This document shows, piece by piece, positions 1 through 53,476 of a DNA stretch of 53,476 nucleotides. The stretch spans positions 1 to 53,476 of the forward strand of contig JAIMBE010000002.1 of assembly GCA_023511565.1 (NCBI GenBank), in the 5' to 3' direction. Each line of letters opens with the position of its first letter. Position 1 is the stretch's first letter. Both the position numbers and the translations under genes were made by a program. The notes under the pieces were generated by a model that ran no database searches, was not told where the DNA came from, and worked only from the letters and a program-made list of their open reading frames with translations. This stretch comes from Bacillota bacterium. Its GTDB lineage: Bacteria > Acidobacteriota > Terriglobia > Acidiferrales > UBA7541.

Positions 1-40
1 ATTTACAGTCTGCTGCCTTTAGCCACTCGGCCACCCGTCC
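1..40 (-). tRNA. tRNA-Tyr (GTA), 5' part only
   Basis: Read on the minus strand, this gives a seven-base acceptor strand GGACGGG, a D arm with GGCCGAGTGGC and an anticodon arm with loop CTGTAAA, so the anticodon is GTA. This matches the 5' half of a bacterial class II tRNA-Tyr. The variable arm, T arm and 3' end lie beyond the window edge. It follows tRNA-Thr on the same strand. In many bacteria Thr-Tyr(-Gly-Thr) tRNAs precede tuf, so elongation factor Tu may lie just outside; that is inference. Confidence 0.9.
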
Positions 41-185
41 TGTACGGGGAGTCCACAACACAGAAAAGGGCTCGTGCCCACGCACACCAGCCCTCTCTAT
101 TTTGCGCTCTTCGATACGCTCAGAGCAACTGGGAAACCCGTCCGCCTCAAACCCCGATTTCTAACATGCAACAGTCTCAAGACCC

Positions 186-257
186 AGCTGGCGGAGGGAT
201 TTGAACCCCCGACCCTCTGATTACAAATCAGATGCTCTACCACTGAGCTACGCCAGC
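186..257 (-). tRNA. tRNA-Thr (TGT)
   Basis: The minus strand folds as a complete cloverleaf. The acceptor is GCTGGCG paired with CGCCAGC, the D arm has GCTCAGTGG, the anticodon stem CTGAT/ATCAG carries loop TTTGTAA (anticodon TGT), and the T loop is TTCAAAT. The discriminator base is T, followed by GGG, so CCA is not encoded and must be added enzymatically. tRNA-Tyr follows 145 bases downstream on the same strand. Confidence 0.95.
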
Positions 258-274
258 TCCGCTGAAACCTTCTA

Positions 275-304
275 AAAATACCACACCGATCAATCTCTTT
301 GCAA
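275..304 (-). promoter_or_regulatory. Promoter of the tRNA-Thr/tRNA-Tyr unit
   Basis: On the minus strand TTGCAA (299-304) is separated by 18 bases from TATTTT (275-280). TG sits one base upstream of the -10, which makes it an extended -10. The expected start point near 268 leaves a leader of about 10 bases before the mature tRNA-Thr. Confidence 0.5.
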
Positions 305-343
305 GCTTCTCTTTCGGTGCTTGCCTTTGGAGAAGTGCGCCGA

Positions 344-373
344 TTGGCAGCCCCCACTGCAACCCCCTATACT
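344..373 (+). promoter_or_regulatory. Sigma-70 promoter, probably leaderless transcript
   Basis: TTGGCA (344-349) and TATACT (368-373) are 18 bases apart, each matching the sigma-70 consensus at five of six positions. The expected start point is about 380-382. The ATG of the downstream gene is at 382, so the mRNA would have essentially no leader. No Shine-Dalgarno sequence is present before that ATG. Confidence 0.6.
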
Positions 374-381
374 GCTGCTCC

Positions 382-1431
382 ATGGCCCGCGAACGAATCG
401 TGCGATTCGTGCTGCTGAGCGCGACCCTGGCTGCGCTTCTACTTTTTTTCTGGCCTAAGTCGTCCCCGCATGGCCTGCCCGCGATTCTCGAAGCCACTCC
501 GGCCGGCGCTGACCAGGTGATTTTCCTCAATGTCGCGCAGTTGCGGAACTCCGGACTTCTGCAGCGGTTGCTCTCGCTCTCCGAAAACCCAGCCAATCCC
601 ACGGCCTTCAGACCCGACCCGGAATATCTCGAGTTTGTCCGCAGCACCGGATTCGACTACACGCGCGACCTCGACTCGGTGCTCATCGTCCGCAACGCCA
701 CAGCCCAGCCCGCCGACCCGGCAGGCCACGTTGGTGTCGGGTCGGCCCCACTGATTCTCGCTGAGGGTCGCTTCAATCGAAGCCGCATCCGCCGCCACGC
801 GTTGCAATCAGGCCGTGCCGTTCGTGCCGGACCCTGGGAAATTGTACTGGTTCCGTCTGCAGCTGCACACCACCCGAACGCTCCGGCACCGAACGATACG
901 GAGAACATCTCCTTTGCGTTTCTCGAACCGAACCGTGTGGCCTTGACCCGCGGCGAGCGGTTGGAGGAATGGCTCCGCCGCAAACCGCTGCGCGAGACCG
1001 ATCCGGAGCTGTTCGGACACGTCCGCCGACTGGCGGGCTCGGCCGTGTTTCTGTTGGCGAACGTTCCGCCCCGATCCGTCCTGGCGGCTGCAGGCATGGA
1101 TTCGCCCGCCTGGCAGAGGTTGCAGGAAAGTATCCGCTGGTATGCGTTGGCGCTGGTGCTGGAGCCGCGGGAGGCCCTTCTGTTCGCTGACCTCACCTGC
1201 AACACAGCGTCGGAAGCTTCCGCACTGGCGGAACTCCTGGAAGGCCTGCGCGATCTTGCGGTCGCCGCGCTGGCCGCGCCCGATCCGCCGCAGGGTCTCA
1301 CGCGTCAGGACGCTGAAAGGATTCGCCGGATGCTGCTCCAGGTACACCTCACCCCACAGGACACCACGGTGCGCCTGCGCACTTCGCTCGACCTGGCTTG
1401 GCTGGCCGAGCCCGACTCCACGACGCGCTGA
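382..1431 (+). CDS. Hypothetical membrane-anchored or exported protein
   Basis: This 349-residue protein has a basic start (MARERIVRF), a hydrophobic stretch at about residues 9-22, and then a soluble region, so it is probably a signal-anchored or exported envelope protein. The segment after the membrane region (ADQVIFLNVAQLR) resembles acidobacterial hypothetical proteins with a similar opening, but no named domain could be assigned and no catalytic motif is visible. The ATG was chosen because a promoter ends 8 bases before it. Possible later GTG starts at codons 7 and 10 have no ribosome binding site. It is divergent from the tRNA genes and convergent with the M23 peptidase gene. Function unknown. 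Confidence 0.75.
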   Translation: MARERIVRFVLLSATLAALLLFFWPKSSPHGLPAILEATPAGADQVIFLNVAQLRNSGLLQRLLSLSENPANPTAFRPDPEYLEFVRSTGFDYTRDLDSVLIVRNATAQPADPAGHVGVGSAPLILAEGRFNRSRIRRHALQSGRAVRAGPWEIVLVPSAAAHHPNAPAPNDTENISFAFLEPNRVALTRGERLEEWLRRKPLRETDPELFGHVRRLAGSAVFLLANVPPRSVLAAAGMDSPAWQRLQESIRWYALALVLEPREALLFADLTCNTASEASALAELLEGLRDLAVAALAAPDPPQGLTRQDAERIRRMLLQVHLTPQDTTVRLRTSLDLAWLAEPDSTTR

Positions 1432-1495
1432 CCCACACGGGCCGACGCACTGCACGCCAGTTTGTGCTTGACTTGAAACTTGTGGCAACGGAATT

Positions 1496-2377
1496 TCAGT
1501 CCGCCGTGCTGGTGCGCAGATACCGCCAGGGATTGATCGGAGCGCCGAACGAGCGGACTTCGTAGTGCACGTGCGGCGCCGTGGTTCGGCCGCTGACTCC
1601 CACATAGCCGATCACTTCGCCCCGTCGCACGCGCGTGCCTGCATGCACGGTGATCGAAGAAAGGTGTCCGTACCAGGTCGTCAGCCCGAACCCGTGCTCG
1701 ATCACGACCAGCCGGCCGTATCCAGCACGCACTTCGGCCACCGCGACGTAACCATCCGCCGTGGCGCGCACTGGAGAGCCGTACTCGGCGGCGATGTCAA
1801 TCCCCGTGTGGAATTCACCCTCGCCGGTGAACGGATCGAGCCGCTCGCCAAATCCACCCGAAATGTGTCCCATCACCGGCCAGAGCGAAGGCACAAACGT
1901 CGCCTCCGTAAAACCGAGTCCGGGAATCAATCGCACGTTGTGGGCGGCCAGCCGCACCGCCGACGCATTCCGCACCAGAAAATCAAACTGCTCGACCGAC
2001 TGCTGATAGGCTTCTTCCGCATCCAGGGCAGCCCGGCTGAGGACGAACGGCGTCGGATGAAACCGGGCCACGCCGTACGTCATGGCCACTTCCGTGGCGA
2101 GTGATTGCAACGAGGACAGGCGTTGATTGCTGTCGCGCACCATCGCCTGCAGCCGCCGGTACTTTTCCTCGAGCTCGGTCTGCTGCTGCTTGAGGGCGTT
2201 GTAGCTCGCCGCTTTCCACAGCATGCGCGAATACGTCGCTGCGGCCACCCCCAGCGTAACCACACCGGTGAGCAACACGGCGGCCAGCAGATACAGCGTG
2301 TAGTCAGGAACCTGAATCTTGCGTACAGTTCCCCGCTCGCTGGACGCGATCATCAGCGTATACGATTTCCATCGCAT
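1496..2377 (-). CDS. M23-family (LytM-type) metalloendopeptidase, membrane anchored
   Basis: This 293-residue protein has a membrane segment near residues 27-48, a Gln/Glu-rich coiled coil near 60-95 and a C-terminal peptidase M23 domain near 165-285. The zinc-site motifs are intact: HTGID (first His and Asp) and HVHYE near residue 270, with GHL between them. Family members cut peptidoglycan cross-links or, when degenerate, activate amidases; this one looks catalytically competent. An upstream TTG (2389) would add four residues, but the ATG at 2377 is the more likely start. The gene is divergent from thiL, and a promoter and hairpin lie in its leader region. It probably works in the periplasm on cell-wall remodelling. 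The exact substrate cannot be read from sequence. Confidence 0.9.
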   Translation of the reverse strand: MRWKSYTLMIASSERGTVRKIQVPDYTLYLLAAVLLTGVVTLGVAAATYSRMLWKAASYNALKQQQTELEEKYRRLQAMVRDSNQRLSSLQSLATEVAMTYGVARFHPTPFVLSRAALDAEEAYQQSVEQFDFLVRNASAVRLAAHNVRLIPGLGFTEATFVPSLWPVMGHISGGFGERLDPFTGEGEFHTGIDIAAEYGSPVRATADGYVAVAEVRAGYGRLVVIEHGFGLTTWYGHLSSITVHAGTRVRRGEVIGYVGVSGRTTAPHVHYEVRSFGAPINPWRYLRTSTAD

Positions 2378-2422
2378 GGCTGCGCTCAAAAATCGCTGGT
2401 TTTCGCTGCGCGGGCTGGTGAA

Positions 2423-2442
2423 CGCTCACCCCTCTGTGAGCG
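2423..2442 (-). promoter_or_regulatory. Perfect hairpin in the M23 peptidase leader
   Basis: CGCTCAC and GTGAGCG form a perfect 7-base-pair stem around a 6-base loop. It lies between the predicted promoter (2503-2532) and the start codon (2377) of the M23 gene. It could be an operator or an RNA leader structure; there is no U-tract that would make it a terminator. Confidence 0.35.
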
Positions 2443-2502
2443 GGAATGTCTTTCTGAAACGATGTCAGACCGGCCACGATGCCGGTTGCCAAGGCCAGCG
2501 GA

Positions 2503-2532
2503 AGTGTACGGACCCCCACCCAGGCAAGTCAA
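2503..2532 (-). promoter_or_regulatory. Candidate promoter for the M23 peptidase gene
   Basis: On the minus strand TTGACT (2527-2532, five of six consensus bases) and TACACT (2503-2508, four of six) are 18 bases apart. The predicted transcript would have a leader of about 120 bases containing the hairpin at 2423-2442. Confidence 0.45.
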
Positions 2533-2604
2533 CCCAAAAATCACTCGTGGCTGCGGGCGTCGTCCCATCGAACAGCACCTGTCCGGCCTGCCAGTCTCGG
2601 CCGG

Positions 2605-2633
2605 TGGACGCACCGGACGGCGCTTCCTATAAT
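2605..2633 (+). promoter_or_regulatory. Promoter of thiL
   Basis: A perfect TATAAT (2628-2633) lies 17 bases after TGGACG (2605-2610, four of six). The leader would be about 27 bases and contains the Shine-Dalgarno sequence GAGGGAG just before the GTG start. Confidence 0.65.
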
Positions 2634-2666
2634 GCCCGAGTCAGAATTCAGAGGGAGAGTCTCCGC

Positions 2667-3662
2667 GTGCCAGCCGAAGCCGACATCATCGCGCGCATCG
2701 CGCGGAAGGTGCCCTCGCGCCCCTCGGCCGCACTCCCGCTCTCCATCGGCGACGATGCGGCGCTGCTTCGTCCCCCGAAGGGAAAACACTGGGTGCTCAC
2801 CTGCGACGCCTTTGCCGAAGACGTCCACTTCCTGGCCCGCGCACAACCGGCGGCCGCTGTCGGCTACAAAGCGCTTGCGCGTGCGGTCAGCGACCTGGCC
2901 GCGATGGGTGCCACCCCGCGCGTGTTTCTGCTCACCCTGGGTCTGCCCGCGCACCGCACCGGCGCGTGGCTCGACGCCTTCCTCCGTGGCCTGGCGCGCG
3001 CGGCCCGTGCCTATGATCTCGTCCTGGCCGGCGGAGATACGTTTCGCAGCTCCGCAGTGTTCGTGACGATCACCGTCATCGGCGAAATCGCCGTTGGCCA
3101 CGCCATCCAACGCAGCGGAGCGCGCCCGGGCGATCGCATCTACCTGAGTGGCGTGGCCGGGGCCGCTGAACTGGGTCTGCAACTGATTCTCCGCGGACTG
3201 GATCGGTCGCGCCGCTGGAAAACTCTCCTGCGCGCCCATTTTTTTCCGGAGCCCCGGTTGAAACTGGGAAGCTGGCTGGCGAAGCACCGTCTGGCTTCCG
3301 CGATGCTGGATACCTCCGACGGCCTTTCCACCGACCTCGACCATCTCTGCCGCGCCAGCGGCACCGGCGCGCGCATCTTCGCGACGCGGCTGCCCGTGGT
3401 GGCGGTTCCCGCCGAACTCCGCAGACAGGGTTTCGACCCGCTGCACCTGGCCTTGCACGGCGCGGAGGACTACGAGCTGCTCTTCACCGTTCCGCGCCAT
3501 CTGGTCCGGAAGCTGCCCACCCGATTCGGCGGCGTCCCGCTGACCTGCATCGGCGAAATCACCGAACCGCCGCAACTTCTGCTCGTGGATGAAAACGGTG
3601 CCTTGGGGCCCCTGCCACCTGCTGGATGGGATCATTTCCGAACTCCGCGGGGCCGTCGCTGA
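2667..3662 (+). CDS. thiL: Thiamine-monophosphate kinase
   Basis: ThiL phosphorylates thiamine monophosphate with ATP to make thiamine diphosphate, the last step of the cofactor pathway, in the cytoplasm. The 331-residue product has the expected length and two-domain AIR-synthase-like organisation. The N-terminal SIGDDAALLR motif near residue 30 and the Asp-rich LAGGDT segment bind Mg-ATP, and LDTSDGLSTDLDHL is the typical second half signature. The GTG start at 2667 fits GAGGGAG seven bases upstream and the TATAAT promoter at 2628. The reading frame is open further upstream, but that part is not conserved-looking. No other thiamine gene is nearby, so it appears to be a single-gene unit convergent with the penicillin-binding protein gene. 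Confidence 0.92.
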   Translation: MPAEADIIARIARKVPSRPSAALPLSIGDDAALLRPPKGKHWVLTCDAFAEDVHFLARAQPAAAVGYKALARAVSDLAAMGATPRVFLLTLGLPAHRTGAWLDAFLRGLARAARAYDLVLAGGDTFRSSAVFVTITVIGEIAVGHAIQRSGARPGDRIYLSGVAGAAELGLQLILRGLDRSRRWKTLLRAHFFPEPRLKLGSWLAKHRLASAMLDTSDGLSTDLDHLCRASGTGARIFATRLPVVAVPAELRRQGFDPLHLALHGAEDYELLFTVPRHLVRKLPTRFGGVPLTCIGEITEPPQLLLVDENGALGPLPPAGWDHFRTPRGRR

Positions 3663-3862
3663 AGACCCAGTCCCTTCGCGCTCTCATGGTCACGGCGCCC
3701 AAGGATGCCTAGGAGGCGAACCGAGCGTTGGAAGGGTTCTGCACCACCCCGTCCCGATCTGCACCGAACGCGCACACTGACCGATCTGCAACAACCCGGA
3801 GACTTCCCGCCGTCTAGGATCTGCTTTGCCCGCAAGACGTCGCTGCGTTGCGCGTTCAACGT

Positions 3863-3875
3863 CCGGCCCTGCCGG
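3863..3875 (-). terminator. Short GC hairpin after the penicillin-binding protein gene
   Basis: CCGGC and GCCGG pair around a 3-base loop, 6 bases beyond the stop codon of the leftward gene. There is no U-rich tail, so termination is only suggested by position. Confidence 0.25.
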
Positions 3876-3881
3876 GAGGGG

Positions 3882-6164
3882 TTAAGGGGGCGGCGACCCG
3901 GTGGGGGGATGTCCCGGTTGTGCTGCAGGTGTTTCGGCGTCGGCCGGGACATGGTCAGGAGTATCCACCTGCACGGGGTGGGCGAGAGCCAGGGTGCTCA
4001 ACGGCACAACGTTGGGGAACTCCTCAATCGGTTTGCCGGCACAGACGTCTTTCATGAATTGCAACCAGATGGGCAGAGCCGCGCGCGCGCCGGTTTCGCC
4101 GCGTCCCAGCGAGATGGCGGGGTCGTCGTATCCCACCCAGACGCCAGCGGTCAGCGAAGGCGTGAAGCCCAGAAACCAGGCATCGGTGTACTTGTTGGTT
4201 GTGCCGGTCTTGCCCGCCACGGGCCGGCCAAGTTCACGGGCGCGGCGGGCGGTGCCCAGCTCCACGACATCGCGCAACAAGGCCACCATGGTGCGCGCGA
4301 TGTCTGGCTGAATCACGTCGTGTGCCACTGGCCGTGCTTCTTCCAGCGGCGCGCCTTCGTAGGTGGTCACGCGCTGAATCAGGAAGGGCTCCAGGCGAAC
4401 CCCGTCATTGGGAAACACGGTGAAGGCCGAGGTGTGCTCGAGCAGGAGCATCTCCGCCGCACCCAGGGCCAAGGAAAGATAAGCCGGCAACGGCGTGGAA
4501 ATCCCGAACTTCCGCGCGGTGTGGACCACATTCTCCACGCCCACCTGTGCTGCAAGCTTCACGGCCGGCACATTCCGCGAACCGGCCAGGGCGCGCCGCA
4601 AAGTGATGCGTCCCTCGTAGCGCTCATCGTAATTTTGCGGCGCATAGGTCGTGTTGCCGACAATGGTGGTGAACGGCTCGTCCACGATGGTATCGAACGG
4701 CGTGTAGCCTTGCTCGAGCGCGGCCACGTACACGTACGGCTTGAACGAGCTACCGGCCTGCCGTAGTGCTTGCGTGGCGCGGTTGAACTTCGATTCCGCG
4801 AAACTGTACCCGCCCACCATGGCCTTGACAGCGCCGGTGGTGTTTTCAATCGCCACCAGCGCGCCTTGCACCCGCGGCTTCTGCTCCAGCTCGACCTGAG
4901 CCTGCTGTCCCTCCAAGGCAACAATGCGCACCGTGGCCAGGTCGCCTACCTTGAGCAGTTGTCGCGGATCACGCCGACCGGTCCAAGCCATGCCTTCCGG
5001 GGTCAATCGCACGCGGTACTGGCCGATGCGCAGGGAAGCGAAACGCGGCCCAACCTCCATCACCAGGGCAGTCACATAGTCGCCGACGCTGAGCGGCCTG
5101 CGCCAGTCCTCGTGCCGGTACTGTTCCAGCGAACCCAGTTTCTCCTCCAGGATGTTCACCAGGCCCCCGCGCCAGCCCCGCCGACGTTCGTAGGCGTGCA
5201 GGCCGTCCCGCAGTGCGCGGTTTGCGGCTCGCTGCATCTCGGCATTCAAGGTCGTGTACACCCGCAGACCGCGCTCATGCACGGCTTCGGTGCCGTACTT
5301 CCGCTCGAGATCCTGCCGCACCGCTTCGACAAAGTAGGGAGCCAGCTCGTCCCGCGCCGACTCCACGCGCAGGTCGAGCGGTTTCTGCGACGCCGCGTGC
5401 GCCATTTCCGGTTTAATCTTGCCCTCCTCGGCCATGCGCCGGAGCACCAAGTTGCGACGGGCCAGCGCGCGGTCCGGGTGCAACAGTGGAGAGTACCGCG
5501 GCCCGCGAATGATCGCGGCCAGCAGTGCGGCCTCATGCAGAGCAAGCTGGTGGACCGACTTGCCGAAGTAGAACTGTGCCGCCGCCTCGAACCCGTAATT
5601 CCCGTGGCCCAGGTAGATCTGGTTACAGTACATCGTCAGGATCTGCTCTTTGCTGTAGTGCCGTTCAATCTGGATGGCCAGCAGGGTCTCCTGCAGCTTG
5701 CGTCGGAAACTCTTGTCGGTGCGATCCAGAAAGAGCAGTCCGGCCAGTTGCATGGTCAACGTGCTGGCACCTTCCGCTTTGCGGAGCTGGGTCAGATTTC
5801 GCCACGCCGCCTGAAACACGCGCGGAACATCCACGCCCCAGTGCCGTTCGAAATGCTGATCTTCGATCACCAGGATGGCCTCCTTCAGCACCTGGGGAAT
5901 CTGGTCGTACTGCAGCAGGATACGCCGTTGCAGGGCAAAACTGCCGATGACACGCCCGTCGTCGCTGTACAGCTCAGTGATGACATCGGGCCGGTACACC
6001 TCCAGCTCGTAAATCTGCGGCAGGTCGCTCTGATAGACAAACAGCAGCCCGGCCCCGGCTCCGCCCGCAATGGCACACAACAGCAGAACAACAAACAGGA
6101 AGCGACCCAACGCGCTACGGCCGCCCTGCGACACCTGCAACCAGTTGTTCGGCCAGCGGAACAC
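3882..6164 (-). CDS. Class A penicillin-binding protein 1A (transglycosylase/transpeptidase)
   Basis: This bifunctional enzyme polymerises lipid II and cross-links peptidoglycan on the periplasmic face of the inner membrane. The 760-residue product has one membrane segment near residues 20-43. A GT51 domain follows, with the catalytic Glu in IEDQHFERHWGVD near residue 101. The transpeptidase domain carries all three motifs: SSFK near 470, SRN near 528 and KTGTTN near 649. The C-terminal tail is proline-rich. The start is a GTG with GGAAGAAG upstream; an ATG a few bases earlier is in another frame. A TAGAAT sequence at 6177-6182 is a possible -10 very close to the start. It is convergent with thiL and divergent from the DUF885 gene. 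Confidence 0.95.
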   Translation of the reverse strand: MFRWPNNWLQVSQGGRSALGRFLFVVLLLCAIAGGAGAGLLFVYQSDLPQIYELEVYRPDVITELYSDDGRVIGSFALQRRILLQYDQIPQVLKEAILVIEDQHFERHWGVDVPRVFQAAWRNLTQLRKAEGASTLTMQLAGLLFLDRTDKSFRRKLQETLLAIQIERHYSKEQILTMYCNQIYLGHGNYGFEAAAQFYFGKSVHQLALHEAALLAAIIRGPRYSPLLHPDRALARRNLVLRRMAEEGKIKPEMAHAASQKPLDLRVESARDELAPYFVEAVRQDLERKYGTEAVHERGLRVYTTLNAEMQRAANRALRDGLHAYERRRGWRGGLVNILEEKLGSLEQYRHEDWRRPLSVGDYVTALVMEVGPRFASLRIGQYRVRLTPEGMAWTGRRDPRQLLKVGDLATVRIVALEGQQAQVELEQKPRVQGALVAIENTTGAVKAMVGGYSFAESKFNRATQALRQAGSSFKPYVYVAALEQGYTPFDTIVDEPFTTIVGNTTYAPQNYDERYEGRITLRRALAGSRNVPAVKLAAQVGVENVVHTARKFGISTPLPAYLSLALGAAEMLLLEHTSAFTVFPNDGVRLEPFLIQRVTTYEGAPLEEARPVAHDVIQPDIARTMVALLRDVVELGTARRARELGRPVAGKTGTTNKYTDAWFLGFTPSLTAGVWVGYDDPAISLGRGETGARAALPIWLQFMKDVCAGKPIEEFPNVVPLSTLALAHPVQVDTPDHVPADAETPAAQPGHPPTGSPPP

Positions 6165-6277
6165 GGCTTCTTCCGCATTCTAACCCACACCGCTGCGACC
6201 CGCTTGCTCTGCGTTCCACGGCGCAAACCTTCCGCGCAAAAACGCAACGCGGCAAAACCCGTGGCGCAACTTCACGC

Positions 6278-6283
6278 TATAAT
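6278..6283 (+). promoter_or_regulatory. -10 element upstream of the DUF885 gene
   Basis: A perfect TATAAT lies 50 bases before the ATG. No convincing -35 is found at 16-18 bases, so only the -10 is called. Confidence 0.4.
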
Positions 6284-6333
6284 CCACCGGCTGGACAAAC
6301 CTCTGCCGTAACAATGGTTGGGAGCCGCTGCCC

Positions 6334-8127
6334 ATGAAAGCTACGGTGCTTCCCGCTGCCCTGATTCTCGCTGCGCTCGTGGCGCTGCCGCCGGGTGCTG
6401 CTTCGCAGGATGCACAGGTTGCCAGCCGCGACTCGGCCGCCCGCCGGCTGCACGAGCTGTTTGAGCGGGAATGGGAATATTCGCTCCGAGAAAACCCGCT
6501 GCGGGCCTCTTCGCTCGGCGACCGGCGGTACAACAACCGCTGGCCCGACCTCAGCCTGGAAGCCATCGAGCGTCGGCACCGCCACCGCCAGCAGGTCCTT
6601 CGGGAACTGGAGGCCATCCCGTTCGACGCGCTCTCGGAAACCGACCGGCTCAACTACACCCTCTTCCGGAAAGAGTACGAGCTGGAGGTCGAAGAGCACC
6701 CGTTCCGCTGGTATCTGCTCCCGTTGAACCAGCGCGGCGGAATCCAGACCGCCAACGAAATTGCCGACCAGATTCGCTTCACCACGGTCAAGGATTTCGA
6801 AGACTGGATTGCGCGGTTACGTTCCCTTCCGGCGTACATGGATCAAACCATCGCGCTGCTGCGCGAGGGTCTCCGCGTCGGCCTGGTGCATCCCCGTGTC
6901 ATCCTGGAGCGCATCCCGGAACAGATCGCCGTGCACATCGTGGACCGACCTGAAGACAGCCTGTTCTTCGCGCCGTTTCGTACCTTCCCCGAAAGCATCT
7001 CCCCGACCGAGCGGGACCGTCTGGTGGCGGCAGCCAAAGCGGCCATTCGCGACTCTGTCGTGCCAGCCTACCGTCGGTTCCAGCAATTCTTCCTGCAAGA
7101 ATATCTGCCCGCTGGCCCGGAACGGGTGGGCATCTGGCAATTCCCCCGCGGCAGGGAAATGTACGCCTTCTTCGCCCGCCGCTACACCACGACCCAGCTC
7201 ACGCCGGAACAGATCCACGAAATCGGCTTGCGCGAAGTTCGCCGTCTCCGCGCCGAGATGGAACAGGTGATTGCCCGTACAGGTTTCACCGGCAACTTCG
7301 AAGATTTCCTCACATTCCTCCGCACCGACCCGCGGTTCTACTACCGCACACCGGAAGAACTGCTGGTCGCCTACCGTGCCCTGGCCAAGCAGATTGACCC
7401 CACGCTCGTCCAACTGTTCCGGCGGCTGCCCCGCATCCCCTACGGCGTCGAACCCATCCCCGACAATATCGCCCCCGCCACCACCACCGCGTACTACCGC
7501 CCGCCGGCTGCTGACGGTTCCCGCGCGGGCACCTATTTCGTCAATCTCTACCGTCCGGAGGTCCGTCCGAAATACGAGATGGAAGCACTCTCGATCCACG
7601 AGGCAGTGCCGGGACATCATCTGCAGATCGCACTGGCCATGGAGCTGGGCGAGCTGCCCGCCTTCCGCCGCTATGGCGGCTACACCGCGTTTGTCGAAGG
7701 GTGGGCCCTGTACAGCGAAAGCCTCGGGGAAGAGCTGGGCTTCTACCGCGACCCCTACACCAAATTCGGTCAGTTGACCTACGAGATGTGGCGTGCCGTC
7801 CGTCTGGTGGTCGACACCGGCATGCATTATCTGGGGTGGAGTCGGCAGCAGGCGATCGACTTCTTCAAGGCCAACGCCGGAAAGGCCGAGCACGACATCG
7901 TCAATGAAATCGACCGCTACATCGCCTGGCCCGGACAGGCGCTTGCCTACAAAATCGGAGAACTAAAAATCAAGGAACTGCGGGCGTTGGCGGCCCGGGA
8001 GCTGGGCGAGCGCTTCGACGTGCGCGAATTCCACGATGTCGTCCTCGGTAGCGGTGCCGTGCCGCTCGACGTGCTCGAACAGCAAGTACAGGCATGGATC
8101 GAGCGCACAAAAACACGAGGAAAGTAA
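6334..8127 (+). CDS. DUF885-family exported metallohydrolase-like protein
   Basis: This 597-residue protein starts with a signal peptide (hydrophobic to about residue 25, cleavage likely near AAS). The rest matches the DUF885 family. The hallmark HEAVPGHH near residue 421 is a variant zinc-binding HExxxGHH signature like those of gluzincin peptidases. Downstream, the segment FVEGWALYSE supplies the further Glu typical of the family. Family members are annotated as putative peptidases or lipoprotein hydrolases; the substrate is not known. A TATAAT lies upstream, and a 7-base-pair hairpin follows the stop codon, so it is probably a single-gene transcript. It fits the many exported hydrolases in this window. 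Confidence 0.9.
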   Translation: MKATVLPAALILAALVALPPGAASQDAQVASRDSAARRLHELFEREWEYSLRENPLRASSLGDRRYNNRWPDLSLEAIERRHRHRQQVLRELEAIPFDALSETDRLNYTLFRKEYELEVEEHPFRWYLLPLNQRGGIQTANEIADQIRFTTVKDFEDWIARLRSLPAYMDQTIALLREGLRVGLVHPRVILERIPEQIAVHIVDRPEDSLFFAPFRTFPESISPTERDRLVAAAKAAIRDSVVPAYRRFQQFFLQEYLPAGPERVGIWQFPRGREMYAFFARRYTTTQLTPEQIHEIGLREVRRLRAEMEQVIARTGFTGNFEDFLTFLRTDPRFYYRTPEELLVAYRALAKQIDPTLVQLFRRLPRIPYGVEPIPDNIAPATTTAYYRPPAADGSRAGTYFVNLYRPEVRPKYEMEALSIHEAVPGHHLQIALAMELGELPAFRRYGGYTAFVEGWALYSESLGEELGFYRDPYTKFGQLTYEMWRAVRLVVDTGMHYLGWSRQQAIDFFKANAGKAEHDIVNEIDRYIAWPGQALAYKIGELKIKELRALAARELGERFDVREFHDVVLGSGAVPLDVLEQQVQAWIERTKTRGK

Positions 8128-8141
8128 GCGCTCCGGCCATC

Positions 8142-8165
8142 GTTCCGGAAAGGTCTTACCGGAAC
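8142..8165 (+). terminator. Hairpin between convergent genes
   Basis: GTTCCGG (8142-8148) and CCGGAAC (8159-8165) form a perfect 7-base-pair stem with a 10-base loop. It starts 14 bases after the DUF885 stop and before the end of the convergent DUF4198 gene. There is no U-tract, so a terminator role is inferred from placement. Confidence 0.4.
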
Positions 8166-8233
8166 AGAGCTGCGCAATCCACCAACATGCGACGCAGCAC
8201 CACCGACCCGCTTCGCAACCGCAGGGACACTTT

Positions 8234-9499
8234 CTATTCCAGGACGCTGGTGTGGTCGTGCACAATGCGCCAGCCCTCGGCCAGCTTTCGCACGACGAGC
8301 GTGAATACTCCGCCGGGGTTGTCCGTTTCACGCGCAAGCTGCCAACGCCCGAGCACCAGCACCGCACTCGGATGCAGAACCGTCATCTCCAACCCGGAAA
8401 ATGTCAGCCGACCCATTCTCCTGCGATCCGGATAGCCGAGCACAAACCGATCGCGCACAGCCACCCAGCCTCGGGTGATCCCTTGCGCGCCAACGAAGGT
8501 CAACGCGGGCGAATTCCAGTAGCCAAGCATAAATCCGTCCAGATCCCCCCGGTTCCAGGCCTCGACCTGCATTTCGAGCAAGGCTCGCACGGCCTCGGTC
8601 GGATCCTCGCTGGCGTCCGTACCTGCAGCGTTTTCTCCGGCCGGCAGCACTTCGAACGTGTATGTGCTGAACGCCGATTCCCAGTCGGACTGCTGTGCCG
8701 CGTTGGCCGCGATCATGTGCAGCGTGCGCACAAACCAGGCTCCGGGACGATCCAACCGTACCGTGGCCTTCCCATCAGCGTCCGTTACCAGCCAGACCGG
8801 GTAGCGGTGCCCGGTCACACCCGCGTAGCCCGCCGCCAGGCGGACACCTCCGAGCGGCCGGCCCTCGAACAGCACCTGGAAGCTCACCGCTTCCCCGACT
8901 CGGATGCCGCACAGCTCCCGTGTGGGCACAATCTCCAGCCACAATCCCTGCGCGACACCGCTGAGCGGCGGGTGGGAACCCGATGGATCCGCTGCCGCGC
9001 CAGCAGCGCAGAGCAAAGTCTTGGCGATTTTCCGGTACCGCTCGCGCCCGGGATGGTTGGTCTCGCCACGTCGAGCCCGCGCGGCCATGATCGTTTCCAG
9101 TTCCTCCTCGCGCAGATACTCATTGAACACCTGAGGCTCCAGGACGAACTCTCGTGGCAAGGTTTCTGCCACCAGTACAGCCGGTACCGACGGCACAACC
9201 ACGTCGGCAACCAAGTCCACACCTTCCACGCGGTAGCGGGAAATTTCCTCCCGGCCCGCCGCGGTGTATAGGAAAAATCGGGCAATTCGCGTCGGCACCA
9301 CTGCGCTTTCACCTTCTGGAAACGCCTCGCTGGTTACCAAACGGACGCGTACCTGCCCGCCTGACTCCATGCGGAATTTCTGTGGCACCAGCCAGGTGTC
9401 GTGTCCGGCTGCCATCCCCGGGCGCAACAGTGCCGCCAGTACACACAGCCACAGTCGCTTGTTCACCCAAATGCGCGAAACGCACCGATGATTCTTCAT
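8234..9499 (-). CDS. Exported DUF4198 protein fused to an NTF2-like domain
   Basis: The product has about 421 residues with a signal peptide (NKRLWLCVLAALL, cleavage near GMAAGHD). The HDTWLVP opening after the signal and the beta-rich region that follows are typical of DUF4198, a family often linked to metal or nickel uptake and periplasmic carriers. From about residue 295 a second domain begins (AVRALLEMQVEAWNRGDLDGFM, with a late GWRIVHDHTS). It has the pattern of SnoaL/DUF4440-type NTF2-like folds. The two domains are in one uninterrupted frame. The ATG at 9499 follows AGGGAGAA at a good distance; earlier in-frame codons are unlikely. The role of the fusion is unknown. Confidence 0.8.
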   Translation of the reverse strand: MKNHRCVSRIWVNKRLWLCVLAALLRPGMAAGHDTWLVPQKFRMESGGQVRVRLVTSEAFPEGESAVVPTRIARFFLYTAAGREEISRYRVEGVDLVADVVVPSVPAVLVAETLPREFVLEPQVFNEYLREEELETIMAARARRGETNHPGRERYRKIAKTLLCAAGAAADPSGSHPPLSGVAQGLWLEIVPTRELCGIRVGEAVSFQVLFEGRPLGGVRLAAGYAGVTGHRYPVWLVTDADGKATVRLDRPGAWFVRTLHMIAANAAQQSDWESAFSTYTFEVLPAGENAAGTDASEDPTEAVRALLEMQVEAWNRGDLDGFMLGYWNSPALTFVGAQGITRGWVAVRDRFVLGYPDRRRMGRLTFSGLEMTVLHPSAVLVLGRWQLARETDNPGGVFTLVVRKLAEGWRIVHDHTSVLE

Positions 9500-9644
9500 C
9501 ACCAATTTCTCCCTGCCCACCGCGACCTGTGAGATGGGCCGAAGCATATGCAATCCAAATCCCTGGAGCAAGTCACGCCAAAACAAAAGAAATGCTGTCC
9601 CTTGTTTCATTCGGATACAGATGGAAAACGGTACTTCCGGGCTA

Positions 9645-9673
9645 TTGTCCGCACAAAACGCCAGCGACAGAAT
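9645..9673 (+). promoter_or_regulatory. Weak candidate promoter
   Basis: TTGTCC (9645-9650) and CAGAAT (9668-9673) are 17 bases apart, each matching four of six consensus bases, 17 bases upstream of the ATG at 9691. Confidence 0.3.
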
Positions 9674-9690
9674 AAGAGCGAAACAACGGT

Positions 9691-10119
9691 ATGGGTCAGA
9701 TGGTGGCGTCACTCATTCTTGTACTGTCGGTCGCAGCCCTTGCGCAGTTTGCCCTTTCCTATTGGCGGGCGCTGCTGCAGGAAACGGCCACGCGCGAGCT
9801 GTCGCGGCGGGCGCTGGAAGCCGGCCTGGCCAAGCTCAAACTGGAGCCGGGGGATTTCGATGTCGTCGTAAGCATGTACCGGATCTGCCCGCCATTGGGG
9901 CAACAACCCACCCGTCTTGCTGCAGTTCGTGCGTACTACCGTACGATCCGCGCACTTGCGGACGTGACGGAAAGCCGGCTGGCCCGGGCACTCGGACTCA
10001 TCCGCCTGGCGGACTGGACGCAGCGGGAAATGCAGGCGTGTACGCGCTACGTGGCGGTACTGCTCGACCAGCGCGTGACGGAAAACCTGGCCTCAGCCGC
10101 GAAAACTCACTCGTACTGA
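9691..10119 (+). CDS. Small hypothetical protein with N-terminal membrane segment
   Basis: This 142-residue protein has a hydrophobic segment at about residues 5-22. A basic amphipathic region rich in Arg, Ala and Leu follows. No known domain was recognised. It stands alone, divergent from the DUF4198 gene and convergent with fabH. Coding is supported by codon use like that of its neighbours, a start codon close to a weak promoter, and the absence of a better gene on the other strand. Function unknown. Confidence 0.6.
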   Translation: MGQMVASLILVLSVAALAQFALSYWRALLQETATRELSRRALEAGLAKLKLEPGDFDVVVSMYRICPPLGQQPTRLAAVRAYYRTIRALADVTESRLARALGLIRLADWTQREMQACTRYVAVLLDQRVTENLASAAKTHSY

Positions 10120-10233
10120 ACCACCACCCGTACCGAGGTTTCATGCGCACCAGCCTGTGTGCTGACGCGCCGCGCCCCGTGGGCGAACCGCAACCGTCTA
10201 TCTTCCCCCCGCACACCGACCCTCATCCACCGC

Positions 10234-11232
10234 TCAATACGCCCAGCGCATCAGGATGCCGCCGGTTGTGTATCCGGCACCTACCGCCACCAACAGCACC
10301 AGGTCGCCTTTGTGCAGACGCCCGTCGCGCACCGCCTCGTCCAATCCGAGCGGGATGGTGGCGGCTGTCGTGTTCCCGTAGCGGTCGATGTTCACCACGA
10401 TTTTCGAATCCTCGACACCCAGCCGCTCCTGCATCGCCCGGATAATGCGCAGATTGGCTTGATGCGGCACGACGAGCTTGAGATCCTGGCTCGTGTAGCC
10501 GTTTCGTTCCAGCAGTCGGCAGGCCACTTCCGCCATGCGTCGGACGGCGTACTTGAACACCTGCTGCCCCTCCTGGTGGACGTAGTGCATGGCCTTGTCC
10601 ACCGTTTCATGTGAAGGCGGATGCAGCGAACCGCCCGCCGGCATATACAGAAACACCCCGCCCGAGCCGTCGACATCGTGCTGGAAGTCGAGAATGCCCT
10701 CCGCATCGGATTCCGCTGGCTCGACCAGCACGGCGCCAGCGGCATCGCCAAACAGCACGCAGGTTGCGCGATCCTTGAAGTTGATGATGGACGACATGAC
10801 GTCACTGCCAATGACCAGCACCTTGCGGTGCGTGCCCGCGCCCACCATCTGTGCCCCCACGGTCAGCGCGTACACGAATCCGGAGCAGGCGCCCGAGAGA
10901 TCAAATCCCCAGGCGTTCGTGGCGCCCAGCCGATCCTGCACTAGGCAGGCCGTGGCCGGAAACATCATGTCCGGCGTCACTGTGGCCACGATGATCATCT
11001 CGATCTCTTTGGGATCCACCTGCCGCGCTGCGAGCAGCCGTCGCGCTGCCTCAGTGGCCAGGTGGGAAGTGGCCACACCGGGATCGACGAAGTGTCGTTC
11101 CACGATGCCGGTTCGTGTGCGGATCCACTCGTCGGTCGTGTCCACAATTTTTTCAAAATCCTTGTTCGTCACCACACGCGGCGGGACGTAACAGGCCACG
11201 CCGCTGATCTTCGCGCGAATCCGCTTTCCCAT
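10234..11232 (-). CDS. fabH: 3-oxoacyl-[acyl-carrier-protein] synthase III (KAS III)
   Basis: FabH condenses acetyl-CoA or another short acyl-CoA with malonyl-ACP and so starts type II fatty-acid synthesis in the cytoplasm. The 332-residue product has the family length. The catalytic triad is complete: Cys in SGACSGF near residue 114, His in VPHQAN near 255 and Asn in RYGNTT near 285. The terminal [13 protein letters not shown] is the usual C-terminal signature. The ATG at 11232 is preferred over an upstream in-frame TTG because GGGGTGA sits just before it and a strong promoter lies at 11263-11291. No other fatty-acid genes are adjacent, so it is apparently a single-gene unit. Confidence 0.95.
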
Positions 11233-11262
11233 GTTCACCCCAGCGAGGCACAAAGAAGCGCG

Positions 11263-11291
11263 ATTCTATGCAATCCCGCGCACACTGACAA
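11263..11291 (-). promoter_or_regulatory. Promoter of fabH
   Basis: On the minus strand TTGTCA (11286-11291) and TAGAAT (11263-11268) each match five of six consensus bases with the ideal 17-base spacing. The predicted leader to the ATG at 11232 is about 24 bases. Confidence 0.65.
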
Positions 11292-11334
11292 GGCCGACCC
11301 GTTTGCGCCGCCGCAGCGCAAGCGCAGCCGAACT

Positions 11335-13599
11335 CTAGTAGCGGAACAAGTAGCTCAGTTTGATGAAGAACTGTCGCCCGGTGGAAGTGGTCGGGGAATC
11401 GGTCAGCCGCAACACCGGCGGGGGACCGGGCTCGAGCGTCAGATTGTCATAGATGTCGGTGTAGCCCACGTAGATCGCCGTGCCCGGATGCAGCAGATAG
11501 GTGAACAGCACATCGGCAACCACCTGCTTGCTGCGGTTCAGCGCCACCAGCGCTGTATTGGGCAGCACGGCATTGTAGTCCAGAATCACCCGCACCGACA
11601 GCTCACGCGTGAACTGGTAATTCACCTTCGTCCGCAGCAGATGATTGTTGAAAATTCCGACCCCTTCGGCAAAGCCGGCCGGGGTCGAACCGCGTCGCGT
11701 GACCAGCCGCGAAAACACATACCGCTGGTCCACGCGCAGCCGGGGTGCCGGGCGGAACACCAGTGCCAATGTCGCATTGGTGCCGTCGGCAAGAAACGGC
11801 GGCAGCCCCGCCGCGGGAAAGAAGTTCACCCGCCGGCCCCGGGCCAGGTTGGCGTCCACCTCCAACCAGGAAATCCATTCACTGAACAGAGACAAACGGC
11901 TGTTGTGCTTCCGAAACTCGATCCCCTGGAACAGCTCGAACGCCTCTTCGCGCTCGAAATTCAGGAAGGTGTTTCCGGTAAGCCCCACTTCGAAATTCAG
12001 CCGGGCAATCCAGTCCTGCACGCGTCCCTGCCGGTCCCAGTTCACCACCATGTAGGCCCCCGGGCCGTAGCTCTGCACGGTACGTCCTTCCGGACGCCAG
12101 CGGTAGTCCACGAAGTTCTCCAACACCCGGATGTCCACGCGCGGCACAAACCCCAGCGGCACACGCCAATCGGGCGAGCGATCCGTATATCGGGTCACAT
12201 AACGCAAATGACGCCCCAGGTGCGCGAGCTCAGCAAGCCCGGCTCCGCCGGTTCGCCGCACCCCGGCCAGGGTGCGGTCCTCGCTGAGGGTCGCCTGTCC
12301 GGTCAGAATCCAGGTGGGCGAAAACTTCAGCCGGGCATCCAGCGAGTAGATGCGGTTGAAGCTGGAACCGAAGTCACGGCTGGAAAAGAAAGTGCCGACG
12401 GCCGATTCCCGCCCGATTTCGCGGCGCACCCGTGCCACCACAATGGCCGCGCGATCCCCGTGGTTCGGATCGGTTTCCGGCAACAATCGGCCGGTCGCGC
12501 GGTCGTCCATGGCCAGCACGCCGAGTGCCCAACGACCCACTTTGCCGGTCATCCGCGCTCCGAACTGCGGGTCGGCAATGCGACGGCTGAAGAACAGGTT
12601 CTGTCGGGTCTCAAAAAACCCTGCGTTTTCGATGAAAAATGGGCGCTTCTCCGGGAAGAAAACCTCGAAACGCTGGTTGATGGTCACCTGGGGTTCGTCG
12701 GACTCCACCTGGCTGAAGTCCGGATTGACGGCGACGTCGAGCGTGAGGGCATCGCGCAGCACAATCTTGGCGTCCAGTCCCACGCGGGCATCGTTCTCCG
12801 TGCGGAACGCGGGGCCGCCGGGTGCCTGCAGATCCAAAAAGCGTGCCCGGGTAAAAATCCCGTACGGGATAAACTGCAGGTTCCGTCCCGGCGAAATGTT
12901 CTCCAAACCGATCAGGGTGGCAAACTGGGGCACAAAGCCTTCCTTGCGCCGCGTCACATAGGGCCAGTAGGAGGCCTCGCTGTTGCGCGGCAGCAGCCGC
13001 CCCAGACTGATTCCCCACACCTGCTTGTCCTGGTTGGGAAAGCGAAGGCTTTTGAAGGGAATGGCCAGTAACGCGACATATCCTTCCGCGGTGATTTTGG
13101 CCTCTGAATGCCAGAGCGTATCGAAGCTGTAGTCGGTGTCCTGCCCTTCCGTGGCAATGCCATCCAGTTGCACACCCATGGCGTTGGTGACAAACACGTA
13201 GGCGCGCTGCCGATCCAGAAATGTATCCAAAAACACGCCCACACGATCGTCGCCAAAGATGTCGTCCCGGCGCGAAAGGCGCGCACGGAGCTTGCCCGGC
13301 TCCTCCTGGCAGATGAAAATGACGTAGAGGTTTTCCGCGTCATAGGAAAGATATGCGGTCGTGTTCTGGCTGACGGGCACTCCGTCGCCCGGCTCGCGCT
13401 GGCGGAAATCGGAGACGAACGTGCCGTTCGGCTTTGCGCCACCACCGACGTAGTCCTCCAGTCGCGGAGCCACAGCCACACGGGAAATTTCCAGCACGGG
13501 TGCATCAGACGGCGGACTGCCGGACTGGCCCATCACAGCCGACGCCAACAACCAGAAGACACAGCCACCGTGTACCCAAGCTCGAAACGAGGGAAACAT
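11335..13599 (-). CDS. DUF5916 outer-membrane protein with CBM9-like N-terminal domain
   Basis: This 754-residue protein has a signal peptide (FWLLASAVMGQ). A CBM9-like beta domain of about 180 residues follows, recognisable from TTAYLSYDAENLYVIFICQ and the RDDIFGDDRVGVFLDTF segment. The long DUF5916 region includes VNPDFSQVESDEPQVTINQRF and FFPEKRPFFIENAG, both highly typical of the family. The remainder alternates like a beta-barrel and ends in an aromatic residue (YLFRY), as expected for outer-membrane proteins. The function of the family is not established; a carbohydrate-linked or transport role has been suggested. The ATG has no Shine-Dalgarno at normal distance, and the promoter at 13609-13637 places the mRNA start only a few bases before it. 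Confidence 0.88.
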   Translation of the reverse strand: MFPSFRAWVHGGCVFWLLASAVMGQSGSPPSDAPVLEISRVAVAPRLEDYVGGGAKPNGTFVSDFRQREPGDGVPVSQNTTAYLSYDAENLYVIFICQEEPGKLRARLSRRDDIFGDDRVGVFLDTFLDRQRAYVFVTNAMGVQLDGIATEGQDTDYSFDTLWHSEAKITAEGYVALLAIPFKSLRFPNQDKQVWGISLGRLLPRNSEASYWPYVTRRKEGFVPQFATLIGLENISPGRNLQFIPYGIFTRARFLDLQAPGGPAFRTENDARVGLDAKIVLRDALTLDVAVNPDFSQVESDEPQVTINQRFEVFFPEKRPFFIENAGFFETRQNLFFSRRIADPQFGARMTGKVGRWALGVLAMDDRATGRLLPETDPNHGDRAAIVVARVRREIGRESAVGTFFSSRDFGSSFNRIYSLDARLKFSPTWILTGQATLSEDRTLAGVRRTGGAGLAELAHLGRHLRYVTRYTDRSPDWRVPLGFVPRVDIRVLENFVDYRWRPEGRTVQSYGPGAYMVVNWDRQGRVQDWIARLNFEVGLTGNTFLNFEREEAFELFQGIEFRKHNSRLSLFSEWISWLEVDANLARGRRVNFFPAAGLPPFLADGTNATLALVFRPAPRLRVDQRYVFSRLVTRRGSTPAGFAEGVGIFNNHLLRTKVNYQFTRELSVRVILDYNAVLPNTALVALNRSKQVVADVLFTYLLHPGTAIYVGYTDIYDNLTLEPGPPPVLRLTDSPTTSTGRQFFIKLSYLFRY

Positions 13600-13608
13600 A
13601 AAAGAAAA

Positions 13609-13637
13609 TGTATATTACCTTCTCGCTAGTACTTCAA
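13609..13637 (-). promoter_or_regulatory. Promoter of the DUF5916 gene, probably leaderless
   Basis: On the minus strand TTGAAG (13632-13637) and TATACA (13609-13614), each four of six, are 17 bases apart. The -10 ends 9 bases before the ATG at 13599, so the transcript should start within about 3 bases of it. Confidence 0.5.
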
Positions 13638-13719
13638 ATAAAAAATCGTTTCCAGTCAACCAACTAACACCATCGCGGTTGCGCAGCCGCCATCTCGCCC
13701 CACAGGGCTCGGCCAACCA

Positions 13720-13728
13720 TGGTATGAT
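13720..13728 (+). promoter_or_regulatory. Extended -10 promoter of the persulfide dioxygenase gene
   Basis: TGGTATGAT is an extended -10 (TG, one base, TATGAT with five of six consensus bases). It gives a leader of about 45 bases to the ATG at 13781. No clear -35 is present, which is normal for extended -10 promoters. Confidence 0.45.
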
Positions 13729-13780
13729 GACTCGACTGCACCGTCTGCGAAAAAAAGTCAGGCGTGTTTCGGGGTGCCGC

Positions 13781-15217
13781 ATGTACTTCCAGCAGTTCTA
13801 CCTGAGCTGTCTCGCCCACGCTTCCTACCTGCTCGGCTCCGAGGGCCTTGCCGCAGTCGTGGACCCGCAGCGCGATGTGGAGATCTATCTCGACGAAGCC
13901 CGCCAGCAGGGCCTGCGGATCGCCTACATCATCGAAACGCACCTCCACGCCGATTTCGTCTCCGGCCACCGCGAGCTGGCGGAACGCACCGGAGCCGAAA
14001 TTCTGATTGGGGCCCGGGCCGACGCCCAATTCCCCCACCGTCCAGTCCGAGACGGCGACGAGCTGCAGTTCGGCCATTGCCGGCTCCGATTCCTGGAGAC
14101 ACCCGGCCACACCCTGGAAAGTCTATGCGTGCTGGTCACTGACCTGGAACGCTCGCCGGAGCCCTGGGCCGTGCTGACCGGCGACACCCTGTTTATCGGC
14201 GACGTGGGCCGACCCGACCTCTCGCCCACACACACGCCTCAGGAGCTGGCTGGCATGCTCTACGACAGTCTCCACAAAAAACTGCTCACGCTACCCGATT
14301 CCGTGGAGGTCTATCCCGCCCATGGCGCTGGCTCGCTGTGTGGGCGGAACATCAGCGTGGAGCGGCGTTCCACCATCGGTCAGCAGCGTCAGTTCAACTA
14401 CGCCCTGCAGCCCATGTCCCGCGAAGAATTCATCCACATGCTGACCTCGGAGCTGGTCGAACGACCGGACTACTTTCTGCAGGATGCGGAGCTGAATCGC
14501 CGCGGCGTCCCGGCCCTCGGCGAGTTACCGCCGCTGCCACCCTGCACCCCCGGCGAGGTGCTCGCCCGTCAGCGGGACGGGGTCGTGGTTCTCGATACCC
14601 GTAGCCCAGCCGCCTTCGGCGCCGGCCACCTGCCCGGCTCGGTGAACATTCCCCTCTCGGGCCAGTACGCTTCCTGGGCCGGCACACTGATCGGCCTCGA
14701 ACAGCCCATCCTGCTCGTTGCCGAAGACCCGGAACGGCTCGCAGAATCTCGCATGCGACTGGCCCGGGTGGGTATCGAAAATGTGGTGGGCTACCTCCAG
14801 GAGGGCATCAGGAGCTGGCAGCAGGCCGGCTTGCCGCTGGCGGAGGTGCCCCAGATCAGCGTCCATGACCTGCACGCTGCCCTGCTCAAGCAACCCGGCG
14901 AACTCCAGCTTCTCGACGTCCGCCGTCCCGCAGAATGGAACGTCGGACACATCCCGCAGGCCGTCCACAAATCCCTGATCGGTCTGAAACCGCTTCTGTA
15001 CACCACGCCCGACAGCCACCAGAACCCGATTCCGGAACTGGATCGCGACCGACCGGTGGCCGTGCATTGCAAGAGCGGCTACCGCAGCTCGATTGCCACC
15101 AGCTTGCTGCGCCGTGCCGGCTTTACGAAAGTGCTCAACGTGGTCGGCGGGTTCGATGCCTGGGAAACGCAGCGCCTGCCGGTGGTCAAAGAAGCCGCGC
15201 CTTCGTGCGTGTCCTGA
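13781..15217 (+). CDS. Persulfide dioxygenase-sulfurtransferase (MBL fold plus two rhodanese domains, CstB-like)
   Basis: The 478-residue product combines three domains. A metallo-beta-lactamase domain of the ETHE1 type (about 1-245) contains THLHADFVSGH near residue 53, PGHTLES and GDTLFIGDVGRPDL as iron ligands. A rhodanese-like domain (about 265-360) has LVAEDPE at the active-site loop with no Cys, so it is a pseudo-rhodanese. A C-terminal rhodanese (about 370-475) has an intact HCKSGYRS loop with Cys near residue 429. This exact order is that of CstB, which oxidises low-molecular-weight persulfides to thiosulfate. The ATG fits an extended -10 promoter upstream; an open frame continues 5' but looks non-coding. 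It is convergent with an OsmC-family gene, so sulfide and persulfide detoxification in the cytoplasm is the likely role. Confidence 0.9.
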   Translation: MYFQQFYLSCLAHASYLLGSEGLAAVVDPQRDVEIYLDEARQQGLRIAYIIETHLHADFVSGHRELAERTGAEILIGARADAQFPHRPVRDGDELQFGHCRLRFLETPGHTLESLCVLVTDLERSPEPWAVLTGDTLFIGDVGRPDLSPTHTPQELAGMLYDSLHKKLLTLPDSVEVYPAHGAGSLCGRNISVERRSTIGQQRQFNYALQPMSREEFIHMLTSELVERPDYFLQDAELNRRGVPALGELPPLPPCTPGEVLARQRDGVVVLDTRSPAAFGAGHLPGSVNIPLSGQYASWAGTLIGLEQPILLVAEDPERLAESRMRLARVGIENVVGYLQEGIRSWQQAGLPLAEVPQISVHDLHAALLKQPGELQLLDVRRPAEWNVGHIPQAVHKSLIGLKPLLYTTPDSHQNPIPELDRDRPVAVHCKSGYRSSIATSLLRRAGFTKVLNVVGGFDAWETQRLPVVKEAAPSCVS

Positions 15218-15246
15218 CGTCGACAGGCCGGCTGCAGCGCGGAGGT

Positions 15247-15654
15247 TCAACCACGCTCGATTTCCACCCGTGTGGTGAGTCGCGCCGTCTTCGCCAACAT
15301 CGCCGAGACCGAACAGTATTTCGTCTGGCTCAGGGACACAGCATCCTGCACAGCTTTTTCATCCAGTGGCCCTCGCAGGCGGTACACAATGGCGATTTCC
15401 GTCCAGACGCGTGGTGGCTCTTCCCGCCGCTCCCCCGAAACTTCCACCACCAGCGCTTCGAGCGGCTGGCGCTTCTTCTTCAGAATGGTCACCACATCGG
15501 TCGCCGTGCACGCGCCGAGCGCCAGCAGGAGCATCTCCATCGGCCCGGGCGCCGTGTTCTGCTCGCGGTCGGAATCAAATGGCACCGTGTGGCCCGAAAT
15601 GCTGGTACCAATGAACCGCTCCTTCTCCAGCCATTTCACCGTTGCCGTGCTCAC
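15247..15654 (-). CDS. OsmC family protein
   Basis: This 135-residue protein has the OsmC/Ohr fold signature. One reactive Cys lies in LLLALGACTATD near residue 49 and a second in QTKYCSVSAML near residue 112. The PGPMEMLLLALGAC segment is typical of the YhfA/OsmC-like branch. Such proteins reduce peroxides or act on sulfur species through the Cys pair. The gene is convergent, 29 bases from the persulfide dioxygenase gene, and the pairing suggests a shared role in reactive sulfur or oxidant defence. That link is inferred from position only. The upstream neighbour on the same strand is the large c-di-GMP sensor gene, whose stop is 92 bases upstream, so cotranscription is possible. Confidence 0.88.
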   Translation of the reverse strand: MSTATVKWLEKERFIGTSISGHTVPFDSDREQNTAPGPMEMLLLALGACTATDVVTILKKKRQPLEALVVEVSGERREEPPRVWTEIAIVYRLRGPLDEKAVQDAVSLSQTKYCSVSAMLAKTARLTTRVEIERG

Positions 15655-15746
15655 TGCTGCCTCCTTTTTGGTCGAGAAACCCGGGATTCAGGGCCGCCCG
15701 GACACGGCCTCTGCGCGGGTGCGTGCCGCGACGGCACCGCACCCAC

Positions 15747-18700
15747 TTACTGCTTCCAGCCTGCGTGGGAGTGAGGAGTCTCGGCCTGTTGGGATGCGGC
15801 CACCGAATCTTCACCCAGCCGCACACCGCGTCGGGCGCGATCCCGCATGACGGAGACGAACAAGTGCACCAACTTGGGATCAAACTGCGTGCCGGCACAC
15901 CGCTCCAGCTCGGCCAGCGCATCTTCTTCAGACCGCGCCTTTTTGTAGGTTCGATCGGAGACGATGGTGTCGTAGGCGTCGGCAATCGCGATGATGCGCG
16001 CCCCCAGGGGAATCTGCTCGCCGGCGAGTCCGTCCGGGTAACCCGAGCCATCATAAAACTCATGGTGATGGGCCACCATCTGCTGGATGCGCTCGAGCGT
16101 GCGCAAGGGCTCCAGAATCCGCGCCCCCAGCCGCGCATGGCTTTTCATCAGTTCCCACTCCTCGGCATCGAGGGGACCTGCTTTGTTCAGGATCGGCTCC
16201 GGAATGCCCACCTTGCCGACGTCATGGAGCAAAGCTGCCAGGCGCACTTCTTCCAACTCGGCTGCGCTCAGCCCTAACTTCTGGGCAATCAGTTCAGCAT
16301 AACGCGCCACCTTCTGCGAATGCCCCTGGGTGTAGTGGTCCTTGGCGTCGACCGCTGACGCCAGCGAGGTGACCGTCTCGAGGACTGCAGGATGGATGCG
16401 CGGCTCCGCTCCGCTGACTTCCGCTGCGGTTTCCCTCTGTTCAGCGAGCGATTGCATGAACTGCTCCAGCCGCCGGTAGATTTCTTCGAATGCCTCGGGA
16501 CCGGTAGAAAACAGTCGCTTCAGTGTCACGCCAAGATAGGCCTCCAGCACATCGCGCTTCCACTTCTTGGCCTCGTCCGGGTCGTAGCGATCCGCGGTGG
16601 AAACCGTGTTGCCCCCTTGATGTTTGGACAGGTACATGGAGGCATCGGCCACCTGGATCAGTTCCTGCGGCGTGGACCCGTGGATCGGGAAGCTGGCAAT
16701 GCCGAAGCTGGCCGTGATGTTCTTCTCGCGCAGGAGTGGATCGGCGGCAATCCAAGCGCGCAATTTACTGGCCAGTTGTTGCGCTTGCTCGATGTTTGTT
16801 TCCGGCATCAGAATGACGAACTCATCGCCACCGTAGCGCGAAACGACATCAGAACGCCGGCAATTCTGCTCCAGAATGTGCCCCACCCGCTGCAGCACCT
16901 GGTCGCCTTCCAGGTGCCCGTAGAAGTCGTTCACGAATTTGAATCGATCCAGATCCATCAGAACCAGAGAAAACGGCCGCCCGGCGCGCGTGGAACGCTT
17001 CCACTCGGCCGAAAGCGCTTCCATGAAGAACCGATGCGTTTTCACACCGGTCAAACCATCCGTGATGGCCTGCTCTTGCGCTCTCTGGAACGTCAACGCA
17101 TTGTGCAGGGCACCTGCCATGAGGTCGGCCAGGGTGTGCAGCAGGAGAATTTCTTCTTCGGAGAAATCGCACGGGGAAGAGTGCTCCACGTAGAAAACGC
17201 CCAGCAGTTGTTCCGCGTACAGAATCGGCAGGGCCGCTGCGGCCGCGGAACGCGCCAGCAGCGGGGGCGCCGCGCCGGGTCCGGCAGCCGCCGTGTCGCG
17301 CACGATCCGCATCTGACCGCTGCGGGCGACCTGCCCGAGCAGACCCTCGCCGAGCGGAATCCGCCGGTGCAGGGCCTCCCGCCGCGTGCCCGCCTCGGCT
17401 AGGATCACCAATTCCTTGTTCGCATAATCCAGCACGCCGATACCGATGTGGTCATAATTCAGGCCTTCCTCCGCCTCCGCAACAATCTTTTTCAGCATCT
17501 CATCGGCATGGAGCGTGGTGATCGCGTGCCGCGAAACGTTGTTCAACAGGGTCAGTTGCCGCGAGCGGGTCTGCTCCTGCCCGAACAGCCGCGCATTCTC
17601 GATGGCAATGCTCGCCTGGCTGGCCAGAATTCGCATCAACTCCAGATGTCCTTCGTCGAAGGTTCGCTCCTGCGCACTGTGCACACCCATCACGCCAATG
17701 GCCCGGTCGTAGAGCAGCAACGGCACGCCACAGAAACAGCCCGTCTGTTGCAACGGCTCAACGCCCAGCTTGCGTACTTCTTCTACAAAGTTTTCCCGCA
17801 CCAGCACGGGTTGTCCGGTGCGGAGGATGTATTCGGTTAGGTGATTGCCGGCTGGCCGCGAGCGCTTCGGCAAGCGCACCCCATCCACCACTTCCAACTC
17901 AAACCGAATTTCGTCCCGGCGCGCATCATAGAACGCGATGTAGCAATTGCTCGTGTCGAACAACCGCCGCATCTCGGAAACAATCGTTTCGAACACCACG
18001 TCCGTCTTCAGCGTCGAGCTGAGCACCCGCCCGATCTCATTCAGGATGTGCAGCTCCTCGCTGCGGCGCGCGGTCTGCTGAATCAGATAGCTGTTCTCGA
18101 CCGCCATGCCGATCTGATGTCCCAGCGCCAGCAGCAGACGCAGCTCGGCGGGCGTGAACCGCCGGCCGTCCGTTGTACCGAGCAATAGCGATCCAAACAC
18201 CCGCTCCTTGGCCTGCAGGCTGATCCCCACTACGGTGTGCAACCCTTCGGAAATCATCAGGGTCCGAAACTGGCGGAACGACTCTTCCCGTTCCAGAGCC
18301 GTCCACGACGCGTCGCCCGCCAGGTTCCGGAACACCACGACCCCGCCCAGCCGCGCCACCAGGTCCACCAGATAATCGTCCAGACATTCTTCCTGCACGC
18401 GCTGGCAAAACCGATCGCTCATCCCCATCGCGACCACCGTCGTCGGACCGGCGGGATCCCCGTAGTGCAGAAACAGCGCTCCCGAAGGAATGCGCACCAC
18501 CGTCAGCATCCGTTCCAGCGCCTGCGCCAGCATCCGCTGAATCTCGCTGCCCATGAAGCTGGAGGTGGCCAGGTTCAGGCCGGAAAGCGCCAGCATGTTC
18601 CGTTCGACGCGCCGTTTTTCCTCCTCGTACAGGGCCATCACCATCAGCACGGCCACCATCATCTGAGGAACCGCCGCCGCGAGCCACAGCCGTTGTGCCG

Positions 18701-19244
18701 AAAACACGCTGGGCGTGCGCCCAACCCACTCCAGCAGCGGCGTGCGGAACACTCCCGCCAACAGCAGCCCTCCCCAGGCCAAAAAGCCCGCTGCCAGCAG
18801 TTTGTCCGCCAGGGTCTGCTGACCCCGACCTTCGCACCAGAAGGTCCAGCCAACACCGAACAGCAAAAAAGAAATCCCGAATTCGGCAGGCACCTGTAGA
18901 TGGCCAAGCCCATGTGCAGTTGCCCAGACGGCAAAAGCCGCTGCACCGCCCACGGCCAATCGGATCTTCGGCTGCCGCTGGGTGTAACTCTGTGCCGCGT
19001 TGAACAGTAGAAGCACCGCGACCGCAATCAGCCAGACACGGACTGGCTCTTGCCAGCCCCCCGGGCCCGTCCAAACGGCCAGAGTCGGAACCAGATAGTG
19101 CAGAGCCAGCGCGCTCCAACCCGCAGCCCAGAACAACGTGTGTCGCTGGCGCTTCACCCCGTAGATGTGCACAAAAAGACCAGCGAGCAGGCTAGCGATC
19201 AGAAACAGCGCCAGCGCGACAACGTTTTCCAATGTCCACGTCAC
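15747..19244 (-). CDS. Membrane sensor with three GAF domains, GGDEF and HD-GYP (c-di-GMP turnover)
   Basis: This protein of about 1165 residues begins with roughly seven membrane segments (1-215). Three GAF-type sensor domains follow (about 230-400, 410-565, 575-735), then a diguanylate cyclase domain with intact RYGGDEF (about 745-915). At the C-terminus is an HD-GYP phosphodiesterase domain (about 965-1150) with ALLHDVGKVGIP and HHEFYDGSGYPDG intact. It therefore has both a potential synthase and a potential hydrolase for cyclic di-GMP. The start is a GTG at 19244 or a TTG two codons earlier. A strong promoter at 19412-19440 gives a leader of about 160 bases with a hairpin. The GAF domains could sense small ligands, but none can be named from sequence. 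Confidence 0.93.
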   Translation of the reverse strand: MTWTLENVVALALFLIASLLAGLFVHIYGVKRQRHTLFWAAGWSALALHYLVPTLAVWTGPGGWQEPVRVWLIAVAVLLLFNAAQSYTQRQPKIRLAVGGAAAFAVWATAHGLGHLQVPAEFGISFLLFGVGWTFWCEGRGQQTLADKLLAAGFLAWGGLLLAGVFRTPLLEWVGRTPSVFSAQRLWLAAAVPQMMVAVLMVMALYEEEKRRVERNMLALSGLNLATSSFMGSEIQRMLAQALERMLTVVRIPSGALFLHYGDPAGPTTVVAMGMSDRFCQRVQEECLDDYLVDLVARLGGVVVFRNLAGDASWTALEREESFRQFRTLMISEGLHTVVGISLQAKERVFGSLLLGTTDGRRFTPAELRLLLALGHQIGMAVENSYLIQQTARRSEELHILNEIGRVLSSTLKTDVVFETIVSEMRRLFDTSNCYIAFYDARRDEIRFELEVVDGVRLPKRSRPAGNHLTEYILRTGQPVLVRENFVEEVRKLGVEPLQQTGCFCGVPLLLYDRAIGVMGVHSAQERTFDEGHLELMRILASQASIAIENARLFGQEQTRSRQLTLLNNVSRHAITTLHADEMLKKIVAEAEEGLNYDHIGIGVLDYANKELVILAEAGTRREALHRRIPLGEGLLGQVARSGQMRIVRDTAAAGPGAAPPLLARSAAAAALPILYAEQLLGVFYVEHSSPCDFSEEEILLLHTLADLMAGALHNALTFQRAQEQAITDGLTGVKTHRFFMEALSAEWKRSTRAGRPFSLVLMDLDRFKFVNDFYGHLEGDQVLQRVGHILEQNCRRSDVVSRYGGDEFVILMPETNIEQAQQLASKLRAWIAADPLLREKNITASFGIASFPIHGSTPQELIQVADASMYLSKHQGGNTVSTADRYDPDEAKKWKRDVLEAYLGVTLKRLFSTGPEAFEEIYRRLEQFMQSLAEQRETAAEVSGAEPRIHPAVLETVTSLASAVDAKDHYTQGHSQKVARYAELIAQKLGLSAAELEEVRLAALLHDVGKVGIPEPILNKAGPLDAEEWELMKSHARLGARILEPLRTLERIQQMVAHHHEFYDGSGYPDGLAGEQIPLGARIIAIADAYDTIVSDRTYKKARSEEDALAELERCAGTQFDPKLVHLFVSVMRDRARRGVRLGEDSVAASQQAETPHSHAGWKQ

Positions 19245-19312
19245 GGACAAACCGCTACCCCGTGAAGATCTCCGCCGGGATCAGCCAGCTGAACACCACA
19301 CAACCTGAAAGC

Positions 19313-19332
19313 GCAATCCCACTCTGGGATGC
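19313..19332 (-). promoter_or_regulatory. Hairpin in the leader of the GGDEF/HD-GYP gene
   Basis: ATCCCA and TGGGAT form a perfect 6-base-pair stem with a 3-base loop, extended by two GC pairs past a bulged A. It sits in the middle of the predicted 160-base leader. The start codon (19244) is about 70 bases downstream. It could affect mRNA stability or translation; no known riboswitch was recognised. Confidence 0.3.
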
Positions 19333-19411
19333 GGCATGGCAGGAGCCGGCACAACGGTTTGGAGATCGCTAAGCAGGGATTCCCTCTCGCGCTTCGTTGC
19401 CCCTCGCCGCG

Positions 19412-19440
19412 ACTATAGCCAGCGTCGCTCCGGCGGTCAA
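19412..19440 (-). promoter_or_regulatory. Strong sigma-70 promoter of the GGDEF/HD-GYP gene
   Basis: On the minus strand TTGACC (19435-19440) and TATAGT (19412-19417) each match five of six consensus bases with exactly 17 bases between. The roughly 300-base divergent region up to gltX (19245-19549) holds this promoter and the hairpin at 19313. No convincing promoter was found for gltX. Confidence 0.7.
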
Positions 19441-19549
19441 GAAACCTGGGGTAACTTCGCAAGAACATTCCTGTTGCCGGCGTCTTCCTCGATTTTCCAT
19501 TTCCGTTCCGCTAAGATGTTTTTTTCGCCAGCAGAGCGGAGCTACATCG

Positions 19550-21013
19550 ATGCACTCGTCGCAGCCACCCCGCGTGCGTTTCGCACCTTCCCCGACCGGG
19601 TACTTGCATGTCGGCGGAGCCCGCACGGCCCTGTTCAACTGGCTGTTTGCCCGCAATCAAGGCGGTACATTCATCCTCCGCATCGAAGACACCGACGTTG
19701 AACGCAACCGCCCGGAACTGGTGGAGGGCATCTTGCAAGGGCTGCGCTGGCTCGGACTCGACTGGGATGAAGGGCCCATCTTCCAGTCCCAGCGACTCGC
19801 CTTATACCAACAGGCCGCCGAAAAACTGGTCGCCACCGGTGCGGCGTATCCTTGTTTTTGTCCTCCGGCGCAGTCCGCAGGCGGCGATCTCGCCGAAGAC
19901 TCCGATGCCGAGCCGCACAAACCCATCCGCAAATACCCGGGCACCTGCCGCCACCTGACCGCCGCCGAGCGTGCCGAAAAGCAACGGCAGGGTCTGCCCT
20001 GGGCCATCCGTTTCCGCACCCCGGAAGAAGGCAGCACGGAGTTCGACGACGCGGTCTTCGGCCGGCGCGCGGTGGCCAATCAGGAGATTGAAGACTTTGT
20101 CCTGCTGCGTTCGACCGGCTTGCCGACCTACCAGCTCGGCGCGGTCGTGGACGACATCGCGATGCGCATCACCCACGTCATCCGCGGCGCCGACCATCTT
20201 TCGAACACCCCCAAGCAGGTCCTGCTGTATCGCGCCCTGGGTGCAACGCCTCCGGTCTTCGCGCACGTGCCCTTGATCCTCGGCCCCGACCGCACGCGCC
20301 TCTCCAAACGTCACGGGGCCACCAGCGTGACCGCGTACGCTGAAGAAGGATTTCTGCCGGAAGCCTTTCGCAACTTTCTCGCGCTGCTCGGTTGGTCTCC
20401 CGGTGACGACACCGAATTCATCCGCACCGCCGACCTGATCCGGCGTTTTTCGCTGGCTGGCGTGAGCCGCACAAACGCCGTCTTTGATCGCTCCAAGCTG
20501 GAATGGTTCAACACGCAGTACCTGCAGCGGCTTCCCGTCGAGGAGCTGGCCCCCTACGTCGCCGAAGAGCTGCAGCGGGCGGGCCTCTGGCAGCCAGAAT
20601 GGGCCGACCGCCGGCGGGAATGGTTCCTGCAGACCCTGGACCTGATCCGCCCACGCACGCGATTCCTGAAGGATTTCACAGGCTGGGCGCGTGCGTTCTT
20701 CGCCGACGACTTCGACTACGAAGCCGCCGCCATCGAAAAATTCTGGAAGGACGAGCGTGTCCCCGAACTCCTCGAAACGCTGGCCGCACGTCTGGAAAAA
20801 CTCCCCGAATGGAACCACGACTCCTGCGAGCAGGCCCTGCGCACTCTGGCCGAGCAGCACGGCGTCAAAGCTGCCCTGCTGATCAACGCAGCCCGTGTTG
20901 CCCTTGTCGGCCGTGCCGTGGCACCGCCTCTGTTCCATACCATGGCCGCCCTCGGCCAGTCGCGCGTCCTAGCGCGTCTGCGCCGCGCCGTAACCGCCTT
21001 CCCGAAACCGTGA
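19550..21013 (+). CDS. gltX: Glutamyl-tRNA synthetase
   Basis: This enzyme charges tRNA-Glu with glutamate in the cytoplasm. The 487-residue product has the class I HIGH-type motif (PSPTGYLHVGG, His near residue 19) and the KMSKS-type motif RLSKRHG near residue 250. The FALLGW-like EAFRNFLALLGWS segment and the C-terminal anticodon-binding region are as in bacterial GluRS. The ATG at 19550 is preceded by CGGAG at 9 bases; an open frame upstream is not conserved-looking. A TAAGAT at 19512 could be a -10, but no matching -35 was found. It stands alone between the c-di-GMP sensor gene (divergent) and cyaY (convergent). Confidence 0.95.
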   Translation: MHSSQPPRVRFAPSPTGYLHVGGARTALFNWLFARNQGGTFILRIEDTDVERNRPELVEGILQGLRWLGLDWDEGPIFQSQRLALYQQAAEKLVATGAAYPCFCPPAQSAGGDLAEDSDAEPHKPIRKYPGTCRHLTAAERAEKQRQGLPWAIRFRTPEEGSTEFDDAVFGRRAVANQEIEDFVLLRSTGLPTYQLGAVVDDIAMRITHVIRGADHLSNTPKQVLLYRALGATPPVFAHVPLILGPDRTRLSKRHGATSVTAYAEEGFLPEAFRNFLALLGWSPGDDTEFIRTADLIRRFSLAGVSRTNAVFDRSKLEWFNTQYLQRLPVEELAPYVAEELQRAGLWQPEWADRRREWFLQTLDLIRPRTRFLKDFTGWARAFFADDFDYEAAAIEKFWKDERVPELLETLAARLEKLPEWNHDSCEQALRTLAEQHGVKAALLINAARVALVGRAVAPPLFHTMAALGQSRVLARLRRAVTAFPKP

Positions 21014-21197
21014 CCATCGCACGAGGCCCACAACTCTGACCAAGCCGAACCCCGGTAGCGTGGGTCGTCAGAAACCGTTGAGGTATTTCCTGCTCGCTGG
21101 GCCGTGACGGGACAAGATTTCAACCACACACTCAAGTCCGAAAAATCCCACCCCGCTTTCCTGGAACCGGTTCCGAACAGAGGGGAGCAACGACGGC

Positions 21198-21220
21198 CGA
21201 AAAACAGGCCCTCGGGCCAC
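21198..21220 (-). terminator. Candidate Rho-independent terminator of cyaY
   Basis: Read leftward from the cyaY stop, GGCC-CGAG-GGCC is followed at once by TGTTTTT. The stem is short, but it has the T-run expected of an intrinsic terminator. Confidence 0.4.
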
Positions 21221-21229
21221 GCGACGGGC

Positions 21230-21559
21230 TTAGACGACCACCTGGGTACCGAGCTGCTGGCTCAGGATGCGGCTCATCAGTTGGGACAAGGTCTCGCCGC
21301 TTCGTTCCAGCACAAAGTCGCCAACGGCTTCCGACCAGCCCAGCTTGAAGCTCGTCGCCAGAGCTGAAATCCAGATCTGCCGCGCCGGCGTGTTCGGACT
21401 GATTACGCACCGGGTCGGCTCCGGCTCCTCAAACACCAGTTCCAGCTTTCCACCTTCCCCTTCCACTTCGAAGTCGAACTGATCGGCCAGGGCCAGCAGG
21501 CGCCGGCGAAGATTTTCGAGCACAGCCTCCGATTTTTTGCGAAAATCCAGTTCGTCCAT
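21230..21559 (-). CDS. cyaY: Frataxin family protein (CyaY)
   Basis: This 109-residue protein matches the frataxin fold. An acidic first helix (MDELDFRKKSEAVLENL) is followed by beta strands containing GKLELVFEEPEPTRCVISPN. The ARQIWIS motif, with the conserved Trp, leads into a final helix. Frataxin binds iron and regulates or supplies iron-sulfur cluster assembly by the cysteine desulfurase complex. The start is the ATG at 21559 or a GTG two codons earlier (21565). It is alone here, without iscS or iscU, and is divergent from the dienelactone hydrolase gene. Frataxins are best known from Proteobacteria and mitochondria. Confidence 0.88.
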   Translation of the reverse strand: MDELDFRKKSEAVLENLRRRLLALADQFDFEVEGEGGKLELVFEEPEPTRCVISPNTPARQIWISALATSFKLGWSEAVGDFVLERSGETLSQLMSRILSQQLGTQVVV

Positions 21560-21665
21560 GGCCACTTCAGCCTACAGCAACCCCGGGTGAGCAGCAAGCC
21601 GTTCCCAGAACGTCTTGCTGGGCTCCCGCGGACTGCATTTCGTTTCGACCTCCCGGAGGTGAACC

Positions 21666-22613
21666 GTGCAACCTGTCCCGGCCTTCGCTTTGGAAGCGCT
21701 CAAACAGAGCTATCGGAGCGGAGCGATCTCGCGCCGCGAATTCTTTCAAAAGCTGGCGTATCTGACGGGCAGCCTCGTCCTGGCCCACGAAATCATGCTC
21801 ACCGAAGGCTTCGCCTTCGAGTGGGAAGCGTACGACTGGCCCGACCCACAGACCCAGACGCCGAAACAGTCCATCGCCGCCGGCGAGCAACGGCGCCCGG
21901 CGTCGGTCGTGACCGAATGGGTGAAGTACCCCAGCGAGGAGGGCGTGGAAGTCGGCGCCTACCTGGCTCAGCCGCAAGTCGGCGCCCCGTTTGCCGCGAT
22001 CGTCGTGATTCACGAAAACCGAGGGTTGACCGAGTTCGTGCTGGACATCGCCCAGCGCTGGGCCACCGAAGGCCTGCTGGCGCTCGCCCCGGATTTCCTC
22101 TCCCGTCTGGGTGGCACCGCCAGTTTCGACTCCATGGATGCGGCCCGCGAAGGCATCGGCCGTCTGCAGCGCGACGGCGTCATGACCGATCTGCACGGCG
22201 CGGTTCGCTATCTGCAATCCCGCCCGGATGTCCGCCGCGACAAAATCGGAGTCTCCGGCTTCTGCTGGGGCGGCGGCCAGACCTATTTCTTCGCCACCGA
22301 ATCGAACGCGATTGCCTTCGCCATTCCCTTCTATGGCGCCGCTCCGCCCCTGGAGCGGCTGGAGCAGATTGCTTGCCCCGTCTTTGCTGTCTATGCGGAA
22401 GACGATCCCCGGATCAATGCCCGTATGGAAGAAGTGGAAGCGCGGATGCGGGAACTCGGCAAGCCCTACACGCGGCGCGTCTACCCGGGCACGCAGCACG
22501 CCTTCATGAACTTCACCGCGCCGAACCGCTACAACGCTGAGCAGGCCCGCGTGGCCTGGGCCGACGTCACCGCGTTTGTCAAACAAATCATCGGGGCAAC
22601 GAAAGCTCCGTAG
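21666..22613 (+). CDS. Dienelactone hydrolase family protein with Tat signal
   Basis: This 315-residue alpha/beta hydrolase has the dienelactone hydrolase triad: Cys in GFCWGG near residue 199, Asp in EDDPRI near 247 and His in GTQHAF near 278. HENRGL is the usual family motif. Residues 22-29 read SRREFFQK, the Tat consensus, followed by a hydrophobic stretch, so export in folded form is likely. The start is GTG at 21666, supported by a strong GGAGG six bases upstream. The natural substrate is unknown; such enzymes cleave cyclic esters or other carboxyl esters. It is transcribed alone, and a GC-rich hairpin follows the stop. Confidence 0.92.
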   Translation: MQPVPAFALEALKQSYRSGAISRREFFQKLAYLTGSLVLAHEIMLTEGFAFEWEAYDWPDPQTQTPKQSIAAGEQRRPASVVTEWVKYPSEEGVEVGAYLAQPQVGAPFAAIVVIHENRGLTEFVLDIAQRWATEGLLALAPDFLSRLGGTASFDSMDAAREGIGRLQRDGVMTDLHGAVRYLQSRPDVRRDKIGVSGFCWGGGQTYFFATESNAIAFAIPFYGAAPPLERLEQIACPVFAVYAEDDPRINARMEEVEARMRELGKPYTRRVYPGTQHAFMNFTAPNRYNAEQARVAWADVTAFVKQIIGATKAP

Positions 22614-22701
22614 CCAGAACCGGGCGTTCAAACCACCCGCCCCTGCGGAACGCTACCACACTCGCGGCTGTGGACAGTCGGGCGGGCAAAGGGACCCGCT
22701 G

Positions 22702-22725
22702 GGGCCCGGGAGCACGAACGGGCCC
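22702..22725 (+). terminator. GC-rich hairpin between convergent genes
   Basis: GGGCCCG (22702-22708) and CGGGCCC (22719-22725) form a perfect 7-base-pair GC stem with a 10-base loop. It lies between the ends of the dienelactone hydrolase gene and tlpA. The structure could serve both directions but has no U-tract. Nothing else was seen in this 180-base gap. Confidence 0.4.
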
Positions 22726-22795
22726 GGTGCCTCAGCATCCCCTGTTGTCGGCGTTGAATCTTCCCGGCCAGCCCGCTGCTGCGCGGAAACCAGGG

Positions 22796-23365
22796 CTACT
22801 GGCCCGGACCCTGCTCTTGCGCCGGTGATGCGCTGCCGCCACGATCCCCGAGGAGCTTCTCGATCTCTTCCGCCAGTCGGTTGTGATCAATCAGACCGAT
22901 CACGCGCCGGACCCGCCGGCCTTCGCGATCAATCAGCACGCTGGTCGGCAACCCTATGAGTCCGTCGAACTGCCTCTCGACCGCTTCACCGCCCAGCAGA
23001 ATCGGGTAGTTGATGGCCACCTGGCGCCCGTTCACTTCGAATCGCTCCTGCTCCACATAGGGAGCCACGGCCTCACGACCCTCTTCGTCCATGGCCACGC
23101 CCAGCACGGTGAACCCGCGCCCGGCATACTTCTGCTGAAACGCAATCAGCCAGGGAATCTCCACCCGACAGGGCGCGCACCACGTGGCCCAAAAATTCAC
23201 GAGAACCACCTTGCCCTTGTACATCTCCAGATCAATGGGGCCGCCGCGCAGGTCGATCAATTCCACCTCGGCCGCTTCCGCGGAGGGATTCGTCCCCCGG
23301 CTACAGCCGGCCTGCAGCACTGCCATCAGCAAGGCGGCCAGCAACAAGGTCCCGAACACACGCAT
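22796..23365 (-). CDS. TlpA/ResA-type thiol-disulfide oxidoreductase, lipoprotein
   Basis: This 189-residue protein starts with a lipoprotein signal (lipobox LQAGC, Cys21), so it is anchored to a membrane facing the periplasm. The thioredoxin fold follows, with active site WCAPC at about residues 62-66 and the cis-Pro segment GLPTSVLID. It should reduce disulfides, for example in apocytochrome c, with electrons from CcdA. It lies 36 bases downstream of ccdA on the same strand, and the two are surely cotranscribed. Confidence 0.93.
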   Translation of the reverse strand: MRVFGTLLLAALLMAVLQAGCSRGTNPSAEAAEVELIDLRGGPIDLEMYKGKVVLVNFWATWCAPCRVEIPWLIAFQQKYAGRGFTVLGVAMDEEGREAVAPYVEQERFEVNGRQVAINYPILLGGEAVERQFDGLIGLPTSVLIDREGRRVRRVIGLIDHNRLAEEIEKLLGDRGGSASPAQEQGPGQ

Positions 23366-23401
23366 GGATTCGCTCTCCTTCCTGCAGAGACAAAAACGCC
23401 T

Positions 23402-24283
23402 TCAACTGCCCGTCAAACTCTTCTCCAACCAGAGCACGAGATCATTCAAGAAGGCAAACTGACCTGCCAGCCAACCCAGCCGGTTGGTGAAGATCAGTGC
23501 GCCCACGAACAACAACAGCATCCCGCTGCCGACCTCGACCGCGTGCAGATGACGACGGAAGCCCTGATAGAACCGCAAGAAATGGCTGATGCCCAGCGCG
23601 GTGAGCAGAAAAGGAACCGCCAGGCCCGCCGAATAAACCGCCAGCAGAAATACGCCCTGCCCGATGGTCTCTTTCGTGGCCGCCAGCGTCAACACTCCGG
23701 CCAGAATCGGCCCGATGCACGGCGTCCAGCCAAAGGCAAACGCAAACCCCAGCAGAAATCCCCCCAGGATGCCGGGCTGCCCGCCCACACGGCTCAGCCG
23801 CGCTTCCCGGTTCATCCACTGCCCGAGCAACGGCCCGGCCAGAAAAACCGCGGCCAGCGAAAAATAGTGCAAAGCCTGCAGCGGGAGACCCACCCCGGCG
23901 CCTGCCAGCACACCGACCAGGGCGAGTGCTGCCCCAATCAGCAGGCCCACTCGCTGCCTCAGCTTTCCCAGCACGCCCACCAGGTGCAGGCCAAACAGAA
24001 TCACAATCGCACCGGCCACGGGCGCCAGCAGATTCTTGTGGCTCACCAGAAACCGACCCACAGCGCTGGCCGAAGCCCCGAACGCGATGAACACCATCGA
24101 AAACCCGAACACAAACGCCAGCGAAGAAGCCAAGATCGAACCCCGCGGCCCTTCCCCGCGCTTCAACTGTTCCACCCCGATGCCCGACAGCATGGAAACA
24201 TATCCAGGCACCAACGGCAGTACACAAGGAGAAAGGAAGGAAACCACTCCGGCCACCAGAGCTGCCACCAACGATATGTCCAT
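23402..24283 (-). CDS. ccdA: Cytochrome c biogenesis protein CcdA (thiol electron transporter)
   Basis: This inner-membrane protein of 293 residues has six or more hydrophobic segments. It carries the two essential Cys in FLSPCVLP (Cys20) and GWTPCIGP (Cys189), both in the expected proline-rich setting. CcdA passes electrons from cytoplasmic thioredoxin to periplasmic thioredoxin-like proteins. The next gene is the TlpA-type lipoprotein, its likely partner. No cytochrome c synthesis genes are in the window. About 150 bases separate it from the upstream surE gene, so it may have its own promoter, but none could be recognised with confidence. Confidence 0.95.
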   Translation of the reverse strand: MDISLVAALVAGVVSFLSPCVLPLVPGYVSMLSGIGVEQLKRGEGPRGSILASSLAFVFGFSMVFIAFGASASAVGRFLVSHKNLLAPVAGAIVILFGLHLVGVLGKLRQRVGLLIGAALALVGVLAGAGVGLPLQALHYFSLAAVFLAGPLLGQWMNREARLSRVGGQPGILGGFLLGFAFAFGWTPCIGPILAGVLTLAATKETIGQGVFLLAVYSAGLAVPFLLTALGISHFLRFYQGFRRHLHAVEVGSGMLLLFVGALIFTNRLGWLAGQFAFLNDLVLWLEKSLTGS

Positions 24284-24433
24284 CCGAATGCCTCGTTCTG
24301 TGCGTTGGATGCCGAATTCGGTTATTGCAGCATCGCCGCGCCGGCTATTTTCGCATATCCAGCGCCTTTCTTAGGACGCATTCCGGGCCGCCCAAGATTC
24401 AAACGCGGCGTGTTCGCTCCCACGGTCTCCCGC

Positions 24434-25294
24434 CTAACGGGCCGCCCCGGTCGTTTCCTGTACTTGCAGGCTGCGCAGCGCATCGAGCGCCGACACATCG
24501 GTCACATCCAGGGTCATCGGCGTCAACGTAATGTAGCCCCGTGCAAAGGCCCACACATCGGTGCCCTCCGCATCGTCCTCGAGCGGACGCCACCGCGACC
24601 AGAAATAGACTCGGCCCCGCGGACTTTCGCGCCGTTCGTAGTCCTCATGCGTCGCCCGCAGGCTGAGCCGCGCAACGCGCACCCCGCGCCGCTCTCCGGC
24701 CGGGACGTTCACGTTCAGGAACAGTCCGGCCCGCAGGGCCTGCCTCTGCCGCAATTGCTCGACCAGTTCCCGCACATAGGCCGCCGCTGCGGCATAGTCC
24801 TCCGAGCGGTTGCCGCGTATCGAAACGGCAATCGCCGGCAGGCCGACAATGGCCGCTTCCCGCGCCGCGCCCACTGTCCCGGAGAGATAAACGGTCAGGC
24901 CCAGATTCTCACCGCGATTGATCCCGCTGATGACCAGATCCGGTCGGCGCGGCAGCAGGCTTTCCACAGCCAGCCGCACGCAGGTGGCGGGGGGTGCTTC
25001 GATGGCATACCAGAGCGCGCCGTCCGTCTGGCGGTGCTCCTGGAGAAAAATCGGCTCGGCGGAAGTGGTGATGCTGTGCCCCTTGCCGCTCTGCTGCGTT
25101 GCCGGCGCGGCCACCACAATCTCCGCGCGCGAACGAAACGCCTCGACCAAGGCATGCAGGCCGGGGGCGTCGTAGCCGTCGTCGTTCGTCAGGAGCACAA
25201 AAAATCTTCCGGTGGCCTGAGGCAGCAGGCCACCGCCCACCGCCAGCCACAGCAAGGCAACCAGCAAGCCCACCCGGGAAACTCGAGTCGTCAT
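24434..25294 (-). CDS. surE: SurE-type 5'/3'-nucleotidase with signal peptide
   Basis: The 286-residue product has the SurE metal site LLTNDDG at residues 34-40. SGINRGENLG and VYLSGTVGAAREA are the other family signatures. SurE dephosphorylates nucleoside monophosphates. Unusually, residues 1-29 (basic TTRVSR, then a hydrophobic run, then LPQATG) form a signal peptide directly in front of the first core strand, so this copy is predicted to be exported. The ATG at 25294 has GAGGGAAAG just upstream; a longer frame is open but not needed. It lies 45 bases downstream of the amidase gene in the lptD-amidase-surE set. Confidence 0.9.
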   Translation of the reverse strand: MTTRVSRVGLLVALLWLAVGGGLLPQATGRFFVLLTNDDGYDAPGLHALVEAFRSRAEIVVAAPATQQSGKGHSITTSAEPIFLQEHRQTDGALWYAIEAPPATCVRLAVESLLPRRPDLVISGINRGENLGLTVYLSGTVGAAREAAIVGLPAIAVSIRGNRSEDYAAAAAYVRELVEQLRQRQALRAGLFLNVNVPAGERRGVRVARLSLRATHEDYERRESPRGRVYFWSRWRPLEDDAEGTDVWAFARGYITLTPMTLDVTDVSALDALRSLQVQETTGAAR

Positions 25295-25339
25295 CTTCTT
25301 TCCCTCATTGGCAAATCTGCCGTCCGCACCATGCAATCC

Positions 25340-26779
25340 CTAGGCATCCAGTGGTGGCCGTTGCCGATGAAATCCCGTCGCCTGCTGATAGGCATGCGCC
25401 AGACGCAACAGTTCGGCTTCCTCCCACCAGCGGCCGACGAGTTGCAGTCCCACGGGCAATCCCTCGGCAAACCCGCAGGGGACCGACACCGCCGGACAAC
25501 CCGCCAGGTTGGACGGTCGGTTGAACCGCAACAACGCCGTCCGCACAGTTTCCTCCCGCCCGGCCAGAACCACCACCTGTGTACCCGGTCGCGGCGCCAC
25601 GACCGGCACGGTGGGAGCCAGCAGCGCATGGACACGCACGAACACTTCGGCCAACTCGTTCTGCAATTGCCGTTGCCTCTCACGCGCGACCAGATAGTCC
25701 ACCGCACGTACCTCCGCGCCCAGCTCGATCCGCTTGCGCACCTCTGCGCTGTAGGCTTCTGCATGTGCGGGAAAGTATCCTGCCTGCTGGTGGGCCCATG
25801 TTGCTTCGGCCAGCGAAATCGTCGTGCCGGCCTCTTCCGCATCGGCCAGTCGGGGAAGATGGACATCCACCACATCTGCCCCCAGCTTCGCAAACTGCTC
25901 GACAGCCGCCCAAAAGCTTTGGGCCACCTCAGACTGCACCTGCGCCAGAAAAAAGTTCCGGGCGAGGCCGAGCCGGAGCCCCCGCAGCGGCTTGCCCCGA
26001 GATTGCCGGCCCTGCAACGCGGCATAAAAATCCGACACCGGACGCCGCACAGAAGCCGGGTCGCGACGGTCCCAGCCCGCGATGGCTCCGAGCAGAATGG
26101 CCACATCTTCTACGCTGCGTGCCAGCGGCCCCACATGGTCCAGGCTGGGCGCCAAAGGGACGACTCCCCAAAGGCTCACGCGACCGTAGGTCGGTTTCAG
26201 CCCCGTGATTCCGCACAGCGCAGCCGGAATGCGGATCGAGCCGCCCGTGTCGGTGCCCACCGACGCGAAGGCCAGTCCCGCGGCCACCGCCGCGGCCGCA
26301 CCCCCGCTGGAACCACCCGCAATGCGGTGCACATCCCACGGGTTACGCGTGGTGCCATAGTGCGGATTCTCGGTCGTCACGCCATAAGCGAATTCGTGCA
26401 GATTGGTCTTGCCCAGCAGCACTGCGCCGGCGCGCTGCAGCCTTGCGACGACGGCGGCATCTTCCGCCGGCACAAATTCTGCAAGAAACCTGGCGCCGGC
26501 CGTGGTGCGGATCCCCCCTGTTTGGATGTTGTCTTTCAACGCAATCGGGATGCCGTGCAGGGGCCCGCGCCAGCGTCCGCGCCGGATTTCCGCCTCCGCC
26601 GCGCGGGCCTGGGCACGGGCCAGCTCACCGGTCACGGTCAGGTAGGCCTGCAGCTGCGGGTTCAGGTGCTCCACCCGCGCCAGCATCGCCTCGACCAGCT
26701 CCACCGGCGACACCCGACGCGAACGAATCAAACCAGCCAGCTCCGCAATCGAAGAAAACGCCAGTTCCCGTCCCCGCAC
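25340..26779 (-). CDS. Amidase signature family hydrolase
   Basis: This 479-residue enzyme has the Ser-cisSer-Lys triad of the amidase signature family. Lys82 is in IALKDN, the cis-Ser is in GGSSGG (residues 155-160) and the nucleophile is Ser181 in [11 protein letters not shown]. It resembles GatA, but no gatB or gatC is nearby, so a stand-alone amide hydrolase is as likely. No signal peptide is visible, so it is cytoplasmic. The GTG start at 26779 has AGGAG six bases upstream. It sits between lptD (48-base gap) and surE (45-base gap) on the same strand. Confidence 0.88.
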
Positions 26780-26827
26780 CGGCGGCTCCTGCAGCGTTTC
26801 GCTTGCGTTCGCGCTGAAAACCTTCGT

Positions 26828-29083
26828 TCAGAAAATCGTCTCGCGCCGTCGCACCGTGCCGACGGTTCCCAGGTTCGCGATCAACAACGATACACGAAAC
26901 TGGTTGTCGCTGCGGACCGGCCCCAGAGCCAGGCGCCGATACTCAAAGCCGATGCCGCAGCAGGCACCGTTGTAGCTCACCTGCACGACCGTATTCTGGA
27001 AGAAATCGCGATTGACGTCGTAGCTGAGTCCGAACGCAAAATTGAAACCCCGCCGCGCCAGCTCGCCATACCCCACCAACGCGCGAATCTGATTGGAGAG
27101 CGGCTGCAAAACCGGATCGGCGCGTGTCGCAAAGTGCGCCAGCGTGAGGAAGGCTTCCCCGCGGGGCCGCAGTTTGACCAGCGTGCCCACAGCGGTCAGT
27201 TTCCTGCGTGTGGGGTCGTAATCCACCCGGAACTGCGCATCGTACGCACCGCCGGGAGTAACCTTCAAATCGCTCACCAGGGGAGAAAACCGTCGGGGCT
27301 GATCGGCAAAGGCAAACGGCGTGATCGAGTACAGCGCCGCAAACACGTTGCGACGGCCGGGCACTAGCGCACCGCCAAACGTCTTGTCCAGATAGTACTT
27401 CTGGGCCACGCGCCAGCTCAGCCATTCTGTGGTTTCCGTCCCGGAGCGGCGGTAGAGTCGCTGCACAATTCCGTACTCGACCTCGTTCGTATCGGTCAGC
27501 AGATCGTTTTCGTCGAAGCGGAGAAATCGCCCGAACTGGTTGACGCCGTTCACGTATCGGTACACGATCCCGGGCGCGATCACATGTTTCCATTTCGTGC
27601 GCGTCCCCTCCCAGATGCGCGCCAGCGCGGGCGGGCGCGCATCCACGGTGACCTCGGCCGTAGTGCGCCGCACCGGTGCGCCGCTCAGACCGCCTCCGAC
27701 CGCGGGGTCTTGCGAAATGCTGTAGCGGGTTGTGCGAAGCAGAACCGTTGAGCGAACGCCCAGCCACGGGCCCCAGCGCAACGGAATCGTCACGCGCGGA
27801 GCCAGCTCGCTCCGCTGGACAGCTTCCGGCGTTTCCAACAGCGGGTCGCTGCGATGCACGGCATCCACGGCGGCGTGGAATCCGAAATAGATCGGCACGC
27901 GCCGCCAGGGAGCCTGCTCGACCGAACTGAAACGCGCACCGGGCGCTGTGCGCAGCACTACGGCTTGCTCCGGCACCGCACTCAGAAAATTTTTGTACCG
28001 CCGCATGGCAAAACCCAGACTGAAGCCACGGAAATTGTTCGTCAGCGAAGCCGTGCTGCGCACCTCGGACCGGGCCGCCTGATCGAAGGTTTCCGCAAAC
28101 ACCAGCCGAAAGGTGAGCGAGGAAAGCTGATTCACATCGGCCACGGCGCGCCAGCCGTGTGGCAAGTGTGCGTCCAGCTCGAACCGGCTCTGGTAGCCGC
28201 CCTGTTTGATCCGGGTGCCCCCCAGGGTCGCCAGTCCGCGGTCTAGCACAGCAAAGTAGGAGGCATTGACGCGCACCTGCTCCCACGGCCACAGACGCAT
28301 CTCACCCAGATGCCCGAACCCGCGCCGGCTCATCCACTCCACCCCCAGCGTCAGATCCGCCCAGTCCGCCGGCGCCCAGTAAAACGAATTCCCGAGCACG
28401 AATCCTTTCTGCGACTTGTTGCCCACGGTGGGGATCAGGAAGCCAGACTGCCGCGGCCGCTCGGCAATCGGGGCGGTCGCATAGGGAAGATAGATCAGTG
28501 GAATCCGGAAGATACGAAAGTTGGCGTGCAGCAGCACGACCTTGTCGCCCAGTTCGATGCGTGCCTCGGGCGCAAAGAACTGCCACTTGGGACGCTCGGG
28601 CTCGCAGACGGTCAGCCAGGCATCTCTCACCACAAAGCTGCGCGTGCCGGTTCGTTCTACCTCGCGCGCCTCAAAGTACAGTGGATGCACGCTCACCAGC
28701 AACACGGGGCTCGGCTCCCGTTGAAAGCGGATGCTGCCACGCACTCCCTGCAGGCGGCCGCGGCCGGTTTTCAGATTGTAGTGGATGGTTTCCGCCTCAA
28801 GGTGCTGGTCCTGCTGCGTAAACCGGATGTTGCCATCGGCAACCAGCTCGCCGGTTCCGGTGTCGTACTGCAGCCGGTCGGCGCGCAATTCCAGGTCCCC
28901 GTAGCGGATTTCCACGTCACCCTCGGCGTGGTAGACCGTGCCTTCCAGCCGTTGCTGGCGTGCGCGCAGTTCAGCCAGCTCGCCGGCAGCGGGCACACGC
29001 AGCTGCGCACAGACCGGCAGGCTCAGCACCAATCCGAACCAGACGAGCCGGTACAACCATCGCAAACGAACAGCGCACCGCAT
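26828..29083 (-). CDS. lptD: LPS-assembly protein LptD (OstA)
   Basis: This protein of about 751 residues inserts lipopolysaccharide into the outer leaflet of the outer membrane. A signal peptide (cleavage near PVCAQ) is followed by an OstA beta-jellyroll with the repeated pattern AEGDVEIRYGDLELRADRLQY. A long LptD barrel comes next, including LPYATAPIAERPRQSGFLIPT, and the last residue is Phe (RETIF). The presence of LptD shows an LPS-bearing diderm. The start is the ATG at 29083 or a GTG four codons earlier. It heads a leftward run with the amidase and surE, and is divergent from the zinc-ribbon RDD protein gene. Confidence 0.9.
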   Translation of the reverse strand: MRCAVRLRWLYRLVWFGLVLSLPVCAQLRVPAAGELAELRARQQRLEGTVYHAEGDVEIRYGDLELRADRLQYDTGTGELVADGNIRFTQQDQHLEAETIHYNLKTGRGRLQGVRGSIRFQREPSPVLLVSVHPLYFEAREVERTGTRSFVVRDAWLTVCEPERPKWQFFAPEARIELGDKVVLLHANFRIFRIPLIYLPYATAPIAERPRQSGFLIPTVGNKSQKGFVLGNSFYWAPADWADLTLGVEWMSRRGFGHLGEMRLWPWEQVRVNASYFAVLDRGLATLGGTRIKQGGYQSRFELDAHLPHGWRAVADVNQLSSLTFRLVFAETFDQAARSEVRSTASLTNNFRGFSLGFAMRRYKNFLSAVPEQAVVLRTAPGARFSSVEQAPWRRVPIYFGFHAAVDAVHRSDPLLETPEAVQRSELAPRVTIPLRWGPWLGVRSTVLLRTTRYSISQDPAVGGGLSGAPVRRTTAEVTVDARPPALARIWEGTRTKWKHVIAPGIVYRYVNGVNQFGRFLRFDENDLLTDTNEVEYGIVQRLYRRSGTETTEWLSWRVAQKYYLDKTFGGALVPGRRNVFAALYSITPFAFADQPRRFSPLVSDLKVTPGGAYDAQFRVDYDPTRRKLTAVGTLVKLRPRGEAFLTLAHFATRADPVLQPLSNQIRALVGYGELARRGFNFAFGLSYDVNRDFFQNTVVQVSYNGACCGIGFEYRRLALGPVRSDNQFRVSLLIANLGTVGTVRRRETIF

Positions 29084-29252
29084 TTCCACCGCCACATGAT
29101 CGGGCCGGGAAGCAAAAACAGGTTAGCCTAGCACGCCGGCTCCGGCGGCGAAAAGCTGCAGCGGAAGTCCGGTATGCGCGCGGCTCCCATTCCATCGGGG
29201 TATCTGTTTCGCGACACGTCCGTCCCAACCCGCCGCTCTCCTCACACAAAGT

Positions 29253-29261
29253 TGCTAGCAT
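29253..29261 (+). promoter_or_regulatory. Extended -10 promoter candidate of the RDD protein gene
   Basis: TGCTAGCAT has TG one base before TAGCAT (four of six). A small GTCCC/GGGAC hairpin with a 3-base loop follows at 29268-29280, near the predicted transcript start. Confidence 0.3.
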
Positions 29262-29302
29262 CGGTAGGTCCCTCCGGGACATCTGCAGCGCAAAAACGAG
29301 CC

Positions 29303-30148
29303 GTGTACCAGATCTGTCCAAACTGCAAAGTCTTCAACAGCGAACTGGCCACGGAGTGCTACGCCTGCCGTGCACCGCTCGCTGCGGCGGAACCCGAAGC
29401 CGAGCCCGTAGCCGTGGCTCCCTCGACATCCGATTGGCGTCAGGAGGTGGTCCGACGTCTGGCGGCATACCGTAGCCGCCGCCGGGACACCCGTTCCGAC
29501 GCAGAACAGCATCCTCTGCCCTTTGCGGCCGGGCCGCTTCACGGGACCTCCTCCCCGAGCGAAGCCGCACCGCGCCCGCCAGCAAGAAAGAAATCGCGTG
29601 AGGAAAACTCCTTCGGCATCGCCATTGAAGTGGAGCAACCGAAGCTCAATTTCCTGGTCGCCGAAGAATTCCTGCTCCGTCCCGACCGCACCACGGCACC
29701 GGTGGCCGAAATGTCTCAACGCTGCTGGGCAGGACTACTCGACGCGTTCTTCATCGTCCTGGGCTTTGCCGGCTTTCTGCTGATCTTCCGCCTGGCCGGT
29801 GGAGAAACTCCTCTGGGCAAGCTGCCGGTGGCCATCTATGCCGGTGCGTTGTTCCTTTTCTATCTGCTCTATTTCAGTCTGTTCACTTTTTTTGCCGGTG
29901 CCACGCCGGGCATGCACCTGCGCGGACTGCGCGTGGTGGATTTCTCCGGCATGGCGCCGCAGGACCGCCAGCTTCTGTGGCGCTGTTTCGGCTATGCGGT
30001 TTCGGGTCTGTCCTTGTGCCTGGGTTTCCTGTGGGCTTTGTGGGATGAAGACCGGCTCACCTGGCAAGACCGCATCTCACAGACTTACCTGACCGCTGTC
30101 GAACCCGCGGCCGCCTGCGAACCCGGCGAGTCACACACCGCCGTGTAA
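29303..30148 (+). CDS. RDD family membrane protein with N-terminal zinc ribbon
   Basis: This 281-residue protein opens with a zinc-ribbon motif CPNC and CYAC spaced by 12 residues. A polar, low-complexity linker of about 100 residues follows. The C-terminal RDD domain has three or four membrane segments, and its signature begins at QRCWAGLLDAFF with the conserved Arg and Asp. GMHLRGLRVVD is the usual loop. RDD proteins have been linked to ion transport and other membrane roles, and the function here is unknown. The GTG at 29303 starts directly before the ribbon; the longer frame upstream looks non-coding and overlaps the promoter region. Confidence 0.82.
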   Translation: MYQICPNCKVFNSELATECYACRAPLAAAEPEAEPVAVAPSTSDWRQEVVRRLAAYRSRRRDTRSDAEQHPLPFAAGPLHGTSSPSEAAPRPPARKKSREENSFGIAIEVEQPKLNFLVAEEFLLRPDRTTAPVAEMSQRCWAGLLDAFFIVLGFAGFLLIFRLAGGETPLGKLPVAIYAGALFLFYLLYFSLFTFFAGATPGMHLRGLRVVDFSGMAPQDRQLLWRCFGYAVSGLSLCLGFLWALWDEDRLTWQDRISQTYLTAVEPAAACEPGESHTAV

Positions 30149-30276
30149 ACCATCGTCGGAGGAGCGGGCCACACCGAAAAGGCTCCTGGAACCTGCCCGC
30201 CTAGAAACGCATCGTATCGGTGCGGCCGGCGCAAGCAAGCCGGCCCGGAAAAGCTCCAGCGAGCTATCGGCAGCGA

Positions 30277-30285
30277 TGCTATAAT
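30277..30285 (+). promoter_or_regulatory. Extended -10 promoter of the S41 peptidase gene
   Basis: TGCTATAAT is a perfect extended -10. The predicted leader of about 20 bases contains AAGGAG and GAGG ahead of the ATG at 30313. Confidence 0.6.
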
Positions 30286-30312
30286 GCCGAAGGAGCCGGC
30301 GAGGCGAAACCG

Positions 30313-31602
30313 ATGAACCGACAAACCCGGATTGTCGTCCTGGTAGTTTCTCTGTTCGTTTTCGGCTATGTGGCCTTCGGGTATGTGCTTGGCCAGGCGG
30401 CCAACGAGCGCGCTTATCGTTCACTGACGGTGTTCAGTGAGGTCCTCCAACACATCCACCAGGACTATGTCGAAGAGCCGGACCTGCGCTCGGTCACGGC
30501 CGGTGCCCTGCACGGGCTGCTCGAGGCGCTGGACCCGTACTCCAGTTACATGAGCCCCGCCGAATTCGCTGAGTACAAGGCGAAAAAAGCCGCGGGCGCC
30601 GTCGGGGAATCCGGGTTGGCGCTTTCCAAGCGCTTCGGCTACATCGCTGTGGTTTCCGTGCTTCCCGGCAGCCCGGCGGAAAAAGCCGGTCTGCAGCACG
30701 GCGATGTGCTGGAATCCATTGCGGGGTTCACCACGCGCGAGATGTCCGTTGGCCAGGCGGAAAATTTACTTGCGGGCGAACCCGGTAGCACGGTGCGGGT
30801 TTCCGTCGTGCGCCGTGCCGCCACGGAACCGCTCGAGCTGACCCTCACGCTCGCGCGGCTGTCCCCGCCCCAACTGCATGTCGAACGATTCCCGATGGGG
30901 TCGGACCACTCCGGAGCTGTCACGGGGTTCCTCCGCATCCCTGCGCTGACGGCCGCCCTTGTCGCGGAGCTGCGCGAGCAGCTCGTTCAGTTTGACCGTC
31001 AGGGTGTGCGTCAGTTGATTCTGGACCTGCGCGACTGTGCGCTGGGCGAGAATGCTGAAGCCATCTCCGCCGCGCGCCTGTTTCTCCCGTCCGGAAAGAT
31101 TGCCAGCTTGCGGGGTCAGAAATTCGACAACCGGGAATTCGCTGCGGATCCGGCGCGTGTCGTCTGGCCCCATCCCATGGCGGTGCTGATCTCCAACAGC
31201 ACATCGGGTCCGGCGGAGATCCTGGCCGCCGCCATTGCCGGAAATCAGCGGGGCCAGACCCTCGGCACCCGCAGTTTCGGCTCCGCTTCTGAGCAGCGCC
31301 TGCTCCCGCTCGAAGATGGCGCCGCACTGATTCTGACCGTGGCCAAGTACTACACCCCGGACGGCAAGCCGATTCTTGACGAAGGCGTTGCCCCCACCGT
31401 GGAATTTGCGTCTTCGGCCGAGGAGACCGCGTCCGCCGCAACCCGCGAGCGCCGCAGTTATCAGGACGATCCACTCGTCCGCCGTGCGCTGGAGGTCTTG
31501 CAGGGAGGGACAGCGGCCGCACACACGGTCCCGACTGGTCGCAGTCAAACCCACGCGGAACCGACCGAGCCGCCAAACCAAGAACAACCGCCTGCCGCCT
31601 GA
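30313..31602 (+). CDS. S41-family C-terminal processing peptidase homologue, catalytic Lys not seen
   Basis: The 429-residue product has one N-terminal membrane segment (about 6-28) and a helical part with ALDPYSSYMSP, typical of CtpA. A PDZ domain spans about 95-180 (GYIAVVSVLPGSPAEKAGLQHGD). The S41 core has a candidate nucleophile Ser near residue 298 in NSTSGPAEI. Where the family normally has TFGKGxVQ with the catalytic Lys, this protein reads SFGSASEQ, so the Lys is replaced while the Gln remains. It may be inactive or use another base. The C-terminal tail is disordered, rich in Thr, Pro and Gln. It should sit in the periplasm, attached to the inner membrane. It has its own extended -10 promoter. 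Confidence 0.87.
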   Translation: MNRQTRIVVLVVSLFVFGYVAFGYVLGQAANERAYRSLTVFSEVLQHIHQDYVEEPDLRSVTAGALHGLLEALDPYSSYMSPAEFAEYKAKKAAGAVGESGLALSKRFGYIAVVSVLPGSPAEKAGLQHGDVLESIAGFTTREMSVGQAENLLAGEPGSTVRVSVVRRAATEPLELTLTLARLSPPQLHVERFPMGSDHSGAVTGFLRIPALTAALVAELREQLVQFDRQGVRQLILDLRDCALGENAEAISAARLFLPSGKIASLRGQKFDNREFAADPARVVWPHPMAVLISNSTSGPAEILAAAIAGNQRGQTLGTRSFGSASEQRLLPLEDGAALILTVAKYYTPDGKPILDEGVAPTVEFASSAEETASAATRERRSYQDDPLVRRALEVLQGGTAAAHTVPTGRSQTHAEPTEPPNQEQPPAA

Positions 31603-31624
31603 TCCCTGGAGCGGATCGCCATCC

Positions 31625-32767
31625 CTAGCCCAACACTGCGGCCACCATCTCGCGCACCTGCTCGGCGATCGACGGTGCGGCGGTCAACCCCGGCGACTCG
31701 ATACCCATCAGATGGATCACCTGAGGAAACTGCGGGTCTGGTGCAATGACAAAATCCGCAAAACCCTTTCCCGCCGGCTTCGGCCCCGGGGGAACGAGTT
31801 TGGGCCGAATCCCGGAATACGCCGGTGTCAGGTCGTTCGGTTCGATCTCTGGCACCAGCAACTTGGCCCGTCGGGCAAACTCCTCGACCGGTTCGCGGTC
31901 CCGTTCGTAATCGTTCTTGTCTTCGATGTAGCGCGCTGTCGGCCCTACCAGCACGGTACCGTGCAGGGTACGCGTGAAGTGAACGCCCAGGCTCAATCCC
32001 TCCGGGTGCGGTAGCGGATAGACCAGCCCGGCAATCAGGTGCGCCTTCGACCGCGCCAGTTCGCAATATTCGCCACGCACCGGATAGATTCGCCAGCGGG
32101 TGTTGCCGAGCAGGGCCGCCACCTCGTCGGCAAACAGGCCCGCGCTGTTCACCAGGCAGCGGGTTTCTACCACCTCCTCTTCTGTCGCTGCGCTGTCCTC
32201 GCCCGTACGCATCCAGACGCGAACGGCTGTTCCGGCCGGCTCCAGCCGCGTCACTCGCGTGTGCAGGAGCAGATGGGCCCCGTGCTGAACGGCCAGGCGC
32301 GCCAAGGTCTTGACCAGCTCTTCACTGGAAACAATGCCCGTCGAGTCAATCTCGAGCGCAGCCACCCCCTGCACATGCGGCTCCCGCTGTTTCAGAGCCG
32401 CACGGTCTAGAATGCGCAATCCCTCGACACCGTTGGCTTCCCCGAGTCGGCGCAGCGCGTCCAGCTCCGCTGTCTCGCTGGCGTCTGAGGCCACAATGAC
32501 TTTTCCCGTCCGGCGATGCGGGACGCCGTGCGCCGCGCAGAACTCGTAGAGCAACCGGTTGCCCCGCACACAGTGTCGTGCCTTCAGCGAACCGGTGGGG
32601 TAGTACACGCCGGAATGGATCACACCGCTGTTCCGCGTGCTCGTCAGCATGCCCGGCCTGGGCAGCTGTTCGACGACAAAGACGTCGCTGTGGTGGTGCG
32701 CCAGGGCCAGTGCCGTTGCGCACCCCACCACGCCGGCGCCCACAATGACCACATTGACGCGTTCCAT
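31625..32767 (-). CDS. lhgO: L-2-hydroxyglutarate oxidase/dehydrogenase family flavoprotein
   Basis: This 380-residue FAD-dependent oxidoreductase has the dinucleotide motif VGAGVVGCATA at residues 8-18. NSGVIHSGVYYPTGSLKA is highly characteristic of L-2-hydroxyglutarate oxidases (LhgO), as are IYPVRGEYCEL and the terminal GIESPGLTAAPSIA. The reaction is oxidation of L-2-hydroxyglutarate to 2-oxoglutarate, with electrons going to the membrane quinone pool. The ATG at 32767 starts right at the Rossmann strand. It lies 65 bases downstream of the asparaginase gene on the same strand. Other FAD-dependent members of this family cannot be excluded. Confidence 0.85.
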   Translation of the reverse strand: MERVNVVIVGAGVVGCATALALAHHHSDVFVVEQLPRPGMLTSTRNSGVIHSGVYYPTGSLKARHCVRGNRLLYEFCAAHGVPHRRTGKVIVASDASETAELDALRRLGEANGVEGLRILDRAALKQREPHVQGVAALEIDSTGIVSSEELVKTLARLAVQHGAHLLLHTRVTRLEPAGTAVRVWMRTGEDSAATEEEVVETRCLVNSAGLFADEVAALLGNTRWRIYPVRGEYCELARSKAHLIAGLVYPLPHPEGLSLGVHFTRTLHGTVLVGPTARYIEDKNDYERDREPVEEFARRAKLLVPEIEPNDLTPAYSGIRPKLVPPGPKPAGKGFADFVIAPDPQFPQVIHLMGIESPGLTAAPSIAEQVREMVAAVLG

Positions 32768-32832
32768 CGCAACCCGCCTCGACCTGCGCCCCCACAGGCG
32801 GCTTGAGCGCAACCGACCGTGCAGCGCCGCAA

Positions 32833-33993
32833 TTACGCTTCGGCACCTTCCAACAGTGCGGCACAATCCACCAGCCGCGCGGCCGTGCCATCGTGAACCG
32901 CATACTGGCGCGGACGCCCTCCACGAGCCGCACCCCACAGCGAAGCCCCGCCATGCACGCCGTCTTTATTCAGCGCGTAGAACAACAGATGGAACCGGCG
33001 CAGCCGCGCGCGATCGTTTCCGTAGTTGCGGGCGACGCGGTGCAGCGCCTCCAGACAGGCTTCGGTCGGCGTCTTTCCCTGCCGCATCATCTCCACAACG
33101 GTGTGCGCGCCATTCACCTTGATGCACTCCTCGCCGCGTCCGGTCGAACCGGCCGCGCCCACATCGTTGTCCACATACAGCCCGGCCCCGATCAGGGGCG
33201 AATCGCCTACGCGCCCGGCAATCTTCCAAGCCAGCCCGGACGTCGTCGTTGTGCCCGCCAGGTTCCCGCGGCCATCCACTGCCAGACAATTGATCGTGCC
33301 CGTGGGCGGATGCAGAACCACCTCACGAATCCACGCCAACCATTCCTCGCGCTCCGCATCGGAAAGCCCCGCAGGCAGCAGCTGGGCGGTGCGCTCCCGC
33401 CACTCCGGACTGTCCAACCCAGGCCCCCAGCTATCGCGGTCGCTCATGGATTCCTTCCAGGCCAGCCAGGCCGTGCGTGCTCGTTCGGTCAGCAGGTTCT
33501 GGCGCTCGAATCCGTGCGCTTCCGCAAAGCGCAGCGCACCCGCACCCACCAGCAGAACATGATCGGTGCGTTCCATCACCAGCCGGGCGACCCGGGAAGG
33601 ATTCTTGATCTCCCGCAGGGAGGCGACTGCGCCGGCACGCCGCGTCGGACCATGCATGACGCTGGCGTCCAGCTCAACAGCGCCGTCTTCGTTCGGCAGG
33701 CCCCCGTAGCCCACCGAGGTGTCGTTCGGGTCGTCCTCGACCACGTTCACTGTCGCCAGCACCGCATCGAGCGGATCGCCGCCCTGTTGCAGAATGGCCA
33801 TGCCGCGGTCGAGCGCACGCAGGCCGTTCGCACTGGACACCATCAGCGGACGCTGGCCCTGGGACACCACACCCGCTTCCACTGGGCCCTGCGCTGCTTT
33901 TGCTTCGGACGTACCCATCAGGCGGCTCACCCCGGCAACCAGCCCGCTCGCCAGTGACGCCAGAAAAAATCGTCGTCGCGTCCAGTCCTTCAT
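32833..33993 (-). CDS. N4-(beta-N-acetylglucosaminyl)-L-asparaginase family Ntn hydrolase, Tat exported
   Basis: This 386-residue precursor starts with a Tat signal (WTRRRFFLAS). The body matches glycosylasparaginase: YGGLPNEDGAVELDASVM, then the self-cleavage site before the nucleophilic Thr in PTGTINCLAVD. AWKIAGRVGDSPLIGAG and GAAGSTGRGE follow. The residue before the nucleophile is Gly, where the classical enzyme has Asp (HDT). The enzyme should split into two chains and hydrolyse asparagine-linked amides or peptides in the periplasm. The ATG at 33993 fits AGGAGG eight bases upstream; a second ATG six bases earlier is possible. It is upstream of the lhgO-like gene. Confidence 0.9.
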   Translation of the reverse strand: MKDWTRRRFFLASLASGLVAGVSRLMGTSEAKAAQGPVEAGVVSQGQRPLMVSSANGLRALDRGMAILQQGGDPLDAVLATVNVVEDDPNDTSVGYGGLPNEDGAVELDASVMHGPTRRAGAVASLREIKNPSRVARLVMERTDHVLLVGAGALRFAEAHGFERQNLLTERARTAWLAWKESMSDRDSWGPGLDSPEWRERTAQLLPAGLSDAEREEWLAWIREVVLHPPTGTINCLAVDGRGNLAGTTTTSGLAWKIAGRVGDSPLIGAGLYVDNDVGAAGSTGRGEECIKVNGAHTVVEMMRQGKTPTEACLEALHRVARNYGNDRARLRRFHLLFYALNKDGVHGGASLWGAARGGRPRQYAVHDGTAARLVDCAALLEGAEA

Positions 33994-34124
33994 GTTCATT
34001 TCCTCCTTGTGCTGATTCCATTGCCCGGACGGCGCAACCGAACCGCCCGGACACGCCGAGACGGGCATGCCGAACCCGCCTGCGTCCACGTCAGCGTCCA
34101 TCCCATCGCCGCGTTGCCTGCGGC

Positions 34125-34805
34125 TCAGCCTTCCTGCGGGCCCAGACCCAGAGGAAGGAAATACTGGGTACCCTTGACCGGCTGCTGCAGCCTCCGCAAC
34201 AACTCCTGCAGGTCCTGGTTGCGCTCCACGAAATCGATCTCCGAGGTGTTCACCACCAGCAAATCGGAAGCCGTGTAGCGGAAGAAGAAATGTTCATAGG
34301 CTTGCGACACCTGCACCAGGTACTCGCGCGAAAGCTGCACTTCGGCCGGATCGGCCTTTTTGCGCACCCGTTGCTCGAGCACGTCCGGTCGGGCCTGCAG
34401 ATAGATCACCAGATCCGGGCGTGGCAGGCCCGCGGCAAACAGATCGTAGTAGCGCTCGTAGAGCTTCAGCTCCGCGTCGTCCAGGCTCAGATAGGCAAAA
34501 ATCTTGTCCTTCTCGAAGAGGAAATCGCTCACCACCGTGCCCGGGGCGTCCCAGTTCACTTCGCGCAGCCGGCGCTGGCGTTCAAACAGAAAGTACATCT
34601 GCGTGCGAAACGCCGCCCCCGGCTTCTCCTCGTAATAGTCGCGCAGGAAAGGATTGTCTTCACAGTCGAAGACACGCCGGGCGTGCAACTTTTCCGCCAG
34701 AAACCGGGCCAGCGTGCTCTTGCCCACCCGGATCGGGCCCTCGATGGCAATAAATCGCGCTGGCTGAAAGGCAGGGATCGTCCGCGGCGCGCTCGAAGAA
34801 ACCAC
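34125..34805 (-). CDS. Deoxynucleoside kinase
   Basis: This 226-residue cytoplasmic kinase phosphorylates deoxynucleosides for the salvage pathway. It has a P-loop (IEGPIRVGKST, residues about 20-30), SDFLFEKDKIFA as the acceptor-side region and RVRKKADPAEVQLSREYL as the Arg-rich lid. These match the bacterial deoxyguanosine/deoxyadenosine kinase family. The GTG start is supported by GGGAG seven bases upstream and by an extended -10 TATAAT at 34844. Substrate preference cannot be assigned. It is a single-gene unit between tnaA and the asparaginase gene. Confidence 0.9.
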   Translation of the reverse strand: MVSSSAPRTIPAFQPARFIAIEGPIRVGKSTLARFLAEKLHARRVFDCEDNPFLRDYYEEKPGAAFRTQMYFLFERQRRLREVNWDAPGTVVSDFLFEKDKIFAYLSLDDAELKLYERYYDLFAAGLPRPDLVIYLQARPDVLEQRVRKKADPAEVQLSREYLVQVSQAYEHFFFRYTASDLLVVNTSEIDFVERNQDLQELLRRLQQPVKGTQYFLPLGLGPQEG

Positions 34806-34843
34806 CAGGCATCTCCCGCAATCGAGCTGGTCAATTCGCGCGG

Positions 34844-34852
34844 ATTATAACA
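34844..34852 (-). promoter_or_regulatory. Extended -10 promoter of the deoxynucleoside kinase gene
   Basis: On the minus strand TGTTATAAT is a perfect extended -10. The leader to the GTG start would be about 30 bases. The -35 region is poor. Confidence 0.55.
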
Positions 34853-34884
34853 GAGGCCCCGGCCCGTGCAGCCGGACGCACCGC

Positions 34885-36273
34885 CTAAGAAGCAGAAGCC
34901 GGGCCCGCTGGACCGGCAGCCTCCGCAGGCCGGAACCGCGCGGTGAAATGGCGGAGAAACGGCGCCTGGTAGGTCAACTCCAGCCCGCGCACCTGTTCCC
35001 GCCGGTTCCACACCTCCAGGACCACTTCCACCACGTAGTCGATATGGCTTTGTGTGTAGACGCGCCGGGGGATCGCCAGCCGCACCAGATCCATCGTCGC
35101 ATGCTCGCCGAACATCAGCGTACCGATTTCCACCGAGCGCACTCCACCCTCGCGATAGAGCTCAGCGGCCAGCGCGACACCAGGAAACTGGCTCGGCGGG
35201 ATATGCGGCAGAAACGCACGGGCGTCGATGTAGATCGCGTGTCCGCCCGGCGGCTGCACAATCGGCACCCCTTCCCGGGCGATGTGCTCGCCCAGATAGG
35301 CCGTCGAAACGATGCGGTAGTGCAGATACTCCTCGTCGAGTGCTTCGTTCAATCCCACGGCAATCGCTTCCAGGTCGCGACCGGCCAACCCGCCATAGGT
35401 CGGGAAGCCCTCGGTCAGAATCAACAGGTCCTTTTCCTGCTGGGCCAGCGCATCGTCATTCGTGCACAGAAATCCGCCGATATTGGCCAATCCGTCTTTC
35501 TTGGCGGACATCGTGCAGCCGTCTGCATAGGAAAACATCTCCCGGGCGATTTCGCGCGGGGTCTTGTGGGCATAGCCCGGCTCACGCAGCTTGATGAAAT
35601 AGGCGTTTTCGGCAAACCGGCAGGCATCCAGATAGAGCGGGATGCCCTGTTCCCGGCAGATCTGCTTCACCTCGCGGATGTTGGCCATGGAGACGGGCTG
35701 GCCGCCACCGGAGTTGTTGGTCAGTGTCAGCATCACCAGCGGGATGCGCTCGCGTCCGACGCGCGCGATCAGCTCACGCAGCCGCGCTGTATCCAGGTTT
35801 CCTTTGAAAGGATGGGGCGATGCAGGGGCGAGCGCCTCCGGCACAGGGAGGTCCACGGCTTCGGCGCCCACAAATTCGCAGTTCGCCCGCGTGGTATCGA
35901 AGTGCGTGTTGTTGGGCACCACGTCGCCCTTCTTACACATCACGGTGAACAGAATCCGCTCGGCAGCGCGACCTTGGTGGGTCGGGATCACATGTCGGAA
36001 ACCGAAAATGGACTGCACCGCGTCTCGGAAACGCGTGAAGCTGGGCGAACCGGCATAGGACTCATCGCCGCGCATCATTGCGGCCCACTGCTCGGTGGAC
36101 ATCGCGTTGGTCCCCGAATCCGTCAGCAGATCGATCAGGATGTACTCCGCCGGAACCAGAAACAGGTTGTAGCCGGCTTCCTCCAACAACGCCTCGCGCT
36201 GTTTCCGCGTCGTCTTGCGAATCGGTTCGACGGTCTTGATTCGAAACGGCTCGATAATGGTCTTGATCGCCAT
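34885..36273 (-). CDS. tnaA: Tryptophanase (beta-eliminating lyase)
   Basis: This 462-residue PLP enzyme splits L-tryptophan to indole, pyruvate and ammonia. The PLP Lys is in SAKKDGLANIGG near residue 257, and THQGRAAE and LDACRFAENAYFI are family signatures. Two positions favour tryptophanase over tyrosine phenol-lyase: HFDTTR at the substrate loop, and VEIGTLMFG where the phenol-lyase has an Arg. No tnaC-like leader peptide or tnaB permease is adjacent. A candidate -10 (TAGAAT, 36301-36306) and GAGG upstream support the ATG at 36273. It fits the amino-acid-degrading theme of this region. Confidence 0.88.
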   Translation of the reverse strand: MAIKTIIEPFRIKTVEPIRKTTRKQREALLEEAGYNLFLVPAEYILIDLLTDSGTNAMSTEQWAAMMRGDESYAGSPSFTRFRDAVQSIFGFRHVIPTHQGRAAERILFTVMCKKGDVVPNNTHFDTTRANCEFVGAEAVDLPVPEALAPASPHPFKGNLDTARLRELIARVGRERIPLVMLTLTNNSGGGQPVSMANIREVKQICREQGIPLYLDACRFAENAYFIKLREPGYAHKTPREIAREMFSYADGCTMSAKKDGLANIGGFLCTNDDALAQQEKDLLILTEGFPTYGGLAGRDLEAIAVGLNEALDEEYLHYRIVSTAYLGEHIAREGVPIVQPPGGHAIYIDARAFLPHIPPSQFPGVALAAELYREGGVRSVEIGTLMFGEHATMDLVRLAIPRRVYTQSHIDYVVEVVLEVWNRREQVRGLELTYQAPFLRHFTARFRPAEAAGPAGPASAS

Positions 36274-36300
36274 GACGACCTCGTCGCCGGACGCGCACTC

Positions 36301-36306
36301 ATTCTA
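36301..36306 (-). promoter_or_regulatory. -10 element of tnaA
   Basis: TAGAAT (five of six) on the minus strand would start a transcript about 21 bases before the ATG. The -35 at 17 bases (TGGGCG) is weak. Confidence 0.35.
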
Positions 36307-36443
36307 GTCCTGCACCGGCCCAGCGCCCATAGGCTGGCTCAGGTTTTTTTCCTTCCCCCGCGGCCCGGAATGTGACAGAAAAGCACCAGCCGTTTGCCCC
36401 GAACCGGATCACCAGGCACCGTAGACTGTTGGAGGGACTAACG

Positions 36444-36848
36444 ATGATCAACACCAAGCGAATGATCTGGGCCTTTCTGGCCGCCGTGATGGTTGCGACG
36501 GTCTTCGAGTTCGCCGTGTTCGGCCTGGCGCTGGAGAATTTTCATGCCCAGCATGCCGACTGGCTGAAACCGCCTGCGGAGCAGCCCAGGCTGCGGATGT
36601 TTCTGACCACGGCTTTGAACCTGGCTCTGGTCACGCTGTTCTACGCGCTGTTTGCCCGCAACCGCGCTTCCCGCCTGTCCACCGGCATCGTCTTTGGAGT
36701 TCTGCTCGGCCTGATTGCCGGCTGGGTGCCGCAGGCATTCAACAAGATGCTGTTCGTGGACTACCCGTTCTACTTGCACTGGGGCACAGCCATCTTTGCC
36801 GAAACCGTGCTCGTCGGAGCGGTGCTGGGCCTGGTCTACCGGGAATAA
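36444..36848 (+). CDS. Small four-helix membrane protein, unknown function
   Basis: This 134-residue protein has about four hydrophobic segments (about 8-27, 53-70, 82-98, 112-130), so it is an integral inner-membrane protein. No named family was recognised. The ATG at 36444 is preceded by GGAGGG at a normal distance, which strongly supports the start. It is divergent from tnaA and convergent with the tandem M42 gene, from which only 9 bases separate it. Confidence 0.7.
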   Translation: MINTKRMIWAFLAAVMVATVFEFAVFGLALENFHAQHADWLKPPAEQPRLRMFLTTALNLALVTLFYALFARNRASRLSTGIVFGVLLGLIAGWVPQAFNKMLFVDYPFYLHWGTAIFAETVLVGAVLGLVYRE

Positions 36849-36857
36849 CACCGGCGG

Positions 36858-39080
36858 CTACCACTCGCGCGCGAGCACAGTGATCATCCGGGCCAGCGCT
36901 TCGGCGTCGCGCACGTCAATCACTTCACCCGGTGAGTGCGAGTACCGCAGAGGCCAGCCAAGGGGAATATCCACCGTCCCGCTGCGCAAAAACGCCGCCC
37001 CATCGTTGCCGCCGCCGGTCACGCCAAACTGTGCGGGAATGCCATGCCGCTGCGCCAGGGCCAGGACCCGGTCCACCAGCTCCCGGCGCACAATATTGGA
37101 ATTGTCCACCGCGCGCACAACGAACCCTTTACCGATTTCCCCGTATCCGAAACGTTTCTCTTCGAGCGGCGAATCCGAACTGACAAAGGTGTCCACGGCG
37201 AAAACGTAGTCCGGTGCGCGCCCTTCCCGCGCCAGCCGTGTGGCCAGCGCAAACGCTCCGCGCAGGCCCACTTCCTCTTCGGTCACCCAGGCCAGAAGGA
37301 CTTCACGGCCGGTCAGGTTCGGTCCGAGCGCCCACGCCGCGGCAATCAACGCCGCCGAGCCGACGCGGTCGTCGAAGCTGCGCCCGTTGGCTCGCGTACC
37401 GAACAGCGGGCGGTATTTTTTCGGCACGGTCAGCGAATCACCGACCCGGATGCCTAGCTCGGCGACCTGTTCCGGAGTGCGCGCCCCTACATCCACGCGC
37501 AGCACACTGGCAGGCCCGCGCGGCCAGTCGAATTCCGGCTCCTCCCAACCTGCCGGCAGCTCCAGCACAGCTGCGCGCGGCCCCTGCACGGTGTGCACGA
37601 GCAGGGCGTGGCCCGCAAAGAACTGCAGAATGCCTCCCCCGCGCGACCGCACCACCAGCCGACCATCCGGTGCCACCGACTCCACCACGAAACCAATCTC
37701 GTCCATGTGCGCGACAAACGCAATGCGCGGCACGCGGGATCCTGCGGGCGCATCCCCGATGCGCAAAATCAGATTTCCAGCATCGTCGGTTTCCGGCTTG
37801 GCCCAGGGCGGCAGCAAATCGGCGATGCGTTCCCGCACCGGACCCTCGTGCCCGCTCACACCGTAGGCTTCGACCAGGTTTCGGAGCAGCTCGGGCATCT
37901 GCGGCGCCGCTGTCGGCCGACCGGGCAACCGGTTTCCTGGGGAAGCGGCGTCACCCGCTGCACCCCTGTTCCTGATTTCTCCCGAGGCGTAGGCTTCCAA
38001 TAAACCGCTGAGCTGACCCAGGTCGGCAAAATCGAGCATTTCCGCCGGCGTCACAGGCCAAGCCAACGGAATCGAGAGCTGAACCATGCGCGCGGGCAGC
38101 TCGGGCCCACCGGTGTAGCTGGCCCGCGGCAGCGGTGCCGCCGGCACAGGCCGGAGCGGAATCTTGTGCGTTTCTGCAAGCGCAACCATTTCTCCGGCAA
38201 ACCCACCCGGCGCCGCTTCCGACCGCTCCATGGCCAGCAGCACGCCGGCACCCGGTTCCGGCATCGCTGCTGTGCCGGCCCCGCGTGGACGCAGCCGGCC
38301 GACATAAACCAGCTCATCGGCGCGGATGCGTTGCGTCAACCGGTCGAGCCCGCGGGAGTTCGTCCACTGCTGCGCGAGAAACGCCACCGTCAGCGTACCG
38401 CGCAGGCGCGTGCGGTCCACTCGCCGCAGCAACTCGAGCAGCGCAGCCGCGCCGAAGCGGTCCCCCAGATACGGCGCCGTCACCTTGCCAAAGCCCATCA
38501 CGAGCAACTGCCGCTCGAGCGCAATCGGGTCCAGCAAACCCACACCCGCCCTGCGAACGTCTTCGGCGCTGGCGGCGCCGATGTCCACATACACTTCATC
38601 CGGGTGAGCGACCCGCGGCGGAGTCCGCCGCCCGCCCTGCAGGTGCGTGGACAGTCCGGCGACTACACCGGAAACCCACCGGCCCTCCCGCGTGTGAATC
38701 ACCACGGGCTGGGCCGCATGGAGCTGTTCAAACAGCGGATGGACACCGGACTGCGGCAGCCGCTGCACGCGCAGGTAGCCGTTGTCGGTGATGTGGCTGA
38801 CGATGTAGCCTGGCTCATCCACCGGCGCAACCACGAGCCGGTGCGGCGCGCCACTGCCGAGGGTGACGTAGAGCGTGCCGAGGTGGTCCTGTTCGAGCGC
38901 GTAGCCGGCGGCGCGGGCGCGCTCGCGAATCTTCTCTGCCAGCGCCTGCTCGTAGCCGGTCACCGCCGGCGTCTCCACCAGCGTCGCCAAATCCTCGTGC
39001 AGGCTCTGCGCGGCAGCGGGCACAGCCAGTCCGGTGCCCGACAAGACGAAGAGGCACAGTGTGGCGAGGGTGTGATGCAT
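36858..39080 (-). CDS. Tandem M42-family aminopeptidase with a degenerate N-terminal copy, exported
   Basis: The product of about 740 residues has a signal peptide (cleavage near PAAAQ) and two peptidase M42-like halves (about 25-360 and 395-740). The second half has every metal ligand: His and Asp in AHMDEIG, Asp in SFDDRVGSA, the Glu pair in TEEEVGLRGA, Asp in VDTF and His in YSHSPGEVID. In the first half the matching sites read APVDEPG (His lost) and AQQWTN (Glu pair lost), though DRFGAA keeps the Asp. It therefore looks like one active and one pseudo-enzyme domain in a single chain. M42 enzymes remove N-terminal residues from peptides. The ATG at 39080 has GGAGGAG upstream. It is divergent from the P1 peptidase gene. 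Confidence 0.9.
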   Translation of the reverse strand: MHHTLATLCLFVLSGTGLAVPAAAQSLHEDLATLVETPAVTGYEQALAEKIRERARAAGYALEQDHLGTLYVTLGSGAPHRLVVAPVDEPGYIVSHITDNGYLRVQRLPQSGVHPLFEQLHAAQPVVIHTREGRWVSGVVAGLSTHLQGGRRTPPRVAHPDEVYVDIGAASAEDVRRAGVGLLDPIALERQLLVMGFGKVTAPYLGDRFGAAALLELLRRVDRTRLRGTLTVAFLAQQWTNSRGLDRLTQRIRADELVYVGRLRPRGAGTAAMPEPGAGVLLAMERSEAAPGGFAGEMVALAETHKIPLRPVPAAPLPRASYTGGPELPARMVQLSIPLAWPVTPAEMLDFADLGQLSGLLEAYASGEIRNRGAAGDAASPGNRLPGRPTAAPQMPELLRNLVEAYGVSGHEGPVRERIADLLPPWAKPETDDAGNLILRIGDAPAGSRVPRIAFVAHMDEIGFVVESVAPDGRLVVRSRGGGILQFFAGHALLVHTVQGPRAAVLELPAGWEEPEFDWPRGPASVLRVDVGARTPEQVAELGIRVGDSLTVPKKYRPLFGTRANGRSFDDRVGSAALIAAAWALGPNLTGREVLLAWVTEEEVGLRGAFALATRLAREGRAPDYVFAVDTFVSSDSPLEEKRFGYGEIGKGFVVRAVDNSNIVRRELVDRVLALAQRHGIPAQFGVTGGGNDGAAFLRSGTVDIPLGWPLRYSHSPGEVIDVRDAEALARMITVLAREW

Positions 39081-39206
39081 CTCTCCTCCTTCTCCAGGCC
39101 CAGGCACTGCAGCCGCCAATCTATCCCGCGAAGTTCAGATGCGCAACGGTCGCCCCATCGCTCTGCGGCCCGCGCAAGTTCCCTGTGCTGCTCCCGCCGA
39201 TGGACG

Positions 39207-39212
39207 TACAAT
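39207..39212 (+). promoter_or_regulatory. -10 candidate for the P1 peptidase gene
   Basis: TACAAT (five of six) lies 40 bases upstream of the ATG. No good -35 accompanies it. Confidence 0.25.
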
Positions 39213-39252
39213 CTGCCGAGGGAGTTTCTCGTTTCCTGACGGAGGTAAGGCG

Positions 39253-40431
39253 ATGCGCTGGTTCGGAGTTTTCATCCTGGCAGGCGGACTGGCAGGCGGA
39301 ACGTGGACGCGAATCGTTGCGGGCCCACCACCGGCGGTTCGCACAGCCGAATCACAGGCCGAGGCGCGACCCCGCGCGCGGGACCTTGGCATCGCTCCCG
39401 GTTCGTTCGAGCCCGGGCCGTGGAATGCCATCACCGACGTGGCCGGCGTGCGCGTCGGCCACGCGACGATCGTCTCCGGCGAAGAAGTTCGCACGGGTGT
39501 CACCGCTATTCTTCCCCACAGCGGCAATCTGTACCGCGAAAAAGTCGCCGCCGCGATGCACATCGCCAACGCCTTTGGCAAGCTCGTTGGCTCAACCCAG
39601 GTCGTGGAGCTCGGCCAGTTGGAAACGCCCATCCTGCTCACGAACACGCTCAGCGTATGGGACGCAGCCGCCGCACTGGCCGAGTGGATGCTCGCGCTGC
39701 CGGGCAACGAATCCGTACGTTCGATCAACCCCGTGGTCGGCGAAACCAACGACGGATGGCTGAACGACATCCGCGGACGACACGTGCGCGCTGAGCACGT
39801 TCGCCAAGCCCTGGCCGCCGCCACGACCGGCCCGGTCGCAGAAGGTTCGGTCGGCGCCGGCACCGGCACGGTCGCCTTCGGTTGGAAAGGAGGGATCGGC
39901 ACCAGCTCCCGCCACGTTCGCACGGGCGGCGCCGACGGTACGACCTACACGGTCGGTGTGCTGGTGCAAACGAATTACGGTGGCCGGCTGACCATTGCCG
40001 GGGTGCCGGTGTGGCAACACGTGCAGCCGCCGCGTCGCGATGAAGGAGAGGATGGCTCCTGCATGATGGTCGTGGCCACGGACGCCCCGCTCGATTCCCG
40101 CCAGCTACGTCGCCTGGCTGCGCGCGCCATTCTCGGCATGGCCCGCACCGGCGCCTCCGGCAGCCACGGCAGCGGCGACTACGTGATCGCCTTTTCAACC
40201 ACCAACCGCATCCGCAGCGCAGCGTTCAACGAAGCAGCTCCTTCCGCTCCCGTCGAACTGCTGCACGAAGAACGGCTCTCGCCCCTGCTGCTTGCGGTCA
40301 GTGACGCCACCGAGGAAGCCATCTACAACTCGCTGTTCCGCGCGACCCCTGTGCGCGGCCGCGCCGGTCACACTGCCGAAGCCATTCCAATAGCCCCCGT
40401 GCGGGAACTTCTGCGGCAGTCCGGACGTTAG
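39253..40431 (+). CDS. P1 (DmpA/S58) family peptidase, exported
   Basis: This 392-residue protein begins with a signal peptide, and the mature part opens with GPWNAITDVAGVRVGHATI, typical of the family. The self-processing and catalytic Ser is near residue 269 in GEDGSCMMVVATDAPL. NPVVGETNDGWLND is another signature. DmpA-type enzymes cut themselves into two chains and act as D- or beta-aminopeptidases on small peptides. GGAGGTAAG directly upstream fixes the ATG at 39253. It is divergent from the tandem M42 gene, suggesting coordinated peptide breakdown. Confidence 0.92.
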   Translation: MRWFGVFILAGGLAGGTWTRIVAGPPPAVRTAESQAEARPRARDLGIAPGSFEPGPWNAITDVAGVRVGHATIVSGEEVRTGVTAILPHSGNLYREKVAAAMHIANAFGKLVGSTQVVELGQLETPILLTNTLSVWDAAAALAEWMLALPGNESVRSINPVVGETNDGWLNDIRGRHVRAEHVRQALAAATTGPVAEGSVGAGTGTVAFGWKGGIGTSSRHVRTGGADGTTYTVGVLVQTNYGGRLTIAGVPVWQHVQPPRRDEGEDGSCMMVVATDAPLDSRQLRRLAARAILGMARTGASGSHGSGDYVIAFSTTNRIRSAAFNEAAPSAPVELLHEERLSPLLLAVSDATEEAIYNSLFRATPVRGRAGHTAEAIPIAPVRELLRQSGR

Positions 40432-40446
40432 CGGCCCCCGGCGCAT

Positions 40447-42081
40447 TCATCCTTTGCCGAGTTCGCTGGTGAGAACCTCGCGCATGCGCTCAGCCAGCCG
40501 CGAAGAGTACTCGAGCGACCAGCCGTACAGCCAGCCACCCAGGGCAGCGAGAACAACGAAAACCACCCCGGCCAGCCATACGGTCATCGAACGGAAGGCA
40601 ACGAGGAAAATCAAGGTGCAGATTCCCAGCACAACCAACTGCGTGACCATCAGCACCAGCGCCGTCATACCCGACTGGTGCTGCCGGAACTTGCCGAAGT
40701 CGAACCGCCGAGGATAGGCCAACGACATGTAGTTCCCAACCGAAAAATGCACCAGCAGGACAAAGGCCAGAGCCGCCAGCGTCACCAGAGTCAAGCCGGG
40801 GCGCGGCCACCCCGCATACCCACCGATCCACAACCAGAGGACGACGATCTCCACGGCCCAAATCAGACCCAGGAGCAGATTTTTTCCGAGCAACACTTCG
40901 CGGAATCGTACTGGCGCAACCAGAAAAAACTGTATGCCCCGCCCATCAAACGCAAAACTGTTGTAGCCGATCGGCGCAAGCACCAGCACCGCGTAGCCGA
41001 CCGCCATCGGGAACAGCACGTCCGGCCCTCGGTTCAGAAACCCAGATCCCTCATTGGGGGTTGTGGCCATGGTCAGAAACACAAGAAAGGCGAGCGGGAC
41101 GAACAGGTTCAGCAGGGCAACGCCGTTTCGCCACAGATAGCGAACCTCCTTGCTGAACACCGCAGCGACCGGAGGCGAAACCCCGGGCAGTTCCCAGACG
41201 AGTTCTCCGACGGCTTTCCCTTTCGCCGGCGGCGCTGGCCGTGGGGCCGTCGTCTCGCCCACATCTTCCCCGCGGTACTGGGCCAGCAGCCGGCGCCGCA
41301 AAAACCAGCCGCAGCCGGCCGCGTACGCGCCCAGCAGTGCCAGTGCACCCAGCAACGTGCCGGGACTCCCGCGGTCCACGACCGCCGTGCCCACCAGTCC
41401 AGGCGGCAGAATCTGCATCCATTCGGATACCTGCTGCAGCAACGGTGCGGCACTTCTCCCCCAGCGCTCCGCCGCCAGTCCCACAAACTGCAGACCGAAC
41501 ATGGCTAGAATGAAAGCCAGGAACAGAGCTTCCCGTGTCCGACGCCGCGTCAGCAGTCGCTCCAACCAGAGATAGAGCAGCCGGTTCAACAACAACGAGA
41601 ACAGCGCAAACCCCAGAAGCAGCAGAGCCGTGGCCGCAAGCCCCTGGGGCGCAGCCAGTCCCACTCCGACCAGCACACCGGCCAGCCAGGCCAGCGCAGT
41701 GATCCCCGCCGGATCCAACACTCCATGGGCCAGATGCAACAGAAAAAAAGTGTGGAAGCGCAGCGGCAGCACCAGAAGCCCCCGAAAGCTGATGCCGGAA
41801 GCAAACGCTGCGAGCACCAACGGCAGCAGTTGCCAGACCAGAAAAATGCTCCAGAGCAGAATGGTAAGCGGCTGCGGAGAGCCTCTGCGCACCGCCGCGT
41901 AGCTGACCGCGGCAAACCCCAACAGGCCACCCAGCACCACCAGCGCTCCGAGGCCGGCGATCAGCAGCGTGCCCATCAGCTCGAGTTGGGCCCGCTCGCT
42001 GCGCAGGCTGTTACGCAGCAGCCGCCACCGTAGCTCGGCCACCAACCCCACCTGCTGCCAGACGCTCGGGCCTGTCCTCAT
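40447..42081 (-). CDS. ABC transporter permease (ABC-2 type)
   Basis: This 544-residue integral membrane protein has about 12 hydrophobic segments in two halves, split by a cytoplasmic linker rich in Pro, Ala and Lys near residues 280-300. Its ATG overlaps the stop codon of the upstream ATP-binding protein gene by four bases (ATGA), so the two are translationally coupled and form one transporter. No substrate motif is visible. Export of a lipid, drug or polymer is typical for this architecture. Confidence 0.85.
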   Translation of the reverse strand: MRTGPSVWQQVGLVAELRWRLLRNSLRSERAQLELMGTLLIAGLGALVVLGGLLGFAAVSYAAVRRGSPQPLTILLWSIFLVWQLLPLVLAAFASGISFRGLLVLPLRFHTFFLLHLAHGVLDPAGITALAWLAGVLVGVGLAAPQGLAATALLLLGFALFSLLLNRLLYLWLERLLTRRRTREALFLAFILAMFGLQFVGLAAERWGRSAAPLLQQVSEWMQILPPGLVGTAVVDRGSPGTLLGALALLGAYAAGCGWFLRRRLLAQYRGEDVGETTAPRPAPPAKGKAVGELVWELPGVSPPVAAVFSKEVRYLWRNGVALLNLFVPLAFLVFLTMATTPNEGSGFLNRGPDVLFPMAVGYAVLVLAPIGYNSFAFDGRGIQFFLVAPVRFREVLLGKNLLLGLIWAVEIVVLWLWIGGYAGWPRPGLTLVTLAALAFVLLVHFSVGNYMSLAYPRRFDFGKFRQHQSGMTALVLMVTQLVVLGICTLIFLVAFRSMTVWLAGVVFVVLAALGGWLYGWSLEYSSRLAERMREVLTSELGKG

Positions 42082-42905
42082 GCCAACCAGGAAAGCTCTT
42101 GCTCGGTGGTACGCGTACCCCCCACGATTTCCAGGAAAATCTGCTCCAGCGTCAGCTTCTCCCCGCTCGGGCGTACCGGTTTCCCTTCGTCGGCGACGGC
42201 AAACGCGATCTTCGATTCCACCCCGGAACGCAGTTCCTCAATCGAGCCCTGCGCGACCAGCTTCCCCTTGTGAATGATGGCCACATGGCTGCACAGACGC
42301 TCGACGATTTCCAGCACGTGCGAGGTCAGGAAAATTGTGACCCCGCGCGCAATCATCCGATTCAGCATGTTCTTCAGCGTGCCGGCGGCGATGGCATCCA
42401 CACCTTCGAACGGCTCGTCGAGAAACAGAACCTTCGGTCCGTGAATCACGGCGGCGGCCAGGGCCAGTTTCTTTTTCATCCCGTGGGAATAATCGGCGAT
42501 CAGGGTCTTCGGACGGTCGGCGAGCTGCATGAACTCCAGCAGCTCCTGGGCGCGCTGGGCTGCGGTCCCGCGGTCTAGCCCGTACATGCGGGCGACGAAA
42601 TGCAAATACTCAAAACCCGTCAACCGGTCAAACAACGCCAGGCCCTCGGGCACGACGCCAATCTGCCGCTTCACCTCGACCGGATCCTGCTGCAGGTCGG
42701 TGCCCAGAATCACAATGCGCCCTGCCGTCGGCTCCAGTAAACCGGTCAGCATGCGGATCGTCGTGGACTTGCCGGCACCGTTCGGCCCGAGGAATCCGAA
42801 AAACTGCCCGGTGCCAACCGTCAGGTTGACTCCGTCCACGGCCACCAGCTCGCCGAACCGCCGCGTCAGATTTTCCGTGAAAATGGCGCGGGCGTTTGTC
42901 GTCAT
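42078..42905 (-). CDS. ABC transporter ATP-binding protein
   Basis: This 275-residue ATPase has a complete Walker A (GPNGAGKST), a Q-loop (IGVVPEG), a degenerate signature YSHGMKKK (usual LSGGQ-like site), Walker B (VLFLDEP) and the switch His in TSHVLE. The domain order matches exporter-type subunits acting with ABC-2 permeases. The start is the ATG at 42905 or a GTG two codons earlier. It is coupled to the downstream permease gene by a four-base overlap. The signature motif is unusual, but YSHGM and YSKGM variants are known in this subfamily. Confidence 0.92.
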   Translation of the reverse strand: MTTNARAIFTENLTRRFGELVAVDGVNLTVGTGQFFGFLGPNGAGKSTTIRMLTGLLEPTAGRIVILGTDLQQDPVEVKRQIGVVPEGLALFDRLTGFEYLHFVARMYGLDRGTAAQRAQELLEFMQLADRPKTLIADYSHGMKKKLALAAAVIHGPKVLFLDEPFEGVDAIAAGTLKNMLNRMIARGVTIFLTSHVLEIVERLCSHVAIIHKGKLVAQGSIEELRSGVESKIAFAVADEGKPVRPSGEKLTLEQIFLEIVGGTRTTEQELSWLA

Positions 42906-43038
42906 GGCCACACAGCCGTTCGGCAGATGCCCAAAAAGAAGGACGTTCGAGCCACGGTGTCGCGACCCAAAGGCGCGTCAGCCCCAGCAGGAAAGAAGCA
43001 GGCAGGAGCCGGTGCGCAGTCGGGAACTGGCCCAAACA

Positions 43039-43129
43039 TGGCGGAGGAGGAGGGATTCGAACCCCCGTCCCGGGGCAACCGGGAAGCGGTTTTCAAGACC
43101 GCCGCCTTCAACCACTCGGCCACTCCTCC
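43039..43129 (-). tRNA. tRNA-Ser (TGA)
   Basis: The minus strand gives a class II cloverleaf. The acceptor is GGAGGAG with CTCCTCC, the D arm has GGCCGAGTGG, the anticodon loop is CTTGAAA (anticodon TGA), the long variable arm is TCCCGGTTGCCCCGGGA, and the T loop is TTCGAAT. The discriminator is G, and CCA is encoded at the 3' end (43039-43041), unlike the tRNA-Thr at the start of the window. Confidence 0.95.
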
Positions 43130-43142
43130 GCATTCCACACCT

Positions 43143-43172
43143 AGTCTAGCCTTGCCAAGAATCCTGCGCCAA
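43143..43172 (-). promoter_or_regulatory. Candidate promoter of tRNA-Ser
   Basis: On the minus strand TTGGCG (43167-43172) and TAGACT (43143-43148) are 18 bases apart, each four of six. Transcription would begin about 7 bases before the mature tRNA. Confidence 0.35.
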
Positions 43173-43211
43173 GGGAAAGGCTCGGAACTGCCGACCGGGG
43201 CCACCGCCGCA

Positions 43212-43604
43212 TCAGTTCGGTTGCCGAGGAGCCGAGGAGTGGGACACCCAGTCTTCGGGAGAAAACTCCATGCACCAGAAGTGGGGCGCCGGGCTTAAAA
43301 ATTCCACGCCCACGCGCTGGCCCTTCGGGCCGGGCTCTCCTAGATAGACAACGCGGCACTCTTCTTCTTCCTGAGTGGCCGGGTTGTGCAGCGTGAGCAG
43401 TGCGCCCAGCTCGACCGTCTCATTCAGATAAAGCAGCGCGCCGTGAGCGCTGACCACAATGGTTTCGCACCGCTCGCGAAATCGCTGGCCCTGGCGGTTT
43501 TTGCCGGAAGCCCGGATCGGAATGCGGATGAACACCCGCGAGCTGCGCCGCGGCACTGAAGGTAGCGTCGGCACCTCACCCATACCGAACTCATCTTCGA
43601 ACAC
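43212..43604 (-). CDS. PilZ-domain protein
   Basis: This 130-residue protein has the PilZ-type arrangement. A RRSSR element precedes the first strand (VFIRIPIRASG), then comes VVSAHGALLYL, then VGVEFLSPAPHFW. The RxxxR motif for c-di-GMP is present. The second motif, normally (D/N)xSxxG, has Val at its first position but keeps Ser and Gly, so ligand binding is probable but uncertain. The start may be GTG at 43604 or ATG at 43583; neither has an ideal ribosome binding site. It could respond to the c-di-GMP made or degraded by the sensor at 15747-19244, which is inference. Confidence 0.8.
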   Translation of the reverse strand: MFEDEFGMGEVPTLPSVPRRSSRVFIRIPIRASGKNRQGQRFRERCETIVVSAHGALLYLNETVELGALLTLHNPATQEEEECRVVYLGEPGPKGQRVGVEFLSPAPHFWCMEFSPEDWVSHSSAPRQPN

Positions 43605-43675
43605 ACAGCCGGAGGCGTCAACCGCAGTTGCCTAACAGGAACGTCGGGCCACTGCCGCCTGGGCGCCGATTCGTC

Positions 43676-43703
43676 TTGCTGCCCTTCCACTTCGCGATAC
43701 AAT
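43676..43703 (+). promoter_or_regulatory. Candidate promoter of the M20 peptidase gene
   Basis: TTGCTG (43676-43681) and TACAAT (43698-43703, five of six) are 16 bases apart. AAGGAG follows in the leader before the ATG at 43762. Confidence 0.4.
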
Positions 43704-43761
43704 GGAGAGTCGCCACGGGCTTCCCGTCGTTGCGGAAGCCTCCACCCGGAAGGAGTTTCGC

Positions 43762-45156
43762 ATGCAACTCGCTGAATACATCGACAGCAAACGCCAGGAA
43801 CACCTCAACGAACTGCTCGAATTTCTCAGCATCCCCAGCGTGAGCACGAAGTCGGAACACAAGGCCGATATCCAGCGCGCCGCCGAGTGGGTCGCCAACG
43901 CCCTGCAGCGCGCCGGCATGCAGCGCGTCGAAATCGTTCCGACCTCCGGCCACCCCGTTGTGTTTGCCGAGTGGACGGGCGCACCGGGCAAGCCGACGAT
44001 CCTGCTCTACGGCCACTACGACGTACAGCCGGCCGAGCCGCTCGAGCAGTGGACCTCGCCTCCGTTCCAGGGCACCATCCGCAACGGCAACCTCTACGGC
44101 CGCGGCACGGCCGACGACAAAGGCCAAGTACACATCCACCTGAAAGCACTCGAAGCCCTGATGAAACACGAGGGCCGCCTGCCGGTGAACGTGAAGGTGA
44201 TGATCGAAGGCGAGGAAGAGGTCGGCAGTACCAATCTGTGGAACTTCGTCGAACAATTCCGCGACCGGCTGCAGGCCGATGCCCTGGTGGTCTCCGACAC
44301 CTCCATGCTGGCCAAAGGCGTCCCCTCGGTCACCTACGGCTTACGCGGGCTCAACTACTACCAGATTGAAATTACCGGCCCAGCGCAGGACCTACACTCG
44401 GGTGTGTTTGGCGGCCCGGCACCCAATCCCTTGCGCATCCTGTGTGAGCTGTTCGCCAAATTGCACGACAAAAACAACCGTGTCGCCATCCCCGGCTTCT
44501 ACCGGGACGTCGCCCCGCTGTCGCCCAAGGAACGCAAGGCGCTGAATGCACTGCCGTGGAACAAAAAGGAGTTCCTGAAAACCGTTGGCGCAAAAGGACC
44601 TGGCTACGTGCCGGAACAGGGCTATTCGATCATCGAGCAGCTCTGGTGCCGACCCACGCTCGAGCTGAATGGTATCTGGGGCGGCTACACCGGCGAGGGC
44701 GCTAAAACGGTGATCCCCTCGAAAGCCTGGGCCAAGTTCTCGACACGGCTCGTGCCGAATCAGGACCCAGAGAAAATTGCTCGCCTGGTGGAAAAGCACA
44801 TCCGCAAGCTGTTGCCCAAAACCGTCACCTGCAAGTTCCAAGTGCTCAGCATGGGCAAGCCGTGGGTGGCGCCGTTTGATCATCCGTTCTTCCAGGCGGC
44901 ACAGCGCGCACTCGAACGCGGTTTCGGGAAAAAGGCCGTGTTCATCCGCGAAGGCGGTTCGATCCCCTTCGTCACGCAGATGTACGACACCTTCCGCGTG
45001 CCCTGCATCCTGATCGGCTTTGGTCTGCCCGACGAAAACGCCCACGCCCCGGATGAACACCTGAACCTGGAAAACTATTTCGGAGGCATCAAATCCATCG
45101 CGTTCTTCTACCAGGAGCTGGGCCAGCTGAAAGCCAACGGGAGCAAAAGAAAATAG
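43762..45156 (+). CDS. M20-family dipeptidase
   Basis: This 464-residue zinc peptidase has the metal motifs of the CPG2/DapE clan: GHYDVQP, GRGTADDKG and EGEEEVGS. SDTSML supplies a ligand Asp, and His is in NAHAPDEHLNLENY. It resembles the carnosinase-like dipeptidase branch and should act in the cytoplasm on dipeptides or acylated amino acids. AAGGAG seven bases upstream supports the ATG at 43762; the frame is open for 20 more codons. It is 37 bases upstream of the polysaccharide cluster and might share its transcript. Confidence 0.93.
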   Translation: MQLAEYIDSKRQEHLNELLEFLSIPSVSTKSEHKADIQRAAEWVANALQRAGMQRVEIVPTSGHPVVFAEWTGAPGKPTILLYGHYDVQPAEPLEQWTSPPFQGTIRNGNLYGRGTADDKGQVHIHLKALEALMKHEGRLPVNVKVMIEGEEEVGSTNLWNFVEQFRDRLQADALVVSDTSMLAKGVPSVTYGLRGLNYYQIEITGPAQDLHSGVFGGPAPNPLRILCELFAKLHDKNNRVAIPGFYRDVAPLSPKERKALNALPWNKKEFLKTVGAKGPGYVPEQGYSIIEQLWCRPTLELNGIWGGYTGEGAKTVIPSKAWAKFSTRLVPNQDPEKIARLVEKHIRKLLPKTVTCKFQVLSMGKPWVAPFDHPFFQAAQRALERGFGKKAVFIREGGSIPFVTQMYDTFRVPCILIGFGLPDENAHAPDEHLNLENYFGGIKSIAFFYQELGQLKANGSKRK

Positions 45157-45193
45157 GCGGCAGCCCCGTACCCGTTTGCTGCGGAACACCTTC

Positions 45194-46357
45194 ATGCACA
45201 CCCTGATGGTGAGTCAGGTGTACGATCCCTTCCACCATCTGGGCGGACCCGCCTTCAAGGTCCGCGCGCTGGCCGAACACCTGGCCCGCCGCGGCCACAG
45301 CGTCGTGGTGCTGACCACCTCCCTCGGCTCACAGCAGCCACCAGGCCGGACCTGGCAGGGACCGGTGGAGGCCATCTATCTGAAGCCGTGGCTCCGCTAC
45401 CGCACCACGACCTGGAACGCCGGCCTGGTCGCCTTCTGCCGCCGCGAACTGCGCCACTTCGATCTGGTGCACATCTTCGGACTTTATGACCTGCTCGGGC
45501 CACTGGTCGCCCGCTTCTGCCGCCGCTGGCAGATTCCCTATCTGATCGAACCGCTCGGCATGACCCGGCCGATCGACCGCAGCTTCCGGCTCAAGCGTTT
45601 CTGGCACTGGCTGGTCGGCCGCGACTACCTGCACGGCGCGCACGCCTTGGTGGCTACCTCCGAGCAGGAATACGAAGAACTGCTTGCAGAAGGTTTTCCC
45701 GCCCGGCAGCTCTTGCTGCGCTACAACGGCATTGACCTGAACCAGTTCGCCGATCTGCCCCCGCAGGGCGCGTTCCGCCGCACGCACGGCATTCCGACCG
45801 AGGAGCCACTGCTGCTTTTCCTCGGCCGCCTGATTCCGCGCAAAGGCGCTGATCTGGCCATCGAAGCCTTTGCCCGCGCCCTCCCGGCCAACGGACGCCT
45901 GGTAGTTGCCGGTCCTGAAGGCGAACCCGGATACCTGCGCCGGCTGCGCAAGCAAAGCGAACAACTCGGTTGTGCTGCGCGCGTGCTTTTTCCCGGGCCC
46001 TTGTTGGATCGCGAAAAGCTCGAAGCACTGGTGGACGCGGACGTCTTTCTACTGCCCTCGCGTTACGAGAATTTTGCCAACACAGTCGTCGAAGCGGTGG
46101 CCTGCGGCACACCGGTCATCATCACCAAGCAATGCGGCATCAGCCGGTTGGTGCAGGATCGCGTCGGTCTGGTCATTCCGCGCGAGGTGCCGGCGCTGGC
46201 CAATGCCATCCACCGGCTGCTGACCGATGCCGCATTGCGCGACCGCTTCCGCTCCGCATGCCACGACCTTGCCACGGCGCTTAGCTGGGATACACTAGCC
46301 CAGGTCACCGAACAGCAGTACCAAAAGGTACGCACACACCGGCATGCTGGCTGCTGA
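45194..46357 (+). CDS. Glycosyltransferase family 4
   Basis: This 387-residue GT-B glycosyltransferase has an N-terminal acceptor domain (LGGPAFKVRALAEHLARRGH). The C-terminal nucleotide-sugar domain has LFLGRLIPRKGADLAIEAF, and the EX7E-type region is in PSRYENFANTVVEAVACGTPVI. It should add a sugar from an NDP-sugar to a growing glycan at the cytoplasmic face of the membrane. The ATG at 45194 is preferred over a TTG six codons earlier. It opens the polysaccharide cluster, and its end overlaps the methyltransferase gene by 14 bases, so they are cotranscribed. Confidence 0.9.
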   Translation: MHTLMVSQVYDPFHHLGGPAFKVRALAEHLARRGHSVVVLTTSLGSQQPPGRTWQGPVEAIYLKPWLRYRTTTWNAGLVAFCRRELRHFDLVHIFGLYDLLGPLVARFCRRWQIPYLIEPLGMTRPIDRSFRLKRFWHWLVGRDYLHGAHALVATSEQEYEELLAEGFPARQLLLRYNGIDLNQFADLPPQGAFRRTHGIPTEEPLLLFLGRLIPRKGADLAIEAFARALPANGRLVVAGPEGEPGYLRRLRKQSEQLGCAARVLFPGPLLDREKLEALVDADVFLLPSRYENFANTVVEAVACGTPVIITKQCGISRLVQDRVGLVIPREVPALANAIHRLLTDAALRDRFRSACHDLATALSWDTLAQVTEQQYQKVRTHRHAGC

Positions 46358-47087
46358 AGCAGGCAACTTCTATGACGAGTACCCGTTCGACTGGACCGAA
46401 CGGTATCGTCCTGCCGAACTGGCCACGGTCATTTCCCCGGTGCTGATACGGTTACTGGACCGCCTCGCGCCGAATGCATTCGTGCTCGACGTAGGCTGTG
46501 GCCCCGGGCGAGTGATGACGTACCTGGCATATCGGCAGATCCGTGCGCTGGGTGTGGACCGCAGCTTCGCTTCCGTCGTTCTGATGCAGCAGCGCTGTCA
46601 GCTTCCCGGCATCGTGGCGGACAACCTGGCGCTGCCACTGGCTGGGGGCACGGCCGACCTAGTCATTTCCGACGGGGTGCTGCATCACACCGAGGATCCG
46701 GCACTAGCTTTTGCCGAACTGTGCCGGATGCTGCGACCCGGAGGGCTGCTGTTCCTCGCCGTGTACCGGCCCGGGGGCCACTACGAATGGCTGTACCATT
46801 TTCCTGGAAGTGTGTTTCGCCGGGCGGTGCGGCACCGGCTGACGCGCGCGCTGGTGCATGCCACCGCATTGCCGCTCTACTACCTGGTGCACGTGCTGCG
46901 TTCGCCACGCAAGCGTTCCTGGCGTGGCGCGCGGAACCTTTTTTACGACTACTTCGTTACGCCGCGTGTCCATTTTCTCCGGCGCGACACCATCGAACAG
47001 TGGTGCCGCCGCTGCGGCGTCCGGCTGGTGGAGTTTCACCCACGACCCATCGGCAACGTGCAGGCCTTCGTGATCGAGAAACAGTGA
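46344..47087 (+). CDS. Class I SAM-dependent methyltransferase
   Basis: The 247-residue product has motif I FVLDVGCGPGRV near residue 47, an acidic loop ALGVDRSF and SDGVLHHTEDP as the post-motif. CRMLRPGGLLFLAVY is typical of this fold. It probably methylates a sugar or a lipid-linked intermediate, since it lies inside a glycan cluster. It starts inside the end of the preceding glycosyltransferase gene, which implies translational coupling. Confidence 0.9.
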   Translation: MLAAEAGNFYDEYPFDWTERYRPAELATVISPVLIRLLDRLAPNAFVLDVGCGPGRVMTYLAYRQIRALGVDRSFASVVLMQQRCQLPGIVADNLALPLAGGTADLVISDGVLHHTEDPALAFAELCRMLRPGGLLFLAVYRPGGHYEWLYHFPGSVFRRAVRHRLTRALVHATALPLYYLVHVLRSPRKRSWRGARNLFYDYFVTPRVHFLRRDTIEQWCRRCGVRLVEFHPRPIGNVQAFVIEKQ

Positions 47088-47184
47088 TCGCCAGAAACGA
47101 ACACGCTCCATTCCGGCGCTGCGTCGGTGCCCGCAGCCGCTCCGCGCTGCTGCGGCGAAACTGCGGTTCCGAGGCCACCCCCTG

Positions 47185-49143
47185 ATGTGCGGCATCTGTG
47201 GCATCGTCGGACCCGCAGTCGCGGCTCGCACCGCCCACTCAGAAGCCGGTGTCCGCAGGATGATGGCCGCGCTCGCCCACCGTGGGCCGGATGACGAAGG
47301 GCTGCTGGTGGACCCGCCCGTTGCCTTCGGCATGCGCCGGCTGAGCATCATCGATCTTGCCGGCGGACGCCAGCCCGTCTTCAACGAAGATGGCTCCGTA
47401 GGCGTCGTACTGAACGGAGAAATCTACAACTACCAACACCTGCGCGCGGTGCTGGAATCGCTGGGGCACCGCTTCCGCACCCATTCCGACACCGAAACGG
47501 TCGTCCACGCCTACGAACAGTGGGGCACGGACTGTGTCCGGTACCTGCGCGGGATGTTCGCCTTCGCCGTGGTCGAGCGGGCGCGTGACGACAGCCGTCG
47601 ACCGCTCCGCGTTTTGCTGGCGCGCGATCGTCTGGGCATCAAACCGCTCTATTACACTCTTGTAGAGGGCAACCTGCTGTTCGCCTCCGAAGTTCGCGCT
47701 CTGCTCGCCAGCGGCTGGATGACCCGGAGGCTGAACCCGACGGCACTCGAAAGTTACCTGTTGTTCGGCTCGGTCGGCGAACCCGAAACCTTACTCGAAG
47801 GCATCTACTCGCTTCCTCCCGGCGAAACAGCCTCCATCCCCTTGTACACGGAACAGCCGGTCACCTTGCAGACCGAACGCTACTGGTCGGCCCACGAAGT
47901 CGCACCCCGAGCCATTTCGTCTCCTCGCCGCAGACGGACTCTCCAGCACGTTCACGAACAGGTTCGCGAGGCACTCGAGCAATCGGTCCGACTGCATCTG
48001 CTGGCCGATGTGCCTGTCGGCATCTTCCTCAGCAGCGGTCTGGATTCGACGGCCGTCGCGGCACTCGCTGCACGGCTGCATCCAGGTATCCACACGTTCA
48101 CTGTGGTCTTTCCCGAAGCGGATTACAGCGAATCAGCCCTGGCGCAGCAGATCGCTCGCCACCTGCAAACGACCCACCGAGAACTGATCCTGACCGGGGA
48201 AGAGATGCTCGCCCACGTCGATGCCGCCGTTGCGGCTCTCGACCAGCCCAGCATGAACGGCATCAACACTTACTTTGTTTCCTGGGCTGTCCGCCAGGCG
48301 GGCCTGAAAGTGGCGTTGTCGGGCCTGGGAGGTGACGAGGTCTTTGGCGGCTACCGCACGTTTCACTCCGCCCCCTGGCTTGAACGTCTGGGCCGCTTGG
48401 CAAACCTGCTGCCCGGTACGGTGCGCGCCGCGCTGACCCCGCTGCTGCAGCGCGCCACCACCAGCCCTGATGCGCAACGCAAACTGCTCGCCGCCTGGCG
48501 GAATCCGGGGATGCTGCCGCACCCGTTCTACTTCGCCCGCCTGCTGTTCGCGCCCGAACAGGTCGGAACCCTGCTCCGCGATGCCGGCGCATCGGACAGC
48601 ACCTGGCGCCGCTGGCTCGGCCGGGCCGCCGCAGAAAGTGCTGGCTGGGATGCGTTCAGCCGCACGGGTTGGCTGGAGATGCGATCCTATCTGGTGAACA
48701 CTCTGCTGCGGGACACCGACGCGATGAGCATGGCACACTCGCTCGAAGTGCGCGTTCCCCTGCTCGACCATGTACTCGTGGAGACCGTCACCCGGCTGCC
48801 TGCCCCGACAAAAAGGCGCCCGGGCCGCCCGAAGGCCCTACTCGTGGAATCGCTGGGAGCGCTTTTGCCGGCGGAAGTCGTTCGCCAGCCCAAGCGCACC
48901 TTCACGCTGCCCTGGGAACACTGGTTGCGCGGGCCGTTGCAAGAAAATGTCGCGGCCCATCTTCAGCGATTGACACCGGCACTGAAAGCAGCTCTAAATG
49001 AATGGGCCGTGCGGCAGGTGTGGGAAGAGTTTCTGGCGCGGCGCACCCTCTGGTCCCGTCCCTGGAGCCTGTTTGTGCTGAACGCCTGGGTGCAACGACA
49101 CATCGAAAGCAACGATCCAGCGGGCTCGGCCCGTCCCGACTGA
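47185..49143 (+). CDS. asnB: Asparagine synthase (glutamine-hydrolysing)
   Basis: This 652-residue enzyme has Cys2 as glutaminase nucleophile (MCGICGIVG) and the class II amidotransferase core (LAHRGPDDEG, LNGEIYN). The synthetase half has the ATP pyrophosphatase loop LSSGLDSTAVA near residue 280 and LSGLGGDEVFGGY. The reaction uses glutamine and ATP to amidate a carboxyl group, normally aspartate. In polysaccharide clusters, AsnB homologues often act on sugar acids or linked amino acids, so the substrate here may be a glycan component; this is inference. A 97-base gap precedes it, and the carbamoyltransferase gene follows after only 3 bases. Confidence 0.93.
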   Translation: MCGICGIVGPAVAARTAHSEAGVRRMMAALAHRGPDDEGLLVDPPVAFGMRRLSIIDLAGGRQPVFNEDGSVGVVLNGEIYNYQHLRAVLESLGHRFRTHSDTETVVHAYEQWGTDCVRYLRGMFAFAVVERARDDSRRPLRVLLARDRLGIKPLYYTLVEGNLLFASEVRALLASGWMTRRLNPTALESYLLFGSVGEPETLLEGIYSLPPGETASIPLYTEQPVTLQTERYWSAHEVAPRAISSPRRRRTLQHVHEQVREALEQSVRLHLLADVPVGIFLSSGLDSTAVAALAARLHPGIHTFTVVFPEADYSESALAQQIARHLQTTHRELILTGEEMLAHVDAAVAALDQPSMNGINTYFVSWAVRQAGLKVALSGLGGDEVFGGYRTFHSAPWLERLGRLANLLPGTVRAALTPLLQRATTSPDAQRKLLAAWRNPGMLPHPFYFARLLFAPEQVGTLLRDAGASDSTWRRWLGRAAAESAGWDAFSRTGWLEMRSYLVNTLLRDTDAMSMAHSLEVRVPLLDHVLVETVTRLPAPTKRRPGRPKALLVESLGALLPAEVVRQPKRTFTLPWEHWLRGPLQENVAAHLQRLTPALKAALNEWAVRQVWEEFLARRTLWSRPWSLFVLNAWVQRHIESNDPAGSARPD

Positions 49144-49146
49144 CCC

Positions 49147-50907
49147 ATGTATATCCTCGGCATCAACGCTTTCCACGGAAATGCTTCTGCTGCGCTGGTC
49201 GCGGATGGACAGTTGATTGCTGCGGTCGAAGAGGAACGCTTCAATCGCGTCAAATATGCGGCCGGCTTCCCGGTGCAGGCCATCCGCTATTGCCTGGCCG
49301 AAGCTGGCATCACGCTGCAGGAAGTCGATCACGTAGCCATCCCGCGCGACCCCTGGGCCCGGCTCGGCCGCAAACTTTTCTACGCGATTCGCATGCCGCA
49401 GTTCGCCCGCGCACGGGCCAAGGTGCTGGCGCGGTTGTCCCGCATCGAAGACCTGCTGGCGCAGTCCATCGGCGTGCCGCGAGAAACACTCGGAGCGCGC
49501 TTCCATCATGTGGAACACCACCGCGCGCACCTGGCCAGCGCTTTCTTTGTCTCTCCGTTTGACCAAGCAGCCGTGCTTTCCGCCGATGGTCTCGGCGATT
49601 TTTCCAGTACGATGTGGGCCACGGGTCGCGGCCACCAGATGACCGTGCACGGTGCGGTGGCCTTTCCGCACTCGCTCGGCCTCTACTACACCGCCATCAC
49701 GCAGTACCTCGGCTTCCTGAAATTCGGCGACGAGTACAAGGTCATGGGGCTGGCGGCCTACGGCGAACCGGCCTACCGCGAGGAATTCCAGCGCATCCTT
49801 CGCCTGGACGATGAGATGCAGTTCCGACTCGGCCTGGACTACTTCCGCCACCACCGCGAAGGCGCTGAAATGAGCTGGGCCGAAGCGGACAAAACCCCCG
49901 TGCTCGGTCTGCTGTATTCCCCGCGACTCATCGAACGCCTCGGCCCGGCACGCGATCCGGCCGAGCCACTCGAACAAAAGCATCGTGACATCGCCGCCAC
50001 GTTACAGGCGCGGCTGGAAGACGCTTACTTTCATCTGCTGAACACGCTCTACGCGCGCACGCGGCTGAAAACGCTCTGTCTGGCCGGTGGCGTGGCCTTC
50101 AACTGCGTGGCCAACGGCAAAATCTTTGAGCGCACTCCCTTCGAGCAGGTCTACGTACAGCCTGCGGCGGGCGACGCCGGGCTGGCCGTGGGCGCCGCGT
50201 TTTACGTCTACCACCAAGTGCTCGGCCAGCCCCGCCGCTTTGTCATGAATCACGCCTACTGGGGCCCGGGGTTCTCCACACCGCAGCTCCGTCGAGCATT
50301 CGAGTCCTTCCCGCTTGCACATAACGGCTTCCAGATCGCCGAGCTGCCGCCAGAACGGCTCTGCCGGGAAACCGCGCGCAGAATTGCAGCCGGCAAAATT
50401 GTGGGATGGTTTCAGGGACGCGCCGAATGGGGACCGCGTGCACTCGGCAATCGCAGCATTGTCGCCGACCCGCGCCGTCCGGAGATGAAACAGATCCTGA
50501 ACGAGCGCGTCAAGCACCGGGAAAGCTTCCGTCCGTTCGCACCGTCCATCCTGGAAGAGGCCGTCGGCGACTACTTCACCTGTACCCACCCCTCGCCCTT
50601 TATGACCCTGGCCTATCCGGTGCGGCCGGAGCGGCGCCACGTCATCCCTGCCCCCACCCACGTGGACGGTACCGGCCGTCTACAAACCGTCCGACAGGAC
50701 ACCCATCCACTCTACTGGCAACTGATCAAGGAATTCGAAAGCTGCACCGGCGTGCCCGTCGTGCTGAATACTTCCTTCAACGACAACGAGCCCATCGTCA
50801 CGCGTCCGGAAGAAGCCCTGGACTGCTTCCTGCGGACAAAGATGGATGTACTGGTCTTGGGGCCTTATCTGATTGAAAAGCCGGAGCCGGCTGCTCCGTC
50901 GCGCTAG
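49147..50907 (+). CDS. Carbamoyltransferase (NodU/TobZ family)
   Basis: The 586-residue product has the N-terminal Kae1-like domain (ILGINAFHGNASAALV, and HHRAHLASAFFVSPF with the metal-binding His pair). The C-terminal YrdC-like domain has EWGPRALGNRSIVADPR and RESFRPFAPSILEE. Family members carbamoylate hydroxyls on sugars, as NodU does on Nod factors, using carbamoyl phosphate and ATP. It lies between asnB and the second glycosyltransferase gene with gaps of only 3 bases on both sides, so decoration of a surface glycan is the likely role. Confidence 0.92.
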   Translation: MYILGINAFHGNASAALVADGQLIAAVEEERFNRVKYAAGFPVQAIRYCLAEAGITLQEVDHVAIPRDPWARLGRKLFYAIRMPQFARARAKVLARLSRIEDLLAQSIGVPRETLGARFHHVEHHRAHLASAFFVSPFDQAAVLSADGLGDFSSTMWATGRGHQMTVHGAVAFPHSLGLYYTAITQYLGFLKFGDEYKVMGLAAYGEPAYREEFQRILRLDDEMQFRLGLDYFRHHREGAEMSWAEADKTPVLGLLYSPRLIERLGPARDPAEPLEQKHRDIAATLQARLEDAYFHLLNTLYARTRLKTLCLAGGVAFNCVANGKIFERTPFEQVYVQPAAGDAGLAVGAAFYVYHQVLGQPRRFVMNHAYWGPGFSTPQLRRAFESFPLAHNGFQIAELPPERLCRETARRIAAGKIVGWFQGRAEWGPRALGNRSIVADPRRPEMKQILNERVKHRESFRPFAPSILEEAVGDYFTCTHPSPFMTLAYPVRPERRHVIPAPTHVDGTGRLQTVRQDTHPLYWQLIKEFESCTGVPVVLNTSFNDNEPIVTRPEEALDCFLRTKMDVLVLGPYLIEKPEPAAPSR

Positions 50908-50910
50908 CCG

Positions 50911-52122
50911 ATGCACATCTTGCTGCTGAATCAGTACTACCCGCCAGACACCGCCGCCACGGCCAGAATGGCCGCCACCCTCGCCGAATCCCTGGCCGTG
51001 CGCCACCGTGTGACTGTGCTGGCCGCGCGCCCCTCCTACGACCCGACCGAATTCCATCCCTACTACCTGCTGCGGCGGGAGCTGCACGGCAATCTGACGA
51101 TCGAGCGCGTGGGTGCCACCGCGTATCCACGCTTTCGCATGCGCGGCCGCGTTGCCAACTACCTCAGCTACCTGGCGCTGGCGGTACCCCGTGCGCTGGC
51201 CCTCCGTGCCGACCTGATCCTGGCCATGACCGACCCGCCAATTGCTGGTCTGGCCGGAGCTCTGGTAGCGCGACTGAATCACCGACCGTTTCTCTATAAC
51301 ATCCGGGATCTGTACCCTGACATGGCCGTTAGCGGTGGCATCCTTCGGGCGAGTTGGTTCACGCACCTGTGGGAAGGGCTCCATCGCTGGGCTTTGCACC
51401 AAGCGGTGCGCGTGGTGGTTCTGGGCGAAGACATGCGCGAACGCGTCGTGGCAAAGGGCGTCGCCAGCGAGCGCGTCTTCATTGTTCGCGACGGGGCCCC
51501 GATTCCGGAAACGCTTCCTCCGCCCGACCATCCCGTCACCCGGCAGGTGCGCTGCGGATTTCCCTTCGTGTTGCTCCACGCCGGAAACCTGGGCTTCTAT
51601 GGCGCCTGGGAAACGTTGCTTGCCGCGGCACGCAAGTTGCAGGCTGTTGCCCCGGGACAGATCGGATTGGTGTTCGTCGGCGATGGGGCTGTGCGAAAAC
51701 GTCTGGAAGCGGACCTGGCCGAGGAAACTTCGCCGGTGCGGTGGCTGCCCTTCCGACCTGCAGGCGAGGTGCCCTATGTGCTGGCCGCCGGCGACCTGCA
51801 TATCGTCACGGTACGCCGCGGCCTGCAAGGCGTGGTCGTGCCCAGCAAACTCTATCCGGTTCTCGCCGCCGGACGCCCGGTTCTGGCAGTGGCTCCGGAA
51901 GAATCTGACGTCGCCCGTATTGTCCGCCGAGCCGGCTGTGGCCTCGTCGCCGACCCGGACGATCCCGACGCCGTGGCCCGTGCCGTGCTCACTGTTTACC
52001 AGGATAGAACTCGACTTATCGAAATGGGCCGCCGCGCCCGGGAAGCCGCACAGGAATATGATAGAGTGAACCAGCTTAAGCGATTTGTGGAACTCATCGA
52101 ATCCCTCACAGCGAGCCCCTGA
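50911..52122 (+). CDS. Glycosyltransferase family 4 (WbuB-like)
   Basis: This 403-residue GT-B enzyme begins MHILLLNQYYPPDTAATARM, as WbuB-type glycosyltransferases do, with YNIRDLYPDMAV in the first half. The C-terminal domain has LLHAGNLGFYGAWETLL and VVPSKLYPVLAAGRPVLAV with the usual Glu motif. It starts 3 bases after the carbamoyltransferase stop. In related clusters such enzymes act on N-acetyl-aminosugars, but the donor cannot be fixed here. The next gene, an epimerase, begins 9 bases after its stop. Confidence 0.92.
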   Translation: MHILLLNQYYPPDTAATARMAATLAESLAVRHRVTVLAARPSYDPTEFHPYYLLRRELHGNLTIERVGATAYPRFRMRGRVANYLSYLALAVPRALALRADLILAMTDPPIAGLAGALVARLNHRPFLYNIRDLYPDMAVSGGILRASWFTHLWEGLHRWALHQAVRVVVLGEDMRERVVAKGVASERVFIVRDGAPIPETLPPPDHPVTRQVRCGFPFVLLHAGNLGFYGAWETLLAAARKLQAVAPGQIGLVFVGDGAVRKRLEADLAEETSPVRWLPFRPAGEVPYVLAAGDLHIVTVRRGLQGVVVPSKLYPVLAAGRPVLAVAPEESDVARIVRRAGCGLVADPDDPDAVARAVLTVYQDRTRLIEMGRRAREAAQEYDRVNQLKRFVELIESLTASP

Positions 52123-52131
52123 GGAGGAAGG

Positions 52132-52365
52132 TTGGCAGCAAAGCAGGCAGAAAACTTCTGGGCTGGAAAGAAAGTACTGGTGACTGGCGGCGCGTCCTTC
52201 ATCGGCTCGCACCTGGTGGATCGGCTCGTCGAGTGTGGTGCACACGTTCGCGTGGTGGACGATCTGACCAGCGGGCGGCTGGAGAACCTCGCCGCGCACT
52301 TGAACGACGGACAGGTGGAGTTCCGCCAGGCCGACCTGCGCGAACCCGGCGTCGCGCGCCAGGCC
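52132..52365 (+). pseudogene. NAD-dependent sugar epimerase, N-terminal fragment ended by an assembly break
   Basis: Only the first 78 or so codons are recognisable: VLVTGGASFIGSHLVDRL is the Rossmann motif, then VRVVDDLTSGRLENL and a strand ending ADLREPGVARQAVEG. This is the opening of a UDP-glucose 4-epimerase/GDP-mannose dehydratase-type enzyme, normally about 310-350 residues. After about 52345-52375 the frame stays open to 52980, but the protein becomes Arg-rich and meaningless, because sequence from another source follows on the opposite strand. GGAGG is four bases before the TTG start. The full gene presumably exists in the true genome and would complete the polysaccharide operon. Confidence 0.85.
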
Positions 52366-52625
52366 GTCGAAGGCGTTCTGGATGGTCAGGTAGCGCGCGG
52401 CGAAGTCCGGCGCGCGCACGAACAGGGTCGGCGTGCGGAAGGTGCCCCATTTCTTGCCGTCCGGCGCGGTCAGGCCCGAGGCGGCGAGATGGCTGATCAC
52501 CGAGCCCTTCCGGTCCTCGCCGATCAGGTGGATGAAGGGCTTGTCGATCGAGACCTGCTCGTCCCACACGCCCTTGGTGACGAAGATGCGGAACGGCTTG
52601 GTCCCGTTGGCCGGCGCCGCGGCGA
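52345..52625 (-). pseudogene. Pectinesterase fragment
   Basis: Read leftward, the segment gives FRIFVTKGVWDEQVSIDKPF, HLIGEDRKGSVISH, TAPDGKKWGTF and ARYLTIQNAFDG, the N-terminal signatures of pectin methylesterase (family CE8). About 90 residues are present; the catalytic QAVA/DTF-type region would be further on and is missing. The product would demethylate pectin outside the cell. Both ends are cut by junctions, and its direction is opposite to the glycan operon. Confidence 0.6.
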
Positions 52626-52914
52626 CCGCGACCGACGCGCCGACCGCCCCGAGCAGGTGCCGGCGTTCCCGCGGCGGGGCCGAGCCCGACAGGAAGAAGA
52701 GGTTCGCCACCGCGATGTCGTCGCCGCGGGCGGAGCGGACGATCGCGAGGCCGAACGCGTACGCCCACACCGGCAACGACACGAAGAACGCGCCGGCGCT
52801 CACCGCCACCGACGCAGCATCGAACGCGCCCGCGCCGAGGGCGTCGGGGACGGCGACCGCGGCGAACAGCGCGACGCTCGCCCACGACGCGGCGACGACC
52901 GCCCGCCCCCTCAC
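52620..52914 (-). pseudogene. Actinobacterial-type membrane protein fragment
   Basis: A GTG at 52914 overlaps the preceding stop by four bases (GTGA), a natural coupled start. The fragment (VRGRAVVAASWASVALFAAV and onward) contains two or three hydrophobic segments and a hydrophilic loop ARGDDIAVANLFFLSG. No named family was recognised. Its very high GC content and Arg/Ala/Val-rich style resemble Actinomycetota and not the rest of the window. It is cut near 52620 by the junction to the pectinesterase piece. Confidence 0.55.
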
Positions 52915-53230
52915 GCCGGCAGGGTCCCCGCCGGCGCGCCCCGCGCGAGCGCGAGGAGCGGCTCGACGAGGCGGTCGTAGGAGTGGCCCTCGACCGCGCG
53001 GCGGCGGGCCGCCGCGCCCATGCGCGCCCGCAGGTCGCCGTCCTCGACGAGCCCGGCGACGGCCGCGCGCACCGCGTCGACGTCGCGCGGCGGCACGACG
53101 CGGCCCGTCACGCCGTCCTCCACGGCCTCGTGGGAGCCGCCGCTGCGCCCGGCGACCGCCGGCACGCCGCACGCGGCGGCCTCGAGGAACACGATGCCGA
53201 ACCCCTCGGCCTCGAGGTCCACCTCGGCCG
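52911..53230 (-). pseudogene. Glycosyltransferase family 4, C-terminal fragment
   Basis: About 105 codons encode the donor-binding end of a GT4 enzyme: EGFGIVFLEAAACGVPAVAG, GGSHEAVEDGVTGRVVPP and a C-terminal helix region with RRRAVEGHSYDRLVEPLL. The gene ends naturally at 52911, overlapping the start of the membrane protein piece. The sequence is much more GC-rich than the two glycosyltransferase genes of the operon, which points to another organism. Its upstream part is replaced by the BtpA-like piece. Confidence 0.65.
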
Positions 53231-53476
53231 ACGCCATTGGTCCGGACACAAGCAGGGCATCCGCCAGGGAGGAAAACACCACCGACCGGGCTATCATCTC
53301 GATGGGCCGCTTTGCATCCAGGTCCGAGGCGAATTCGGGGACAATGTTGTAGAACAGTCTCAGGCCCAAGCCGCCGATAAGCCTGCGGTGGCGAAGCACC
53401 GAAGCGCAGTCCGTGCTCCAGAGCCCCATATCACTTGAGTATACCCCGGTGAACACCTCGCGGACGAACTGTGCCC
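53215..53476 (-). pseudogene. BtpA/SgcQ-family protein fragment
   Basis: Read leftward from the window end, the piece gives FVREVFTGVYSSDMGLW, then an RHRRLIGG stretch, LFYNIVPEFASDL, KRPIEMIARSVVFSSLADALLVSGPM. This pattern (RPIE...A, ADALLVSGP) is that of the BtpA/SgcQ family of TIM-barrel proteins. About 80 residues remain; the start is outside the window and the end is lost at a junction near 53215-53240, where the reading frame passes directly into the glycosyltransferase piece. Confidence 0.5.

Follow-up and report, generated by a model that had tools for sequence, protein, structure and literature searches.

The M42 aminopeptidases of the TET type (PhTET1, PhTET2, PhTET3, PfTET3 and TmPep1050) are built from single-domain subunits, each of which carries both a metal site and a loop histidine. 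In human M18 DNPEP, which is homomeric and has both subunits catalytic, the substrate carbonyl is held by His170 from the opposing subunit, so that the active site is loop-swapped, and the His170Phe mutant is inactive; its authors extended this trans-acting role to M42, the same histidine being conserved there (PMC3472314). The equivalent residue in PhTET2 is His123, located on a mobile loop and occupied by histidine in 88% of the family alignment, and its mutants have an affinity for substrate that is lower, at most by one order of magnitude (PMC8993905). In the dimers of both families, the loop histidine of the partner subunit is thus described as completing each active site (PMC3472314, PMC8993905). 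The dimer of PfTET3 is bridged by R311/Y312 to D137 of the partner subunit, and metals stabilise TET oligomers, their loss leading to dimers or monomers (PMC4745047). Two hetero-oligomers of M42 paralogues are on record, namely the PhTET2-PhTET3 heterododecamer (PMC4220976) and YtoP-YsdC of B. subtilis (PMC10090944, PDB 9a5r). Both resemble the protein studied here in bringing two M42 paralogues together, but in the former the two members are active and assemble as homodimer blocks (PMC4220976), and the latter is a cross-linked paralogue dimer (PMC10090944); neither is described in these papers as a fused pair of one dead and one live half. Dead and live homologous halves, in adjacent genes or in one chain, do occur in M16 (mitochondrial processing peptidase alpha/beta, TTHA1264/1265, fused M16A/C and FusC/PqqL), where a loop of the dead half is important for substrate binding (PMC11266112, PMC12731061). 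A search of the open full-text literature returned no description of a dead/live M42 pair, and “M42” is absent from the main text of a 2024 review on inactive metallopeptidases.

The locus described here lies on the minus strand of a window of 53,476 nucleotides, the whole stretch of DNA that was analysed. It consists of one open reading frame that can be divided as follows.

36858..39080, minus strand: tandem M42 gene, 740 amino acids in one open reading frame, stop included
39006..39080, minus strand: probable Sec signal peptide, residues 1-25, MHHTLATLCLFVLSGTGLAVPAAAQ, read from the sequence by eye
37986..39005, minus strand: N-half, a catalytically dead M42 domain with PDZ-like dimerisation domain (PF05343, AF2, VIA-align)
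37899..37985, minus strand: linker, residues 366-394, poorly conserved (AF2 confidence, nonsynonymous proportion)
36861..37898, minus strand: C-half, an M42 aminopeptidase domain with intact active site (phmmer, VIA-align)

The start codon is the ATG at 39080, with a strong Shine-Dalgarno sequence ahead of it (aaggaggagag-ATG), and the stop is at 36858. By eye, residues 1-25 contain a hydrophobic core and then AAAQ, and similar N-termini are present in relatives and in both partners of split pairs; the 740-residue protein is apparently exported. The initial annotation had claimed two M42 domains in one chain, and Pfam agrees, since PF05343 (Peptidase_M42) matches two stretches (E 1e-83), with 281 bits for the whole chain against a curated cut-off of 23.2 and the best stretch at 448-731. 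The N-half alone scores 106.3 bits (E 2e-30) and is thereby an M42 homologue, while phmmer relates the C-half to PhTET1 (2cf4/2wyr, E 1.9e-46). The tandem gene provides the sole M42 matches in the source assembly, which is 90.8% complete. An assembly fault or chance can be ruled out as the origin of the tandem because the nearest relative, G001, carries the same two-domain gene at 84-86% identity.

The alignment places the residues of both active sites at the following positions.

38823..38825, minus strand: P86, replacing the first metal-ligand His
38463..38465, minus strand: G206, replacing the bridging Asp
38364..38369, minus strand: Q238-W239, replacing the catalytic Glu and the metal-ligand Glu
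38298..38300, minus strand: G261, replacing the metal-ligand Asp
38052..38054, minus strand: V343, replacing the last metal-ligand His
37707..37709, minus strand: H458, metal ligand of the active half
37371..37373, minus strand: D570, bridging metal ligand
37272..37277, minus strand: E602 (general base) and E603 (metal ligand)
37191..37193, minus strand: D630, metal ligand
36936..36947, minus strand: R712-Y713-S-H715, comprising the equivalents of the PfTET3 R311/Y312 dimer bridge and the last metal-ligand His

It can be observed that the C-half retains all five metal ligands (H458, D570, E603, D630 and H715) as well as the catalytic E602, as the initial annotation had stated. In the matching columns of the N-half, the ligands are replaced by P86, G206, W239, G261 and V343 and the general base by Q238, leaving only D88, the Asp of H-x-D. 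The earlier description of this half as having lost the first His and the Glu pair was therefore right but understated, all six residues being gone, and no alternative set of intact ligands was found in the window's N-half on the alignment. Judged by these residues, the N-half is classed as an M42 non-peptidase homologue, with 0/5 ligands and Gln as general base, and the C-half as an M42 peptidase by homology and ligands, departing from the family in its loop histidine, in place of which it has W512.

Structure prediction of the whole chain, which had been proposed as a check, yielded two M42 folds with pLDDT 93.2 and pTM 0.92. The latter value implies confident mutual placement of the halves, which are predicted by AF2 to pack together, and confidence in the full model is lowest across the linker (block means 77 and 59). 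For the N-half alone, pLDDT was 89.6 and pTM 0.90; its best PDB match was PhTET1 2wyr (VIA-align Z 37.1, rmsd 2.4, 313 aligned), to which the C-half of the full model was also fitted (Z 42.4, rmsd 2.1, 325 aligned). In these models both halves retain the full M42 fold, including the PDZ-like domain, and in this they are like the TETs, to which they also conform in the complete ligand set of the live half, in the recognisable loop-histidine and dimer-bridge residues and in PhTET1 as best match. The difference from the TETs is that the metal site and the loop histidine are here split between the halves. Neither half has the M16 fold with HXXEH, both being M42 by sequence and fold, so the likeness to M16 is one of architecture only; M16 is of an unrelated fold and clan and forms an endopeptidase clamshell, whereas a clan MH dimer with a donated histidine is proposed here.

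Comparison of this genome with its nearest relative gave dN/dS values (Nei-Gojobori) of 0.136 for the N-half, 0.102 for the C-half and 0.52 for the signal peptide, and the nonsynonymous proportion, at 0.07 and 0.06 for the halves, was 0.46 in the linker. Purifying selection thus acts on the N-half. Conservation of the first half had been named beforehand as the sign of selection, and a fusion found only here with decaying sequence as the sign against it; the former is what the ratio indicates, and the latter does not apply, since the pair recurs. In a scan of named-species genomes, 92 relatives of the N-half were obtained and 80 kept, mostly from Acidobacteriota (Terriglobia, including Terriglobus roseus DSM 18391, T. 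albidus and Granulicella), the rest being some Gammaproteobacteria/Steroidobacteraceae and one Hymenobacter. A single open reading frame of at least 600 amino acids holds both halves in 71 of these 80 loci, and the remaining 9 are cut by contig ends or frame-shifted. With the N-half profile, 62 of the 396 genomes of the phylum gave a match at E 1e-20, a count that includes ordinary M42s, and the pair is present in 29 of 40 regions examined from those genomes. Within the gammaproteobacterial order, 13 of 196 genomes match, 7 of them (the centre included) strongly and of tandem type and 6 weakly. Among the matches listed for the Bacteroidota sample (345 genomes, 169 matching), only M42 frames of single-domain length were present, the Hymenobacter centre aside. 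The family search thus rejects confinement of the fusion to this genome: the dead and live pair, as a fused gene or as two adjacent genes, is found in Acidobacteriota, some Gammaproteobacteria and one Hymenobacter. The tandem M42 also occurs in records labelled Proteobacteria, Gammaproteobacteria, Muproteobacteria or Steroidobacteraceae, at L087, L092-L096, L098, L099, L101-L103, L105 and L108.

For residue counts, 127 loci were sorted into 105 with both halves, 10 solitary M42s and 12 with one half only. The last group consists mostly of contig-end cuts and frameshifts, plus L180 and L092; the live half of L092 was merged with the identical L094 row, and the cut live halves of L107 and L173 were too short or merged. 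The solitary M42s (L001 and nine others) were tallied separately, and L180 was left out of the 105-pair and 80%-identity live counts. No broken pairs occur among the sorted loci except those cut by contig ends or frameshifts. The number of metal ligands kept in 111 long dead domains is none in 90, one in 13, two in 4 and three in 4, and none of the dead domains in the 105 pairs that can be read at this column still has the ligand Glu (W239 in the window). In f28, the partners L176 and L177 retain the first His together with both the bridging and the third Asp, and the f22 partners the first His, the last His and the third Asp; with up to three of five ligands, these distant dead partners are marked as intermediates. 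Such variation in metal-ligand state, together with the loss of the catalytic residues, is what a decaying duplicate or neutral passenger might display. That explanation is nevertheless contradicted, and is regarded as extremely improbable, in view of the dN/dS of 0.136, the retention of the N-half phylum-wide in every pair whose locus is neither cut nor frameshifted, and the invariance of two residues in the dead half, the loop His and the dimer-bridge Asp.

The first of these residues, and the position from which it has disappeared in the C-half, are as follows.

38643..38645, minus strand: His146, equivalent of PhTET2 His123 and human DNPEP His170, proposed trans donor (column counts)
37545..37547, minus strand: W512 in the C-half loop, where the loop His was lost (alignment)

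The loop His occurs in 104 of 105 dead halves (with a gap in the remaining one) versus 1 of 105 live halves, and in 10/10 solitary M42 controls from the same phylum. It is also found in L180, an active M42 that is likewise solitary and whose branch lies close to the live clade. The column is occupied in live halves by Trp (66/105) or Tyr (26/105), and the one exception with His is L155. Some rows are near-copies, and the counts were hence repeated at 80% identity, giving 94/95 for dead halves (1 gap), 1/75 for live halves and 10/10 for solitary enzymes. It should be noted that 1 in 105 does not stand for 105 independent events, as the loss in live halves may be a single ancestral event. Another histidine of the live-half loop could also substitute for the lost one, being found in 4/75 live halves within ten columns around the site and in 21/75 somewhere in the loop (80% identity). 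The block scores of the His loop rise from 77 and 53 in the model of the N-half alone to 95 and 81 in the full chain, a gain that is only suggestive since the alignments differed (68 and 30 rows). Since the loop His has been preserved in the dead half but not in the live one, the earlier suggestion of a substrate-holding domain is supported in part, and is sharpened to that of an in-trans donor of a substrate-stabilising residue. The pattern suggests that the dead copy persists by lending the live active site the His that the live copy lost.

The second invariant residue belongs to the dimer bridge.

38583..38585, minus strand: D166, equivalent of PfTET3 Asp137, the dimer-bridge Asp (104/105 N-halves, 1 gap)

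The bridge Asp is found in 104/105 dead versus 50/105 live halves, while the bridge Tyr is found in 93/105 live versus 22/105 dead and the bridge Arg in 70/105 live versus 20/105 dead; in solitary M42s, the Arg, Tyr and Asp are each present in 10/10. On the tree, 11 changes of this Asp are counted in the 44 live rows, against none in the 45 dead ones. This splitting of the salt bridge is a trend, not a rule, because Arg311 is only moderately kept in live halves (70/105) and still occurs in 20/105 dead ones. At the oligomer interface, the equivalents of PfTET3 Gln206 and Arg212 are retained in 83 and 71 of 95 dead representatives and in 15 and 9 of 76 live ones, the live set still including solitary L180. 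The window's own C-half is not extreme, as it still has D530 at the place of the bridge Asp and R607 at that of the oligomer Arg. Judged by these residue counts, each interface seems to have turned one-sided, like that of an obligate heteromer. Such uneven loss of residues at the dimer and oligomer interfaces agrees with a heteromeric assembly, and to that extent the “changed assembly” of the initial annotation finds partial support.

The same interface counts would agree with a dead half that is mainly an architectural subunit, filling half of the TET-like positions or capping the dimer, and so setting pore size or blocking the dodecamer with nothing specific to the active site. In its favour, the oligomer-interface equivalents Gln206/Arg212 are split between dead and live halves, and a metal-free half should weaken the dodecamer because metals stabilise TET oligomers (PMC4745047). 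However, it leaves unexplained why it should be the dead half that retains the trans-acting loop His and the live half that lacks it, and we consider it unlikely. The former pocket of the dead half could alternatively have acquired a new function, binding a substrate tail, a wall component or a regulator. In Terriglobia this pocket is conserved in a new form (G-D-R, Q-Q-W and V-G-R motifs), and N-half counts among the 105 pairs are 79 for Gly at the bridging Asp, 68 for Gln at the general base, 64 for Trp at the Glu ligand and 75 for Gly at the third Asp. Yet the motifs vary from lineage to lineage (RRY in f3, QSW in f58 and QTK in certain split pairs), and the dead halves hence have no one new pocket in common; the features that they all do share are the loop His and two Asp residues, that of the bridge and that of H-x-D. 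A new function of this kind is accordingly held to be quite doubtful.

Donation of the loop His between halves can also be considered together with the history of the pair. In several families (G025, G032, G430, G150, G254, G209 and others) the halves are encoded separately in adjacent genes, and the N-terminus of each is hydrophobic and resembles a signal. The dead gene precedes the live one in split pairs, the order being reversed only in f38 (G241, G368), and f28 and f52 each contain both fused and split forms. By parsimony, which here does not tell fusion and fission apart, the fused or split state changes 6 times on the tree of dead rows (26 fused, 19 split) and 5 times on that of live rows (23 fused, 21 split). 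The fused genes are likely annotated simply as M42 peptidase, which hides the arrangement. In the tree, a branch with SH-aLRT 100 separates 45 dead domains from the live and solitary ones, so that the dead copies form one clade. Distances within dead and within live halves correlate with r 0.93 over 86 loci, a value reached in 0/999 permutations, and this is what co-inherited partners should give. The sampled gammaproteobacterial L087 and L098 nest inside Terriglobia in both half-trees, which suggests horizontal transfer.

The neighbourhood of the gene in the window includes three genes whose relatives recur near tandem M42s.

42078-42911, minus strand: ABC-transporter ATPase
40447-42081, minus strand: permease-like gene
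34125-34805, minus strand: deoxynucleoside kinase (PF01712, by Pfam), downstream

Relatives of the ATPase and permease-like genes were found at no fewer than 28 of the 80 named loci (at least 28/80), just upstream of the tandem M42 in most rows, and a relative of the kinase at at least 23/80; these counts are lower bounds because many loci have short flanks. The recurrent transporter and kinase neighbours were examined for a clue to the substrate, and no substrate follows from them. Divergent between the ABC genes and the tandem M42 is a P1/S58 peptidase (39139-40431, plus strand), which we take to be of the DmpA type, with a relative in 7/80 named loci. The stretch 32833-36273 (minus strand) encodes an isoaspartyl-peptidase-like protein (Asparaginase_2) with a twin-arginine-like start (RRRFF), next to M42, and a beta-eliminating lyase (tryptophanase-like), also beside it; with M42, these genes make a cluster rich in peptide and amino-acid degradation. 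Farther away, two glycosyltransferases, a methyltransferase, an asparagine synthase and a carbamoyltransferase stand in a row at 45176-52122 (plus strand), a probable surface-sugar gene cluster. A 1494-residue open reading frame at 22883-27367 (plus strand) has no Pfam match at E 1e-5 and may not be a gene, long overlapping frames being common in the window.

As described above, the residue patterns point to an apparently exported M42 aminopeptidase that has probably become an obligate heterodimer of a dead and a live half, fused here, in which His146 would complete the live site in trans. The ancestral M42 would have been based on a homodimer, each subunit having a dinuclear metal site and a loop His reaching into the site of its partner. 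An ancient duplication would then have been followed by a division of labour between the two copies: the C-half kept the metals and the general base and lost the loop His, while in the N-half the metals were lost but the loop His was retained, as was the PDZ-like dimerisation domain. The halves would pair as a canonical M42 dimer with one metal site per pair, into which His146 of the dead half would enter and stabilise the substrate, and the protein would be exported and act as an aminopeptidase on peptides. On balance we lean towards a broader proposition, that this is an ancient, phylum-wide class of aminopeptidase with a split active site, in which a pseudoenzyme is kept solely for completion in trans, the loop His never acts within its own subunit, and fused and split forms have arisen several times around one obligate heterodimer.

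If true, the pair would amount to a natural mixed-dimer experiment on whether the M42 loop His works between subunits. In the papers examined, the question of whether this usually disordered histidine acts on its own or on the neighbouring site rested on the M18 structure and on mutants. With the His and the metals on different chains, evolution would answer the question and make it directly testable. M42 would furthermore be the second metallopeptidase fold, after M16, with a dead/live two-gene pair and repeated fusion or fission, and the pair would offer an asymmetric TET building block that common soil bacteria already make.
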